Below, one piece after another: positions 1 to 64,000 of a stretch of 64,000 nt of DNA. The DNA is taken from contig NGZR01000002.1 of the NCBI GenBank assembly GCA_002197995.1, forward strand, positions 248,001 through 312,000, written 5' to 3'. The position numbers were made by a program, and so were the translations under genes. Position 1 is the stretch's first letter; each line of letters opens with the position of its first letter. This DNA comes from Gaeumannomyces sp. JS-464 (lineage: Eukaryota; Ascomycota; Sordariomycetes; Magnaporthales; Magnaporthaceae). The notes beneath the pieces were generated by a model. The model saw only the letters and a list, made by a program, of their open reading frames with translations, made no database searches and had not been told where the DNA came from.

Positions 1-412
1 AGCTGCGACGGCCTTCGCGGCGGCTTGGGCTAACCCGACGCATCAAACCGCAAGGCAAACAAACCAGGATGCTCTCGATAGAGCGAGCTGTGTGCTGGAA
101 TATCTTTCGACGATGACGTCAAAGGATCGCGTTCGCGATGTGCACATTGTTCTCAACGCCCGGCCTTTTCGACAAACGCAAGACTTGTTGACCCACCGAA
201 GCATTTGGACATGACTGGCTTTCTGTGTCCTCAGCTCAACAAAGACTGTGTTTTTCTAGAAATAGTTCTTTTTGTAAAAACAAACCCCATGGGTTGGTGG
301 TAGATAGATAGAGAAGATCGTCTTTGAGCTGAAAAGAACAATGTATTGTCATGTTGCTTACAAGCCCTTGCAATGCAGCTTGTTTATCAATCCGGATTCT
401 GACCCGGGTGCC

Positions 413-420
413 TATATATT
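413..420 (+). promoter_or_regulatory. TATA-like box upstream of the 195-residue gene
   Basis: The motif TATATATT lies about 100 nt before the ATG at 523, a plausible core-promoter distance for a filamentous fungus. It is followed by a pyrimidine-rich stretch. Seen in sequence; the role is inferred. Confidence 0.45.
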
Positions 421-522
421 CCTGGTCATCTCTTTTTCTTCACCCTCACATTCAAATCACAAACCTCACACCGCCTGTCAGGCTTCTCCATCACTCAGAG
501 AATACGCCTCCCGACACGCATC

Positions 523-1110
523 ATGTCTTCCTTCAGCAACAACCCGGCCCAGGCCTCCACCCAGCCGGAGCTGACGGGCGAGCAGGCGCGCCAGCTGATA
601 AGCCTCATCCGTCAGCACGTCGACACCCGACCCGAGGCCTTGGGAGGCCACGCCCTAGGTAAGCAAGCATCAACCACGATGCCGGGTGGTCCTCCAAAGC
701 CCGCTGCTAATGCTAGCACCCAACAGAAACCTCTGGCGGCGGAACAACGCGCCAGGGCAGAGGCGCAACGAGCCAAGGCAGAGGCCCAAGAGGCTATCAA
801 TACCCGGAACCTCGTCGCCCTCATGGCCGCGCGGCATCTTCCCAGGATCATCCCTGGCCCCGATGAGGGCGGACTCCTGGGGCCGGATCAGATCCACGAA
901 ATCTTCCGGTTCTCTCGCGAGAGGACGGTGGCCTACACTGGGGGCTGTGTGGGTCTGTCGTACAGCTACGGAGTCATTCGCATCGCCTCGGAGAATGTTC
1001 TTGAGGCGGACCTGCAGTGGGAGCTCGGCGCCTTCAGCCGCATGTACGCCAGGATGGCGGGCGCTGCGGAGCCGACTGTGGACTTCATAACCACCCCGCG
1101 GCCTGCCTAA
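523..1110 (+). CDS. Hypothetical protein, 195 residues
   Basis: No family was recognised. The reading frame is open from the ATG at 523 to 1110 and follows a TATA-like box and a CT-rich leader. Residues about 71-92 are rich in Ala, Glu, Arg and Gln and should form an amphipathic helix or coiled coil. The C-terminal half (about 95-195) is more globular-looking, with IIPGPDEGGLLGPDQIHEIF at its start. No signal peptide or membrane segment is visible. A possible intron (GTAAGC at 659 to CAG at 726, 68 nt) exists, but using it would leave the long open frame, so the unspliced model is preferred. It faces the next gene tail to tail. Confidence 0.6.
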   Translation: MSSFSNNPAQASTQPELTGEQARQLISLIRQHVDTRPEALGGHALGKQASTTMPGGPPKPAANASTQQKPLAAEQRARAEAQRAKAEAQEAINTRNLVALMAARHLPRIIPGPDEGGLLGPDQIHEIFRFSRERTVAYTGGCVGLSYSYGVIRIASENVLEADLQWELGAFSRMYARMAGAAEPTVDFITTPRPA

Positions 1111-1429
1111 GTGACTGGGACAAGGCATGGAGAGTGATTTTGATAACTCTGACTTCCGTGCAAGGAAATCCTGGGCACTAGCATCATTAGGTCATCTCTA
1201 CTGTGGCGATCACAGAGCATTCCTCTCTCTATGAAAAAGGCCGAATAGCAAAGACGAAAGGAACACCTCCGCGGTGTCCAAGAATTTGGGAGGCTCGGAT
1301 ACGAAAATAAAACACGTTGGCAAACATCAGGCACGGGTATTAAGCAGTGAACTCGCAGAGATTTAGCAAACGATGTAGTGGAAAAGTAATTCGTATGGGA
1401 AATGCATAAGTACGCGCTTTATTAATTCA
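1111..1429. other. Convergent intergenic spacer
   Basis: Shared 3' region between two convergent genes. It is somewhat AT-richer than the flanking genes and presumably holds both 3' UTRs. Nothing else is visible. Confidence 0.5.
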
Positions 1430-4400
1430 TCAGTGCTGCTGCAGGAGAGCGCGAGGCTGGGGAGTATTTGGGAAATCGCTCCTGGTACTGTCTTCCTTCA
1501 TACGATGACTCCCCAGCCGGCCGACGAGGACGACGACGCTTTCAGCAAAGCTATCGAGGCACCTCTTCTCCTTGAGCCTTTGTGGCTTCTTCCTTACGGG
1601 TCCTCCATTGATCAATCTACGCAACCACTCTTTTGGGATCGTGCTTGGGGAAACCAGCAATACCGGCTCAGCTTGGCTGTTAGGCTTGTCGACAGATACA
1701 AGAAGAGGGGCGTCAGGGTGACCGATGAGGTACGAGTCCGCATGCCTCAGTGTCCAGCGGGTGGGTGTGGAAGCTGCAATAGCCATGACGGCTACGGTGG
1801 AGGTGTTGGGAACAGCAGCGGTGCTCGGGCCAGAGGCGGTGCTCGAGCCAGCAGCTGGGGTCGGCGTTGGGGATGGTGGTGACGACGTTGTAGCTACCTG
1901 CGCCTCGCAGCAGGAGACGACTGTCCACAACATGGTGGCGGAATTGGCCCAAGGCGCCGCGGGCCCGCTGCACTTGACACTTGTCGTCTCGAGGCACCGG
2001 GTTGTGACATACGCAAAGGTCGCCGTGTCCTCGGAGTCAGTGAGCATCCGCGCCCACGTGTTCTCCTCCTTGCACGGGATCTTGAAGCATTGGAAAGGGA
2101 GGTCGGGCTGGATGCAGGCAATGATGAAATCCTGGCCTCTGCGGTCGATGCCCGTGTGGCGAAGGAGATGCAGTACCTCCCGGACAAGGCTCTCGAAGGC
2201 TGCTTGTAGGGGGTGGTCGAGCTTCGCCAGCCAACACCGGAGATCCTCATCCCCTTGAAGAGAGCGTGTAATATCAAATTTGCCGTTTAGCGCATCCCAC
2301 GCCTGGGGCTTCGTGACGAGCCCAGCGACGTAAGCGGGGAGAACGTCAGCGAGGAGGTCGCGGAGTCGTACTCGCCGTGCGATGCCGGTGCAGACACTAA
2401 CCTGGACTCCAAGGAGACTCTCCAGGTCCGGAATGTAGAGCTGCGGACGAGCCAGCATGACGGCCTTCTTCGTGACATCCTTCGTCTTGACCCAATTCTG
2501 GTTGAACTGCGCAGTGGCAAGGCCAGCTAGACCTGCCTGGGCTGCTTGGGCCTGCAGACTGAGTCCGATCTGCCTCTCCGACCGCTCCCAGAATCCAGAA
2601 AATACGCCCAGATCCTGGAGCCGTGGAGCTGATTCGCGGAGTCGCCCGCTCGGGTCTCCCATGCAATGGACATTTTCCCTCACAGTTGCGCCGATCCTAA
2701 CCTTTTCCTTGCGTCCGAATGGCATCAATGGCCCGCTCGCCGAGATTGCAGATCCTGCACTCCAATGCAGCAGCTGCGGGGTTCGATCATTGTCTGTTGA
2801 GGATGTGGGCTCGACGGCGACGATGGTGCCACCGCCGACAGAAATTGCGAGCAGCTCATCGGGCCTGTCCTTCGACATCAGGGCCTCCCCTGGCCCCCAT
2901 GTGTCCAGGACATCCTCCGCACACGCAAGAAGATCCAGTTTGCGGGTGGGCTTGGATTGTAGCCATTGCGTTATCGACCACTGGCACCCCAATTCCATGC
3001 GGAATGCAAATAGGGGGCCCCTGGCCATGTCTCCAATGCACGTCGATTCCACCAAAGAGCCGCACAAAGCGAAGGGGGAACTGGGTGTTGCTGAACTCGT
3101 GAGCAACACGGTATCCACCGGGGTGTCGAGGTAAAAGGGGTGCAGAGGCCCGCAGTGTCCCTGGGCGTAGGAGAGGAAACACAAGGCCAGAAACCGTGCG
3201 CTCAGGTCAGCGAGCAGACGATCATTTGCGCTGCCAAGCTCAGGGAACGGAGCCATCCTGTCGTTCAAAAATGGCATGATCTCCAGAAGCAAATCGAGGA
3301 AGCCGGTTGAAGTCTCCAAGCTGTGCTGTAGCCGACTGATGGCGGAAAAGGAGATTCGGTAGAGCTCGATATCGTCGGCGCGCCAGTAAAGAAACGTGAA
3401 CGAGTCGCAACACCCGCCAAGCTTCTGAAGCATTCCTGCGGCATCTGCGAGGTTGCTCAGTATCCTTTCAGGATGGCATTCCGTATCGTTGCACTCGATG
3501 ACGGCTTTTGAGCCTTCTTGCAAAGTCACCGTGCCCAGCTCGGTCTCTGCACGCCCGTCTGCTGAGGGCCGCACCCCTCCTAAGCCGCACAAATATTCCA
3601 TGCTCTGTTGCGCAGTGAGAGCCGAGCTATCGTCGGCAATGTCTTCCACGAGAAACGTTGGTTGCTGCGCCTCTTGTGTGTCGGGTCCCTCCGAGGATTG
3701 AGCCAAGTCCATGTTATGGGCACAGGGTATTTGGTGATGGCCTTGGATAAATGGCGATCCAGAAGGGGGCGCGATAGGTTGGAAAATCCAGGGTCCGTAG
3801 ATTTCTCGTTGTAGCAGCTCGTCGGCGATGTCCGTGGAGGAGTATCCTAGGCTTTTTAATTCTTCCAGCCAGCAGTACTCCTCGCAGGCAACCTGCTCGA
3901 AGAACTGATCTAGCAGAGTTTGGATCTGCTGACGGTCTCGAGCGGCCAGCGTTTCTCGAAGATCTGCTACGGAAGGCCAGGTTGGAGCTATGAGAGCTGG
4001 GCTTGGATCCCCCTCGCGGTTAAACATGATATCCACAACGATCGTCTCGTTTTCAAGTGCTGCCGTGAGCTCTTTGGGGAAGAAGTCGTTGAAGATGTTG
4101 CGCTTTTGGGCGTCGGCGATGTACACATCACTCAGCGCGGAAGAGTCCATCACCTCTTCAGCCAGGGCATATGTATTATGTGTGTGTTGGTACCAAGGGG
4201 AGGCCGCCCCTCCGCGCGCAGTCCGAGGGGCGTGATCGCGTAATATGATTGATGAATAGACGTCGCTTTCCGTTTTTGGGAGGCGCAGCTCGAACCGTGT
4301 GTTTTCGAGGAGGGCTTTAGCGACTACAATATCGCCGCGCCTGTGGTTGATACCCAACTGCATCTCATGGCCCTTGATGAGCGTCGGCACAAGGTCGCCG

Positions 4401-4852
4401 AAGTTGGACGGCTGGGCGATGAAATGTGGCAAACGAGGCTTGAGCGGATTCAGGGTGAGGCACATCGGGGCTTCCATGATATACCAATTCGTTGAGAGAC
4501 CGAATCCGTACTCAAGCAGGCGGTACTCGCGAAGATTCACAGCAGCGAGATGGGCTTTGCGGAGGTTGACAGCAACGAGGGGGTCCTCGTGGAAGTTAAT
4601 AGCAGCCAGGGGGTCGCCGAAAATGATGCGGGCCAACCCCTCTTGGACCGCGAGCACTTCCTCTTGGCCCTGTTTTGGCTTGATGTTCAAGTTGAGAAGA
4701 TGGGATAATCTCTCCAGAAGGGCGTAGATTCGATACAGGGGATATGTGCCCTCGCCGGCTGCAATATTTCGAATCGTGGTTTGGAGGCCACGCTTCGAGC
4801 ACCACCAGGACTGTTGCGAAAGGCCGACCGGCTGGCGTCGGTAGAGAGCCAT
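1430..4852 (-). CDS. Large conserved-looking fungal protein of unknown function, about 1140 residues
   Basis: One uninterrupted frame. The first ATG is at 4852 (MALYRRQPVG); the frame stays open to about 5059 without another ATG, so an upstream exon is possible. No catalytic domain was recognised. The segment CWLEELKSLGYSSTDIA near residue 330 and the C-terminal phrase NTWARMLTDSEDTATFAYVT resemble pieces I associate with large, uncharacterised proteins of plant-associated ascomycetes (weak recollection, not a search). Residues about 80-109 are three degenerate 10-residue repeats. The region around residues 990-1040 is Ala/Thr/Ser/Pro-rich and probably disordered. No signal peptide or clear transmembrane helix. 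Intact frame over 3.4 kb argues that it is a real gene. Confidence 0.7.
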   Translation of the reverse strand: MALYRRQPVGLSQQSWWCSKRGLQTTIRNIAAGEGTYPLYRIYALLERLSHLLNLNIKPKQGQEEVLAVQEGLARIIFGDPLAAINFHEDPLVAVNLRKAHLAAVNLREYRLLEYGFGLSTNWYIMEAPMCLTLNPLKPRLPHFIAQPSNFGDLVPTLIKGHEMQLGINHRRGDIVVAKALLENTRFELRLPKTESDVYSSIILRDHAPRTARGGAASPWYQHTHNTYALAEEVMDSSALSDVYIADAQKRNIFNDFFPKELTAALENETIVVDIMFNREGDPSPALIAPTWPSVADLRETLAARDRQQIQTLLDQFFEQVACEEYCWLEELKSLGYSSTDIADELLQREIYGPWIFQPIAPPSGSPFIQGHHQIPCAHNMDLAQSSEGPDTQEAQQPTFLVEDIADDSSALTAQQSMEYLCGLGGVRPSADGRAETELGTVTLQEGSKAVIECNDTECHPERILSNLADAAGMLQKLGGCCDSFTFLYWRADDIELYRISFSAISRLQHSLETSTGFLDLLLEIMPFLNDRMAPFPELGSANDRLLADLSARFLALCFLSYAQGHCGPLHPFYLDTPVDTVLLTSSATPSSPFALCGSLVESTCIGDMARGPLFAFRMELGCQWSITQWLQSKPTRKLDLLACAEDVLDTWGPGEALMSKDRPDELLAISVGGGTIVAVEPTSSTDNDRTPQLLHWSAGSAISASGPLMPFGRKEKVRIGATVRENVHCMGDPSGRLRESAPRLQDLGVFSGFWERSERQIGLSLQAQAAQAGLAGLATAQFNQNWVKTKDVTKKAVMLARPQLYIPDLESLLGVQVSVCTGIARRVRLRDLLADVLPAYVAGLVTKPQAWDALNGKFDITRSLQGDEDLRCWLAKLDHPLQAAFESLVREVLHLLRHTGIDRRGQDFIIACIQPDLPFQCFKIPCKEENTWARMLTDSEDTATFAYVTTRCLETTSVKCSGPAAPWANSATMLWTVVSCCEAQVATTSSPPSPTPTPAAGSSTASGPSTAAVPNTSTVAVMAIAASTPTRWTLRHADSYLIGHPDAPLLVSVDKPNSQAEPVLLVSPSTIPKEWLRRLINGGPVRKKPQRLKEKRCLDSFAESVVVLVGRLGSHRMKEDSTRSDFPNTPQPRALLQQH
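4526..4615 (-). repeat. Three tandem 10-codon repeats inside the large unknown protein
   Basis: The encoded units are DPLAAINFHE, DPLVAVNLRK and AHLAAVNLRE. The 30-bp units differ by substitutions and keep the frame, pointing to an old internal duplication within the gene. Confidence 0.7.
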
Positions 4853-6014
4853 CTTGCAAATTCGAATAGTTGCAGCTAGTGTGATAGCCTCCTGGAGGGC
4901 TGTGCGGCCCGTGGGGACAGAAGAAATGATATAAGACGGCGAGATGGGAAGCAAGGTAATTAGCTGAGGATGTGGAAATGGAATAATTAAGTCAGATATG
5001 GATTGAGGAACACAGGTACGGAATCGATGGGCCTTTAAGATGTTAAAATACGGTGTCAAAGTTCAGCTCTGATTTCTTTTGCGCTTGTGACTGCGCGCGA
5101 AATGGCGTGCCTAGCTTAGCTAGCAGCGGCGCTCACAGGGCTGATCGGCAGCAGCTTGACACTCGGCGGTCTCTTGCTTCTGCCTTGCTGCCACGTCATC
5201 CACTCACCATGAGGCCTCCGGCTCGAGAAAGTTGTATCCCGCAGCTTGCCTGCCCTTTCGGTGGTAGCGTGGGAGGTCAAGAGCAGGCAGCTGGATGTTC
5301 ACTTAGCTTCACGATAGATGATTGGTAGCCTGACCATTGGGTGGCTGAGTGGGGTTACGCCTGGTTTATCGCCTTCGCGAGTGTGGGGAAACGGAAGAGG
5401 CCCTTCGCGGGCACGCATCCTTTTTGCTCCCACACGCACTTTGCCCCACCTTTGGCCTGTGCGGCCCCTGTTCACGGCGGTTTCGGCGCTGACAAAATTT
5501 GGGCCCATAATTAAAACTTCATGCCATTGGTCGCCCATTTGCATTTAAACCAGCCACAGAGGCGCAAAAAGCGGCGCACGCAAAAAGGTCACGCAAAAAG
5601 GTGCATACAAAAAGGTGCACGCGAACAAATTCAAAAGCGCAAAAATGCAAAGGTGCAAAGGTGCAAAGGTGCAAAGGTGCAAAGGTGCAAAGGTGCAAAG
5701 GTGTTAACTAATTGCGCGTGGTGTTGTTTGCACCTTTGCATTGAAGCCCATACCTGTTGGAGTGGGTGCGCCACAGAAAATTGCATAGCGGCCGATATCG
5801 GTGTGGGGGTGCGTGTGGGAGCAAAAAGGGTGCGTGCCCCGGAAGATCCTCAAACGGAAAGGGGAGGTCCAAGCGTTGCTACAACTTCAGGTGGCTAGGG
5901 TAGGCAGGCAGGGTGCAGGCTAAGCAAATAAATTAGGTATTTATCTTGTAGTCTCGTTTTATTATCCCATGAATCATTAAAATTTCGCAGATGTGAACCA
6001 CGCGACAGTCAAGT
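4853..6014. other. Intergenic region with a GCAAAGGT repeat array
   Basis: Region between the large unknown gene (promoter side) and the 3' end of the monooxygenase-like gene. It contains repeated variants of GCAAAAAGGTGC around 5570-5640, then a perfect 8-bp array (separate entry). No coding frame is convincing. Confidence 0.5.
5647..5702. repeat. Seven perfect tandem copies of GCAAAGGT
   Basis: The 8-bp unit GCAAAGGT is repeated seven times without error. An inverted copy (TGCACCTTTGCA, 5729-5740) follows 26 nt later, so the array could fold back on it. Imperfect relatives (AAAAAGGTGCA) precede the array. Confidence 0.9.
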
Positions 6015-8642
6015 CTAGTCGGTTGCGTCCACTCGGAACAGGGCCAAGGATAAAGCATCCGTCAGCATCGTGCCCTTGGGCCTCCGATGTATGCTAAGCA
6101 GCCTCCCAAGCTGCATGTCGCCCGAAGGGGCTGGGCCTGGTGACAGGGATCTTATACTGCTGGCCTGGCTCTCGGACCCCGGGACTGCCCAGCTGAAGTC
6201 GGAGAGACTGCTAATGCTGGACGCAGACCTCGAATGCCTTCGAGACGCACCAAAGCGCGGCACATCGGGATCCTGTTGCTGCTGGCCGGGCCCTCGGGTG
6301 CTGCCGCCGGCTTTCGTGGCATTACTCCTCCGCAGCGTGCCTACCCGGTCAGGAGCCGGCGCTGTCGCAGGCCCAGATAGCCCCGGTCCCTCAGGCGGTG
6401 TCGGGGAACGTGGGGGCGTGGCCCTGCCGGGCGATGGTGGCGGCAGCATAGACTTGCCGCGCTGCTGGCGGGGCGCCTCGAACCGCGCCGCTCTAACTTC
6501 ACCCTCGCCACCAGCGCCGGCCCGCTCTCTCTTGCTCTCGTCGCGCAACATGTTCCACAGCGACGCGACCCAGCGCTGCTTCTCCTCGGGCCGCATCGAG
6601 CGGATGGGCAGGACCTCTGCGCCGCCCATCTCGCGCGTGGGCCAGGGGAAGCTGACGGCCATCTCGCGCAGCGTCAGCGGGTTGAGCTGGCGCAGCACGA
6701 TGCGCAGCTGCGGCTCGATGTTGGCCACCGGCGCAAAGGCCCAGTCGGGCCGGGTCTCGAGGCGCGCGGCGATCTGGGCCATGGCGCCCACCAGCCACTC
6801 GACGGCGACCTCGTCGGGCACGGACGACGCCTTGGACAGCAGCCAGCCCAGCATCTCGGGCGAGCCGGACTGGTTGAGGATGGGGATGCTGCGCTTGTCG
6901 TGCTCGCGGTCCTGCAGCTTCATGATGAAGCCGTTGTACTCGTCCATGGCGCTGAGCGGCAGGCCCACGAAGCGCCCGTCGTTGAGCGAGGCCACGATCT
7001 CGTCGCCCAGCGCGATGCCCGACTTGATGCCGCTGTTGAGGCCGCGCCCCGGCCAGAAGTGCACCGTCATGGCCGCGTCACCCGCCACGGCAACCAGCGC
7101 GTGCGGCCGCCCGATGGACGGCGTCTCGTCCGGCGGCAGGTACTGCACGCCCTCCTTGACCGCCTGCACCACGATGGGGATGCGCACGACGTTGATCACC
7201 TCGTCCTCCTTGAACCCGAACAGCTTCAGCCCGTCCTCGATCGACTTCCACAGCGGGCTCTCGCGGTCCTCGGCGGGCGCGAACACCTGGCCCTCGCTGA
7301 AGCCGTCCGGGACGGAGCCGTCCTTGCGGCGCAGGCAGCCCGGGTGGCCAAAGGTGACGGGCTCGCCGTCCAGCCCGACCATGCGGTGCCACTCCTCCTC
7401 GGTCAGCTGCATGTTGAGGTAGCCCCTGCCGTCAAAGTCGCTCGCGTTGAGCAGGTAGCGCGTCTGGCCGAGCGTCAGGAACACGTTGAGCGGCTGCGAC
7501 CAGGGCAGGCCGGCGGGGCGGTTGAACGCCAGGCCCAGCGCGTAGCTGCGTCCCCGCTCGTGCTCGACGCCGTGGAAGTACGACTTGCGGACCCACGAGG
7601 CGGCGCCGTCCGCGCCCAGCAGGACGTGGAAGTCGCCAAGGCGGCCCGAGGCGAGCGACTCGCGGGTGGCGGCCTCGGCGTGCAGGTGGATGAGCCCCCG
7701 GAACTCGGGCGACTGGCAGCGCCGCAGGAAGCGGTCCTCGACCTTGCGGATCTGGATGTTGGCCGAGCCGGGCCAGACGCGCTCGGGCCGGCCCTCGAAC
7801 AGGGCCTGCAGCGAGCCCGGGCTGAGCAGGCGCGTGACCGACTCCTGCAGCGTCACGACCTGGTCGCGTCGCCTGGCCGTGGGCGGGTAGTCGAACCAGG
7901 GGGAGACGCCGCCGGGCGCCGTTGTCTGCACCCAGCGCCGCTCCCAGAGGTGGACCTCGATACGCCCGGCGCCCTTTTCGGCGAGCGAGATGGCCGAGGC
8001 GAGAGCGGTGGGGCCGCCGCCGACGATGGCGACCTTGAGCCGGGCGGCCGGGTAGCGGTAGCGCACGCCGTCGGCCGGAGGCGGGTCGAGGGAGCGGGCC
8101 AGGACGGGGTCGAAGAAGAAGTCGAGCAGGGCGGCGGCCTGGGCGCGGTCGGCGAGAACGGGGACTGGGACCTGGCCGTGGACCTGGCCGGCAACGGCCT
8201 CGGGTACGTGGCCCTTGATGAGCATGAAGCGGACGGCCTGCATCAGCGGCGTCGCGGCGAAGCCGTCGTGGCGGGCGCCGAAGAACTGGGCCTGGACGGC
8301 GGCGGCCAGGTCCGGGATACAGCGGCAGGCCTGGTCGGCGGCGATGGCGCGCAGGTCGGTGGCGAGGGCGCGGTTGCCGGCGCTCATGGTGGCGAAGCGC
8401 ATCAGGAAGATGCGTGCGCGCTCCAGGTCCGTCCGGCTGTCCAGGCTGCCGGTGCCCCAGGCCTCCTCGAAGACCTTGGGGAACACGATCTCGTGCACCC
8501 CGGCCGGCCCGGCCGAGCCTCCCGCGCTGCTAGCAGACTGGGGTGTGCTCGACGGCGCGGCTGGGGAGCTCGGCCGCCTTCCCTTGCCGCCAGGAGAGAC
8601 GGGCCGGCCGGGCTGTGTGCGGATGAAGAGACGACTCTTCAT
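6015..8642 (-). CDS. FAD-dependent monooxygenase-like protein with disordered C-terminal tail
   Basis: The frame encodes 875 residues from the ATG at 8642; the frame is open slightly upstream but without an ATG. Residues about 207-212 (GGGPTA inside VAIVGGGPTALASA) form the Rossmann dinucleotide-binding motif, GADGAASWVR near 343-352 matches the second flavin motif, and GDAAMTVHFWPGRG near 521-534 is the third (GD) motif of class A flavoprotein monooxygenases. The last motif resembles the MICAL-type FWPxGxG form. A helical N-terminal region of about 190 residues precedes the FAD domain. The last 200 residues are Pro/Ser/Arg-rich and probably disordered. No signal peptide, so cytosolic or nuclear. 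Substrate unknown. Single exon, intact. Confidence 0.85.
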   Translation of the reverse strand: MKSRLFIRTQPGRPVSPGGKGRRPSSPAAPSSTPQSASSAGGSAGPAGVHEIVFPKVFEEAWGTGSLDSRTDLERARIFLMRFATMSAGNRALATDLRAIAADQACRCIPDLAAAVQAQFFGARHDGFAATPLMQAVRFMLIKGHVPEAVAGQVHGQVPVPVLADRAQAAALLDFFFDPVLARSLDPPPADGVRYRYPAARLKVAIVGGGPTALASAISLAEKGAGRIEVHLWERRWVQTTAPGGVSPWFDYPPTARRRDQVVTLQESVTRLLSPGSLQALFEGRPERVWPGSANIQIRKVEDRFLRRCQSPEFRGLIHLHAEAATRESLASGRLGDFHVLLGADGAASWVRKSYFHGVEHERGRSYALGLAFNRPAGLPWSQPLNVFLTLGQTRYLLNASDFDGRGYLNMQLTEEEWHRMVGLDGEPVTFGHPGCLRRKDGSVPDGFSEGQVFAPAEDRESPLWKSIEDGLKLFGFKEDEVINVVRIPIVVQAVKEGVQYLPPDETPSIGRPHALVAVAGDAAMTVHFWPGRGLNSGIKSGIALGDEIVASLNDGRFVGLPLSAMDEYNGFIMKLQDREHDKRSIPILNQSGSPEMLGWLLSKASSVPDEVAVEWLVGAMAQIAARLETRPDWAFAPVANIEPQLRIVLRQLNPLTLREMAVSFPWPTREMGGAEVLPIRSMRPEEKQRWVASLWNMLRDESKRERAGAGGEGEVRAARFEAPRQQRGKSMLPPPSPGRATPPRSPTPPEGPGLSGPATAPAPDRVGTLRRSNATKAGGSTRGPGQQQQDPDVPRFGASRRHSRSASSISSLSDFSWAVPGSESQASSIRSLSPGPAPSGDMQLGRLLSIHRRPKGTMLTDALSLALFRVDATD

Positions 8643-10459
8643 TGTGTTCGAGGTATTAGTGGAAGCGGAGGATGGGCGGGTTATCGGCAAAGGAAGCGAT
8701 GGAGGGGCGAGGGAGGAGCGGAGAAGCAGATGGGTATCAGAACGTAGGATTTGACTTATTTGGGTGCTATTTGGGCGCGTGAAATGTAAGATAGGAAGGA
8801 GAAAAACACGGCCAGCACGCTAAAAAGAGGACATGAGGAAGGAGGAAACAAGACGGGCAGCAAAGATGAAACTGGCGTGAGAACAAGCAGGGGGCCGTAG
8901 AAATACCCCCGCGGCAGATGCCAATGTGGAAACAAAGGATTCGACGGGCGACAAACGCGCATGCCAGCCCATGCCCAGGGACATGGCCAATTGGCCCGTC
9001 GTGCATGCGATCGAATCGATATGTCGGCTTCTAGCCAGCATGTGGCACAGCCTGTCATCGCCTGCACTCCACCCTCCTGTCTCCTGCGTCCTGTGTGGCC
9101 CGACGCTATTTTTGGAGCCCATCGAATCCTCCTTTGGGCATCCAGCCAGTCTTGTCCACTGCCAGATTCTGGCGCTAACGCTGTTGGTCTGGGGGAAAAT
9201 TAGCGCGTGGGAACGAAAAGGCGGGTGCGCTGTCTTGGCCCTCTCGTTTGGCTCGACCACGGCCGGCAGCACAGCCACTGGTCGCCCGGATTGTCGCTCT
9301 TCCGAGACCGCGCCCGGGTAGGGTAGCAAGGCCCATGAGGCGGTGGCCCGACGCTGCGCTGGCTGGGCTGGATGCTGAAAGGCCCAAAGACGCTTCTCTA
9401 TCGCTATTGCGCAGGCATACTGGAAAGCGCATGTGGCATAGCGCCAAGCACGCCTTTTCTTTCTTTGTTCGCTGCAAATATGTGCACAAATACCACGCTA
9501 GGTTAATACCAATAATTGACAGCGAATCAATCTGAGCCTGTCCTACCCAACAAAAGAAGACAAAGTCCACAAGTCAGAGAGACCAACTTAAAACTTGCCA
9601 GCATCGCCTCTATCCTCCAAGACCAACCGAGCCTCTCACCGATGCGCTTCCTATTCCCATTGCATTTTTTTTTCCTTTGGAAAGCTGAACAACTCTGGAA
9701 CCAACAAACTCGATGCCGCATCTGGAAAGATAGCTTTGGCCCTGGCTCTAGCCTTGGATTTAGTCCCCATCCCCTGCTTCGACGATAGCTGAGCAGGGTT
9801 GTCAGCATTATGATAATGTCTCATTGGTCCCAGGCCACAATAAAATGCTGACGGGCGTTGGTATTCCAGATGATACGGCAGCCAAAGACGCACGAAGGGC
9901 TAACCAGCACAGCCCATCTGATGAAGAACTCCACAGGGCTGACAAGATAATTCTGCTGCCGTCATAGCCTCAATGCCACTCGAAGAATCGATGGTTCCGG
10001 CAAAATGTGAGGCGATTTCTGCTCCCTGTCTCCTTGGATTTCCCTTTCTAAAGCATGGAAGAACTTTCGGCTTTGCTGTGGCCTTGTGGCGATCAGCCAA
10101 GGGCAGGGCGAATTCTTTGGTTGGATTTCCTGCAAGACGACAACAAAGTGATTCTGTAAAGAGGAGCATTGATGAGGATTCTCTCCCGGTGCTTTGTTCT
10201 AAACCTTGCGGACCATCGTTGCCAATTTCGATTTGATTTCAAAATGCTTTGTTTCTTTCGGCTGCTCAGACAACAATCACGCCCTTCAACTTGCGATATC
10301 GTGCCTGGCGGGCGCTGGTATAAAACAGCCGATCCTATTCTGAGTCTCCCTCTCTTCTCCTCCTCTGCATCGGCGTTGTTTGAACTCTCAGCACTGCATC
10401 CTTGAAAGCTTCTCCATAGCCAACAGCTTCCGCACCTCCACTCGTTCCTAGCCGCAACC
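8643..10459. other. Intergenic region between divergent genes
   Basis: About 1.8 kb between the monooxygenase-like gene and the short Pro/Ser-rich gene, which are divergently transcribed. Frames here are short and of biased composition. A TATA box for the rightward gene is listed separately. Nothing else recognised. Confidence 0.5.
10318..10325 (+). promoter_or_regulatory. TATA box of the 219-residue gene
   Basis: GTATAAAA lies about 140 nt upstream of the ATG at 10460 and is followed by a CT-rich stretch typical of fungal transcription starts. Confidence 0.6.
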
Positions 10460-11119
10460 ATGGAGAAGGCCAGCCTAATCTCCGGGTCCGACTACGACAT
10501 GTGGCAGCTTGAGAAGGGGATCCTGACAGGGATCATCGCACAGGTAAGTCCCAGCGCCCTCCTCACCGGCAAGGCCGGCGGGATCGTCTCTGTCCCGATG
10601 GAAAACAACTGCGTTTCGGCCCGGTCCATGGTGATCTGCACCAGCGAGCGCCTGGACTCCGAAGCGCGGATGGAGATCAAGCGGCGCGTCGCCGGCGACG
10701 AGGCCCTCAAGGGCCGCGAGCCCTTCGAGCTCTTCTTCCGCACAGGCGAGATGTCGCTCCAGTTCGCCGAGGCCATCGGCGTGAGCAGGCAGTGGATTGG
10801 CAGCGCGTGGGGTGGAGGCCTGACTTCGGTGCCCAAGCCGGCCGCTGCCACGCCCGACAAGCCCAAAGCCACCACGCCCAGGAGGCAGCTGCCGCAGCCC
10901 GCTTCCCGCATCAAGCCTCCCTCGACCGTCACCGCCACCGCGGCGCGCGAGGCCACTATGCTTCCCCGGCCTGGCTCTAGGAGTTCGGTGCATGAGGTCA
11001 CGATGCTTCCCCGGCCTGGATCTAGGAGCTCGGTGCACAAGGCGTCGGCTCCAGTTCCCAAGAAGTCGATGCTCCCAGCGCCTCGCCAGCTCAAGGCGCC
11101 CAAGGCTATCAAAATTTGA
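10460..11119 (+). CDS. Hypothetical protein with duplicated Pro/Arg/Ser motif, 219 residues
   Basis: The ATG at 10460 sits in a good context (CAACCATGG) below a TATA box. Residues 1-110 look globular (SDYDMWQLEKGILTGIIAQV); the remainder is Pro/Ala/Lys/Arg-rich and probably disordered. It contains two exact copies of MLPRPGSRSSVH spaced 15 residues apart, and a third partial MLPAPRQ. A consensus donor GTAAGT occurs at 10543, but no good acceptor follows and the frame is open without splicing. Basic C-terminus (KAPKAIKI) might suit nucleic-acid or membrane contact (speculation). No family recognised. Confidence 0.65.
   Translation: MEKASLISGSDYDMWQLEKGILTGIIAQVSPSALLTGKAGGIVSVPMENNCVSARSMVICTSERLDSEARMEIKRRVAGDEALKGREPFELFFRTGEMSLQFAEAIGVSRQWIGSAWGGGLTSVPKPAAATPDKPKATTPRRQLPQPASRIKPPSTVTATAAREATMLPRPGSRSSVHEVTMLPRPGSRSSVHKASAPVPKKSMLPAPRQLKAPKAIKI
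10958..11047 (+). repeat. 45-bp in-frame direct repeat, two copies
   Basis: Units 10958-11002 and 11003-11047 encode the same MLPRPGSRSSVH core plus three linker residues. Differences are mostly synonymous, which suggests the protein motif is maintained. Confidence 0.85.
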
Positions 11120-11517
11120 GTGCTGCTTTGGAAAACAAGGTCAGTGGCTGGAATAGTCTCTCGATCACTGTTGATCTGGTTCGAAGCATCCTTTGCGCAA
11201 TCTATGAATACCCATCCTGTCCAACTTACATCCAAGCATACTTCAGCCTAGCAAAATCTCAGCGTCCTTCCTAGGTACTTTTTAATAACTTCATGTGTAT
11301 GTATGAAACAGTGCTGTGCAGGGCGAACGTGCGTGCCGTCTGATGGCCAAGATTGCATGGAGTTGAGGGGATGCATGCCCCTCGACCCCACCGGAGCCCC
11401 TGAGATCAGGGCCTAAATCAACGTGCGCCCGGCTAACACGAACCACATGAACATTGTGCCGATTCGCTTCCGGGCTCCAACATCTCGCACAACAATTGAC
11501 GCCGACGCAAACCCAAA
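11120..11517. other. Intergenic spacer
   Basis: About 400 bp between two rightward genes. Holds the 3' UTR of the upstream gene and the promoter of the downstream one. No clear TATA or repeat. Confidence 0.45.
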
Positions 11518-12369
11518 ATGCCAGCGCGCGCCACCACAGCCGACCAGCGCCTGCTTGCGGCAGAAAAGGCTTGGACCGAGCGGGCCATCCTGTTGCAAAG
11601 CCCAGTCTGGATCGCCGCCGTGGGCTGGGTGATGCTCACAGGCCGGCTGGCTTCCTGGGCCGACCGTGAGCTGCTGCTCTTCTCGGCCCGCCGTCGCCCT
11701 GCCCGCCCTGCTCCTCCCCGCTCTCTCCCTGCGCCGGCACATCCTTCAAGAGCAGCAGCGCCCTCCCCTGCTGGCCCAGCACTGGCTCAGGCTCAACCTC
11801 TGGGTCTTCATCGTCGTGTGCTGGGGCAGCTACTTTGGCTCGCACTACTTCTTCCAGCTGATGGGCATGCGCTACGACTTCCCAGCCATCCGCATCACCC
11901 TCGACTCGGACGTGCTCGGGTGCAACAGCAGCAAGGGCGACGCAAACAAGCAGCGTGTCCCGCTCTTCATGTACCCCCTCACGCACGCCTACTTTATGAC
12001 ATACTTCGCCGTCCTCCTGTGCGCCGAGCGCCACGCCCGCGCCTTGCTCCTTCCCAAGCCCCTGCAAAACTCGACGGCCGCGCCCTCGCCGTGCTGGCCG
12101 TGTCGTACGCGGTCGCGTACGCCGAGACCTTCTTCATGGCGGCCGACTGCCTGTCCGAGTACTTTTCGTACCGCGACCGCGACCGCATGCTGAGCCTGGG
12201 GTCGCTGGGCTACGCCATGTACTTTGTCGCGGGCCTGCCGATGGTGCAGCGCATCGACGGCGGCGGCGAGAGGTGGACGCTCGGCAGGACGGCGCGGGAG
12301 GCGGCGGCGACGTGCATGGCCATCCAGGTGCTGATGGAGGTCTGGGCAAAAATTGCCGGGCCGCTGTAG
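11518..12369 (+). CDS. Cycloeucalenol cycloisomerase (CPI1)-like membrane protein, frameshifted twice
   Basis: Two reading frames together match the plant cycloeucalenol cycloisomerase family, which opens the 9,19-cyclopropane ring of sterols in the ER membrane. Frame 1 begins at the ATG 11518; frame 2 carries GSYFGSHYFFQLMGMRYDFP and VPLFMYPLTHAYFMTYFAV; frame 1 resumes with LAVLAVSYAVAYAETFF and SLGYAMYFVAGLPMVQRID. These correspond to the family's successive conserved membrane segments. The first shift lies at the CCC run 11687-11689 (one base too many) and the second at the AAAA run 12066-12069 (one too few), so the shifts cancel. No intron fits. It is either an assembly artefact or a decaying gene. 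Family assignment is from recognition, not a search. Confidence 0.75.
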   Translation: MPARATTADQRLLAAEKAWTERAILLQSPVWIAAVGWVMLTGRLASWADRELLLFSARRRPARPAPPRSLPAPAHPSRAAAPSPAGPALAQAQPLGLHRRVLGQLLWLALLLPADGHALRLPSHPHHPRLGRARVQQQQGRRKQAACPALHVPPHARLLYDILRRPPVRRAPRPRLAPSQAPAKLDGRALAVLAVSYAVAYAETFFMAADCLSEYFSYRDRDRMLSLGSLGYAMYFVAGLPMVQRIDGGGERWTLGRTAREAAATCMAIQVLMEVWAKIAGPL

Positions 12370-12519
12370 CAGTCGTCAGCAGTTAAAAGTGTCGGATCAG
12401 GTGGTGGTGTGGTGGCGACGCCGCATTCGTGCAGCAGGGCCAGTCTAGGTAGCGAGCAATCGGATATTTGATGACACTCGGCACGCACTGGACGCGTCGC
12501 CTGCGGCTTCGGCTGCTAG

Positions 12520-12526
12520 TATATAG
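12520..12526 (+). promoter_or_regulatory. TATA box of the CFEM-like gene
   Basis: TATATAG lies about 95 nt before the ATG at 12622. Confidence 0.6.
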
Positions 12527-12621
12527 CCGGCACGGCTGCTGTTCACTTCAAACCGCATTCCAGCTTCCCCAACCCCGCTCGCCTCTCTGGGAGTACGATC
12601 GCCTTCCAGGGCTTCGTCGCC

Positions 12622-13333
12622 ATGAAGAAGTCACGCGCCGCCATCGCCCTCGCCGCGTTGGCTCCCCCAGCCGCCCACTCCCAAGATGCGACACTCACGC
12701 TGCCTACTTTTCCGACCATCACTAGATCCCAACCCGCTGGACCCACCAGTCTCTTGACACCTTCTGGCTGCACTTACACAAACGTGACGCTTGTTTCGTA
12801 AGGGCGCCAGATTACCCTTGGACCAATCTAGCATTGGGCTGACTGACCATGCTCCTCCCAAACAAATCGTCGCAGGTCCTTCCGCAGCTGCGGCAACAGC
12901 CTAAGGTCGGGCATCGCCATGACGTGCGTCGACCTGGACCACGAGTGCAGCTGCCAGTACTACTCTAGGCTCAACGCGTAGGTCTCCCATCCTGGCCACT
13001 TGTGCCCGTCAGCGTCAGAGCTCACACTCTTGCGATCCGTCCGGCCGAGACAGGAGCTGCATCCCCGGCATCTGCAACGCCGAGTTCGCCAGATCGCTCC
13101 TCTACTCGGCCGGCTGCCCCACGACGCCCGTGACAACTACTCCTTCGACAGACCGAACAGCCGGCACAAGCCGCGTGACGCCTGGCGTGGTTGACCCGAC
13201 CGCGGTCACGGATACGGGCGCTCCGCAGACCACCTCTCGCTCCAGCGCATTGGCTGCTGGCTTGGCGTACACCCCTGTCGTGGGTGGAGGGCTTCTGGCG
13301 GGTCTTGTCGGGGCCTTGGCCGTCCTCCTCTGA
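12622..13333 (+). CDS. CFEM-like, cysteine-rich, GPI-anchored secreted protein (three exons)
   Basis: Exons 12622-12797, 12876-12977 and 13054-13333 join in frame through introns of 78 and 76 nt with GTAAGG/GTAGGT donors and CAG acceptors, giving 185 residues. An N-terminal signal peptide (MKKSRAAIALAALAPPAAHS) is followed by eight cysteines with the CxC pair and a CVD element: spacings 13, 11, 6, 1, 10, 4 and 13. This resembles the CFEM layout, although the first and last gaps are unusual. A Thr/Ser/Pro-rich stalk and a hydrophobic end (GGGLLAGLVGALAVLL) fit GPI anchoring. CFEM proteins are extracellular, often in haem capture or host interaction. Function here is not shown. Confidence 0.8.
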
Positions 13334-13550
13334 GCGAGTGAATTGGCGACAGCCATGTCACAGGTCACAGCACATGTTTACGGAAATGCGACGCAAGAGA
13401 GCGGGCGTGCCTCGATGTGGACACGATATTTTGTAGCATCAAAAACTCTAAGCGTACAATAATAACATGGATCTAGCAACGTTGCCAGCTTTCCTCGTGC
13501 CATCGTCCCGCATCGTAATAACAGTGGTACTAAAAACAACATAAAAAAAA

Positions 13551-15456
13551 CTAGTAGACGTAGACAAAGTCCTCGTTCTTCAGATCCGTGACGTCCTCGA
13601 AACCCCTCTCGCCGATGGTCTCGTCGTTGAGCACGTCGTCCTCGTTGGTGGCGTCTCGGCTGTCGGCCATGCTGTAGTCGATAATGTGCTCGGGCTTGCC
13701 GAGGGCGACGCGCTGGCGGGCGTGGCGGACGTTGAGGACCTTGATGAGGAGCATGCCGAGCGCGAAGAGCACGATGAGCAGGACGAACATGGCCAGGTTG
13801 GCCACGAGGCCTCGCGTGTAGGCGGGCCTCTCCTCGCGGCGGAACAGCAGCGGGCCGACGATGTTGCCGACGCTGGAGCCGATAAACAGCATGGCGGTCG
13901 TGACCTTGCGCTTGGTGTCGCCGCCCGTGTTCTGACCCGACCACGAGTAGATGAGGGGCGAGATGCCCGGGTAGAAGGAGATGATGTAGTAGGCGGCCAG
14001 GTTGAGGGCCTGGTCCTCCTTGCCGCGGCCCGTCTTGAGCAGGATGGCGCAGCCGGCGATGGGGCAGATGCACAGGGCCATCAGCACGGGGCCCTTCTTC
14101 TTGATCTTGTCCGAGACCCAGGCGCCGCCGAGGGTGGCGATCATCGGATGGCGCCAAAGGGGATGTTGAAGAGGATGGTGGTGAAGCGGTCGAAGCCGAA
14201 CGACTCGATGATGAGCGGGCCAAAGGTCGAGATGCCGCCCGAGGGGATCGAGATGACGAGCATGGAGAAGAACCAGAGCCAGGTCTTGGGGTCGTACATG
14301 CACTCCCACACGTGCTCCCACTTCCAGACGCCCGAGCCGATGCCCTGCTGGTTCATGCGCAGGCGCTCGACGGCGATGAGCTTGTCGTCGCCCTTGAGGA
14401 ACTTGGCCGTCATGGGCGAGTCGGGCATCATGAGGGCCATGACGACGGCCCAGGCGACGGTCAGGACGCCGCAGAAGAGGAAGATGATCTGGTACGAGTG
14501 CAGCGCGTCGGACTTGATGTGGCCCAGGCCGTAGGTGAGCAGGCTGCCGAGGATGTTGACGACGCCCAGGGTGGCGTACCAGGCGGCGTTGCGCTTGGTC
14601 TGCTCGCGGCGGCGGTACCACTGCTGCACGATGGCGACGAATGTGGGGGCGACCGAGGCCTCGAAGGCGCCGAGCAGCAGGCGGGCGGCCATGAGCCCGC
14701 CAAAGCTGTGGGCGGCCGTCATGCCGCAGAGCACGGCGCCCCAGCAGAAGACCATGGCGGTGATGAACTTGCCGATCGGCAGCTTCACCAGGCTGTACGC
14801 GACCAGGGGCTGGAAGACGAGCTGGGCCACGTAGACGATGGAGCCGAGCCACGAGAACTGGTCGCCGACCAGCTTGGCGTCCTCAATCAGGCCGAAGACG
14901 GCGGCGTACGAGAGCGTGTTCTTGTCGAGCGACTGGAGGCAGTAGACGACACTGAGGGAGCGACGGCTGTTAGTCTGTGTGTCTCGACCCGTGGAGAGAT
15001 AGTGTGGTGGTGGGGGTTGAGGGTTGCTCACAGCAGAATCGGAAGCAGCCTCATGTCGACGAGGCGCACGACGCGCTTGTTGTTGGCCTGGGTGACGACA
15101 ACGGTGCGGCCAGCCTCCTTGAGGAACTGCTCGGCCTTGTCGAGGCCCTTGCTGGCCTTGGGCGCGGGCCTGATGGCATCGTCGTTGGCCTCTTTGGCGT
15201 AGGCGGCGGCGCTCTCGACCTGGGCGGCCTTGGGGGCGGCCTCCTTGCCAGTCGAGTCGGTGGTGCGGCGGCCATGGCGGGCTGCTGCTGTCTTTGCTGC
15301 GGAAGTCGTCTGTCTCTCTACCTCTGATCTACGTCGCGACACGCAGAGGGAGCCAACGATGGCGATGGAGGGATGAAGGCAGCAGACAGGAGCAGCGACC
15401 CGAAAGACCGGTTCGTCCCTGGTATATGTACGCGGCGGCGCGCAGCAGCCATCCAT
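13551..15456 (-). CDS. Major facilitator transporter, Dal5/allantoate-permease type, with one frameshift
   Basis: The N-terminal exon ends at 15032; an intron (14952-15031, GTGAGC donor, CTCAG acceptor) joins RLLPILL to VVYCLQSLDKNTLSYAAVFG, the first membrane helix of the anion:cation symporter family. Multi-helix membrane domain and the loop with GAFEASVAPTFVAI are present. At about 14146 the frame ends after FNIPFGAIR and the conserved continuation MIATLGGAWVSDK is in another frame; one base is missing there. C-terminal tail is acidic (DATNEDDVLNDET). The ATG at 15456 is the only one in the first frame, but the leader looks atypical, and an ATG at 15275 in another frame could be the true start if a further base is missing. 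Substrates of the family are carboxylates, allantoate or vitamins. Confidence 0.8.
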
Positions 15457-16408
15457 CCTCCTCCAACCCCAAGATGGAGCCGAGTCTGCCCTTCATCTTT
15501 TTCCTTCTCCGCAGTCCCCGCAGCCCACGCCCAATGACTCGAGGCCTTGCCCACCCGGTGGAGCGACGCGTGTTGGTGCGTGTGCCCCATGGGGACAGAC
15601 CGGGGTTGCCGTGGAGGCGGAGATGGCACGAGGAGCGTTGCATCCATCGTCAGCCATCGCTCGTCGGCCGACTGGCTGCTTGCTGGTTTAGACTAGTACC
15701 GGGGTGGCCGGCCGGCGGACTTGGGGACATTTCTCCGGCTTCCTGGGTAGGGAACCAGCCTCAGCTGCCACCGAATTCGACGACAAGAAATCAGACCGAG
15801 GCCCCATTCCAGGCCCCTTTAGCGGCTGGGACCATCAATCTCCCCAGCATTGGGACATTGGCTCCAATCACACGCTGTGGGGCGGGCGGGGTGCTCCACA
15901 CTTGGCTTCGCTGGGCAGCTCACGTGCTCGTGCTGCGGAGGAAACCGGATTTCACCGGCGTCGGATTTCGGCTGCTTTGTCCGACCCCAACCCCAACTCT
16001 TGCTGGCCCAGCCACGGGAGACCTGGCACATCTCCGCCGCCCTCTCCAACCCATCGAGCCAGGGGCCGCCACCTTGGCGGGGCACCGGCCACGGCGCACC
16101 CCATACCACGCAAAGTTGCACGGCGGGAGGGTCGCCAGCCTGTCGTCACGCCCTGCCATTCGGCAGCCACGGCAGCGGGGTGAGCGGCCAAGGCATCCCA
16201 GCAGGGCCCGACGGCCTTGGGGGACCACAGTGACGGGGTGCCGCGAGTCGGGCGTCGAGCGGCGCCGGGTCTGGAGCACAGAGTCGAGTTGAAAAGCGAG
16301 ACCTCCCCGCGCACAGCCCTCGGCCCTCCTCCTCCATCCCACCGTATGATCCCCTAGTTTGAGATTAGGGGCCTCTGTTGATCTGCTCGACATCACACAC
16401 TCATCACA
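15457..16408. other. Divergent promoter region between MFS transporter and GH31 gene
   Basis: About 950 bp shared by two divergent genes, so probably a bidirectional promoter. Several CGG-type sites of the kind bound by Zn2Cys6 regulators occur, but GC content is high and they are not diagnostic. Confidence 0.45.
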
Positions 16409-19000
16409 ATGGGCCAGCGCGAGCGCATCCCCGCCTCATGGAGCATTGACTCCTCCGCCCCCGCCCAGGACGCCGGTGCGCCCTCGGTGCGGCTGGCGTC
16501 GGCTGACAAGGACCTGCCGTTCAAGTTCTCGCTCGAGACCATCCGGCCCAACGTCTTCCGGACCACCTACACCTCGCCCAGCCACCCGCTGCCGCCGCAG
16601 CCCTCGGTCACGCGCGCCGAGCCGCAGCTGGGCCAGACCGCCGCCTCGGTCAAGTCGCTTGGGGACAAGCGGCGCAGGATCGAGGTGGGCGATGCCGTCG
16701 TCGAGGTGGACTGGAGCGGTGACACCCCGCTGCTCAACGTGTCGCTGGCCGGCCAGGAAGACCGGGCGCCGCTGCTGCAGGACGTGCCCAACCGCGGCTA
16801 CACGGTCGACGGCGACGGCATCGCCCACTACACGCGCTACAACCGCAATACCCTGCACGTCGGCCTCGGCGAGAAGGCCGCGCCCATGGACCTGTCGGGC
16901 CGCCGCTTCAAGCTGACGGCCACCGACAGCTTCGGCTACGACGCCTACCGCACCGACCCGCTCTACAAGCACATCCCGCTGCTCATCAACGCTACGCCCA
17001 GGGGCTGTGTCGCCACCTTCTCGACCAGCCAGTCGCGCGGCGAGTACTCGGTCGGCAACGAGATGGACGGCATGTGGGGCTTCTACAAGGTCTACCGCCA
17101 GGACCACGGCGGCCTCGAGCAGTACATCATCGTCGGCAAGACGCTCCAGGACGTCGTCACCACCTACGCCGACGTCCTGGCCGGCTACCCGCTGCTGGTG
17201 CCGCGCTGGGCCATGGGTTACCTGTCGGGCGGGTACAAGTACTGCATGCTGGACTCGCCGCCCGCCGGGCAGGCGCTGGTGGAGCTGGCGCTCAAGATGA
17301 AGGAGCACGGCATCCCATGCTCGGCCTACCAGATGTCGAGCGGCTACCACGTCGACAAGGTGCGCCACGTCTTCAACTGGAACCGCCACCGCTTCCCGGA
17401 CCCGGAGGCCTGGATCAAGGAGCAGCACCGGCTCGGCGTGCGGCTCATCGCCAACGTCAAGCCCTACGTCATCGCCAGCCACCCGGACTACCAGAAGCTC
17501 AAGGAGGCGGGCGCGCTGTTCACGGACCCGCACACGGGCAAGGGCGCCGTGACCAAGCTGTGGAGTGCCGGCGGCGGCGAGAGCGACGACGGTGGCCACA
17601 TCGACTTCACGTCCAAGGCCGGGTTCGAGTGGTGGTTCAACGGCATCAAGAAGCTAGCCGAGGAGGGCATCGACTGCATGTGGAACGACAACAACGAGTA
17701 CACCATCACCGACGACGGCTGGCAGTGCGCGCTCAACCTAGACCGGCCGGGCCTCCAGGCGGCCGACGAGAACGGCGGGGCGGTGCCCGAGGCGCTCAAG
17801 GCCAGGCCCGAGGTCGGGCTCTGGGGCCGGGGCCTGCACACGGAGCTGCACGGCAAGGCGTCGCACGACGCGATGCTGGCGGTGCGGCCGGACGAGCGGC
17901 CGTTTGTGCTGACGCGCAGCGCGACGGCGGGCACGATGCGGTACGCGTGCAGCTCGTGGAGCGGCGACAACACGACGAGCTGGGAGTCGATGAAGGCGGC
18001 CAACGCCATCTCGCTGACGGCGGGCATGTCGCTGCTGCAGTGCTACGGGCACGACATTGGCGGGTTCGAGGGCCCGCAGCCGAGTCCGGAGCTGCTGCTG
18101 CGCTGGGTGCAGCTGGGCTGCCACTCGCCGCGCTTCGCCATCAACTGCTTCAAGACGAGCGCCGAGGACAACTCGGTCGGCGACGTCATCGAGCCGTGGA
18201 TGCACCCGTCCATCACGCACCTGGTGCGCGCCGCCATCAAGCGCCGCTACGCCATGATCCCCTACCTGTACTCGCTGGCGCTGCAGAGCCACAAGACGGC
18301 CGTGCCGCCGCAGCGCTGGACCGGCTGGGGCTACGAGGCCGACCCGGAGGTGTGGAGCAGCAGGGTGCTCAAGGACGGCGAGACGCAGTACCTGCTGGGC
18401 GACTCGCTGCTGGTGGGCGGCGTGTACGAGCCCGGGGTGCGCCATGCGCGCGTGTACCTGCCCAAGGCGTCGGACGACGACGAGGGCTTCGTCAACGTCA
18501 ACGCGCCGTACCAGCACCTGGAGGCGGGCCAGTGGGTTGATATTGATGCCGAGTGGCACGGCGCCGGCATCCCCGTGCTGGGCAAGGTGGGCACTGCGCT
18601 GCCCGTGGGCCGCGACGTGCAGGTGCTGTCGGCGGGCGAGAAGGACAACGTGGCGTCGCTGCCGCTGGACGACTACCCGGGCCGTCGAGCTGTTCCGCCG
18701 CCGGGCCAGCAGGAACGGACGCTGGGGCTCGACGACGTGGCTCGAGGACGACGCGCGTGTCGGTGCAGCGCACAAGAACCGCATCTCATCGTACACGTTT
18801 GGCGTACACGGCGACCAAGGGCGAGGTCAAGACCAAAGTTCAAGCACCGCGACGAGTCGTCGGGCTTCGTGGCGCCGTGGAAGACGCTGGTGGTGATCCT
18901 GCCGCCGGGCGACGCGAGGACGGTCGTCAGCGAGGATAGCAGGACGGTCACGCCGCTGGGCGTGGACGACAAGGGGCGCGCCAGGTTCGAGCTGAGCTGA
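16409..19000 (+). CDS. GH31 alpha-glucosidase, intracellular, three compensating frameshifts near the C-terminus
   Basis: The 863-residue frame has the GH31 N-terminal beta-sandwich followed by the catalytic barrel. GIDCMWNDNNEY holds the likely nucleophile Asp427, and SSWSGDNTTSW the likely acid/base Asp520. No signal peptide is present, so it probably hydrolyses alpha-glucosides in the cytosol. Near the C-terminus the conserved sequence leaves the frame after LPLDDY, continues in a second frame (GRWGSTTWLEDD, SSYTFGVHGD), then a third (GEVKTK), and returns at DESSGFVAPWKTLVVILPP. The three shift points are homopolymers: CCC at 18676, CC at 18815 and AAA at 18835, each with one base too many. 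Net frame is restored, so the listed frame carries about 55 wrong residues. Confidence 0.9.
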   Translation: MGQRERIPASWSIDSSAPAQDAGAPSVRLASADKDLPFKFSLETIRPNVFRTTYTSPSHPLPPQPSVTRAEPQLGQTAASVKSLGDKRRRIEVGDAVVEVDWSGDTPLLNVSLAGQEDRAPLLQDVPNRGYTVDGDGIAHYTRYNRNTLHVGLGEKAAPMDLSGRRFKLTATDSFGYDAYRTDPLYKHIPLLINATPRGCVATFSTSQSRGEYSVGNEMDGMWGFYKVYRQDHGGLEQYIIVGKTLQDVVTTYADVLAGYPLLVPRWAMGYLSGGYKYCMLDSPPAGQALVELALKMKEHGIPCSAYQMSSGYHVDKVRHVFNWNRHRFPDPEAWIKEQHRLGVRLIANVKPYVIASHPDYQKLKEAGALFTDPHTGKGAVTKLWSAGGGESDDGGHIDFTSKAGFEWWFNGIKKLAEEGIDCMWNDNNEYTITDDGWQCALNLDRPGLQAADENGGAVPEALKARPEVGLWGRGLHTELHGKASHDAMLAVRPDERPFVLTRSATAGTMRYACSSWSGDNTTSWESMKAANAISLTAGMSLLQCYGHDIGGFEGPQPSPELLLRWVQLGCHSPRFAINCFKTSAEDNSVGDVIEPWMHPSITHLVRAAIKRRYAMIPYLYSLALQSHKTAVPPQRWTGWGYEADPEVWSSRVLKDGETQYLLGDSLLVGGVYEPGVRHARVYLPKASDDDEGFVNVNAPYQHLEAGQWVDIDAEWHGAGIPVLGKVGTALPVGRDVQVLSAGEKDNVASLPLDDYPGRRAVPPPGQQERTLGLDDVARGRRACRCSAQEPHLIVHVWRTRRPRARSRPKFKHRDESSGFVAPWKTLVVILPPGDARTVVSEDSRTVTPLGVDDKGRARFELS

Positions 19001-19444
19001 GGGCGGCTGAAGGGGTGTGACAAATAGAAACAGGCTGAAAAAGGAGACGGCCCACAGGGAGGCACGTGGTCGGCGATGACATGGGCATTATGACCCCTGA
19101 CGAAGAACAAAAGTAAAAAAGCAATAATCTAGCCGAGCCCCGAGTCATACGTATGGATGGCAAATGGTGAATGGTGATGGTGCCCAGGTCCTGGACGGCT
19201 GGGATTTTTAATTCTCAGAGTAATGCGGAGAGGAGATGGCGGGGAAATGGAGAAGCGGGCCCAGCTGTGTGGGGTTTGAGGGGTTCAGCGTCACTGGAGA
19301 TTTCAGCCGCGTCTTCAAAACCAGGCTTTTCCCTGCTTTCTCCGACTGGACGCAGCGTCCTGTGTAACAGACATCGGCCAATCCCGCCGAGGTGCGACGA
19401 CCCTGCAGGCTTCCCCAGAGGCGCCAAATGGAACAAAGACTCCG
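19001..19444. other. Intergenic spacer
   Basis: Between the GH31 gene and the regulator, both rightward. Nothing distinctive seen; it holds the promoter of the regulator. Confidence 0.4.
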
Positions 19445-21946
19445 ATGGACGAGGCGCTGCCAGACGAGGCGTCAACGCCAAACCCTCGCAAGAAAAGAAT
19501 TCCGGTAGGCAAGCGAAGACACCAGTATGAAGATGCATCCCGTTCCTGGCGTGGTTCCTGACATGCACATCGCCCAAAAAAGCGAGCCTGTGCTGCTTGC
19601 CGTCGATCCAAGGTAGGACCCATCTCCCTGGCAGACGACACCCTATGCAAGATGCAAGATGCAAGGCTGATCCATCCCGGCAGGTGAAATGCGACGAGCA
19701 GCGGCCCTGCTCGCGCTGCAAGGCCCTGGCAAAAGATTGCGTCTTTGCAGAAAGGCCCCCGGACCCCTACGAGTCTCTCAGGGAAGAGATCGAGTCTCTC
19801 AAGGCCAGGCTCCACGGCCAACAGCCGCCCGCCCCCAGCCCAGGCTGGCCCGCAGGAACCGTTGATGGCGCAGCCAACCCATCCCAGGGTGGCCCCGCCA
19901 GCGTGGGCGCCGTCGATATAATGTCCCCCAGTCCCGGCGGGCACTTCCGTGGGCGCCAGCTCCGCATCGCCCGGGACCGCCACCACCATCACGACCGCCG
20001 CGACCGTCGGCTTTGGCGCCTTGGATCTGCAGGGCGGCAGCAGCCAGGCGGCGACGCGGGCTCCCAAGAGGCGGAAGCGGTCCCACTACGAAGTCGCCAC
20101 GCTCTCGGCCCCAGACCTGGTCAACGCCGGCGTGATACCGGTGCAGGATGCCGAGGCTTACTTCCGCGCCTTCTTCTCAGGCTGCCACCGCTTTGTGCCC
20201 GTCTTCGATCCAGACCACGACACCATGGACTCGGTCCGCCGCCGGAGCCCGCTGCTGTTTGGCACCATCTGCTCCATTGGCTGCCGCGTCTTGTCGGGCC
20301 CTGATTCCCATCACTGTCGCCTGCTGGGCTTCCACACACAGCGCATGCTCAATGCTGCGGTCCTGGCTCCCAGTCCGACGAGGGGCAGCGCCTCACCCCC
20401 AGGTTCAAAGTGCTCGCTCGAGACGATACAGGCCCTGTTAGTCAAAGCCTGCTACGCCTCGGAACGGTCACTCCTCGTGGCCATCGCCATGCGCATGGCC
20501 ATCGACCTGGGTCTCCCCGAAGCCTACGACACGCTCGCCGCCAGGTCTGCTTCTCGCAGGAGCAGGAGCTGTACCGCCAGCAGAGGAGGGCCAGGAACAG
20601 GACGCCGCGACAACAACTCGGTCGCGAGCGGCGACGGGGACGAAGAAGAGGACACACTGATGCGCAAGACGCGCACCTGGCTCCACATCGCCGTCATGAG
20701 CCACATAATGCACGTCGACGCCGGCGACCTGCCCACCCTGCGCTTCCGCGGCGCCGCCAGCCGCTGCCGCATTCTCCTGGAGTCCCGGTCGGCCACCGAC
20801 GAGGACCTCCATCTGCTCCCGCAGGTCGAGCTGAACGCTATCCGCGCGCGCATCCGGGCCTCGCTGGCACAGCTGACCAGCAGCAGCGGCAGCGGCAGCA
20901 GCAACAGCGGCAACAGCAGCCCTACCGCCGCCTGTCCCGGGGGCGACGACGAGGCGCTCATGGACGTGGTGCGCGGCGCGCGCATCGACATCGACGTGTG
21001 GTTCGGCGACTGGACGCGCGTGCTGGCGCCGCACCTTGCGCGGCTGCCCTGGCTGGCGCCCAACCTGGCGGTGCAGCGGTTCTGGGCCGATGGCATGGCC
21101 ATGTGCTCGGCGGTGCGGTGCCTGGGGCTCGAGGATGTGAGTGCCATGACGCCGGCCCAGCGCGCCGTGCTGCTCATGGCCAAGGCGTCGCTGCGGGACC
21201 ACCTCGACGTGGTGCTGCAAGAGCCGCGGCTGTACCTGGCGAACCTGCGCTACGCGGCCGACTTTGTGTGGGCCAAGAACGCGTTTTGTCTGTTGTTGCT
21301 ACTCAAGCTGGACATGCTCCTGCCGGACGACGACGGCGATGACGATCACGACGGCGAGGGGAACGAGGGAGGCGATAGTGCAGATCGCCGCGGCGCGCTG
21401 GTCGCCAAGAGCCGCGCCCTGCTGGCCGAGTTCGCCCGGTCCGTGGGGCCCAACAGCGGCAGCAGCGCGGGCGCGGCCAAGAGCAACACGGGCGCCATGT
21501 ACCTGCACCTGGTTAGGGTGAGTATCGAGAAGTACAGCCAGGCGTTGCAGTCCGACGCCAGTCGCGGCGACGGCATCCAGCCGACCAGTGCGCCGCCACA
21601 TTCATCCGCAGAGATGGCAGCAGCAGCAGCAGCAGGCAGCGGTAGCAGAGGGTTGGCCACGGCGTCGGCGCTCGGTCAAGCCATATCCGGCCCTCCTGGC
21701 GCCGGGGCAGCAACATCGACAGCAACAGCAACAGCAGCAGCAGCAGCCGGGGAAGGCGGCCACACGGACCTGGAGTCCTTCGTGCCAGACCAGTTTGTGT
21801 TCGAGTGGGACTTCCCGGGGCTCACGCTCTTCTCGTCGCCCACCACCGAGGCCACGTGGTTCGACGACTTTCTGACAGGCGCGCTGGACGGCGCTGACGA
21901 CTTTTACGGCGGGCTGGGCTGGGCCTCGGTGGACTTTTCCGTCTGA
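19445..21946 (+). CDS. Zn(II)2Cys6 fungal transcription factor (three exons, frameshifted)
   Basis: Exon 1 (19445-19504) encodes a basic leader ending NPRKKRIP; exon 2 (19583-19612) encodes RACAACRRSK; exon 3 from 19684 begins VKCDEQRPCSRCKALAKDC. Introns are 78 and 71 nt. Together they give the complete six-cysteine zinc cluster, followed by a heptad-like linker (YESLREEIESLKARL). A later region with YEVATLSAPDLVNAGVIPVQ to SHIMHVDAGDLP matches the fungal-specific regulatory domain. A shift of one base is needed at the GGG run 19939-19941, and two more may occur near 20542 and 20606 where FSQEQELYRQQRR lies in another frame. Low-complexity Ala/Ser/Gly linkers lie near the C-terminus. It probably acts in the nucleus, possibly on the adjacent GH31 and MFS genes (inference). 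Confidence 0.85.
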
Positions 21947-24900
21947 GGTCGATGTCTGTTTGCTTGCTTAGCACTCAGGGGATTGTCCCTAGCTGTCACT
22001 CCCAAACTCGGTAGAAAGACCCTCCCCACCCCCTGCAACCTGCAAACGGTTTTTCTCGGGATACAATGCCGGTGTCGGCCACGATGAGAGGCCAACACAT
22101 ATCTGCGCCACTCCAGATCTGCAGCGCCGTGACACCCTCGGTTGCCATTGCCCTGTCCGTTTTCCCGTCCGTCGCGAGCACCTGTGAACGCAAACCTGCA
22201 AGCCGACGAGACAAACAGCTAGCAGTCGTGGACGCAATCCTCGTCCCGGGTAATCCGTCCATCCATCTGTCCGGTCCGCCCCTTTGCGAGCAAGCGCAAG
22301 ACGTAGCGCAAACTTTTCTGATCCTGCCCTTGAGAACAAACACACTAAAATGGCGCCGAGCTCGAACACGACGGGCCAACAAAATATTTGCAAGATCCCT
22401 GCCACCCCGCGCTTCTCCCCAACCAATTATCGAACGAACCAGAGTCGGACACCATGTGTTGTCCTGCCCCCTGTTTCCGCCAGTCCCAGGCATCTTCCCT
22501 CTCCTCCCCTTTCCCACCCGCACGGCCGTATCCGCAAGAGAAAAGCGGGAAGGGCGGGTGAGAAAAACAAGGCAAACATCCCAGCCACACGGTTGGCGGC
22601 CTCGAGGTGGGACAGAGACGGCATCGCACAGGGCTGTGCTTCGACAGGCGAACTTGGGCACACCGCCCCTGTCTGTACGCCGGGACATCTGCGGGCGTAA
22701 TCTCGTCAAGAACTTCCCCGTAGCGTGGGCTGAATTTTGCGGCAGCGTCTCCCCACGAGACCCGCCCACTACCCCAACATACCTCTCTTCCCTCGGGTCC
22801 GGACAAAACGGAACTATCGGCTCCGGCAAAGCCCGCGCGTGCGTCTCGTCCGTCGGCCTCGGACGATACGCTACCCCAGGCCCTACTGCTAGCCGATCCG
22901 TCTCCCGCCCTAATGCACGGCTCCCGGTCTATCGAAAGCCAAAACACGCGGGCCGCAGAGGCCGTTGTGGTGCCCTAAGCCAACAATGCTGCCCCACGGA
23001 AAATCTTTGGGCTTGCTGCACTTTTCCGCGCTCCCCTGTTTGGCCCTGCCCCGCCTCGCGCCGACGCGGCTCCAAAAACGTGAAACGAGCGGGCAAGCAT
23101 CTAGCCGTGCTAGGCTTTCGCAGGGCGTAGCGGGAGAAGAAACCAGAGTATGCATCCCGTACTAGTTTCTTCTTTCTTTCTCTTTCTCCAAGCGGGCGCC
23201 TCCACGACCGCTACGTGTTTCGTGTCGTCAGCCACGTCGGGAGCGCAGGACATGCCGCCATCCGCGTCCTCTGCCTGCCGGCCAGCGTGTGGTTCGTGAA
23301 CGTGGCCGGAATGGAAAATACGTGTAGCACCACAATGCCGTTAGTGTTGAAGCCTGGCAGACCTCTCCCTCGTCCCGGTTGTCTCGCGCCCCGGGCACAC
23401 ACCCGCCTGTGAGAGGAGAGGCACAGTAAGCAAGGACCAACCAGCCCCCTAGCACCAAGGGTGGCCCGTATTCCCTCAAAGGAGGGCCGGGGGGGGGTAA
23501 GATAAGCGGGGAGGGAAAACAAGGAAGCAGGCCAGCCCTACCGGAAACATCCGCGCCTCCAAAGCCGCGGGCTTGCTCCAGCAGCAGCAGCAGCATACCA
23601 AGCCGGCGTCGTCTTCCTCGGACGGCAGCGCCGCTCAAAGGCCTACACAAGCGAAATGCGGAAGAAGCCTTCCATCCAGCCGTCGCAGGTGGAGGCGAGG
23701 GGCCCCGTCCTCCGCTCGTGCAACAGTAACGCAGCAGTCAGCCAGTCAGCCACTGAGCTTTCCCTGACTGCACCTCTCCGCCTTCGGCTAGCCGGAGCCG
23801 GAGCACAAGAAGATTCCATCTCCGTTGTTGGCTCTTTCGCCTGCGCGGCGCGGGTGCGACCAGGGGACAGCAACAACAGCGGAGATGGCCAACTCATCCC
23901 TGGACCCATTGCTCCTCTTTTTCGGCTTCCTGCCGCAACGCTAGTACCCAATGGCCTTGTCCATCCGGGCCCGCCCGGATCTGCTTTGCGCTGTTCTCCG
24001 CTTGATTGTCTAGCCTCCCCTCCCTCTGTCCCTCCGAATCCCCGTAGCTGCGTCCCGACGACGTTGGTATCACCCCGGCCAGGGGGGTAGAAGGCCTTCG
24101 CTGAGCCTTTCCTGGCTTTTTTTTTTTTCACCCCTGCCCTCCCAGAGACAGCAGACAAGCTCAACACAAAGCCGCCGCCGACAAGGTTACGCAAATACGG
24201 CCGTCGGGGTCTCGGGAAAGATGTGCTCGAGGCTCCCTCAGAGTAGTGCCACTCACCTCTTCCCCTTGCCCCCTCCCTTCTCCAAGCCAAGCAACCAAGG
24301 AAACCCGACGCGATGCGCGACCGGCGTAACACGAGCCCGTCCCAAGGCAGCCCACGGCCAGCTCAGCCCAGGTCTGGGCCCATCGTACCCATTCCCGGTC
24401 CGTTGTTGCCTCTACACGGGCGACGCCTCTGATCCTGCCTTGCGGGCCCCCGCGCCACCCACGTGTAGCCTCCAAGCACAGCCAAAGCCCCTGACGGACC
24501 AGCCGGCTGGACAAGCCCTCATTTCTGCAACCTCCGCCTTTTTTTTTTCCTGCCCCTACCCGTAGAAGGCAGCGCGGCCAACCCCCAACCCCCCTCCAGC
24601 TCAGTAAGAGCGCAGTGCGCACAGTCCGCCGCCATGCACCCCATACCCCCCGGATCCCGAAACCGACGCTTCTGCGGGACCCCGCACCTCTCTTCCAAAC
24701 GAGAACCAGGTCCTGCCTCCTCAATATGTCGGCGCCCGTCATGGATGGGCCGTAAGAAGATGTCGTGTGCTACACAGCACCTGCTGCGAGAAGAGGATGG
24801 AACTGGCTCACATCGGGAGGCGCCACTGGCCGTGCCGCGTGCAGGCTGCTGTGCCCACTCTGCAATGCCTGGCGACGGGATCCCTCTGGTGAGAGCTTGG

Positions 24901-26070
24901 CGCAGCGACGAATCGGATATTCGAAAATGCTGTAGAGCCAAAGAAGAGACCATGGTATAGCAGGAGAATCAAGAGGCGATGCTTGTGATGTTGGTCGGGG
25001 GAATGGCACGTTCTTGGACGCTATAGTTTAGAAATTTTGGGGCCACCTCACCACGCTGTCGACGCGGGGGGCTCAAGAGTATTTTTTCTGGTTTACATAT
25101 ACATGTCTGCGTCGTTCCCGTACAGTGGCCGAGGCCGGGGAGCGAGTTAAATAGGAAAGAAAACATTGGAAGATTTAGGATAATAGGCATTTAAGGATTT
25201 AGGAGACTGGGGCAATACAGTTCGGTGCGTTGAAGCACGAGAGGGGGGATCCGCCAGTAATCCCGGGTAATAATCGTAGTCCACGCTCGCGCACTGGGCG
25301 CTAAGAGCTTTTCAAAACAAGAACAGGGAAATGGAGAGAGAAATTATTACAGGGAAGAAAGTCGTGACAATCCTGGTCAAGGTAGAGGCGTCAAAGCGTC
25401 CCGCTCCTGCAAAGAGCGTGGGTGAAGTTGGGACAGGTAGGGATAACGGGTATTTTCGCCGATAGAGTAGCTCGTAGCCGCGTGCCGCCCGCGGGAATCG
25501 TCGAGGTGGGCAATGCGAACGTCGTAAAGCAAAATGATAGTGAGCGTGGTAGTGAGCGTAGCAGTAGACATAATAGCGAACGTGACAGTAGGCGTAATAG
25601 TGAGCGTGATAGTAGGCGTAATAGTGAGCGTGATAGTAGGCGTAATAGCGAGCGTGATAACGTGCATGATAGCGAGTGAAGTCGTCGTCGTAGGTGGCGT
25701 GAGGCAAAAATGCGTCGACAAAATATTGTCGCTTGTTGGGGGAAAAACAAAAATGATAAAACGGGTTCCAGCAGATTCTCCAGGCGGGGGGTACAGGAAG
25801 AGGTTGCCGCCGTGGAGGAGGTATCAAGTCTATCGTCGAAGCGTGAGGAAAGGAGTCCTTGTCGGGTCTCGGTCACATCCGGTGGTATCATAATAAAGGC
25901 GCCGCCCAAAGGGAGGATAAAAAAAAATACGAGGAAAAGAAGAGTAGAAAAGTATGGAATAAGGGCAACCGTAATTTTGGGTCCGTCCGCAACGCCGTGC
26001 TATGGGGGGTAGATGGCAGGTAAGATGGAAGTAGGTTCGCGAGTGCGCGATTGTTGCTGTCGCACGCGCA
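21947..26070. other. Gene-poor region, about 4.1 kb
   Basis: No convincing gene on either strand. Open frames exist because of high GC but show no recognisable domain and overlap each other. The region contains short T runs (around 24118 and 24540) and a 24-bp minisatellite near the right end (separate entry). Confidence 0.5.
25534..25679. repeat. 24-bp minisatellite
   Basis: Four well-formed 24-bp units run 25572-25667 with period exactly 24 and only substitutions between units; degenerate units precede them. All forward frames are open; one would read NSERDSRR repeatedly, the opposite strand a Tyr/His-rich repeat. No start or family supports a real protein. Confidence 0.85.
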
Positions 26071-27897
26071 TTATTTCTTGAGTCCAACACGGCCCACAAG
26101 GCTCCTCCAGAATCTGGAGGCGCTCTTCTCGCGGGAGGGCGACAGGTCGCGGGCCACAGCGGCGTCGCGCACCATGGGGCCCACGATGTCCTCGTCGCCA
26201 AGGTCGGGGAACTTTGTCTTGACATCAATCATTCGTGTGACGGTCGAGGGCGAGACTTCCTCCTGCTGGCGGCGCCAGCAGAGAGCCTCCGAGGCATCGC
26301 CATTGCCGTTGCAGATGGCTGCAAAGCGGTCGACGACCGAGTCGTGGGCCATCCGCCACTCTTGTTCGACCTCGGCCCACTTGGCCTCGGTCAGCGAGTA
26401 CGTCTTGGACGTGGTGCCGTAGTGCTCGCCCGTGCGCATTAGATGCTTGGTGAAGTTGACGCGTGCCTGATCCCAGTCGGCCCGCAGAGCCTGGAGAACC
26501 AGGAGGTCCACCTCTTCAGGAACGTAGGGCTTCGGCAGGACAGTGAAGTTGGCATGGCCCAGCCGGTCCGACCACGAGTCGTGAAGATCGAGGCTGAACA
26601 TCGGGGACGGAATCTCGGGGGTGTAAGTCGTCACAGGAGTCGACAGGCTCGAGCTGGCGCCGTGGCGGAATGAAGAGATCGAGGGCTTCGTGCTCAAGGC
26701 GGGCGAGGGGAAGAAGTGAGGCGAGCCCAGCTCCGTGCCAGCAGTAAGGAGCTGGTGCGGCTCCATCTTGGGGAACTCGAGAGGCGACTGCGGAGCCGAG
26801 GGCGCGGCCGACGGGGGGCCTTGGGTCATGAGCGGAGGCAGCAAAGGCGTCGTGGCCTGGCCACGTTCGCGCTCCAGGTCGCGGCCCACGGCGTTGGCGG
26901 CGGCAATATCAAGAGGGGCGGGGATCGAGATGCTGTCGGAGCTTTCGTAGAAGGACAGAGCGGGAGTCGAAGGCAGCGGCGGCTCGTTGGTGCGATCGAG
27001 GGTGAGGCGGCGGCCGTGTCCAGAAACGGACGACGACCTGCTCGAGGGCGCAATCGAGAGCGAGGGGCGGTGGATCGAAAGCGAAGGGCGGTGTTCCAGC
27101 GTGGTCTCGGAGCCGATGCTCAGACTGAGCGCGTTGGCGCGCCTCTCGGAAGACCGCCATCGCGACAGGCTAGGCAGACGACTGCTGAGGCGAGCCGTGA
27201 AGCCAGAGAGGGGCGACTCGAACCCGCTGCGCCCGCGCGGCCTCTTGGTCGTATGCGGGCTGGAGCTGAGGTCGCTGTCGCTCATGAAGCCCGTCTCGTA
27301 GTCGACCTCGTAGATCGGGGAGGAGAAGCTGTTGGGTTGGCTGGCACGGCCATGGTCACACGGCTCGCTGCCTGAGACGCAGGTTCGCGGCATGTTAGCG
27401 GACTGGGCAAGACGAGCGGCAGGAGGGAGGAGCCAGAGCTCGTGGCATGGCATACACAAGCAGTAAGAGCCGCTGTCCAGAATCTCGGAGCCGTCCGGTG
27501 ACTCGTACAGCGGCAGGACGGTGCTGTCAACATCATCCCTTTCCAGTGGGTCTTCTTGGACGTCGGGCAGCGATCGTTTGGGCGTCTTGTTGATGCTTGC
27601 ACCGGCGCCGGTAGGAGATGCGGCGGTAGCGTGGGAGACGGAGGCGCTGGCAGGAGACGAGGCCTCGGACAGGCACGGCGCGGACTGGGCGAGGTCGAGC
27701 GATGAGGTGGAGCTCGAGTAGCGGACGTGGCCGCCGCGCTGGGAGAAGGTGGGAGTGACGGGCGAGGCGATGTCGGACGAGGAGGTGTTGTCGACGATAT
27801 AGATGTAGGCCTTTTCAAACTCCTCCTGCCGCTGCTGCTGCAGCTTGCGGCGCTCGACAAGCTGCGGCAGAAACAGCGGCTTTAACCTGGGCGACAT
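26071..27897 (-). CDS. Ser/Pro-rich protein with conserved C-terminal helical region, 608 residues
   Basis: Intact frame from the ATG at 27897. Most of the protein is low-complexity Ser/Pro/Leu and probably disordered. The N-terminus has a basic, glutamine-rich helix (LVERRKLQQQRQEEFEKAYI). A compact C-terminal part (about 455-545) includes YVPEEVDLLVLQALRADW, FTKHLMRTGEHYGTTSKTY and a following Trp-rich helix, a combination I recall from uncharacterised proteins conserved among Sordariomycetes. The last residues are basic (WRSLVGRVGLKK). No signal peptide or membrane helix. The stretch around GSYCLCMPCHELWLLPP may hide a small intron but remains open. A long non-coding region lies upstream. 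Confidence 0.75.
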   Translation of the reverse strand: MSPRLKPLFLPQLVERRKLQQQRQEEFEKAYIYIVDNTSSSDIASPVTPTFSQRGGHVRYSSSTSSLDLAQSAPCLSEASSPASASVSHATAASPTGAGASINKTPKRSLPDVQEDPLERDDVDSTVLPLYESPDGSEILDSGSYCLCMPCHELWLLPPAARLAQSANMPRTCVSGSEPCDHGRASQPNSFSSPIYEVDYETGFMSDSDLSSSPHTTKRPRGRSGFESPLSGFTARLSSRLPSLSRWRSSERRANALSLSIGSETTLEHRPSLSIHRPSLSIAPSSRSSSVSGHGRRLTLDRTNEPPLPSTPALSFYESSDSISIPAPLDIAAANAVGRDLERERGQATTPLLPPLMTQGPPSAAPSAPQSPLEFPKMEPHQLLTAGTELGSPHFFPSPALSTKPSISSFRHGASSSLSTPVTTYTPEIPSPMFSLDLHDSWSDRLGHANFTVLPKPYVPEEVDLLVLQALRADWDQARVNFTKHLMRTGEHYGTTSKTYSLTEAKWAEVEQEWRMAHDSVVDRFAAICNGNGDASEALCWRRQQEEVSPSTVTRMIDVKTKFPDLGDEDIVGPMVRDAAVARDLSPSREKSASRFWRSLVGRVGLKK

Positions 27898-30175
27898 GGT
27901 TGCTGTGGTTTAGTACGGGAGCTCGGTCAAGCGGGCATCAACGACGGCGGGGCGCGCGACGTTGTCGAGGCCGGTCGGTGGTGGTCGCGATCAGCGCCGC
28001 TGTGCTCGGCGAGGACTCGAAGGATTTGTCGCAGGTAGGAAGCGTTGGTGTTTTTTTTTGTTGTTGTTGCGGGGAAGATCAGCAGCGTTGTGGCCGGCGG
28101 GGCGTGGGCGGTTGCCAATTGCGGGCTAATAAAGGCGGCGGCTGGGGTTTTCGCAGCAGACTTCTGGGAAGGCGGGCTGGGCCTGGTTGGGGATTCTGGG
28201 CGGCGTCGAATGGATAAATCAATTGACGCAGCAGCGTGCGAGGGCACTCGGACGGTTCCCCCAAGCTAGAGCTCTTTTTTCTTCTTGCTTTTTTCCTTCC
28301 TTCGCAGGAACCCAACGGAAACTCAATCAGGCCAAGATCTTGTGCGTGTGCGTCCAGCCAGCAAAGCAAGCAGAAGTGGTGTGAGTGGGGTGACGGTCCA
28401 GGAAATAATGGGGCCTGGTTGGTGGAAATGTGGAGACGAGGTGGGTGCTGGGCTGCGAGCCGGTTGGCTGGCGCGGGCGTTTTGGATGACCGCCGTTCGT
28501 TGCTAGGTTTTCCGAGGAGCAGGGATCAGGCTTTTGGCTCTAGTGCTTGCTGCACGCTGCGGCCTTGGCTTTTCTGGCCAGCGCAGGCCGGGGAAAGCCA
28601 AAATACGGGGCAGAGGCAATTGACGAGTGACGGCGGTGTGCGCTCGACAGAGAGGGTGTCAGGTGCGAATATCCCGCGCTCGCCTGCTGGAGCTGCTGGG
28701 CCGGTCTGGCGTCGCGTGGGGTGCAGCAGAGCTGGAGAGGCGACACTGGTCCACGTGTTGGCTTTGTCGGGCAGCCGACCGGATTCTGGCCTTCGGGCGA
28801 CGACGATATAGTGGTCGGGCGCGCGCCTACGAAAGCGGTCTGGTCTGGCGTTGCGGCCGGCGTCGACGTCGGCCAATGCACAAAAGGGCCCCGGTCGTCC
28901 AATCGTCCAGATGCAGCCCGGCACACTTGGGACGGCGCTCCAGGCAGGAAGGGCTTCAAGTCTTCCAAGGGCGTCGCGCTGCGATGGCTGCTGCAGGGTT
29001 TGGCTCAATCGGCAGCCCAAAACGGTCGTCACACGTGAGCCAGCAGAGATGACCAGACGCACTGGGTGTAGGGACGGGCCAATCGAGCGCTCGCGCCTAG
29101 GCGGCCGGGTCCGTCGGCTGGGAGGCGAGCTGCGTGCCGGCTTATGTCCCCCGAGCCAGATTATTGCTTCTGGCAGCCAGTCGCAAGCCACCAAGTCGCG
29201 TGTGGGTGGTGTGTGTTGTGGGTGTTGATGCTGAGTACCAAGAAACAAGGACGGCCGAGGACGAGGGCAGCGGACAGCCAGCATGTATACCAGCAGCAGC
29301 CAGACGGCCCTTTGCCTGTCTCCTCCGTCCAGCACAGACAGTTCGCAGCACCCATCCACGCGGAACAGGCCAGGCAGGGGCGCCGGCAAGGGGGCTCTTC
29401 CACTGCATGTGGGCTGCGGATGGAGCGTGGCAGCGAGAGCCCGCAGCAGCAAAGCGTCGAGGCAGACCAAAACGACAAAACGCGGGCTTGGGAGAAGGCG
29501 GGAGTGTGGAGCCAGCGGCCTTCACAGTTGCTGGCGGAAGCTGGGGAGCTGTCCCCCTGGCCCGGGCCCAGCGCCAGTGCCAGCGAGCGACCCGGCCCAC
29601 TGGACACACCCCAGCATCACGCAGTTCTTGAACTGTCTTCCCCCAGGGGTGCTGACTCGAGCCCCGCTGCTGACTGCCGCAATTCCTACCGTCTGTTTTG
29701 CTGCTGCAGGCTGCTCGGCCAGACAGAAAAGCAAGAGGCCAGACCGACCTCCGTCCCGCCGGGCACGTCCCCCAGGCGGTCTAAGAGTCCCGTTCGGCTC
29801 GTTTTGACCGTGGTATGTTGGTGTGTGCAGCCTCTTCTACAAGCGAACCGACCAGGGACGCAGTTCGTGCATCCGCCGGCTTATAGCGTCGAGGTTGACA
29901 GCGCCGCTGGGACGATCCATGTTGGCGTCGAGCCCGAGGACCCTTTTGGTGCGTGGTCGCTCGGCCCCCGGCGATGCATCTCGCATGCTTCTGGAAAGCC
30001 CGCAAAGCCCACAACACAAGACCCCAATTTGGGCCCCTATGCCGCCAGCGCCTCTCGCATAGAAAGCTCATATCGTGACATATCAAAGGAGCGGAGCATA
30101 TATCTTGTCTTATCACGCCCCTTCCTTTTCCACGGCCCCCCTGCAGCGATCCACTCCCGACTGGAGCAGAGGATG

Positions 30176-30204
<29 letters not shown>
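30176..30204. repeat. Poly-T tract, 29 nt
   Basis: Uninterrupted run of 29 T. Length should be treated with caution given the homopolymer problems elsewhere in the window. Confidence 0.85.
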
Positions 30205-30206
<2 letters not shown>

Positions 30207-31726
30207 CCACGCTCAGCCATAGCGGTCAGTCGTAAGTGCTGGGTGCCACTGGGTGCTTGCCGGCCACAGGAGGCGGTACCAGACCGCCTCGGCTGCACGG
30301 GCCACAGCCTGGTCTCTTCGCAGTTTCGCTCGCATGGGCGTGGTAGCCTTCCCAGCTCGCGCTTTTGCCTCAATCCGAAATCGAAATCGATGTGGCTACC
30401 TGGTATCCAAAAGGGGCATGCGTGCACAATCCAAGCTTGCCCGCTTGATCGCTCAGTCTCGTTGCTTCTTTTGGGTGCTGACAGCCAGCGCGCATTTTTA
30501 CGCGAGAACCATATTGCGTCATAGCTGCCTGCTGGCCAAGGAAGTTGCTGCGCTGCCACTGTCGACACAACTGGAGGAAGGGCGCAAAGCAAGAGTTGGT
30601 CTGGGCCGTCCGTCCTTGTCGTCGCCGCCAGCTTTCGGTGTTGCCCCTTTTGGGCCTCACGCCTCCATTGTGTCTCCCCACCGCCAGGAGCGTGCTGCTC
30701 GCCGAAAACTCCACCACTGACTGAGCAGGGTTTCCAGCGGGTTCCATGGGCACCCACCCACTGAAAATAGGGCCGCCCACCCGCCGCCTGGCCCAACTGT
30801 CCTCCAGCCAGGCCAGCCGTGTGCGTCAATGTCAATGCCGCCATTGCAAACTTTTTGATGAGCAGGCCTGCCGACCCGCTCGTCTCAGCAGCCTGGAGAC
30901 CTGGAAGGCTGGAGCAGAGCCCAGTGATCCCACAGGCGCCCCGCTGGAGAGCGGAGCAGGCCAGGGGGCAGAGATGACGCTAGGGGAGCACGGCTTCACG
31001 GCCGCGTTGCCCGTTCCAGGGTAGAGCGCCCGTCTCGGCTCCGCAGACGTCGTCGATACTGGGTTGCGGTGCACAAACAAAAACAAACAAACGCGCCGGG
31101 GGGGTCGGTCGTCACCCTCCCACCCTGGCCTGCCACAGCGGCATTGCAAGTCAACAATCCCTTTGCTGGGCAATGCCAAGCCGCCTGGCAGTTCTTGCTG
31201 TCTTTCTCGTGGCTGTCATCGCATCGATAGTAGCAACGCGATAAGTTAAACTTTAGCCTCTCATGAAGAATAGGCCCAACGCCAACGCTTCGGCCACCCT
31301 AGCGAGTTGCTTTTTTTTTTTTTTTTCATTCCTTTTTTTCCTCCTCTCTTCTGCTCCCATTCCATCTGGGCTGCGGTTTTCCTGCTGCTAGGATCATGAT
31401 TCCGTCATCCATGGCCCAATCCCATCAGTCCAAACTTGGAGCTGGCCCCACCCATCCTCCACGGACGTGGCAGAAACCGGCTTGTGCGTTTTCAGGCAGT
31501 CAACTGGCGGACGCACTGGCCAATCGAAATGTAGAAGCCTCAGGTGCCTCCAGCGTAGTGGGTCGGGAATTATGCATCCAACCACACACCCAATTTAGTA
31601 ATCGCTTCAATGATTTGTGCAAAGCTGAAGTGTCCTGCTACCCATAACATCACATGCATCCCCGTCCATCGCTGCCAACTTGGAAACCCCAAAGCTCTAC
31701 ATGCCATCGTCTCTCCCGTGCTAGTT

Positions 31727-31746
31727 CCCCCCCCCCCCCCCCCCCC
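31727..31746. repeat. Poly-C tract, 20 nt
   Basis: Uninterrupted run of 20 C followed by further C-rich sequence. It could form i-motif/G-quadruplex structure. Confidence 0.85.
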
Positions 31747-33102
31747 GCCCCCCGCCCTCCTCGACTGCTCCACGATGACAGCACCTCGACGATTCGTGGC
31801 CTAGACGACGGATGCGGGGTGGTCGATAAACTTCCACCAGAACTGCCCGGTATCCGCGACCTCGGACCTGCCTTGGCCCTTTTCGATGCGATGCAGCCAC
31901 GGCACGCCAGAGCCCCCTCCTGGCTAGGGACACATAAACGGTGCCGCCTGACATGAGCGCGCGTACCTGCATATTCCTTCCCTTCTGGGCAACCGGCTGG
32001 CTTGGTCGATGTGGGTGTGGGCTGCGGCTTCGGGCCCGACCTGGCCCCTCGCTCGAGGCTAGCAGATATTTGCCGCATGTTGGATATTTTACTGTGTTCA
32101 TCACTGGTGGAAGTCTGTCCACCTTTGCATCCGTACTTTTCTCTCTTTTAGCCAACCAGATCAAGTCGCCGGATCCGGACTGCGAGGACGGCCGCACTCT
32201 CTCGATGGGACATTACCACCTACATACGCTTGACCATTGCCCCTCGCCTTGGTGGCCAGACCGGGGCGAGACTGTCCCAACAGATCTCGCCTGTCCAGAT
32301 GCTCCCAAAAATAACAAAAGCAGCGGCATCTCTTTCCCACCTCCCTCCATGAAGCCATGGAACTCTGGACAGCATCTTGCCACCTGCTCCCCCGTCCAAA
32401 AAGGTTATTCGTTCATCAAGGTAGCCTCGTAATTTGCGGCCTGCAGGAGGCGCAGCGGCGCGCTTATCAAGCCATCTCTCATCCAGCACCCGGATGGGCG
32501 CTCTATGGTTAGCCAGCGCATCCGGCGCCGAAACGTGCGCCCAAGGCCGAGTTGCTCTGCATGCTGGTGCGCCAAAGAACAGACTCCAACTGCCCTTCGT
32601 TTGGCCCACGGGTCTCTGTCCCGGCATTGGTGCCGACACGACGCCAGTGGACAGGAAGTGCGCCTTTTTTCCGTACTTTTTTTTTTTTTGCCACTCCCCA
32701 CGCTGTCTATTCTCAGATCTGCCGAAACCCAACTGGGGCGCATTCTACCGGGGCAGTTGCCCATGTTCTCGCCCGCGACCTTGTACCTCCCGTTTTCTCT
32801 CTGACATGGCACAATCTCACCAGGTCCAGGTTGACCGGCCGCCGTCTTCCCTGTATTTTGTCTCCCCTGCCTGCCCGCCCACGAGACGCGCGCTGACGTG
32901 GTATTGCAACCGTCATGACCGACGCCAGCCCTCGGCCGTACTGGGATCAGCAAGCGAGCCCTGCGGCATGGGAGGAGGGGAGGGCGGCAGAGCGCACACG
33001 GCCAGTGACTGGTGGTCGACGACGACAGCGGCAGCACCGGAGGACATCCCGTGCATGACACCACCACCACCACCACCGCTGCGGCTGCTGCTAGCTTTTC
33101 CT

Positions 33103-33144
33103 CAGGCACCAGGCACCAGGCACCGACGTCGGAACGGTGCCTGG
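33103..33144. repeat. Three CAGGCAC repeats ending in a perfect 10-bp hairpin
   Basis: Three 7-bp units CAGGCAC (33103-33123) run into the arm CCAGGCACCG (33116-33125), which pairs perfectly with CGGTGCCTGG (33135-33144) across a 9-nt loop. Intergenic; function unknown. Confidence 0.75.
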
Positions 33145-34551
33145 CCTAGCCTGGAAAGGAAGCCGTGAGGGTGGTGTGGATGCCCGATTTTTCCCAACGC
33201 CGGGCTCGAGCCTTGGCAGGGCCAGTGCGAGACTGTCTCGGTCCGCGCGTGGGCGCGCACGCCTGGTGGGTGGCCGATGCGCGCCCGTGGTCCGTCTGTC
33301 CCTGCACAAGCGACGATGCAGTCACAGTCAAAAAAAAGAAGAAAAAAACGTGGGAAGTAGGTACCTATTGTAGGGTTCGAGTGCGTTTCCACTTTCAGGG
33401 CGGAAAACCACTCGGCGAACGGTCCACCCTCTGTTCGCTTGGCCTCCCAGAGCCGGCCACGTTGGATGCGTGTCTCGGGCGCGGCAAGGACGGGCACGTC
33501 GAATGCACCCCTCCAGCGTTCCATCCTGCTTTTTTTTTTGTCCGTCCTGTCGGTCTTGAGCCCTGTGGCCCTGCCGGACGGTTCCTTGTCTTCTTGCCAA
33601 TTTTTTCGCTTTCTTCCTTGCCCTCACTCTCTTTCACTTCTGTTCCTTGCATTAGCCTAAGTCGTTGGAGGGTCGCGCCGGCCGCTCATTCGCCGGCGCG
33701 GCCAGGTCTCGGCTGGCCGGTAGCAGGGTTGGGTGGAGCGGTGGGCTGGGGCGGCCTATGGGTCGGGCATGCATTTTCTACCATTCATCGGCTCCCGCTG
33801 CCCGCCGCAACAGTCCTCTATTGTCCTGGCCGTGCAGACTTTTTTTTTCTTTTTTTTTCCTGAGTCCCACGCGCCGCTGCACTGCTTGCGTCGGTAACGT
33901 GAGTAAGATTCTCCGCTGCTTATAGTCCGATTGCAACGCTGCTGAGAAATAGACCAAGGCAGGAAAAGAAAAAGAAGACAGAAAAACAAAAAAAAAACGT
34001 TCGGTTTCCCCACTCCGGATCCCGATCTTGCCCGCCTTCTGTTGAGGAGCCGCGTGGACCAAGGCGCCATTGTGCCGTATGGTCCACGCCCAATAGGCCC
34101 CTTTTCAGCGCCGGCAGATCGTTTATGCCGCACCCGGCTTCCGAACTGTGGATCTTCGTTTCCTGGGCGGTCGAATGATCCGTCTTAGGGCAAGATGCCC
34201 GATTGAGCACGCGAGGCATGTGACAGTGTTTACAGGTCTGCTTTTTGGGCATGGGTCTCCGACAAGATGGCCTCGGAGAGCAGTTTGATGCGGGAGCCTG
34301 TGAAGTCGCGCCACGGGGGTGGCGCGGCCTCGGCATCACGGGTTCTTTGTCGCCCATGTGCCAGCGCGGCCAACGTGTGCCCATTCATCGTGATAGCGGT
34401 TATTGCAAGTAGTATACTGTTTTGTGATATTTCATCAGTTGCATGTGTTGCTCCTGGCGACCCAAGGGGAAAAAAAATGCAATCCCTCCCAGCACTCCGC
34501 GCATGTTGAATCGCGGGCCCGTTGCCAGATGCCTCCCAGCGTCCGGTCTTC

Positions 34552-35906
34552 TCAAGTCTCCAGGTTCGTCTCCAGCTCAGAGCCCGATAGCAGGAGCGCC
34601 GACAGCTGACCAAGGATACTCTCGAGGACTGGCATCTTTTCCCGAATCCTGCCAAGTTCCCCACCAGAGGCTTCGACATAGTACATGTTTTGGCTTGTGA
34701 CTCCTGTGCCACCTCGGGAAAGCACGGTTGCATCTCCGGGCTCCTCACCAAGCCTTTCGACAAGCTGGGCGATGTTCTGGATCTTTTCATGCAGCAGGGC
34801 TGTTTCCAGGTCCAGTGCAGTTTTCAGCATCAGGGCCTGGAACTGTACAAGTTCGGGCATCAAATTGTCCACCAGTTCGCCCCCTGAGTTGCGGACTGAG
34901 CACCGGGCGAATGTTTCTGTCGAAAGTCGTTGTTAGCAGCTGCTCACCAACGGGCGGGAGAAGGACAACCTTACCCTGCGTGATGTGTGTCGGGAAATCT
35001 CCAGCATCCCTGACGATCCTGGCTAGGCTCTGGTCCTTGACGTCTCTTGGCTCCAGGCAGATGAGCGCTGCCGCCATCGGAGCCGAATATTGGCCGAAGA
35101 GACGCGCAATCCTGGCCACGGTCTGCTGCTTGGGCCCCGAGAGGTCCTCGGTCTGGTTCCGTTCCCATAACTCTCGATGCGTAAGCACCCAGTTGGCCCA
35201 GTTGCTCGACGTGCGAAAATGGTCCAGGGACGGCGTCAAAGAACGCAAACCGACGTCTACAATCTTTTTCGCACACACGATCTCGCACCGGTCTTTGAGC
35301 CTTAGGGCACCTTGGGACAGGAACTCTCCGAAATAGTAATTTCCTTGCCGTTGCCGTCTGTGCCGTAGCTTGCCGAAATATTCCAGATTTTTTTCGATGT
35401 TTTTCGGTGAGTGTCTCGCGTAGTGGTTAATTAGGTACGAGTCTCTGACAAAGACGCCCTTTGGAGACCGTCGGTGCGGACGATGCAGAGGCGTATTTTC
35501 TCCAGAGGTATCGGTGGGAAGTTGACAGCCTCTGGGTCTCTCGAGCCTTGATTGGAGGAAAAATATGTATTTGAGAGCGAAAAGCAGCGAGCTTGTCCAG
35601 GACACGAGATTTGCAGTCCTCTTTCATATACACCATCTGAGGTGCTTGTTGAGGATATCTTCCACCTCGGCGTCTTCGAGGCCGAGAAGGTCCTGTTGTG
35701 CGTTCGCATTGGCGGCGGAATGCATCCATGGACATGACCCAGTCGTGGTCGAGTGTGCCGACACTTTCGCCGTGATTAATATGGAATAGGTAGGGTGGGA
35801 CATCTTCGAGTCCTTGACGTATATCATTTTGCTCAGGCGAGGGGTTGAAAAGTAGACAATCAGATATTGTCAGGGACTGGATCCGGTCGCCGAGCTCCGA
35901 AGCCAT
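34552..35906 (-). CDS. DUF7587-like fungal protein (two exons, five homopolymer frameshifts)
   Basis: The ATG at 35906 opens MASELGDRIQSLTISD; DVPPYLFHINHGES and the later VSWTSSLLFALKYIFFLQ are typical of the DUF7587 group of fungal proteins, whose function is unknown. An intron at 34917-34974 (GTAAGG donor, GCTAAC branch, CAG acceptor) joins THITQ to ETFARCSVRNSGGELVDNLM. Between 35712 and 35460 the conserved sequence switches frame five times: an extra base at the CC 35711, one missing near 35630, extra in the AAA at 35610 and near 35547, and one missing at 35460. Order on the minus strand: FRR, then QQDLLGLEDAEVEDILNKH, then KEDC, then SWTSS, then VNFPPIPLEKIRLCIVRTDG, then GVFVRDSYLIN. 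Probably intact in life. Confidence 0.7.
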
Positions 35907-36441
35907 TGTAGAACGAGATTCTAAGCGGTGGGTAATTGGTGGGTGGTTTGTACAATGGGTGAAAGGGTTTGCAGTTGTGTGTTGGGTGAGGTGGAAGGAG
36001 AAGGGTGCGGGTAATTGGTCACGGGTAATTGGTCACGATCTGCTGCTTTAAATACATGTCTGCACCTATCGCTTGGCTCCGTCCATTTCGAACATTTGCT
36101 GGACGGCTCGAAAGAGGCCTCATTCGCTCTGGCGCAATCGAGGAAGACCTCCCGCAGCCGCTTTGGCCACCATTGTCCACATGATGATGCTGCCTGGTCC
36201 CAGAGGCCGTTTTGCGGGCCAACCAACAAGGCCGCAGCATCGCCTGCAAGGGACGTGATCAACGCGAATAAAATCTACCCCGGGGTGTGAAGGATGCCAC
36301 ACCTCACAGCCACTGGCCAACACCAGAATGCCTTGGCCGTCGGTCGGTTGGTCGCCCTGCATTGCTCTTGCTTCTGGGATGATGTTGCTATCCGCTCGCC
36401 ATGGACGCCAAGACTATTGCACTGCCCGCCACCTTCTAACC
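35907..36441. other. Intergenic spacer
   Basis: About 530 bp upstream of the DUF7587-like gene and downstream of the ASCH-like gene. It has a short tandem of GGTAATTGGT around 35930-36040. Nothing else seen. Confidence 0.45.
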
Positions 36442-37014
36442 TCAGTCCTCCGCCGGGAGCAGCCTCTTCTGCTTGTGCCACACCGCCCGCCGGGCCATGC
36501 TCCGGGGCAGGTAGGTGAGGCTCCGAGGCGCAGCCTTGAAGTCGTAGTCGGCTTTCATGCTGGCCAGGGTGATGGGGATGCGCAGCTCGTAGACGGACCG
36601 GATCTTGTAGGCAAAGTCGTATCCGTCGTAGTCCCTGTCCCGTCTGTTGTACTCGGCGTTGCCCTCGGGGCCTTCCTCGAGCGGCTCGTCGCCAGGGTTG
36701 CGGGTGCGGACGAGGTCGATCTCGCAGACATGCGTGATGGCCGAGTGCGGCGCAGTGCGGTAGAACCAGATCCTTTCCACGCCTGGTTTCAGGCAGTACT
36801 TGCGGAATTCGTAATTCTTCCTGCCGTCGATGATCTTGTCCATCCAGGGGTCTTGCATGGGTAGGATCACGTCTGAGGATGATTTGGTATCCGCTTCAGT
36901 GCCGGCGGCGGCAGCGTGGGAGGGCTTGGCGGCGCGAGGCATGGTGGCGATGGCGACGATGGCGGCAGCGATAGGAGGATTAACGTTCGGGTCGGGTCCA
37001 GAAGGTGATTGCAT
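36442..37014 (-). CDS. ASCH/PUA-like domain protein
   Basis: The conserved part starts with DVILPMQDPWMDKIIDGRKN and EFRKYCLKPGVERIWFYRT, followed by HSAITHVCEIDLVRTRNPGD. This is the pattern of small ASCH/PUA-like beta-barrel proteins (an active-site-like Lys in the DGRKxYEFRK strand), a superfamily linked to RNA binding or modified-nucleoside recognition. The longest ATG frame begins at 37014 (MQSPSG, 190 residues); the ATG at 36942 (MPRAAK) gives 166 residues and is equally plausible, since the first 25 residues are of low complexity. No membrane segment. Exact function unknown; the family call is by recognition. Confidence 0.7.
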   Translation of the reverse strand: MQSPSGPDPNVNPPIAAAIVAIATMPRAAKPSHAAAAGTEADTKSSSDVILPMQDPWMDKIIDGRKNYEFRKYCLKPGVERIWFYRTAPHSAITHVCEIDLVRTRNPGDEPLEEGPEGNAEYNRRDRDYDGYDFAYKIRSVYELRIPITLASMKADYDFKAAPRSLTYLPRSMARRAVWHKQKRLLPAED

Positions 37015-37937
37015 ATGGGTGGCTGGGATGTGAAAATATGGGTGGTTGGTGTCTGGTGGGCGACCAGTGCGATTGGAAACCTGCTCAACTTGAGAATGGG
37101 GGTGTCGAAAGCGGCTAGCACAATATCCCAAACTTGTGGGCTTTCGTTTTTGTGTACTAACTTCACTAGCTCACGATCATTTTAAAAGAACGGAAAACGC
37201 TTTTCGAGGCTGCTTTGAGTAAAATAAATTAGGCTGTAGGTTCCATTTTATAAGAATTTAAAGGAACAAAAGTATAGCACGCACGGCCGACAAAGCTGCC
37301 AAGAGAATTAAAAGGATGGAAACAATTGATTTTTTGCTCCCCGTATAAACACCTTTTCCGTGTTGGTTATTTACACCATTCGATGTTTAATACGTTGGCA
37401 ATGGGCAGGTAAACAAATTAATAAAACGGATAGTACATGTTAGCAACTAGAAGTCGGACGGGTATGGTTTAAAACGAGCACTTCTTTGCCAGAACTAGTA
37501 GCGGCAGGCAGTAACTGGGATATATTGAAGATAAAGCCAAAGCCACACCAAGCCAAGCTCTTTTCAACCCGCCACTACTGCCACCGACAGTCATTTTGTC
37601 ACCGGGTCACATGAGCCGGTGCGGATCACGCCGAGAAGCAGTTCTTGTTGGCTAAATAGAACAATGGAGCCAATGCAGAGTGTTCTTTCGAAAAAGCATG
37701 CACGGTTTAGCAACCCACAGCTAAACCGCTTCCGCGGCACAGCGAGGTCTTATGCTTCGGCTTGCCGGAGTAAGGGTGTAATGTGCTTGGCCTTTGTCTT
37801 CCATGGGTACAAGGATTTGGGGATTTTAAGCAGCGACTGGTTTGATATCAATGGCCAGCTGGCGGGAATGGCAGGCCTGGACGGAATATTCCAAAGGTGG
37901 TGCTCAGTTAAAAGCCGGCGTACCCGCTCTCGGTAAA
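37015..37937. other. AT-richer intergenic region before the retrotransposon
   Basis: About 900 bp between the ASCH-like gene and the 5' LTR. Composition becomes AT-richer from 37180. No gene was recognised. The last five bases are the element's target-site duplication. Confidence 0.45.
37933..37937. repeat. Target-site duplication GTAAA (left)
   Basis: GTAAA directly precedes the TG of the 5' LTR and is repeated directly after the CA of the 3' LTR at 44905-44909, as expected for Ty3/gypsy integration (5 bp). Confidence 0.9.
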
Positions 37938-38253
37938 TGTTACACGAAGGCGCCCAAGTACCCTTGGGAATTACCCCGCCAAGGCCCGAAGGCCTAAGCG
38001 CCTGCAGGATCGTAAGCGCCGGAAGCAGTGGAGCTAGTCGTTAAAATAGGGCTACCAATCGGGCTAACGGCGGTGGTACGAGTGGGCGGACTTATTTGCA
38101 CGGGCCACAAGGGTTTGGCTATTTAACCCCTGCGTTTTCCATAAATCCCCTTAGCAGATTCTGGCTCTTTAAGCATTTTTTAAAGCATTAAAAGATTATT
38201 AGCTTCCATAAAGTAATATAATCCTTTTAAGCTTGCATTGCACTTTTATAACA
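37938..38253 (+). repeat. 5' LTR (heavily mutated copy)
   Basis: 316 bp, starts TGTTACAC and ends ATAACA. It differs from the 3' LTR at 25 positions, all transitions; in 24 of them this copy has the T or A. It is therefore the more mutated of the two. Confidence 0.95.
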
Positions 38254-38499
38254 AATAATCTTTTATTTTATTTAAAACCGTTTAATAATACTTATTACCT
38301 TTCCTTTTAAGCTTTGGAAGGTACTACTTAGTTAAATCCTATCCCACATTACCTTTTAATCGTCCAAACCGGCAAATTTTTGTCGGTCGCATTACTACGG
38401 AACACCTTACAAGCTTATAACCGGCTAGTGCCAGGCCGATTGCGCTTAATCCCGTTATTACTAGCATCTTTCGGGAACCCGTGCTAGTCGCCCTTTTTA

Positions 38500-40760
38500 C
38501 GGGATCCGACAACGAGTTATCCGAAAAAGAGGACGAAGAACCTTTTTAGCAAAAAAAGGGGATTTTACTATGCCAGCTTAGGGTAATTCGTTACGAGCTT
38601 TAAAAGCTAGTATAAAAAACCCCTTTTTATTACCAACCGTAAATATCCCTATAACAAATAACGCAAAAGCTTTTATTTTGTACTTAGCTTTTACCTTTAA
38701 GCAAGCTATGGGTTAAAAAGCCTTTTAATCCTTAAGGAAAATGCCCGACCTTTTAAAATGGATGGTTAGTATTTAACAAAAATTCGTTAATACGCATTAC
38801 GCTATTATAACCTTATCCAAAAGTGTCGAACGAGGAACATTCGACGTATAAAGGCAATTTAGTAAGCTTAAGGCTTATTACGATAGCATTATTTACGGCT
38901 ATTATACCTTCGTTTCCATGCATAAGGAAAAGCTGCTAGCCTTTACGGAATAATAAAAAAAGTTTTATTAACGGATTTCCGCGGAAAGCTACTTATTTGC
39001 TTAGCAAATATGGGGAAACGTCGTAGCCCTAGCGGAATAACAAAAAGTACGCATTTAAGCTTTAATCCATTTCCGGGACGCTACCCGAACGAACCAGGAC
39101 CGCTTTTAAAAACTGCAAAAACGGTTTACCTTTTTTAAGGAAAGCGTTAAAAGATGGGCAAAACAAAAAAAGGCTTAAATCCAAATCCTTATAGCTAAAA
39201 AGCATATTTTCCCAAACGATTTTACGGTTGCGGAAAAAAGGGTACTTTTTAAAACACGGCAGCTCGTTAAAAACACGTTAAAAAAAGCGCGACGCTTGGA
39301 AAAAAAAGGGATCCGCCTACGCTTTTCCACCGTAATATTAGCGTTATAACGAAATTCCATACCCTTTATGTTTTACCAAAAGTCGCTAGCTAATAACCCC
39401 GCCGGCGCCCCGGTCCTTTTTATCGAAATAAAACTTGCGAAATAATCGGATATAAAACAATCCGCGTTTTTACGATAAGGGATCCTTAATAAGGACCTTT
39501 TATTTCCCGTTAACCTGTAACGATAATAAGTTAAAGCTATTACCGCCGCCGCTTATTAATAATACCGTGCAGCTATTACCGGGCTACGCTATTTAAGCAG
39601 CTTAAAAGGGGTATTAAAAGCTCCTTTTTAAAAATTACCGAATAAACCTTTTAATTATATCGCTATTTTAAAAAACCCGTCGAACTTTTCCGAATCGTTT
39701 TCGAGCGAAAACGATAATAACGGAAATAGCCGTGGAAACCCTCGAAAAATGTCCCGACGATTTCGAAATTCGGGATTCCGGGATATTATTCGAGAATTTC
39801 GGCGCGGTTTCGACCGATCCACGGCTTTTACCGCCATCGTTAATCCAATCCAGTTTAACAAACCTAAAAAATACGCAAAAAAGGATTTAGCGGCATTTAA
39901 ACTTTGGTAATTTCGCGTTACGGCTTATATAAAAACCTACGTGGTTAATTTCCCAAATAATGTTATTAAAATTAATTGGGTCGGGTTTTTCTTTACCGAA
40001 AACGCTTAAGTTTGGCATTATTAACGTTTGCGGTTTATACGAAAAGTTGGATTAAAAAACAATTGGAGCGCTTATTCGTCCGCATTTTAGGAACGCTTTA
40101 AAAACGTTACCGAGCATTACCGTAACGCCCGAAAAATGCGAAAACTTAAATATAAAGGTAATACCGTACAATACATTACCGAGCTTTTCGATTTTAAAAA
40201 GGCAATATAATAGTCCGGCGTTATTTTCCGGAAATACATTTCCAGCTCCCTGTTAAAAAAGATTACTCGTTTTATATATTCGCAAAAAGGAAGCTTTCCC
40301 GATACGGATAAGGAATTTTTAACTGCCATTTAAAAAGCAGGGAAAATTTACGAAGTTATGTTTTAAAACCCGGGGTTAAAATCGCAATCGGGAAAAGAAA
40401 GGCCCGCTTCGATATAAAAGCGTTTAAACGCGGGCCGTTCCCGCGATAACAGCTTTAAAAAGGCTAACAACTTAAGCCAATTTTTAAAGCCGGCGCTAGC
40501 TAAAAAGGCCGCAATCGGCGATAAAAAAAACCATGTTTGGCCTTTTATTAAGCAAATATTGGAAAGCGTCGACCAAAAAAACGTGGATTAATAAAAGCAG
40601 GCAAAAGTAGCATGTTAAAAATGTGGTCGAAAAAATTACCATATTTTAAAATGCTTTGCAAAAAAGGACGTTACCGGCAAAAATCTCCCGCCGCCCCCGA
40701 CTAAAATGGCTAGCAATAAAAGGGTCGCTTTTAACAAACCTACGGGTTATAAACCTAAAA
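38500..40760 (+). pseudogene. Gag region remnant with CCHC zinc knuckle
   Basis: Stops in all frames, but the segment near 40610-40660 reads C-x2-C followed by GRKN and HILKC, the CCHC knuckle of retroviral-type nucleocapsid. The expected first histidine reads Tyr (CAC to TAC), consistent with C-to-T mutation. No longer able to encode a protein. Confidence 0.6.
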
Positions 40761-41379
40761 AGGTTAAAGTTGCGGCCGTAACCCGGCTACGATAAACATC
40801 CCCCGTTACGAACCGATATTTTAAAAAACTCCCCGAATTAAACTCGGATTGTTAATAACCCCGGATCGCTATAATTAAAACCGGAGCCGGGATGAAAAAA
40901 GGAAACCTATTATAAATATGTGCATTTAACTAAAAAGTCGTCCCGAAATCCCTATCTAAATTCTTTTCGATTTAAAAAGCGATATTGCTGTTATTTTAAA
41001 CAAAATTACGGCATTATTACCTAAGCACGTTATCGAACGGCCCATTTCACGAGTTATAAAAGCCTTTTATAGGGGCTTAATAAGGGTAAAAGGAAAACAA
41101 TTCCTTTTTAATGTCGTACTACGGTATCGGAACTACCGAATAATGGAAACTTTCGAAATTAGCCCTTTTAATTTTAACTTCGACGTTTTTATGCTTTATA
41201 AGTGGATTAAAAAGCATAAGCTTTTAGGATTTTTCGAAAAACCAAAACACGTTCGATTTAAATTAAAAGGATATTGAAAGTGCAATCGGTTAAAAGCCCG
41301 GAAACCCCGAAGTTCGCTGCCCGAAAACATCCTAACTACCGAACTAACCACTATCGCTTTTATTAAACAACGCATTATA

Positions 41380-43900
41380 ATGCCTTAAGATTTTAAGCCT
41401 TTTAATAAAAATAAAAGCGAGTTACGGGACTTTAAACCCCCCGATAAACTTAACACCGTACCCGAAAAGTATAAGGAATTTTTCCCTATTATATTAGTTA
41501 AAGCCGTTATGCGCTTACCCGACCACCAGCTTTAGGATTATAAAATTAATTTTAAAGAAGGAGCTAAACCCATATGGGGCTTATTATATTAAATAAGCGT
41601 TTAAAAACTGAAAGTTTTTAAGCTTTAATTCCAAAAAAACTTAAAAGCGGGAAAAATCCGTCGGTTTATTTCCGCTATTAGTTTCCTTTTGTTATTCGCC
41701 GAGAAAAAAAACCCCTTAAATTTACTACGACCCGTTATTAATTATAAAAACTTTAATTTTAAAACGATACTAATCCGTTATCCTATTCCTTTAATTATTA
41801 AGCTCCAAAATAAATTGCGAAATGCAAAATGGATAACGAAAATCGATTTAAAAACCGGCTTTAACCTAATTCGTATAAAGGAAAACCATAAATAGCTTAT
41901 AGCATTCCGCTGCAAATACGGACTTTTCGAGTACACCGTTATACCGATAGGCCTTATTAACGCCCTAGCTACCTTTTAAAGCCTTATAAATTACATTTTT
42001 ATAAACCTAATCGACGCGGGACTTTTGGTATACCTCGATAATTTTTTAATTTACGCGGAAACAAAAAAATAACACGATAAGTTGGTCCGGGAAATCCTAT
42101 AGCGCTTAACGAATTATAACCTCGCCGTAGCTCCCCGAAAATGCGCCTGGTTTATTTAAAAAGTCGAGTTTTTTAGGCATATTATCGGTTTTTAAAGCAT
42201 TTTTATATTTAACGATAAAATCCAGGCTATTATCGATTAAGAAGCCTTAAAAACGTTAAAAAACTGCTAATCGTTCGTTGGCTTTGCTAATTTTTACAAA
42301 CGGTTTATTAAAGGCTTTTCGTTTATCGTTCGACCATTAACCACGGCTAATTCCCTTTTTAAAGGATAATGGATTTGGATTAAAAATATGCAATAAACCT
42401 TCGAATTATTTAAAAAGGCATTTACGTTGCCCCTAATCCTTCGGCATTTTAACCTAAAGCTTTTTGCATAAATGGAAGCCGACTTTTCGGATTTCGCCTA
42501 CGGCGCAATACTTTTTTAACGAAACCCTGTTATAAGCAAGCTTTACCTTATCGCTTTCCACTCCCGCAAAATAACCGCGGCCGAAATTAACTACGAAATT
42601 TACGATAAGGAGCTTTTAGCAATCGTCGATAGTTTTAGCAAATGGCGTTATTATTTCGAAAAAGCCAAATACCGGATAAAAGTTTATACGGATTACCGGA
42701 ATTTGGAATACTTTTTTACCGCTAAAGTTTTTAACAGGCGGCAAGCCCGATAGGCTTAGCAATTGGCTAATTACAACTTTATAATCCACTATAAACTAGG
42801 CAAATAAAATGATAAGGCCGATATGCTTTTAAAGCTAGCTTAGCATAAGTTTAAAAAAGGGGGGAGTGAAAATTAGCCGATTGCGATAATTTTATAAAAA
42901 AAACACTTTTTTAAAACTAAAACCGCGGTTTTAATAACGGAAACCACGGCATAAAAGGATTAAAAACCTTTATTCGTGCTTTTCGCATCCGCTAAATTTT
43001 GCAATATCCCTATTATATAATAAACCGCAAAATTTACCGATAAAATCCGCGAAGCCGGCAAATCGAACCCCGAATACTAGGATTATTTAAAAAAACCGGG
43101 AAAGGAAAAAAAGGTAAAAAATGGCTTTTTTTTACCGCAAAAACAGGTTACGAGTGCCTTTAGCTTTGCAAAAAAAGGTTTTCGAGTTCGAATATAACAC
43201 TAAGGTCGCCGGACATATAGGGATAAACAAAACCCTCGAACTAATTACCCGCCACTTTTGGTAGCTAAGTATCGCGAAAAGCGTTCGGAAATACGTGCGA
43301 AATTATTTAAAGTGCTAAAAGAACAAAGCTTTAAAGCATGCATTATTTAAACCCTTTTAACTTATAAAGCTGCATTACTAGTTTTGGAAAACTATAATTA
43401 TAAATTTTATTACGAATTTCCCTTTAAACAACGATTGTAATTTAATTTGGGTAATGGTAAACCTATTTATTAAAATGGCATATTTCGTACCTTTTAAAAT
43501 AAAAGGTAAAAAAACGGATAATTTTATCCGTATATTCGCCAAAAAATATTGGCGATTGCACGGTATGCTATTAAATATTATTTTTAATAAAAATTCCAGG
43601 TTTACAAGCCATTTATGGAAAAATTTCCTTTATTTGGTCGGGATTAAGCCCAAAATAAGCACGGCTTTTCATTTTTAAACGAATAAATAAACCGAAAAAC
43701 TTAATTAAAGCTTAGAAGTTTACTTCCGTTTATTCGTTAATTACGAAATAACTAACTGGGTTAATTTCCCCCTTATAGCGGAATTTGCTTATAATAATAC
43801 TTTTTTTACAAGTACCACCGTTATTCCCTTTTTCGCTAATTACGGGTATTATTTAACCTTTAATAACCCCCCTTTTCCGGGATAAACGAGGAATTTAAAT
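41380..43900 (+). pseudogene. Pol remnant: reverse transcriptase, RNase H and integrase
   Basis: RT is seen as LLRPVINYKNFNFKTI, RYPIPLI and WITKIDLKTGFNLIRI; the catalytic YLDD box near 42031 reads YLDN, a G-to-A change. RNase H follows ([19 protein letters not shown]). The integrase zinc finger (VAGHIGINKTLELITRHFW) and core (KMAYFVPFKI, FNKNSRFTSHLWKNFLY, KPKISTAFHF) complete Pol. Many stops; all active sites damaged. Confidence 0.9.
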
Positions 43901-44309
43901 AGCAAGCTATACAACCATTGGATAACCCAAATACATTAGGAAGCTAAAAGCTGCTTCGAAAAGGCACGAAAACGGATAAAGCATTAGGCAAATAAAAAAC
44001 GAAGCCTTTTACCGGTTTTAACCGAGGGATAACTCGTTATGCTTAATGCTCGCCATATTAAAACCCGCCGTCCCGCTAAAAAACTCGACTTTAAAATGCT
44101 CGGCCTTTTCCGAATTTCGAAGGTAATTTCCCCTTCCGCAATCCGCCTAACCCTGCTAAAAACTTAAAAAATCCACGACGCTTTCCACGTGTTATTTATA
44201 AAGCCTTACCGCGCTAGCATTTAAGCACGGCCTAACCCTAACCAGGTTTTCGAAAAGCTCCCCCGATAAAAGGAAAATATACCGTTAAAAGGGTGGAAAA
44301 CTCCATGGT

Positions 44310-44460
44310 TAATCCCTAAAGAAAAGTGTTATACCGCGTAAAGTGGGAAGGATACCCGAAAAAACGGGATAAAATATGGGAGCCTTAGGAGCACTTCGAC
44401 GGCGAAAAAGCCAAAGCCAAAATCGTGGCCTTCCACCAACGGTATTCCGATAAACCTAGG
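44310..44460 (+). pseudogene. Chromodomain remnant at the end of Pol
   Basis: YRVKWEGYPKK, then IWEP, a stop, and EHFDGEKAKAKIVAFHQRY match the chromodomain that chromoviruses carry after integrase to direct insertion into heterochromatin. One stop interrupts it. The segment is less AT-rich than the rest of Pol. Confidence 0.85.
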
Positions 44461-44588
44461 GACGAGCGCGTACCCCCCGCTAGGATAGCCTTAGCCAAAA
44501 GAATGTCTAGCCAGGAACCCTTAGCACGCAAAAAGCCACGACTGACTTAGGAGGATTTCGGGACGAGCTTTTAGGAGAAGGAGGATTG

Positions 44589-44904
44589 TGTTACACGGAG
44601 GCGCCCAGGTACCTTTGGGAATTACCCCGCCAAGGCCCGAAGGCCCAAGCGCCTGCAGGATCGTAAGCGCCGGAAGCAGTGGAGCCAGTCGTTAGAACAG
44701 GGCTACCAATCGGGCCAACGGCGGTGGCACGAGTGGGCGGACTTATTTGCACGGGCCACAAGGGTCTGGCTATTTAACCCCTGCGTCCTCCATGAATCCC
44801 CTTAGCAGATTCTGGCTCCTTAAGCATCTTTTGAGGCATTAAAAGATTATTAGCTTCCATGAAGTAATACAATCCTTTCAAGCCTGCATTGCACCCTTGT
44901 GACA
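44589..44904 (+). repeat. 3' LTR (nearly unmutated copy)
   Basis: 316 bp, starts TGTTACAC and ends GTGACA. It keeps C or G at 24 of the 25 sites that differ from the 5' LTR, so it is close to the inserted sequence. Confidence 0.95.
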
Positions 44905-44909
44905 GTAAA
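44905..44909. repeat. Target-site duplication GTAAA (right)
   Basis: Exact partner of 37933-37937. Its perfection shows that both ends derive from one insertion event. Confidence 0.9.
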
Positions 44910-45133
44910 TCTCGGTCGAATCATATGGCGCGTTCTTAGGAAATTGTTTGACAACCAGGCTGAAAAGCTGACGGTTGAAGGCAAAGTGAGTTGCCTTTCT
45001 CGGTGTCGAGAAGGAACTGGCCGCGGGAGGGTTGGCGTTAGAATAAAACCTCATAGACATCGTAGCCATATGAAAGCGCTAAAGAGAATTTATTATCGTG
45101 CAAAATGTCTATGTGCAATCATCGCGGGCCTCC

Positions 45134-46089
45134 TCAGGGCCGTGCGGGTCCCTCCTTGACCCAGCAGCCAGTCCAGCCGACCTCCACCAGGATGGGGTCC
45201 TCGTAGTACTCCTTGAAGCGGTCCGTGACGTCGAGCAGGAACTGGGAGCAGTGCTCCGTGTGGCCCCAGCTGGCGGTGATCTCGTCAATGTTGCGGCCCT
45301 CGAACAGCGCGACGTACTGGCGCCGCCACATCTGGACGCAGTGGTTGATGTGGTCTCGCTGCGACGTGTCTGTCGTCGTCGTCGTCGTCCCCGATTTTGT
45401 CAGTCAGCGGATGGGGGCCAGCCAAGGGGGGAGGGGATCGAGAGCACGTCTCGGGGGAGGGGGAAAAAAAAAAAGAGGGGGGACGTGTCGTCCTTACAGT
45501 AGTGGTCCACCTCGCCGAGCGCCTGGGGCCCGCCCTCGATGCGCTGCGTGCGCGCCTCGTCGCGGTACCCGTACCAGGTGCCGTCGTCGGCGTACTCGTC
45601 CACCCACTCGCGCGAGCTGCAGCTGGGCCACACCCAGTGGTTGAGCAGCATGTCGTAGTGGCAGCCTTTGGCCTTGGCCTCGGCCGTCGAGGCCCCGCAG
45701 CCGACAAAGGCGGCGCCCGACGTCGCGTTGCGCGCCGACGCCCCGTGCGGCGGAAGCGCCGCCAGGTCCTCGGCGTGTCCGCCCGCGTGCGAGTGCTTGC
45801 TGCCGCTGCCGGCTGCGTGGCTGGCGGCCGTCGTCGGCGGCGACGATGATGGTGGTGATGGGGGTGGCTTCGCGCACGATCCTCGCGGGCTGTGGGGGAG
45901 GACGAGGAAGATCCAGAGGAGCGAGGTGAGGATGAAGACGAGCGAGTGCGAGACCATAGGCCTCACTGCTCCCCTCCACCTCCTTTTCGTCTCGGCCAAC
46001 TCATAGGTCGCGGCGCTCCTCAGCTCCCCGCATTGCGCTTCGTCGTCGGTATACTTGAGGAATGGCTGCTCGTCGGGTTTGGAGGGCAT
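45134..46089 (-). CDS. Single-pass membrane protein with two HxxHC motifs (UstYa-like layout), two exons
   Basis: Exons 46089-45498 and 45369-45134 join across a 128-nt intron (GTAAGG donor, CAG acceptor), giving 275 residues. One transmembrane helix spans about 46-64 (VSHSLVFILTSLLWIFLVL). The lumenal part has CGASTAEAKAKGCHYDMLLN, then SSREWVDEYADDGTWYGYRD, and two motifs HINHC (204-208) and HTEHC (234-238). A short cytosolic tail, one membrane helix and paired HxxHC motifs are the layout of UstYa/DUF3328 oxidases, though the rest looks like a separate conserved fungal family. The CGxS...GC start and W-rich middle are typical of that family. Function unknown; oxidase activity is inference. 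The gene ends 230 bp from the retrotransposon. Confidence 0.75.
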
Positions 46090-46768
46090 TGTGTTTTCGT
46101 CCCGTGATGACTGTCAATTGGGTATTACGCTGGCTGTAGTTGGGCGTAGAAATTGAGTCGGGGGTTAGTAAGGCGACTGCATGCGGCATGTAGAAAGGAC
46201 GGCGCCGTCAGCCTGGTCTAAATACCCGTCTGCCTGTCTCCCTCTCGCGCTCACTCGGGGCCCCCTTCTTGCCCAATTTCCCTCTTCCGGTTGGGTGTTT
46301 CAAGGGCAGGTCTTCATTGTTCGGGCGATGTCTCGTGTTTCGACGAGGAATGCTAAGGTCGCCGCTAATCCGTGCCCCAGGGGGGCTTCGCCTTGGAATG
46401 AAACATGCGATCCCAAGAAGCCAAAGTCGACGTCGCGCGACGGCGGCGGCAGGGGTTGTGGCCCAGGAATGTTTCACGCCGCAGCCTAATGTGCTTGGCC
46501 AGGTGGACTGTCGCCACAAACGACGCAGCGCGATTGGCAGCTCAGGTCTGGGGGTCGGCACGTCCCATGTCTTTGCACAGCCTTCAATGCCGGCGCCACC
46601 CGCCCGGCGCAGCTCTCTCGGCAGTCTCGGAATGCCACGGAGCGAAAGACAATGGCAGCACGGGCGGGCTTGTTGCGACAGCCTCGGTGTGAAAGTGATC
46701 TGGGGCCCTGCGGCATACGGGAGGGACAAAGCTGGTCGCTCGATTAAACATTCTGAGAGCTCTAGAGA
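46090..46768. other. Intergenic spacer
   Basis: Upstream of the HxxHC membrane protein and downstream of the MBL-like gene. No frame is convincing; nothing else seen. Confidence 0.45.
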
Positions 46769-47641
46769 TTAAATGACAAACCATTTGCGTGCACGACCAA
46801 AGACGGTGTCGCCTCTGGCCACATGCAGCATCGCTGCGACAGAGACGGCGCCCGCTGGGCTCCCCGCTGGGCTCGCCGCCGCCTGCACTAGTGCCGACGC
46901 CGCCGGCTCCTCGGGGCTGAAGCCGTGCGGGAAGTTCAGAATCGCCTCGCGCCGCGGCGCTCCCCCAGCGGCCGCGCTGGTCGACCACGCGACCGCGCTG
47001 CCGAGGCACACCCCCGCGCCGGCCAGGCGGAGCACCGAGAGCCAGCTCGGCAGCGCGTCGGGAAGGGAGCTGTCGAGCCGAGGCCAGCCGTCACCGGCGT
47101 CCAGTCCGTCCGCTGAGTTGACCTCGGGCGCGGCGACTACCGTCTTGAAGTGGCCCCACCCCTTGACAATGGCGTGCGTGTCAGCGCCGCAGGCCACGAC
47201 CGGGATAGATGGGTCAAAGGTCCGCAGCGTAGGCTCGTTGGTGTGGTCTGACAGGTGCAGGGTAAGGGCAATTGCGGCGAGGGGCGAGCTTTCCTGGCCG
47301 TCGTTCGGTGTGGTGGTGTCACCTGCAGCTGACGCCGCGAGGGCGTCGATCTCCCTAGCTATGGCTTCGACGGCCGCGCCGTCCCTCGCAGCAGGCTGGC
47401 AGATCTGGGGGATGCTGAGGAACCAGCCGGCGACCAGAGTCAAGTCGCCGACCGGCCAGGGGTCGACAACGACGTGGAGGTACTGCTTGGCACCAGCGGC
47501 CCGTTCAGCCGGGGGGATGCGGATGGAATAGAGCCACGAGTTGTCGCCGTTGAGGGATGTGATGATCGACTTCGAGGTCGCATCCGGTTCGGTGAAGTGG
47601 GCCTGGAGAGCGGCCCTTCTCTTGTTATTAGACGTGCCCAT
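46769..47641 (-). CDS. Metallo-beta-lactamase-fold-like protein, metal site apparently degenerate
   Basis: Single exon from the ATG at 47641, 290 residues. The order of segments, SIITSLNGDNSWLYSI, then LHVVVDPWPVG, then LSDHTNEPTLRTFDPSIPVV, then VKGWGHFKTVV, is that of a fungal MBL-fold family in which DPWL and SDHxHExTL are landmarks. Here the SDH motif reads SDHTNEPTL, so the second metal-binding histidine is Asn. No HxHxDH motif is present, so hydrolase activity is doubtful. No signal peptide. Family call by recognition; loss of activity is inference. Confidence 0.65.
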   Translation of the reverse strand: MGTSNNKRRAALQAHFTEPDATSKSIITSLNGDNSWLYSIRIPPAERAAGAKQYLHVVVDPWPVGDLTLVAGWFLSIPQICQPAARDGAAVEAIAREIDALAASAAGDTTTPNDGQESSPLAAIALTLHLSDHTNEPTLRTFDPSIPVVACGADTHAIVKGWGHFKTVVAAPEVNSADGLDAGDGWPRLDSSLPDALPSWLSVLRLAGAGVCLGSAVAWSTSAAAGGAPRREAILNFPHGFSPEEPAASALVQAAASPAGSPAGAVSVAAMLHVARGDTVFGRARKWFVI

Positions 47642-48328
47642 GTTGACGTCACCTGCCTTGGGTTGCCTTGGTTGCTTAGGAGAGGTTAGATTGGGATGGG
47701 AGCAGCGGCCGCGTCGACCTTAGCCAGGAGAGTGCGTTTGAGCTTGGGTCGCCGGGAAGGATGACTGTCAACACGGGCAGCAGCCGGTTGAAATAAGGAA
47801 CGGCGGGCACTCTAATGAGCCCTCGTCGTCCGTGCCATGCCACGGGTTTTGGGGACCACTGGGTTGCTGCCGATCTCCCTTCTTGTCATCGAGGCCAAGC
47901 CCCGAAACCAAAGAAAGACCCTAGCCACATCTGGCCCTAGCATGACCGAAGGAGCGGCCTGCGGGGATAGCAAATCCTTTTCAACCAAGAAAGGGTCCGG
48001 ACTAAGCTAACTGGAACGGCCAAGACCGGGCACCTCGGACTCGGTTTTGCGGCCAACTGTGTAGGACAGTGAGTGGCACGGGCGGTGTCGCTTCCGTTCT
48101 TTCGGAACCAAGGGGCAGGATGCCACTTCCAAGCTAGAAGAAATGCATGTTGAATCAGAGCGTGGACAGGGCTCTGGTGAAAGCAAGTGATTGGAAAGCG
48201 ACTGAGCCACAAATAAGAGATGCTATATGGCATTGTCGCATGCTCCGTGCCTGTCTGGAAGCACTTCGCCATGTCTGGGTGTAGGTATTTGATCGTCCAG
48301 CAGATCTATCCAGGAACAGAGAGCAGCT
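47642..48328. other. Intergenic spacer
   Basis: Between two leftward genes. No coding frame or repeat is evident. Confidence 0.45.
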
Positions 48329-49132
48329 TCAGCCCCGCCACCCCTTGCCCGCAATGCCGCCGCCAATATATGGCGGCGGGACCTCGCCGACGCCGCCGAC
48401 CATGCGGTCCTCGCGCTCCTCGACGACCTGGTAGTCGGGCAGGGCGTTGTCCGGGCCGGCCTCGTTCCAGGTGCCCAGGACGTCGTCGGCGTCGTCGGGC
48501 GCCATGCCCAGCTCCTCGCGCAGCTGCGCCAGGCGCGCCGAGTACTCGCGCAGCACGTCCTCGCCCTCGGCCAGCCAGTCCGTCAGCCGGTCGCGGCGCA
48601 CGCGCACGTCCTCGATGGTGCTGTACGACGATGCCGACGGGGACGACGACGACGGGCCCTCCGCTGCTGCGCTGCCGCCGTCGACAACGACGGTGCGTGG
48701 TGGCCGCGGCCCGCCCGTGTATGGCGGCACGTCCGAGGCCGAGTAGGCTGGCAGCAGGTCCGGGTCGGGCGAGGGCGCGGCAGGGGCAGCCGAGGGCGGG
48801 GGCTCGGCGGAGGGCGGGTTGAAGACGAGCTCGTCGGCGGCGGGGACGGCGGCGCCGGCGTGGCCGTAGCGCTGGAGCCAGACGTTGTGCTCGCGCAGCG
48901 AGGCGCGCAGGTGATCGAGCTCCGAGGCGAGCGAGGGGATAAGGCGGCGGAGGTCGTTGTAGGCGGACTGGGCTTCCGCGGTGGACGACGACGGCTCGGT
49001 GGGGGAGGGCGGTCGGGGCTGCTGTGTCGCTGACGGGGCGGCGGAGGGGTCGGGCGAGTCGGAGGAGGGAGGGGGGCCGTGGCTTGTCGGTGGCGCCCCT
49101 GGCTGTTCGTGAGGCTGGTTGCTCTGGGACAT
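48329..49132 (-). CDS. Pro/Ser-rich protein with two helical segments, 267 residues
   Basis: The ATG at 49132 (MSQSNQPHEQPG) is preferred; the frame is open 62 codons further upstream but that part looks like untranslated leader. A disordered Pro/Ser N-terminus (about 1-50) is followed by a helix (AYNDLRRLIPSLASELDHLR) and, after a Pro-rich linker with PAYSASDVPPY, by a second helix (RVRRDRLTDWLAEGEDVLRE and on). The C-terminus has DYQVVEEREDRMVGGVGEVP and a PPPY motif, which could bind WW domains or HECT ligase adaptors (inference). No membrane helix. Not recognised as a named family. Confidence 0.65.
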   Translation of the reverse strand: MSQSNQPHEQPGAPPTSHGPPPSSDSPDPSAAPSATQQPRPPSPTEPSSSTAEAQSAYNDLRRLIPSLASELDHLRASLREHNVWLQRYGHAGAAVPAADELVFNPPSAEPPPSAAPAAPSPDPDLLPAYSASDVPPYTGGPRPPRTVVVDGGSAAAEGPSSSSPSASSYSTIEDVRVRRDRLTDWLAEGEDVLREYSARLAQLREELGMAPDDADDVLGTWNEAGPDNALPDYQVVEEREDRMVGGVGEVPPPYIGGGIAGKGWRG

Positions 49133-49531
49133 GGCGGCGGATGTGTCGACGCGCCTCTGCGCTGTGTTTCTGGTCGCTGGCCGAGTGGGAATTGCTGCGG
49201 AATGTGTGCTGCTGGCGTTTAGAGCCAGAAGGGAGCCTTCGTCTGCACCTTTAGCCGAGCTTGATGGCACAAGGAAGCACCCCACGACGCGTGGGGCTCC
49301 GTGCCCCGCGAACGGCAAAAGTGGGGCAGCCGACGCTAGCTAGATGAGCACGACAGCACCAAGCACGACAGCACATGGGGGGCACCAAAGCTAGGCCGGT
49401 GTCGCGCGGGGTTTCCCGTTTCGGCGGCAGGGCTCACGTCGGTAGGTGCGACGAGTCCATCCATCTTGGCCAGCAGGCGGCTTCATTAACTGCTCTACAT
49501 ACAGGGCTCCTATCAGGCGTGCCCAGGCAGC
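49133..49531. other. Intergenic spacer
   Basis: About 400 bp upstream of the Pro/Ser-rich gene. Nothing distinctive seen. Confidence 0.4.
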
Positions 49532-50647
49532 CTAGGACGCCGCCAGCCCACCAGTAGCCCCCGCACACACCGTCACGTAACTGACGGGACGTGATGCCGT
49601 CACCGTGATGGGCTCGTAGAAAATCGTCGTGAATGTCTGGACCCTCAGCTCGTACACGGCCACCACCTGGCTGGTCGCCACCGTGTTGTCGACCAGCCCG
49701 ATCGTCCTGAACGTGCTGCTGACCGTCTCCACCACCGGTCCCGTGGCCGCCGCATCCTGGCGCTTTTCGCGAGCCTGCGCCTCGCCGCCGACCGCCGCTC
49801 CCGTGGCCCCCGCCGCGCCGCAGTCCGTGGGCGTCACGTACGACGTCGACGGCGCCGGCGTCACCGTCACCACGTACCACACCGCCGTCTCGGACGTGGT
49901 CGGGTTATTGCACACCGTCTCCGTCGTGGTTGACGTCTGGTCCGGCAGCGTGACCGTCACCACGGTCGATGTGGCCGCCTTGATGGTGAGGATGGTGGCG
50001 CTGCCGCCCTCGCTGAAGCGGCTGATGGCCGGCACGTAGGGCTCCGTCGTCGGCATGCGCCCGCCGCCCACCACCGCCTGCGACACGCGCGACGAGACCA
50101 TGCAGACGCTGGTGACGGTGGCGCGCGTGTGCGCCGTGGCCGACGGCAGCGCCGTGTACGTGCTCGTCGACGCGACGTACTGCGACTCGACGAGCGTGTT
50201 GGTGCAGCTGGTCGACCACACCGTCAGCCCGGCCGTTGTGCGCCGGACCGCGACCGTGGCCGAGACGACCGTCTTGGGCGGGCTGAGGCTGTCCGTCACC
50301 GTCACCGTGCTGCGCGTCGTCACGGTGATGGTGCTGGTCGACGTGACGGTGACGACGGGCACCGTGGGCATGGGCCGCCGGTACGAGTAGCTCACGCAGC
50401 CCGACTTGGTTACCGATGACGTCGTGAAGGCGTACTCGACGACGGTGCCCAGTGTGACGTAGCTGGTTATGTCCTGTGGGAAGAACGTCGTCACCGCCGG
50501 CGCTGCGGTCGCTGTGACGAAGGTCCATACGACGCTCGTTTCGGTGCTCGTCTCCTCCCGGCGCTCCATGCCGGCCTGAAGGGGAGTCCCGCTGACCGAG
50601 GCCGCCAGCGCCAGCACGGCTGGGCGACACAGGGAAAGACGGCGCAT
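49532..50647 (-). CDS. Secreted Thr/Val/Ser-rich protein, 371 residues
   Basis: Single exon from the ATG at 50647. The N-terminus (RPAVLALAASVSGTPLQA) is a signal peptide. The mature part is built of Thr/Ser/Val strands such as TVTSTSTITVTTRSTVTVT, expected to be O-glycosylated and beta-rich. Six or so cysteines are spread widely (SGCVSY, TSCTNT, SVCMVS, ETVCNN, TDCGAA, TVCAGA). A dibasic site (EKRQDAAA) suits Kex2 cleavage. No GPI-type tail is evident. It is likely a cell-wall or secreted structural protein; no enzyme domain recognised. TATA-like sequence at 50729 on the same strand. Confidence 0.75.
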   Translation of the reverse strand: MRRLSLCRPAVLALAASVSGTPLQAGMERREETSTETSVVWTFVTATAAPAVTTFFPQDITSYVTLGTVVEYAFTTSSVTKSGCVSYSYRRPMPTVPVVTVTSTSTITVTTRSTVTVTDSLSPPKTVVSATVAVRRTTAGLTVWSTSCTNTLVESQYVASTSTYTALPSATAHTRATVTSVCMVSSRVSQAVVGGGRMPTTEPYVPAISRFSEGGSATILTIKAATSTVVTVTLPDQTSTTTETVCNNPTTSETAVWYVVTVTPAPSTSYVTPTDCGAAGATGAAVGGEAQAREKRQDAAATGPVVETVSSTFRTIGLVDNTVATSQVVAVYELRVQTFTTIFYEPITVTASRPVSYVTVCAGATGGLAAS

Positions 50648-50728
50648 CTCGTCGGGGTTTCTCGGGATGACCCTGACGGCAGTGAAGCGGCTGAGCTGGG
50701 GGATGGGAGGAGCCCTCGGCCGAATCTG

Positions 50729-50736
50729 CTTATATG
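50729..50736 (-). promoter_or_regulatory. TATA-like box of the secreted Thr-rich gene
   Basis: On the minus strand the sequence reads CATATAAG about 85 nt upstream of the ATG at 50647. Confidence 0.5.
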
Positions 50737-53700
50737 TCTAGGTGGGTTTCTAGGTGCCCGGTAGGTAGGTAGTAGCCGGTGAAGTGGTCGTCTATTGTCT
50801 TGCACCTCCACGCCCGAGGTCAGAAAAAGATCACGTCGTCTCCCGGAGCCGTCACCCGATATTTAACACTTTATGCCATTAGAACACTCTGCGGGGTAAT
50901 GGCGTCGCACACCTGCCCACACAAGGGTCGAGTTACATGTCCCATTTCTCCGTGCCGCATTCGATATTATATCCGGCTGCAGCAACACCACCACACCACA
51001 GCCTTCCCCTCTTCTATTTGAGGACACATCCGGGGGCGCTGGCATTGGGCGTGTTGGCCGGCTGCTCGGAAAACCGGGGCAAAGGCGGCGCGTCGGAGAA
51101 GCCGGCCTCCGTGCGCCCCGAATGCTCCCTCCTGCTCGTAGAATTGGCAGTGGTGGTTGAGGGGCTGGCTGAATTAGTCAGCCGATGGTCCCGATCGTTC
51201 CGCCTTCCTTCCAGGTGAGCGGGTGGGTGACATCATTTGGCCAGAAAAGGCGGGGCTGCGAAGGATGGTGGTGCATGGCCGGCTTACATTGGGCACATGG
51301 GGCACACCACAAACCCCACACTGCACGCCAACCCATCCACACCCAGACACCCACCCCATACCACGCAAATCCACATGGACAGACAGGGAAACAGCCAGGT
51401 CAAGCTCGGAGCGCAACCTGCCCTGCGTGCAAACAAGCGGAGGACCCTTCGCCGACGTCCGCATCGCTCAAAAGTCGACGACCGGGGCTGCGTCTCCCGC
51501 ACGAGGCGCTTGGACTTGTCGGACCAACGCTAGCAGTGGAGCCCCCCTGCTTGCCCGCTGGGTTTGGGGAATCGGCTTTTTAGGGGCTGCGATCAGTCGT
51601 GCGATTTCGCGTGGGCCTTAGCGGCCGTCGCCGCCTTAGCTGCTTACCTAAAAGTCGGCAGCGACCGCAGTTTATTTCGACCACACAATTCGTGCGTTTG
51701 GAGATGTGCCCAACGCACGATTTGGAAGCTGCCCATCTGGAGGCTCGCAAGCGGCCCGCGATCAGCTGACATGGGGCTGAGCCCTCCAGGTACCCGTCTT
51801 GCCACGGTTACACCACTGGGACCCCGCCGTTTTGCATTCTGCGGTTGGGATCGGGCGGCCATTTAGAACAGAAAACCAAAGATCCCAACAAACCGCCGCC
51901 CCTGGTCGGATCCAGGCCCTGAACTACGTCATGGCCGTCCAGCCGCTGCGCTATCGGAGACGCGCAGCGCAGCACCCCCCCTTTACGCGTGCTGGGCTGC
52001 CATGGGCCACGACCGCCACCTCATATCCCCTGGCCGGGTTTGATTGCCGGGTGGCGGCGGCTCCCCAGCTGAGCAGTTGCAGCTCTGTTTGCGTACCCCG
52101 GACCCGTTTGCCCTGGCTGGCAAACACTCACCCCATATCCTGTGCAGCTTGGCACAGCCACGGACAGGCCGCAAAATTAGTGCCTCTTCCAGTCTCTCCT
52201 TTTTTTCCAGCCCCGTTCTTCTTCCTCTCTTTGCCGTTAGCTTACTGTTGTTGCTTCTTTTCTGGCCCATCGCTCGCTGTCCGGAACCGGGGCCCTTCGG
52301 ATGGCAGCCGGCCGGTGCGCGGCGAAGGAGAGCTGAAACAGACAATTTCCCAATCACGAAGTTGCGGGTGCCCGCATTATTTGTTTGGCCGCTCAGGCGA
52401 TTTGGGATGGGCGGATGTGTGCTGAGCAAGCGCGGGGCAGGGACCGCGAATGGACAGATAAGATATCACATTGCACACATATGTCCCGAGGATACGGGCT
52501 GGTACCTCCTTGGGCAGCTGGTACTCCCGCTGTTCCATGTATCCCTGGGTGTTGAGAGGTACCTATCGGCAGGCACTTTGCTGTTTGCTTCCAGTTCTTT
52601 TTTTTTCTTTTTTTTTTCTTCCCAAAATATCTCACCGGTTTGGCTGCCTTGCCCTCCCCGCCCAATGGGCGTCCCAGCTGCTGTGTCTCATCACTTTGAG
52701 GTTACACACACTCTCTAAGGGGCCGCCCTGGTCACCTGGTTCAACGCATGGTTGCTCCTTGGCCAACCTGGTGACTCAGCCGGCCAATTTGCACAACCGT
52801 GCATTTATGGGCCGTGGGTTATGCCATAGTTGCATCAACCACGTTGCTACCCAAGTGCGTCTAGACACTTGCGCATACTGGAACGACGCCCGTAAGCCCT
52901 CACTTTTCCTGACCGGTAAAATGTATTTATGCATGTTTCGCCTTTGGGGAAAGGTGAAGTATCAAACCCGGGTGCGCGGCAGCTTCCCACCCTGCTGCTC
53001 ATGTCGCCATGCTGGCTGGTGGCCGTTTGGCTCGCCCCCAACCACTTCCAAACGCCAAGAAGTGGCTTGCAGATTCTTCAATCTGATCACCGACAAACCG
53101 CGGCAGGCAGCTAGCTGTGAGCACGCATGGAAACGAGCTTGCACTTGCGCCACAAATAGGTGCCAGCTGAGCAAACGAGCGGCCCCGGCTGGGATGAAGG
53201 TGACAGTAGGCACGTAAACGAAGGCAAAAAAAAGAAAGAAAAAAAAGGAAAAAAGAGAGCTCAAATAATCTTGCAGAAAATCCCCAGCCTGCCAGCTTCT
53301 TTAGTGCCGGCAAGGTGCCAGTGTTTTAAATAGGAAAAGCCCGTTGAATTTGTTGGAGAAAAATGTTGTTAGTCGGGCAGAAGGGATAGGCAAGCTGGCA
53401 CTCAACGGCACTTAGGGGGGAATGGCCGGTATTTTTTTTTCTTTCCTTTTTCTCTGCCGACGGCGGAGCCAGCGCCAGGCACTCCACGAGACCCAGCGAA
53501 AGTCACATACTGAGAAGAACACCGCGACAGGCTACACAGCGGACCTAACCGATCCTGGCTAGCGCTTCGCCCGACAGGGGATGTGCCGATCGTCGGCGGG
53601 AATTTTTGAAGAGCTGCCGGACCCATCCACTCATCTATGCCTGGGGCCCAGCTCCAGGCCCTGGTTGCTGGCTTGCCGTTCGCCGCCCCCGGGAGATATT

Positions 53701-55181
53701 GCGTGGCAAGCATCGCCATGCAGGACAAGCTGGGCTAGCGCCATGGCAGGAAGCGGGGCTGGCAGGGAGCCTCCAAGACCAAGGTGAGTCTAGACATCCG
53801 AAACTGGCTGACACCAACCGCACAGGCTTGATAATGATATCTCTCTCTTGTTTGGGTTTTTTTTCTGGTCATGGCCAACACATGTCTACACCCCCCTCGC
53901 TCCACTGTAGTTTCGCAATGGTTGCCTTGATTAAGCGAGACTATTTGATCTTATGCTTTTTGAAAGGCGCAGGTCTAGACCGGGCTTTTGAGAATAGACC
54001 CGGCTTTGGGCCGCCGGCATGCACCGTTCCGTGTGCCCGGGCACTCCTATCTCGGGCTGAGGTTTGGCGGTGAGCCGACGGAACTTGAGATGTGATACTT
54101 GCCCGGAAGCGGGGAGCTGGGAGCCGGGAGGCCCTGACGGACAGGGACACCCACCATGCTGATCAGCCTGGCTCATTTGGCCTCGCTCGTTTGGCTACGC
54201 TGCTGGAGACCCTTGTCTTTGGTCTCGCCTAAGCACGCTGGAAGTTCCTCCCGGCCTTCTCTGACGCGTTCTACGGGCCGCTGTTTGCTCATCTGCTGAC
54301 GCTTAGATACGGCAATAGACGCTCGGTGAATGAGGGAGATTGGCTCCCCCTTTGGATCTACCGACAAATCAGGTTGTTTGACCAGCTATTTCTGGGGAGG
54401 GCAACCCCTGGTTGCCATCAGGCCGGGCAACCACGATGTGTCTGGCCAGCACCCAGAGACCGCAGCTAATGCAAGTTGTCGGAGCCGGCTCTTCCATATC
54501 TTCTTCCTTTTTCCCTTCATCCATCAAGAAATGACCAAATGTGACAGCTCGGCGCCAATGGCCTCTCTGCCCGCCGCCACCCTTCACCTGCGCCAATCCC
54601 TGCGAAGCTGAAAGCGAGAACCCACCCAAGCCTATCCTTCTTTTTATCATTCGAAATTTCCGCGTGCTTAGTTCTCAGTCGTGCTTGCCCGGGGAGATCG
54701 TCGCCAGCGCCCCTGGTCGTCCACCACGACCTTCGATTTGTTCTTTTCTCCAATGCGGCGGGGATGGCCAGCGTAGTGTTGGCATTGCTGAGCCGCCATG
54801 CAGCAGCAGGGCCCTCCAATCTGGAAGTGTTCCCTAGGGACGGTCGCTTTCCTGTCATGTCGCATGGTTGGTAGGTTGGTGTCCTCGCCCTTTCCTCGTA
54901 GTTTATCAAGTGTCGCCCGCCGCCTAGGGGTGGCTTTGCATGGTCATATAGCAGAAAAGCTGATAGCCGATAGAATTGGCCTTGTGACTGGTGGGTGGGA
55001 AGGATTCTCATTTTTATTGGCGCAGTAGTGCCTGTCGGACTGCCCGACGCTACCTAGGTGCCTACCTAGGTGTCTACCTGGCGTGCCTAGATCCCAAACT
55101 ATTTGATCGATGGCGGCTTCGCAGTTCTTTGTTGTGGTTTTTGGTAGGGGAGGGAGCCACCAGCGGATTGCACTTTCTCGG

Positions 55182-55189
55182 TATAAAAG
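55182..55189 (+). promoter_or_regulatory. TATA box of the helical protein gene
   Basis: TATAAAAG lies 290 nt before the ATG at 55472, implying a long 5' UTR or an upstream intron. Confidence 0.5.
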
Positions 55190-55471
55190 CCATCTACATC
55201 TGTTCCGGTCCCGGGTGAGTAGGGGAACATCCTCATCTCGCATCAAGACACAAGGCAGCCTTCTCAAACTCTCCACTTGCCTTTTCACTTCCTGGGGCGC
55301 ACTTTTGATCGCTTCAGTGTCCTAACAAGACACCGTCCCTTTGAACTAGAACGCCAGGCAGACTTCACGCGCTCAGCCCCCTACACACTTAGCCGACGCA
55401 CACCCAACTCGCCTCCTCGCTGTTGCAAAACCCACTTTTGGGAATTGCAGGAGCACTCCACGGCAACCATC

Positions 55472-56709
55472 ATGGCCGACGAAATAGGCCTCGCACTCAG
55501 CGCTCTGAAGGGGATCCGTGCAGTTTACGTCTTCTGCGTGAACTTCAGAGACGCCGATGCGGACATTACCGAAACCGTGGAGCAGTACCACGAAGTCGAC
55601 AGACAGCTTCGTGCTGTCCAAAACAGGCGGGCCAGCCTGCGCCGCGCAGGCCATCACGCCGACATATTGGAGGAGGTGATGGCGGTCGAGAAGAGGGCCT
55701 GGCGTGAGTTACACGCGTTTGACAACCAGTTTCTTCGCAAGTTGAGCGCCAGGGACAGCCGTATGCCCCAGCTCCGGAGGCTTTGGAACAAGATTGGTTG
55801 GGCGCGTGACAGCACGATGAAGCTGCGCAGCAATGAGCTGCTGGTAAAGTAAGGCAACCACAGCGTTTAGACTTCCCCTACAAAGGACGCGAGAGCGCGA
55901 AGAATTCGTTGCTTTGACGGTCTTATTTCGCCTGCGTATAATCTGATTAACTTTGCATGCATCATTTTAGACTACGATTTTGCGTCAGCCTCCTGGCACA
56001 GTTGGACACTCACATGAGTGTCGTCCAGACATCCATGCGAGCAACGCGCATGATCCTGATGCACCTCGTGCCGGCACCACGTCCCGAAGACCATGACGAT
56101 GAGCTCCGTGAAGCTCAGGCCATTGCTGGCCACAACATCTCGGATGACACGGACGACTCGCTCGCCGTGGGCCTTCGCACTATCCAGCTGGGTCCTCTGC
56201 CTAGCGGGGTGGGGCGAGAGGTTTCGACGGTCGCAAGGGAGCGACTAGAGGCTTGTCGGATGGGCGAAAATCGGTCTGGGGACAGGACATTTTGTCGAGG
56301 ACGCCATCATCCAGACCTTGGGTTGCTGTTTCGGTTGGGCAAGTCGGGGGAAAGTTGGGCGGCGGAGGGTTTCAGGCGGACATGTGCGACAATAACCGCG
56401 GGTAGCCCGTGTATTTGCCAACCACCCAAGATTGATCACCTTGCATACATTTCATTTGTAACCACTAATAGATGTCGGCTTTCCTTGGTCTACACTGCGC
56501 GCCTGAGCTTGGCTGGACAGCCTTCGCCAACAGTGATTCGAATCTGCTGCGGAAGGAAAGGTCACGGAGGAGAGTCGGCGCGAGAAGAAGGGATAAAATT
56601 CAAGCTAAGCTATCCCGAGAGGACAGAAACGAACAGTATTAAAACCAAAAATGGCAGAGGACCCCACGGTGGAAACGGAAATGCTCCACGACAGGAAACA
56701 CCCTGTTAG
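55472..56709 (+). CDS. Helical protein, possible orphan STAND-type N-terminal domain (two exons)
   Basis: The ATG at 55472 starts MADEIGLALSALKGIRAVYV. An intron at 55849-55970 (GTAAGG donor, TTTTAG acceptor) joins LLVK to LRFCVSLLAQLDTHMSVV. Residues 1-160 look like an all-helical bundle with heptad-like spacing, similar in feel to the N-terminal domains (SesA/HeLo-like class) of fungal NOD-like STAND proteins, but no NACHT or repeat domain follows. The second exon is convincing to about residue 215 (STVARERLEACRMGE); the remaining frame to 56709 looks like 3' UTR and the real stop may follow another intron. The family link is a guess from pattern. Confidence 0.5.
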
Positions 56710-56890
56710 GAAGACGCCGCGGCAGGAAGACACCACGACGAAAACAAGAAACCACAAACAAAGAAAAGGTAGACACCCAGGAAAGGGGACCACACATATG
56801 TCGCCGTACCACGTCGCGACTCCAGAGCCAAACTCGCCCCGGCCCAAAGTCGGGGTCTGCCCCGAGGCCCGCCGACCTCGATGCACCTGA

Positions 56891-58055
56891 CTAGGCAGGG
56901 AGCACGCGCTCAAGGCAGCTGTAGGCCCTGTTGGCCAGGCGCCTGTTGTCGTACCGCATCTCCGCCATCTGGCGCCTGACCGCTTCGTCGTGTTGTCTCA
57001 TCTCAAACTCATTGTCCCAGGGCTCCTGTATGACTTGCCACTTCAAGTCCTCTATCCGGTCATGCCGCAGCCGTTCCGCGCCCGGAATCCGGTTGCGGAT
57101 GCGCGCCCCGAAGCATATCAAGATGAGCTCGTCGTTGTTGGGGGCGTCGGTCTCTGGGCGGCCGCTGGGGGGCCAGAACAGCTCGACCGGCTCGGCCGAG
57201 GAGAAGGCGAGGAATGCGAGCTCGGCAGCAAGGAACGTCAGGCGGCGGAGTCCCTCGTCGCGTACCCTGGGGTACTGGGTTTCGCTCCGGGGGAAGTAGC
57301 CCAGGACCTCCTTGATGAGCTTCTCGGTTGCGAGGACGTTCTTCATGCGCGGATCGTCCTCGGCGAAGTCCTCCTCGACTGGGTCCTGCAGGGTGCTGGC
57401 TTTGGTCGTGAAGTGGCAGGTGAGTGCCCGCCAGACGTGCCGCATCACCCTGGCAAGGTTCTCGGCTCCTTGACCGCCGGGTAAGCCGTTCAACCTGCTG
57501 TTGGCGAGGTAGTTGGGATCCCGGGCCATCATCTTCTGGTACGTCGACAGAATCTCGGGAGGGAGGAGTGTGATGCTCACGTCTCCTCGGGAATCATCCT
57601 CAGGTACAAGATCCGGGCGATAAGATGATGTAGTGCGTTATGCCGGCGGTGGGAGTCTTCATATTGAAGGATAATGTCCCAGTCATGGTGCGGGCCGGCA
57701 GCAGCATCGAAGAGCGAGGTGTCTGGCAAGTCGAGCTTGCAGTAGCTAATATCGTAAGAGGAAAGAAGGTCGTGGATGGCGCACCGGAAACTGGTAAGTC
57801 GATCGTCCAAGCGCGAGGAGAGTGACAGGCGGATTGGGGCATAAATGTAGCCGATTTGGCAGACAACAAGAGCGGCCTCATCGTGGTGGAAGGGGCTTGC
57901 CCTCGCGGCCTCAGGAGGTTTTTGCCGTACAGCCAATCTATGGTGCCCTGGAAGTGGTTGCGGGTTATGGCGAAGACGGCAAAGGTGGCGATGACTGCGG
58001 CGAGGATAGCGCAGCCCAGGCTGATGCCGGCAACGACAGGGCCGGAAAACGACAT
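56891..58055 (-). CDS. N-terminally membrane-anchored protein of unknown function, two homopolymer frameshifts
   Basis: The ATG at 58055 starts MSFSGPVVAG and a transmembrane helix (CAILAAVIATFAVFAIT) within residues 10-35. The frame leaves at the AAAAA run 57919-57923 (one base missing) and continues in another as FHHDEAALVVCQIGYIYAPI, SFRCAIHDLLSSYDISY and HHDWDIILQYEDSHRRHNAL. A second missing base near 57583 leads to ITLLPPEILSTYQKMMARDP and the C-terminal third, which ends RAYSCLERVLPA. Taken together the protein would have about 385 residues with a cytosolic or lumenal helical body. No family was recognised. The second half alone could be mistaken for a separate 229-residue gene, but it begins without an ATG. 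Confidence 0.6.
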
Positions 58056-59016
58056 GCTGAATGAAGAAGGGCAAAAGAGGAGCAAAATGCCTTGTGCAAA
58101 GAGGATGGGGGTCAAGGCGAAGGCTTGCGGGAAGAGTTGGGACGGGCCAGCAGCTTTTCCGGTAGTATTAGGGAAGACGGAAGAGAGAGCTGGAGGCCAG
58201 AAGAGTCAGAGAGGCGGGGGCCTGGGCTGGTATTGGTAAAGGAAAGGAATTTGGAGCAAACAAACGAAGCTCCGAGCTGGAATGCAAATTGGCAGGGAGT
58301 GACGGCGAGGTGTGTGTTCGAGCTAATTAGTGCTGAACGCTGCCGGATCGGGACTAGTGGCTGCGAATTTTGTTTTTCTTGGATTTGCCTGCCAGCCCAG
58401 ACTCGTCAAGTAGGATATGTGACAGTTCTGTCGGCCCCCACGGCTTGGTGCGGGAGTATCAACGACCGCGCAGGCCAGAGCCGTAAAATGACGCGGCGCA
58501 CACTGCCACCCCCCACCATCCCTGCGCCTTCTGCTCGGTCGTCCTCTTTTTCGGTCATCCTTGCTTTTGCCTGTTCGCACTATTGCCTGGGAACCAAACT
58601 GACCAAGGGCTGGATCCTGATGGCGGTGGCCAGGCGCACCTTTGCTCCCTAGGATCCAGGGAAGGCCCCTTTGCTCTCTTGGACCCAAAGTCTCTTCGCT
58701 CGCTTGGATCCAGAGGTGCCCGCCATTCGAGTTGAGCTCCCAGCAGGCAACAGTTCTTCTGATTTTCGTATCTTCTCCTCGTCCCTTCTCGCCTATATAT
58801 ATCTGCCTACGCATCATCCTCTGCCTTTCTCTCATCCTCCTACTCTCCTTCCTTCGTGCCACTCCCGTCAGCCCAAGCAGATATTTCCACTTCTTTCCGG
58901 CATCGTTCCCTCCTTCGCAAGCATTGTTGGTCTGTCTGACGCCTTCAAGCTTTGGTCTTCCATCCATCCATACCATCGCCACTTTTACAACATAAATCAC
59001 TCCCACCCACGCCAAG
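58056..59016. other. Divergent intergenic region upstream of the Hsp70-like gene
   Basis: Contains three imperfect copies of a GGATCC(A)-centred phrase near 58650-58715, a TATA box at 58794 and a strongly CT-rich leader. No coding frame is convincing. Confidence 0.5.
58794..58802 (+). promoter_or_regulatory. TATA box of the Hsp70-like gene
   Basis: TATATATAT lies 215 nt before the ATG at 59017 and is followed by a CT-rich stretch and a CA-rich leader. Confidence 0.6.
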
Positions 59017-59309
59017 ATGTCTCCGTCTACATCCCAAACACCCGCCGGCAAGCCCGATGCTATCGTCGGCGTAGATATCGGTAATAACGGATGTAAGCAC
59101 ACCATCCCTCACACCCACAACCAGCACGTTTTTCGTCCCTTCCGCCGTCAAAACTGCTATCTAACCCTTAGGCTAACCTGTTGCCTATGGGCGGATTCGA
59201 AATATCTAGTCGCGAAAGTCGCCCTGTCCTTCTTGACCTCTCAGGAGGATGCCTACACGGAGCCGCGGCACGTCGCGTGGAACGGGTGCTGCCCAGCTGA
59301 GGCGCTCCC

Positions 59310-60006
59310 GGCGGTGGTGGCCTATACAGGCCACAAAACATGGGTCGGGCAGATCCCGGAACTGGTAGAGGAGGACCAGTCCGCCGACGTTTATCGGTGC
59401 TTTAAGTTCGCCGCCCTGGAGAAGGACCGGACGAAGACGACGGTCGAGTTTGTCAGGGGCAATTCCACGAAAAATGCCGCGGGCATTTTTAAAGTGTTCC
59501 TAAAAAGGGTTTTTAAAAAAGTTAAAAACTTTTACAATTATAATAAAGCTAATTTTTTGCATTACGTTATTTGCTTTTTTAAAAAGCGGTTATTATTAAT
59601 ATTAAATTCGGCGTTTTTAATAATGTAAAAAAAAACGGGCGTAAACTTTTGGTCGAAATTACGCGTATAACGGCTAGCATATAACCGTATAGCAATAATT
59701 GCGATAAATTTTACATTATAAAAAAAATTACTTTTACCGAAGCTAAAACTATGGGATTATATATTATTAACGGCTTAAAACAACTTAACCAGGTAAATTC
59801 GCCTGCTTTTTATCGCTCCACCGTTATATTACAATAACGGGCAAAAAGCTAACCCAAATAAAACTTATATAATTTACAAATTGGAAAAACCTGCCTTATT
59901 ATTAATATCGGTTTAAAAACATTTATAAGCGTTTACAGGTTCCTTTTAAAGCAATGCTTCGTAATTGCAGGCTAACATTCCTCCTAACTTAAAACCTAGC
60001 TATGCT
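59310..60006 (+). repeat. 697-bp tandem duplication, first copy
   Basis: Starts with GGCGGTGGTGG in an exon and runs to just before the RIP-altered copy of the same 11 bp at 60007. Its left 150 bp are intact coding sequence; the right part is AT-rich. Confidence 0.9.
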
Positions 60007-60480
60007 AACGGTAGTAGCTTATACAAGCCACAAAACATGGGTTGGGCAAATCCCGGAACTGGTAAAGGAAAACCAATCCGCTAACGTTTATTAGTGCTTT
60101 AAATTCGCCGTTTTAAAAAAGAACCGGACGAAAACGACGGTCGAGTTTATTAAAGGCAATTTTACGAAAAATGCCGCGGGCATTTTTAAAATGTTTTTAA
60201 AAAGGGTTTTTAAAAAAGTTAAAAACTTTTACAATTATAATAAAGCTAATATTTTTGCATTACGCTATTTGCCTTTTTAAAAAGCGGCCGTTATCGATAT
60301 CGAACTTAGCGTTTCCAGTAATATAAAAAAAACGGGCGTAAATTGTTAATCGAAATTGCGCGTATAGCGGTTAGCATATAACCGTATAGCAGTAATTGCG
60401 ATAAACCCCATATTATAAAAAAGATTACTTTTACCGAAGCCGAAGCTGTGGGATTATATATTATTAACGGCCTAAAGCAA
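59460..60480. other. RIP-mutated AT-rich block centred on the duplication junction
   Basis: The sequence changes from GC-rich coding to AT-rich, TTAA-dense DNA and back. Differences between the two 697-bp copies are transitions of C to T or G to A; mutations lie in either copy. The flanks outside are unaltered. Confidence 0.85.
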
Positions 60481-60703
60481 CTAAACCAGGTAGGCTCGCT
60501 TGCCTTTTGTCGCTCCACCGCCACATTACAGTAACGGGCAGAAGGCTAACCCAAGTAAAACTTGTGTGATTTACAGGTTGGAAAGACCTGCCTTGTTGTC
60601 GACATCGGTTTAGGAACATCTGTAAGCGCTCACAGGTCCCCCTTAAAGCAGTGCTTCGTAACTGCAGGCTAACATTCCTCCCAACCCAGGACCTGGCCAT
60701 GCT
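60007..60703 (+). repeat. 697-bp tandem duplication, second copy
   Basis: Starts with the mutated junction AACGGTAGTAG and ends before the third GGCGGTGGTGG at 60704. The left part is AT-rich; the right 200 bp are nearly intact. The distance from copy to copy is 697 bp at both ends, so no indels separate the copies. Confidence 0.9.
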
Positions 60704-61760
60704 GGCGGTGGTGGACGAGAGCAAAGGCAAGGGCAAGGTTGGAATCAAGGCCGACTTTCTAAATCCGGTGTCCAGTGGGATGGCAGGGGGTTCCCATCTT
60801 GACAAGGCCTTTACCAATATGCTGGTAAACTACCTGACTCCACTTGCCCTCCCTTGGCTCGAGGACTGTTCTCCCAGCGGCTGCGCCCAGTCAATTTGCC
60901 GAAGTGCCGCCTACTTCCGCGCAAAAGCCAATTTCTCCAGCACCACGACATGGGAGGAGTATCTCAGGATTCCTCCCCGGGATTGAAGCCCGGTGCATCC
61001 ATCAACGCCGCCAGACGGAGCGGCCTGAAGATAGTCGACAACAAACTGCATGCGGACAGGTACGTATGCGACAATCGATCCCCTCGCCTAGTTGCTCCCC
61101 TAGCTAGGCAATCACTTGGCACGCCGGCTAATATGACTCTCTCCAGCACCGTGTTCAAGCGGCTGTTCGAAGAACAGCTCGTCGGCGGCAGCCAGGACAA
61201 ATACGTGGAAGACAGCATCCTGGCCCAGGCCATAACGATGCGTGACAACTTGGGTTCACAACCCATCCAAGTCGGACGTTTGGAAGGCCCTGATGTCCCA
61301 GCAGGGTGACTGCACCGACGCCATCGACTTTGTCGTCTTCGCCGGGGGCATGGGGGGCTCAAAGTACATCCAGCAACGCGTCGAGGAGGAGCTGAAGCTA
61401 GAGGACAAGCAGGCGCCCAAAACCACGGGGGCGTCCCGCGATGCGGGCTTGGGCGAGGTGACCCGGCGCACTGAGTTCATCTCCTACCCGAAGCCGCAGC
61501 TCTGTGTAGCATACGGCTTGGCGTTGTCGCGGATACTAGAGGTCATGCCTGGCCGCGGCCGCGGTGTCCAGGGGTCATCTCTCGCTCTAAGCACTAGCGG
61601 GTGCTTGATTCTCGCCCACTCGTGGGCTCTGCTTGGCATGGATTCCCTTTGTTCTTTGGCTTCGTGTGTCCTCTCCTGTCCGGTATCGCGCTGTTCCGCT
61701 CTGTCTGTACGTACCTGGGTAGTCGGTTCATTCTTTGTCCTGCCTCCTCTGGACAGTTGA

Positions 61761-62426
61761 TAGAGATCTGCCAATCCTTTCCGCACTGTTTCCCTTGGCG
61801 CAAATACTGCTGCTCGTCTGCCCGTCCCGCTCTCCCCCAGATTCGGGCTCTCCTGGTCGCTTTCGCGGTGCTTGGCGGCTCGGTCGGGTGCGGTCCTCCT
61901 GTCGCTCGCTGGATGCAAGCCAAGTCCGAGCCTCAGTCCGAGCATGGGCGAACGCCATGCCCCCGTAGCCTATCCATTCTGCCGACCGCACCATGATTTG
62001 CTCCTGCTCGCGAGCTAGCCGCGTTCCGTCGGACAAATGGTGACGAGCGCTGACCTGCATGCGGGTGATACATGCCTTGTAGCCCGCTTCCCGGTGCAAA
62101 GGCCCCTCTGGTTGGCTTGATACAGGGAGCAGCCAAGTCCCCGGCTCGGGAATAATGGACATTTAAAGTGTTCGGAGCTTGGCGCTGCTCGCCAGCATTG
62201 CTGCGGCTTTGCTGTCAGTGTGGTGACGCCTGCTATCCCCGTAAAACGTAGCCATCCTCCGAGCTGGCTCGGAGCCTAGCCACGTCACGTCCCTCGTTAA
62301 ATCGTAGTTGCCAGGTTTTTAATAAGTCCCAGAAGCCCCGGTGTGCCGGCTGCTGGTATCCGAACCCTGTTCAGCATAAATCTCTGCGAAAAGGAACGAA
62401 AAAAAAAAAAAAAAAAAAAAACAAGG
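61761..62426. other. Intergenic spacer with poly-A tract
   Basis: Between the Hsp70-like and GMC genes. A run of 23 A (62399-62421) ends six bases before the GMC start codon. No coding frame is convincing. Confidence 0.5.
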
Positions 62427-64000
62427 ATGCCGGGCCTCTCCGTACTCGGCGTTGCCGCACTCGCACTCGTGGTGCGCGCCCAAACTTTACCGCAGGGCAG
62501 GGTCAAGCGGGACGCCGCAGAGCTGCGCGGGACATACGACTTTGTCGTCCTTGGCGGAGGGACCGCGGGCCTGACGGTCGCCGACAGGCTCACAGAGGCC
62601 TTCCCCGACCGCAAGTGCTCCTTCCGGGCCGCCCCGCGCAGGACGGAATGCTGACTGGCCGCCGCAGGGACCGTCTTGGTCGTCGAGCTTGGAGATCTCG
62701 TCTACGCGGCCGGGGTCAACGAGCCGCCCGGGTACCCTCCATCGGTTCCTGGCTGGAGGGTCACGTCGGCCCGAACCCAGCGCTCAACGGGCGCGCGGCG
62801 GGGTCACTATCGGAAAGGTGGGCGGCCCTGCCAGCTTGCCATCCATGTCCGCCCGCTGGCTGACAAGCCCCTTGCGCCCCACAGGCTGTCGGCGGCGGCA
62901 CGACCATCAACGGCCAATTCTTCGATCGAGGGTCCGCGTCCGACTACGACGCCTGGGCGGCGCTCGTGTCGCCCGAGTTTGACGAATCCGAGGACAAATG
63001 GGATTGGGAGGGACTGCTTCCGTATTTTAAAAAGGCATGCCCGTCCAACGAATGACACACTCGTCAGGGTGGTCTCTTTCCAAGGACAGGAGGATGACTG
63101 CTGACGAGACGCGTCCCGGCCAGAGTGTCACTTTCACAGAGCAACCAAGGAGAGCGCCGAGAAATACGGCTACACGTGGAACACAGATGCTGCGTATGGC
63201 GGTAACACGCCCATCCACGCCAGCTTTCCGCCGTTCCAGTGGCCAATGCAGGGTATGATCACCACCTGGCTGCCTGTCACTTTTTTCTTCCTCTTTTTTT
63301 TTTTACTAACTACCGAGCCGTCAACACCACCACTAGCCCTGACGTGGAAGGCATGGATCGACACAGGCCTCGAGGCGAACGGGGAGTGCGCCGCAGGCAG
63401 CAAGGTGGGCATGTGCTGGGTCCCATCGTCGCAACACCCGCACACGGCGAGGCGTTCTCACGCGGGGACGGGCCACTTCCTCGACGTGACCGACCGCCGG
63501 CCCAACTACGACCTCCTCGTCCGCCACCGGGCCATCCGGGTGCGGTACGCCAGGGGCGCCGGGGACGGGAGGGCGGTGCTCGACGGCGGGCCGCCCAAGG
63601 TCGAGATCAGGGCCGAGGGGAGCAACGCCACGACGTGGGTCACGGCGACGTAGGAGGTCATCGTCGCGGCCGGGGCGCTCAACACGCCCCTCATCCTGCA
63701 GCGGAGCGGCATTGGCCCCAGGGGCGTCCTCGACAAGGCAGGCGTGGAGCAGATTTTTGACCTCCCAGCGGGGGACAGGTGAGACCTGCCGCGGGCTTGT
63801 GAGGACGGACCGAGGCGCCGAGCAATGCTGAATACGATGAACGGCGCAGAACTTCCACGACCATGGCGGCCTAGCATACAAGGCCACGTGTAGGGACCAC
63901 CCTTCCCTTCCCCTACCTCTTTTGTCCCCTGCCTTTTCCATCTTTTAACCCTTCCCATCCCCACCCCAATCTTCCGGTTTCTTGCAAAGGGACGGCAAGC
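62427..64000 (+). pseudogene. GMC oxidoreductase (5' part), frameshifts and one in-frame stop, runs off the window
   Basis: The ATG at 62427 gives a signal peptide (MPGLSVLGVAALALVVRA) and the FAD motif YDFVVLGGGTAGLTVADRL. Exons follow at 62668-62817 (TVLVVELGDLVYAAGV), 62885-63034 (VGGGTTINGQFFDRGSASDY), 63124-63252, 63337-63778 (SSQHPHTARRSHAG; AGALNTPLILQRSGIGPRG) and 63850 on (NFHDHGG). The motifs and the secretion signal fit a secreted GMC oxidase such as an aryl-alcohol or glucose oxidase relative, with FAD. Missing bases are implied at the CCC 62770, the GGGG 62800 and the AA 63143. The intron after 63034 would use a GC donor. A TAG at 63651 interrupts VTAT and EVIVAAGAL in the same frame and cannot be explained by a homopolymer. 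The gene continues past 64000. Confidence 0.8.

Follow-up and report, generated by a model that had tools for sequence, protein, structure and literature searches.

The window analysed here is a stretch of 64,000 nucleotides corresponding to C12:248001-312000, in an assembly of 53.0 Mb and 34 contigs. It contains an LTR-type element and, further along, a predicted gene on the forward strand, part of which is present as two head-to-tail copies of 697 bp, with similarity extending a further 11 bp beyond the second copy, to 60714 (Table 1). The first-pass annotation had described this gene as Hsp70-like, a description that is upheld by matches to one paralogue but not by Pfam, where the cut-off for HSP70 (PF00012) was not reached. 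A genome search identified the paralogue, L023 (C1:12094773), at E 8e-6; the proteins are 41% identical across part of the C-terminal piece. Against the DLGGGTSDLSML stretch of L023, the exon pair VGKTCLVVDIGLGTS / DLAMLAVVDES... scored 112, with 56 as the best of 5000 shuffles; the C-terminal DFVVFAGGMGGSKY piece scored 107 against L023 (best of 5000 shuffles 54). The match of exon 2 was weak, its score of 41 being reached by 42 of 5000 shuffles, and the phosphate-1 motif in predicted exon 1 was recognized by eye only; this exon gave no significant match to L023, whose own exon 1 entered the comparison in a wrong frame. In Pfam searches with four window pieces, HSP70 was absent from the matches with E values of 1 or less, and querying the genome with PF00012 (E values up to 10) brought up neither the duplicated locus nor L023; the match of L023 itself to this profile was weak (E 0.11, profile positions 185-217). 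The gene is called Hsp70-like here, and not Hsp70, its probable identity coming from similarity to a single paralogue in the same genome.

At the thresholds used, one exon of L023 and one exon of the duplicated gene gave no protein relatives (72 and 29 candidates). A solved-structure match of a gene piece to ribosomal protein uS7 (E 0.0063) falls in the predicted first intron and was taken as chance, as were the solved-structure matches of a C-terminal piece, the best of which had an E value of 0.89. Outside the duplication, positions 60984-61235 are open in a frame other than the one shared by the tested pieces on either side, which may reflect introns that escaped prediction, subsequent decay or errors in the sequence. 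The next gene downstream (62425-62654) starts with a signal-like stretch and YDFVVLGGGTAGLTVADRL, a combination that we take to be typical of GMC oxidoreductases.

Table 1. Features of the duplicated locus and the LTR-type element (window coordinates)
Feature	Position	Strand	Basis or remark
LTR-type element	37938-44912		324-bp terminal pair at 37938 and 44589; AT-rich, CpG-sparing
Predicted exon 1 (MSPSTSQTPAGKPDAIVGVDIGNNG...), phosphate-1-like	59017..59092	+	reading of sequence; splice sites inferred
Predicted intron after exon 1	59093-59209	+	splice sites inferred
Exon 2, crosses left breakpoint	59210..59493	+	open frame, no visible mutation; weak match to paralogue L023
Left breakpoint word GGCGGTGGTGG	59310..59320	+	word search; codon phase 2
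Copy 1 of duplication	59310..60006	+	copy alignment; 68 copy-specific A/T sites, 59567-60001
Mutated block	59500..60500	.	G+C 0.32 (59494-60500); spans junction; sharp left edge by composition
Mutated junction word AACGGTAGTAG	60007..60017	+	word search
Copy 2 of duplication	60007..60703	+	copy alignment; 43 copy-specific A/T sites, 60007-60500
In-frame TAG, copy 2	60092..60094	+	at two transition sites
Predicted intron A	60490..60576	+	copy comparison
Phosphate-2 exon VGKTCLVVDIGLGTS	60577..60621	+	match to L023 DLGGGTSDLSML stretch
Predicted intron B	60622..60689	+	copy comparison
Exon DLAMLAVVDESKGKG..., crosses right breakpoint	60690..60983	+	scored with phosphate-2 exon against L023; no visible mutation
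Right breakpoint word GGCGGTGGTGG	60704..60714	+	word search; codon phase 2
C-terminal piece, adenosine-like motif DFVVFAGGMGGSKY	61236..61601	+	score against L023; genome search

On the forward strand of the window the intact 11-bp word GGCGGTGGTGG occurs only at the two outer ends of the duplicated region, and its mutated form AACGGTAGTAG only at the junction between the copies. The spacings from word to word are 697 and 697 bp, confirming the first-pass claim of three such words exactly 697 bp apart. Words placed at both ends and at the junction are the trace expected when duplication takes place between two occurrences of a short word, and the further claim that the two matches lay in different exons is supported by the paralogue, which marks exons on both sides. 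Upstream of the word, the shared stretch is widened by a match of 16 in 20 positions (family D10). Among offsets of 150-5999 in the window, 697 was the sole one with an ungapped 200-bp stretch matching at 75% or more, indicating that the repeat match is not due to chance. A search of the 53-Mb assembly with 1405 bp of the locus returned a single genomic place and no further copy.

Alignment of copy 1 with copy 2 gave 698 columns, of which 583 are identical; the substitutions comprise 111 transitions and 2 transversions, and each copy has a single 1-bp gap. The A/T state was found in copy 1 at 68 sites (35 A for G and 33 T for C) and in copy 2 at 43 sites (26 A for G and 17 T for C). The C-to-T and G-to-A mutation of the duplicated DNA reported in the first pass is thus borne out, with both types present in both copies and the differences dominated by C:G to T:A transitions (111 of 113 substitutions). 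These copy-versus-copy counts miss sites mutated in both copies, and the core's low G+C (0.32) suggests that such doubly mutated sites are numerous. Given that just 2 transversions and two 1-bp gaps accompany the transitions, ordinary mutation since the duplication has been small. As 111 transition sites distinguish the copies, RIP would have come later than the duplication, and the reverse order was rejected on the same ground. The longest identical run between the copies is 53 bp (59501-59553 and 60198-60250) and lies inside the heavily AT-rich block; it may stem from identical sites having been mutated twice or from post-RIP conversion of one copy by the other.

The visible mutations span 59567-60500 and so extend 440 bp to the left and 494 bp to the right of the junction. 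Counted by halves (left, right), copy 1 carries 13 and 55 mutated sites and copy 2 carries 40 and 3 (Fisher p 2.6e-15), so that 95 of the 111 copy-specific mutations lie in the junction-proximal half. Within 500 bp of the junction, 68 of 211 known cells were mutated in copy 1 and 43 of 220 in copy 2; beyond that distance the counts were 0/109 and 0/100, and for copy-specific sites the earlier statement that the outer 150-220 bp are unmutated is correct. The accompanying statement that mutation is strongest around the junction is not borne out, the profile being that of a block with its G+C minimum (0.19) in bin 59500-59599, compared with 0.43 in bin 60000-60099. This minimum, together with the better fit of a step than of a slope in copy 1 (log-likelihood gains of 37.7 and 22.5), led us to drop the idea of a junction-centred peak. 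In copy 2 step and slope performed equally (22.8 and 23.2). At the left edge no known cell of copy 1 was mutated before 59567 (0/121) and 68 of 199 were mutated from there on, while G+C drops from 0.60 to 0.20 over about 60-80 bp near 59500, placing the compositional edge nearer 59500 than 59567. The right edge is soft, with 3 of 165 cells mutated from 60351 on, and the flanks of the duplication have normal base composition, with no leakage of RIP seen. Since the copies would initially have had the same sequence, each is a control for the other, and the placement of mutations would be set by position rather than by sequence.

The mutations have damaged both copies. In copy 1, intron A retains its donor GT and its acceptor has changed from CAG to CAA, whilst in intron B the donor has changed from GT to AT and the acceptor from AG to AA; three of the four splice signals present in copy 2 are therefore missing. 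Together with the stop codon in copy 2, this loss indicates that the gene is broken. The two breakpoint words share codon phase 2, for which reason the joint would be in frame, and the duplicated gene may once have encoded a protein with an internal repeat, in frame after splicing. Once intron A (87) and intron B (68) are subtracted from 697, 542 remains, which is not a multiple of 3, so an in-frame product would require the 697-bp unit to contain an indel or one further intron, and neither was found.

RIP acts between fertilisation and meiosis, classically prefers CpA and, for new repeats, needs the methyltransferase homologue RID. In the core of the duplication the observed/expected ratios were 2.06 for CpG, 0.56 for CpA and 0.52 for TpG, against 0.96, 1.11 and 1.09 in ordinary window DNA (45001-59000). 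The sparing of CpG led us to reject decay of methylated CpG as the cause. In the LTR element the corresponding values were 1.85, 0.44 and 0.42, and the 324 aligned columns of its terminal pair show 26 transitions against 2 transversions. This element belongs to a dispersed family: a 3-kb piece of it gave at least 57 genome matches, itself included (40 of 143 candidates scored), and at least 10 others span nearly the whole piece at 82-86%. From the likeness in composition, the same mutator appears to have acted on the gene and on the repeat family. Departing from the textbook pattern, one RIP index was low in the unmutated outer end of copy 1 as well. Two DNA-methylase loci are present in the genome. 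One, labelled DIM-2-like, matches 9bap_A (E 8.5e-141), listed as DNA (cytosine-5-)-methyltransferase, which we take to be DIM-2. The other, on C31, has a DNA_methylase match and relatives in Sordariomycetes (among the best 120 of 174, the top named one matches at 42% across 71% of the query and an unnamed protein reaches 87%) and contains an EQT motif, presumably a mark of RID; on these features it is labelled RID-like. A minimum repeat length for RIP of about 400 bp is given in a passage of PMC2257937, and at 697 bp the duplication lies above this threshold. RIP is well supported as the agent.

An account that we hold with considerable confidence is that a word-bounded duplication within the gene was followed by RIP of both copies, which broke the gene. 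A 697-bp tandem duplication would have arisen inside the Hsp70-like gene between two 11-bp words that belong to separate exons and share a codon phase. During a subsequent sexual cycle, or several, presumably before meiosis, the RIP machinery (RID-like, perhaps with DIM-2) would have detected the adjacent identical segments and converted C:G to T:A over a block of about 1 kb made up of the inner parts of both copies, sparing about 190-200 bp at each outer end as well as the flanks. A stop codon would thereby have been placed in copy 2 and splice signals removed from copy 1, leaving the gene broken. Several observations count against this account. Visible mutations were more frequent at CpT (42/148) than at CpA (28/134), with CpC at 23/184 and CpG at 17/172, and RIP prefers CpA. 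The clean flanks are another, leakage of RIP into flanking DNA being reported in part of PMC7296669. The 542-bp remainder tells against the in-frame product, and the failure of Pfam to recognise the gene also counts on this side.

It is very improbable that RIP was triggered by an unlinked or lost second copy, to which the tandem duplication was incidental. RIP is able to act on unlinked repeats and such a copy may have been lost, but the mutations are confined to the duplication and lie in mirror image about its junction; moreover, no further copy is found in the genome, and the nearest paralogue, L023, reaches its 41% protein identity over only part of the C-terminal piece. An assembly error, in which a mixed or heterokaryotic culture supplied two alleles that were then placed head to tail, is scarcely credible. 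The joint sits precisely on a short word common to both ends, and this word is itself RIP-mutated; RIP is not expected in a single-copy gene, and the 111 differing sites would help an assembler to keep the copies separate.

For the clean outer ends, later exchange and a positional property of RIP were both considered. RIP might have run from end to end in both copies, the outer ends being restored afterwards through an outcross, in which an allele lacking both the duplication and the mutations took part in crossover or conversion. This fits the sharp left edge, at which both the count of mutated cells and G+C change abruptly and a step outperforms a slope, but it requires one exchange on each side, both within the duplication and both retaining it, and the right edge is soft, with step and slope equal. 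We judge restoration unlikely; if it did take place, the duplication and its mutation by RIP would stand and the clean ends would be uninformative on RIP. Alternatively, the extent of the block, which begins about 190 bp in from the outer end of copy 1, stops about 200 bp short of that of copy 2 and takes in both inner ends, may be set by position in the array rather than by sequence. On this proposal, which we put forward tentatively, mutation would spread across whatever lies between the paired segments, and the outermost 200 bp would have a role in recognition only. The sharp left edge leans towards exchange, the similar extents on the two sides towards position. Four contrast pairs from the AT-rich part of the same contig do not demonstrate clean outer ends as a general rule. 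A tandem 1328-bp pair (C12, 68988/70316; 186 transitions, 34 transversions) had halves of 9 and 32 in copy 1 and 75 and 70 in copy 2 (p 0.0007), a skew in the same sense as that of the 697-bp pair, in copy 1 only. The three other pairs had no skew (p 0.44, 0.56 and 1.0). All four are poor controls, lying amid many RIPed repeats and carrying 23-124 transversions.

Duplication followed by mutation, as favoured here, has parallels in other fungi. Watters et al. 1999 are said to have worked with laboratory tandem duplications in Neurospora. The natural Neurospora tandem duplication of 1989 is reportedly the zeta-eta region, about 0.8 kb long and holding 5S rRNA sequence, in which it would differ from the present case, located inside a protein gene. 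Its publication that year as a natural RIPed tandem duplication is evident from a title in the reference list of PMC2257937, and, so far as a title tells, the two are alike in being natural short tandem duplications decayed by transitions. The first-pass view of the locus as a rare natural record accordingly holds for the preservation of both boundaries and the word and is weakened as to rarity. Laboratory tandem or repeat-linker-repeat constructs of Neurospora, as described in parts of the sources cited here, are similar in that adjacent or close direct repeats undergo RIP, but they are artificial and show immediate products, whereas the present case is natural and linker-free. According to sections of Gladyshev and Kleckner 2016 (PMC4858203), RIP can be triggered by about 155 bp of perfect homology, and in one construct RIP passed over a distal stretch of about 130 bp; that escape involved weak interspersed homology, whereas homology in the present duplication was presumably complete. 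A portion of PMC11969663 reports that the linker between close repeats is mutated and that this is nearly abolished without DIM-2. For Cladosporium fulvum, one of the ascomycetes whose genomes hold duplicated genes and transposons mutated by RIP, extracts of PMC10823647 describe C:G to T:A decay of duplicated genes, with tandem duplications said to be more prone; the duplications described there comprise whole genes or large segments (12.9 kb), unlike the present one, which covers part of one gene. A literature search of titles and abstract openings recognised no natural RIPed duplication inside one protein gene. Both the process and its natural setting are already known, and the locus is a well-preserved further example.

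RIP has mostly been studied on transposons and laboratory constructs, and a natural case within a gene preserves the boundaries, the joining word and two clean ends. Where a RIP domain ends thereby becomes a question that a laboratory cross could answer. On a wider reading, offered just as tentatively as the positional proposal, RIP would curb the lengthening of proteins through in-frame internal duplications of more than a few hundred bases as well as gene duplication. The locus also suggests that RIP-competent fungi should be without recent long in-frame internal duplications, which could be counted across genomes.

A self-comparison survey of 264 kb (200 kb of C12 plus the window) yielded 207 pairs of at least 120 bp at offsets of 50-12000. 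The 697-bp pair was the only surveyed pair of at least 300 bp, with an offset below 2 kb, outside 1-kb bins with G+C below 0.45. Beyond the window, C12:48001-177000 (L025-L037) is mostly AT-rich and repeat-filled toward the contig end and holds several tandem RIP-like pairs.
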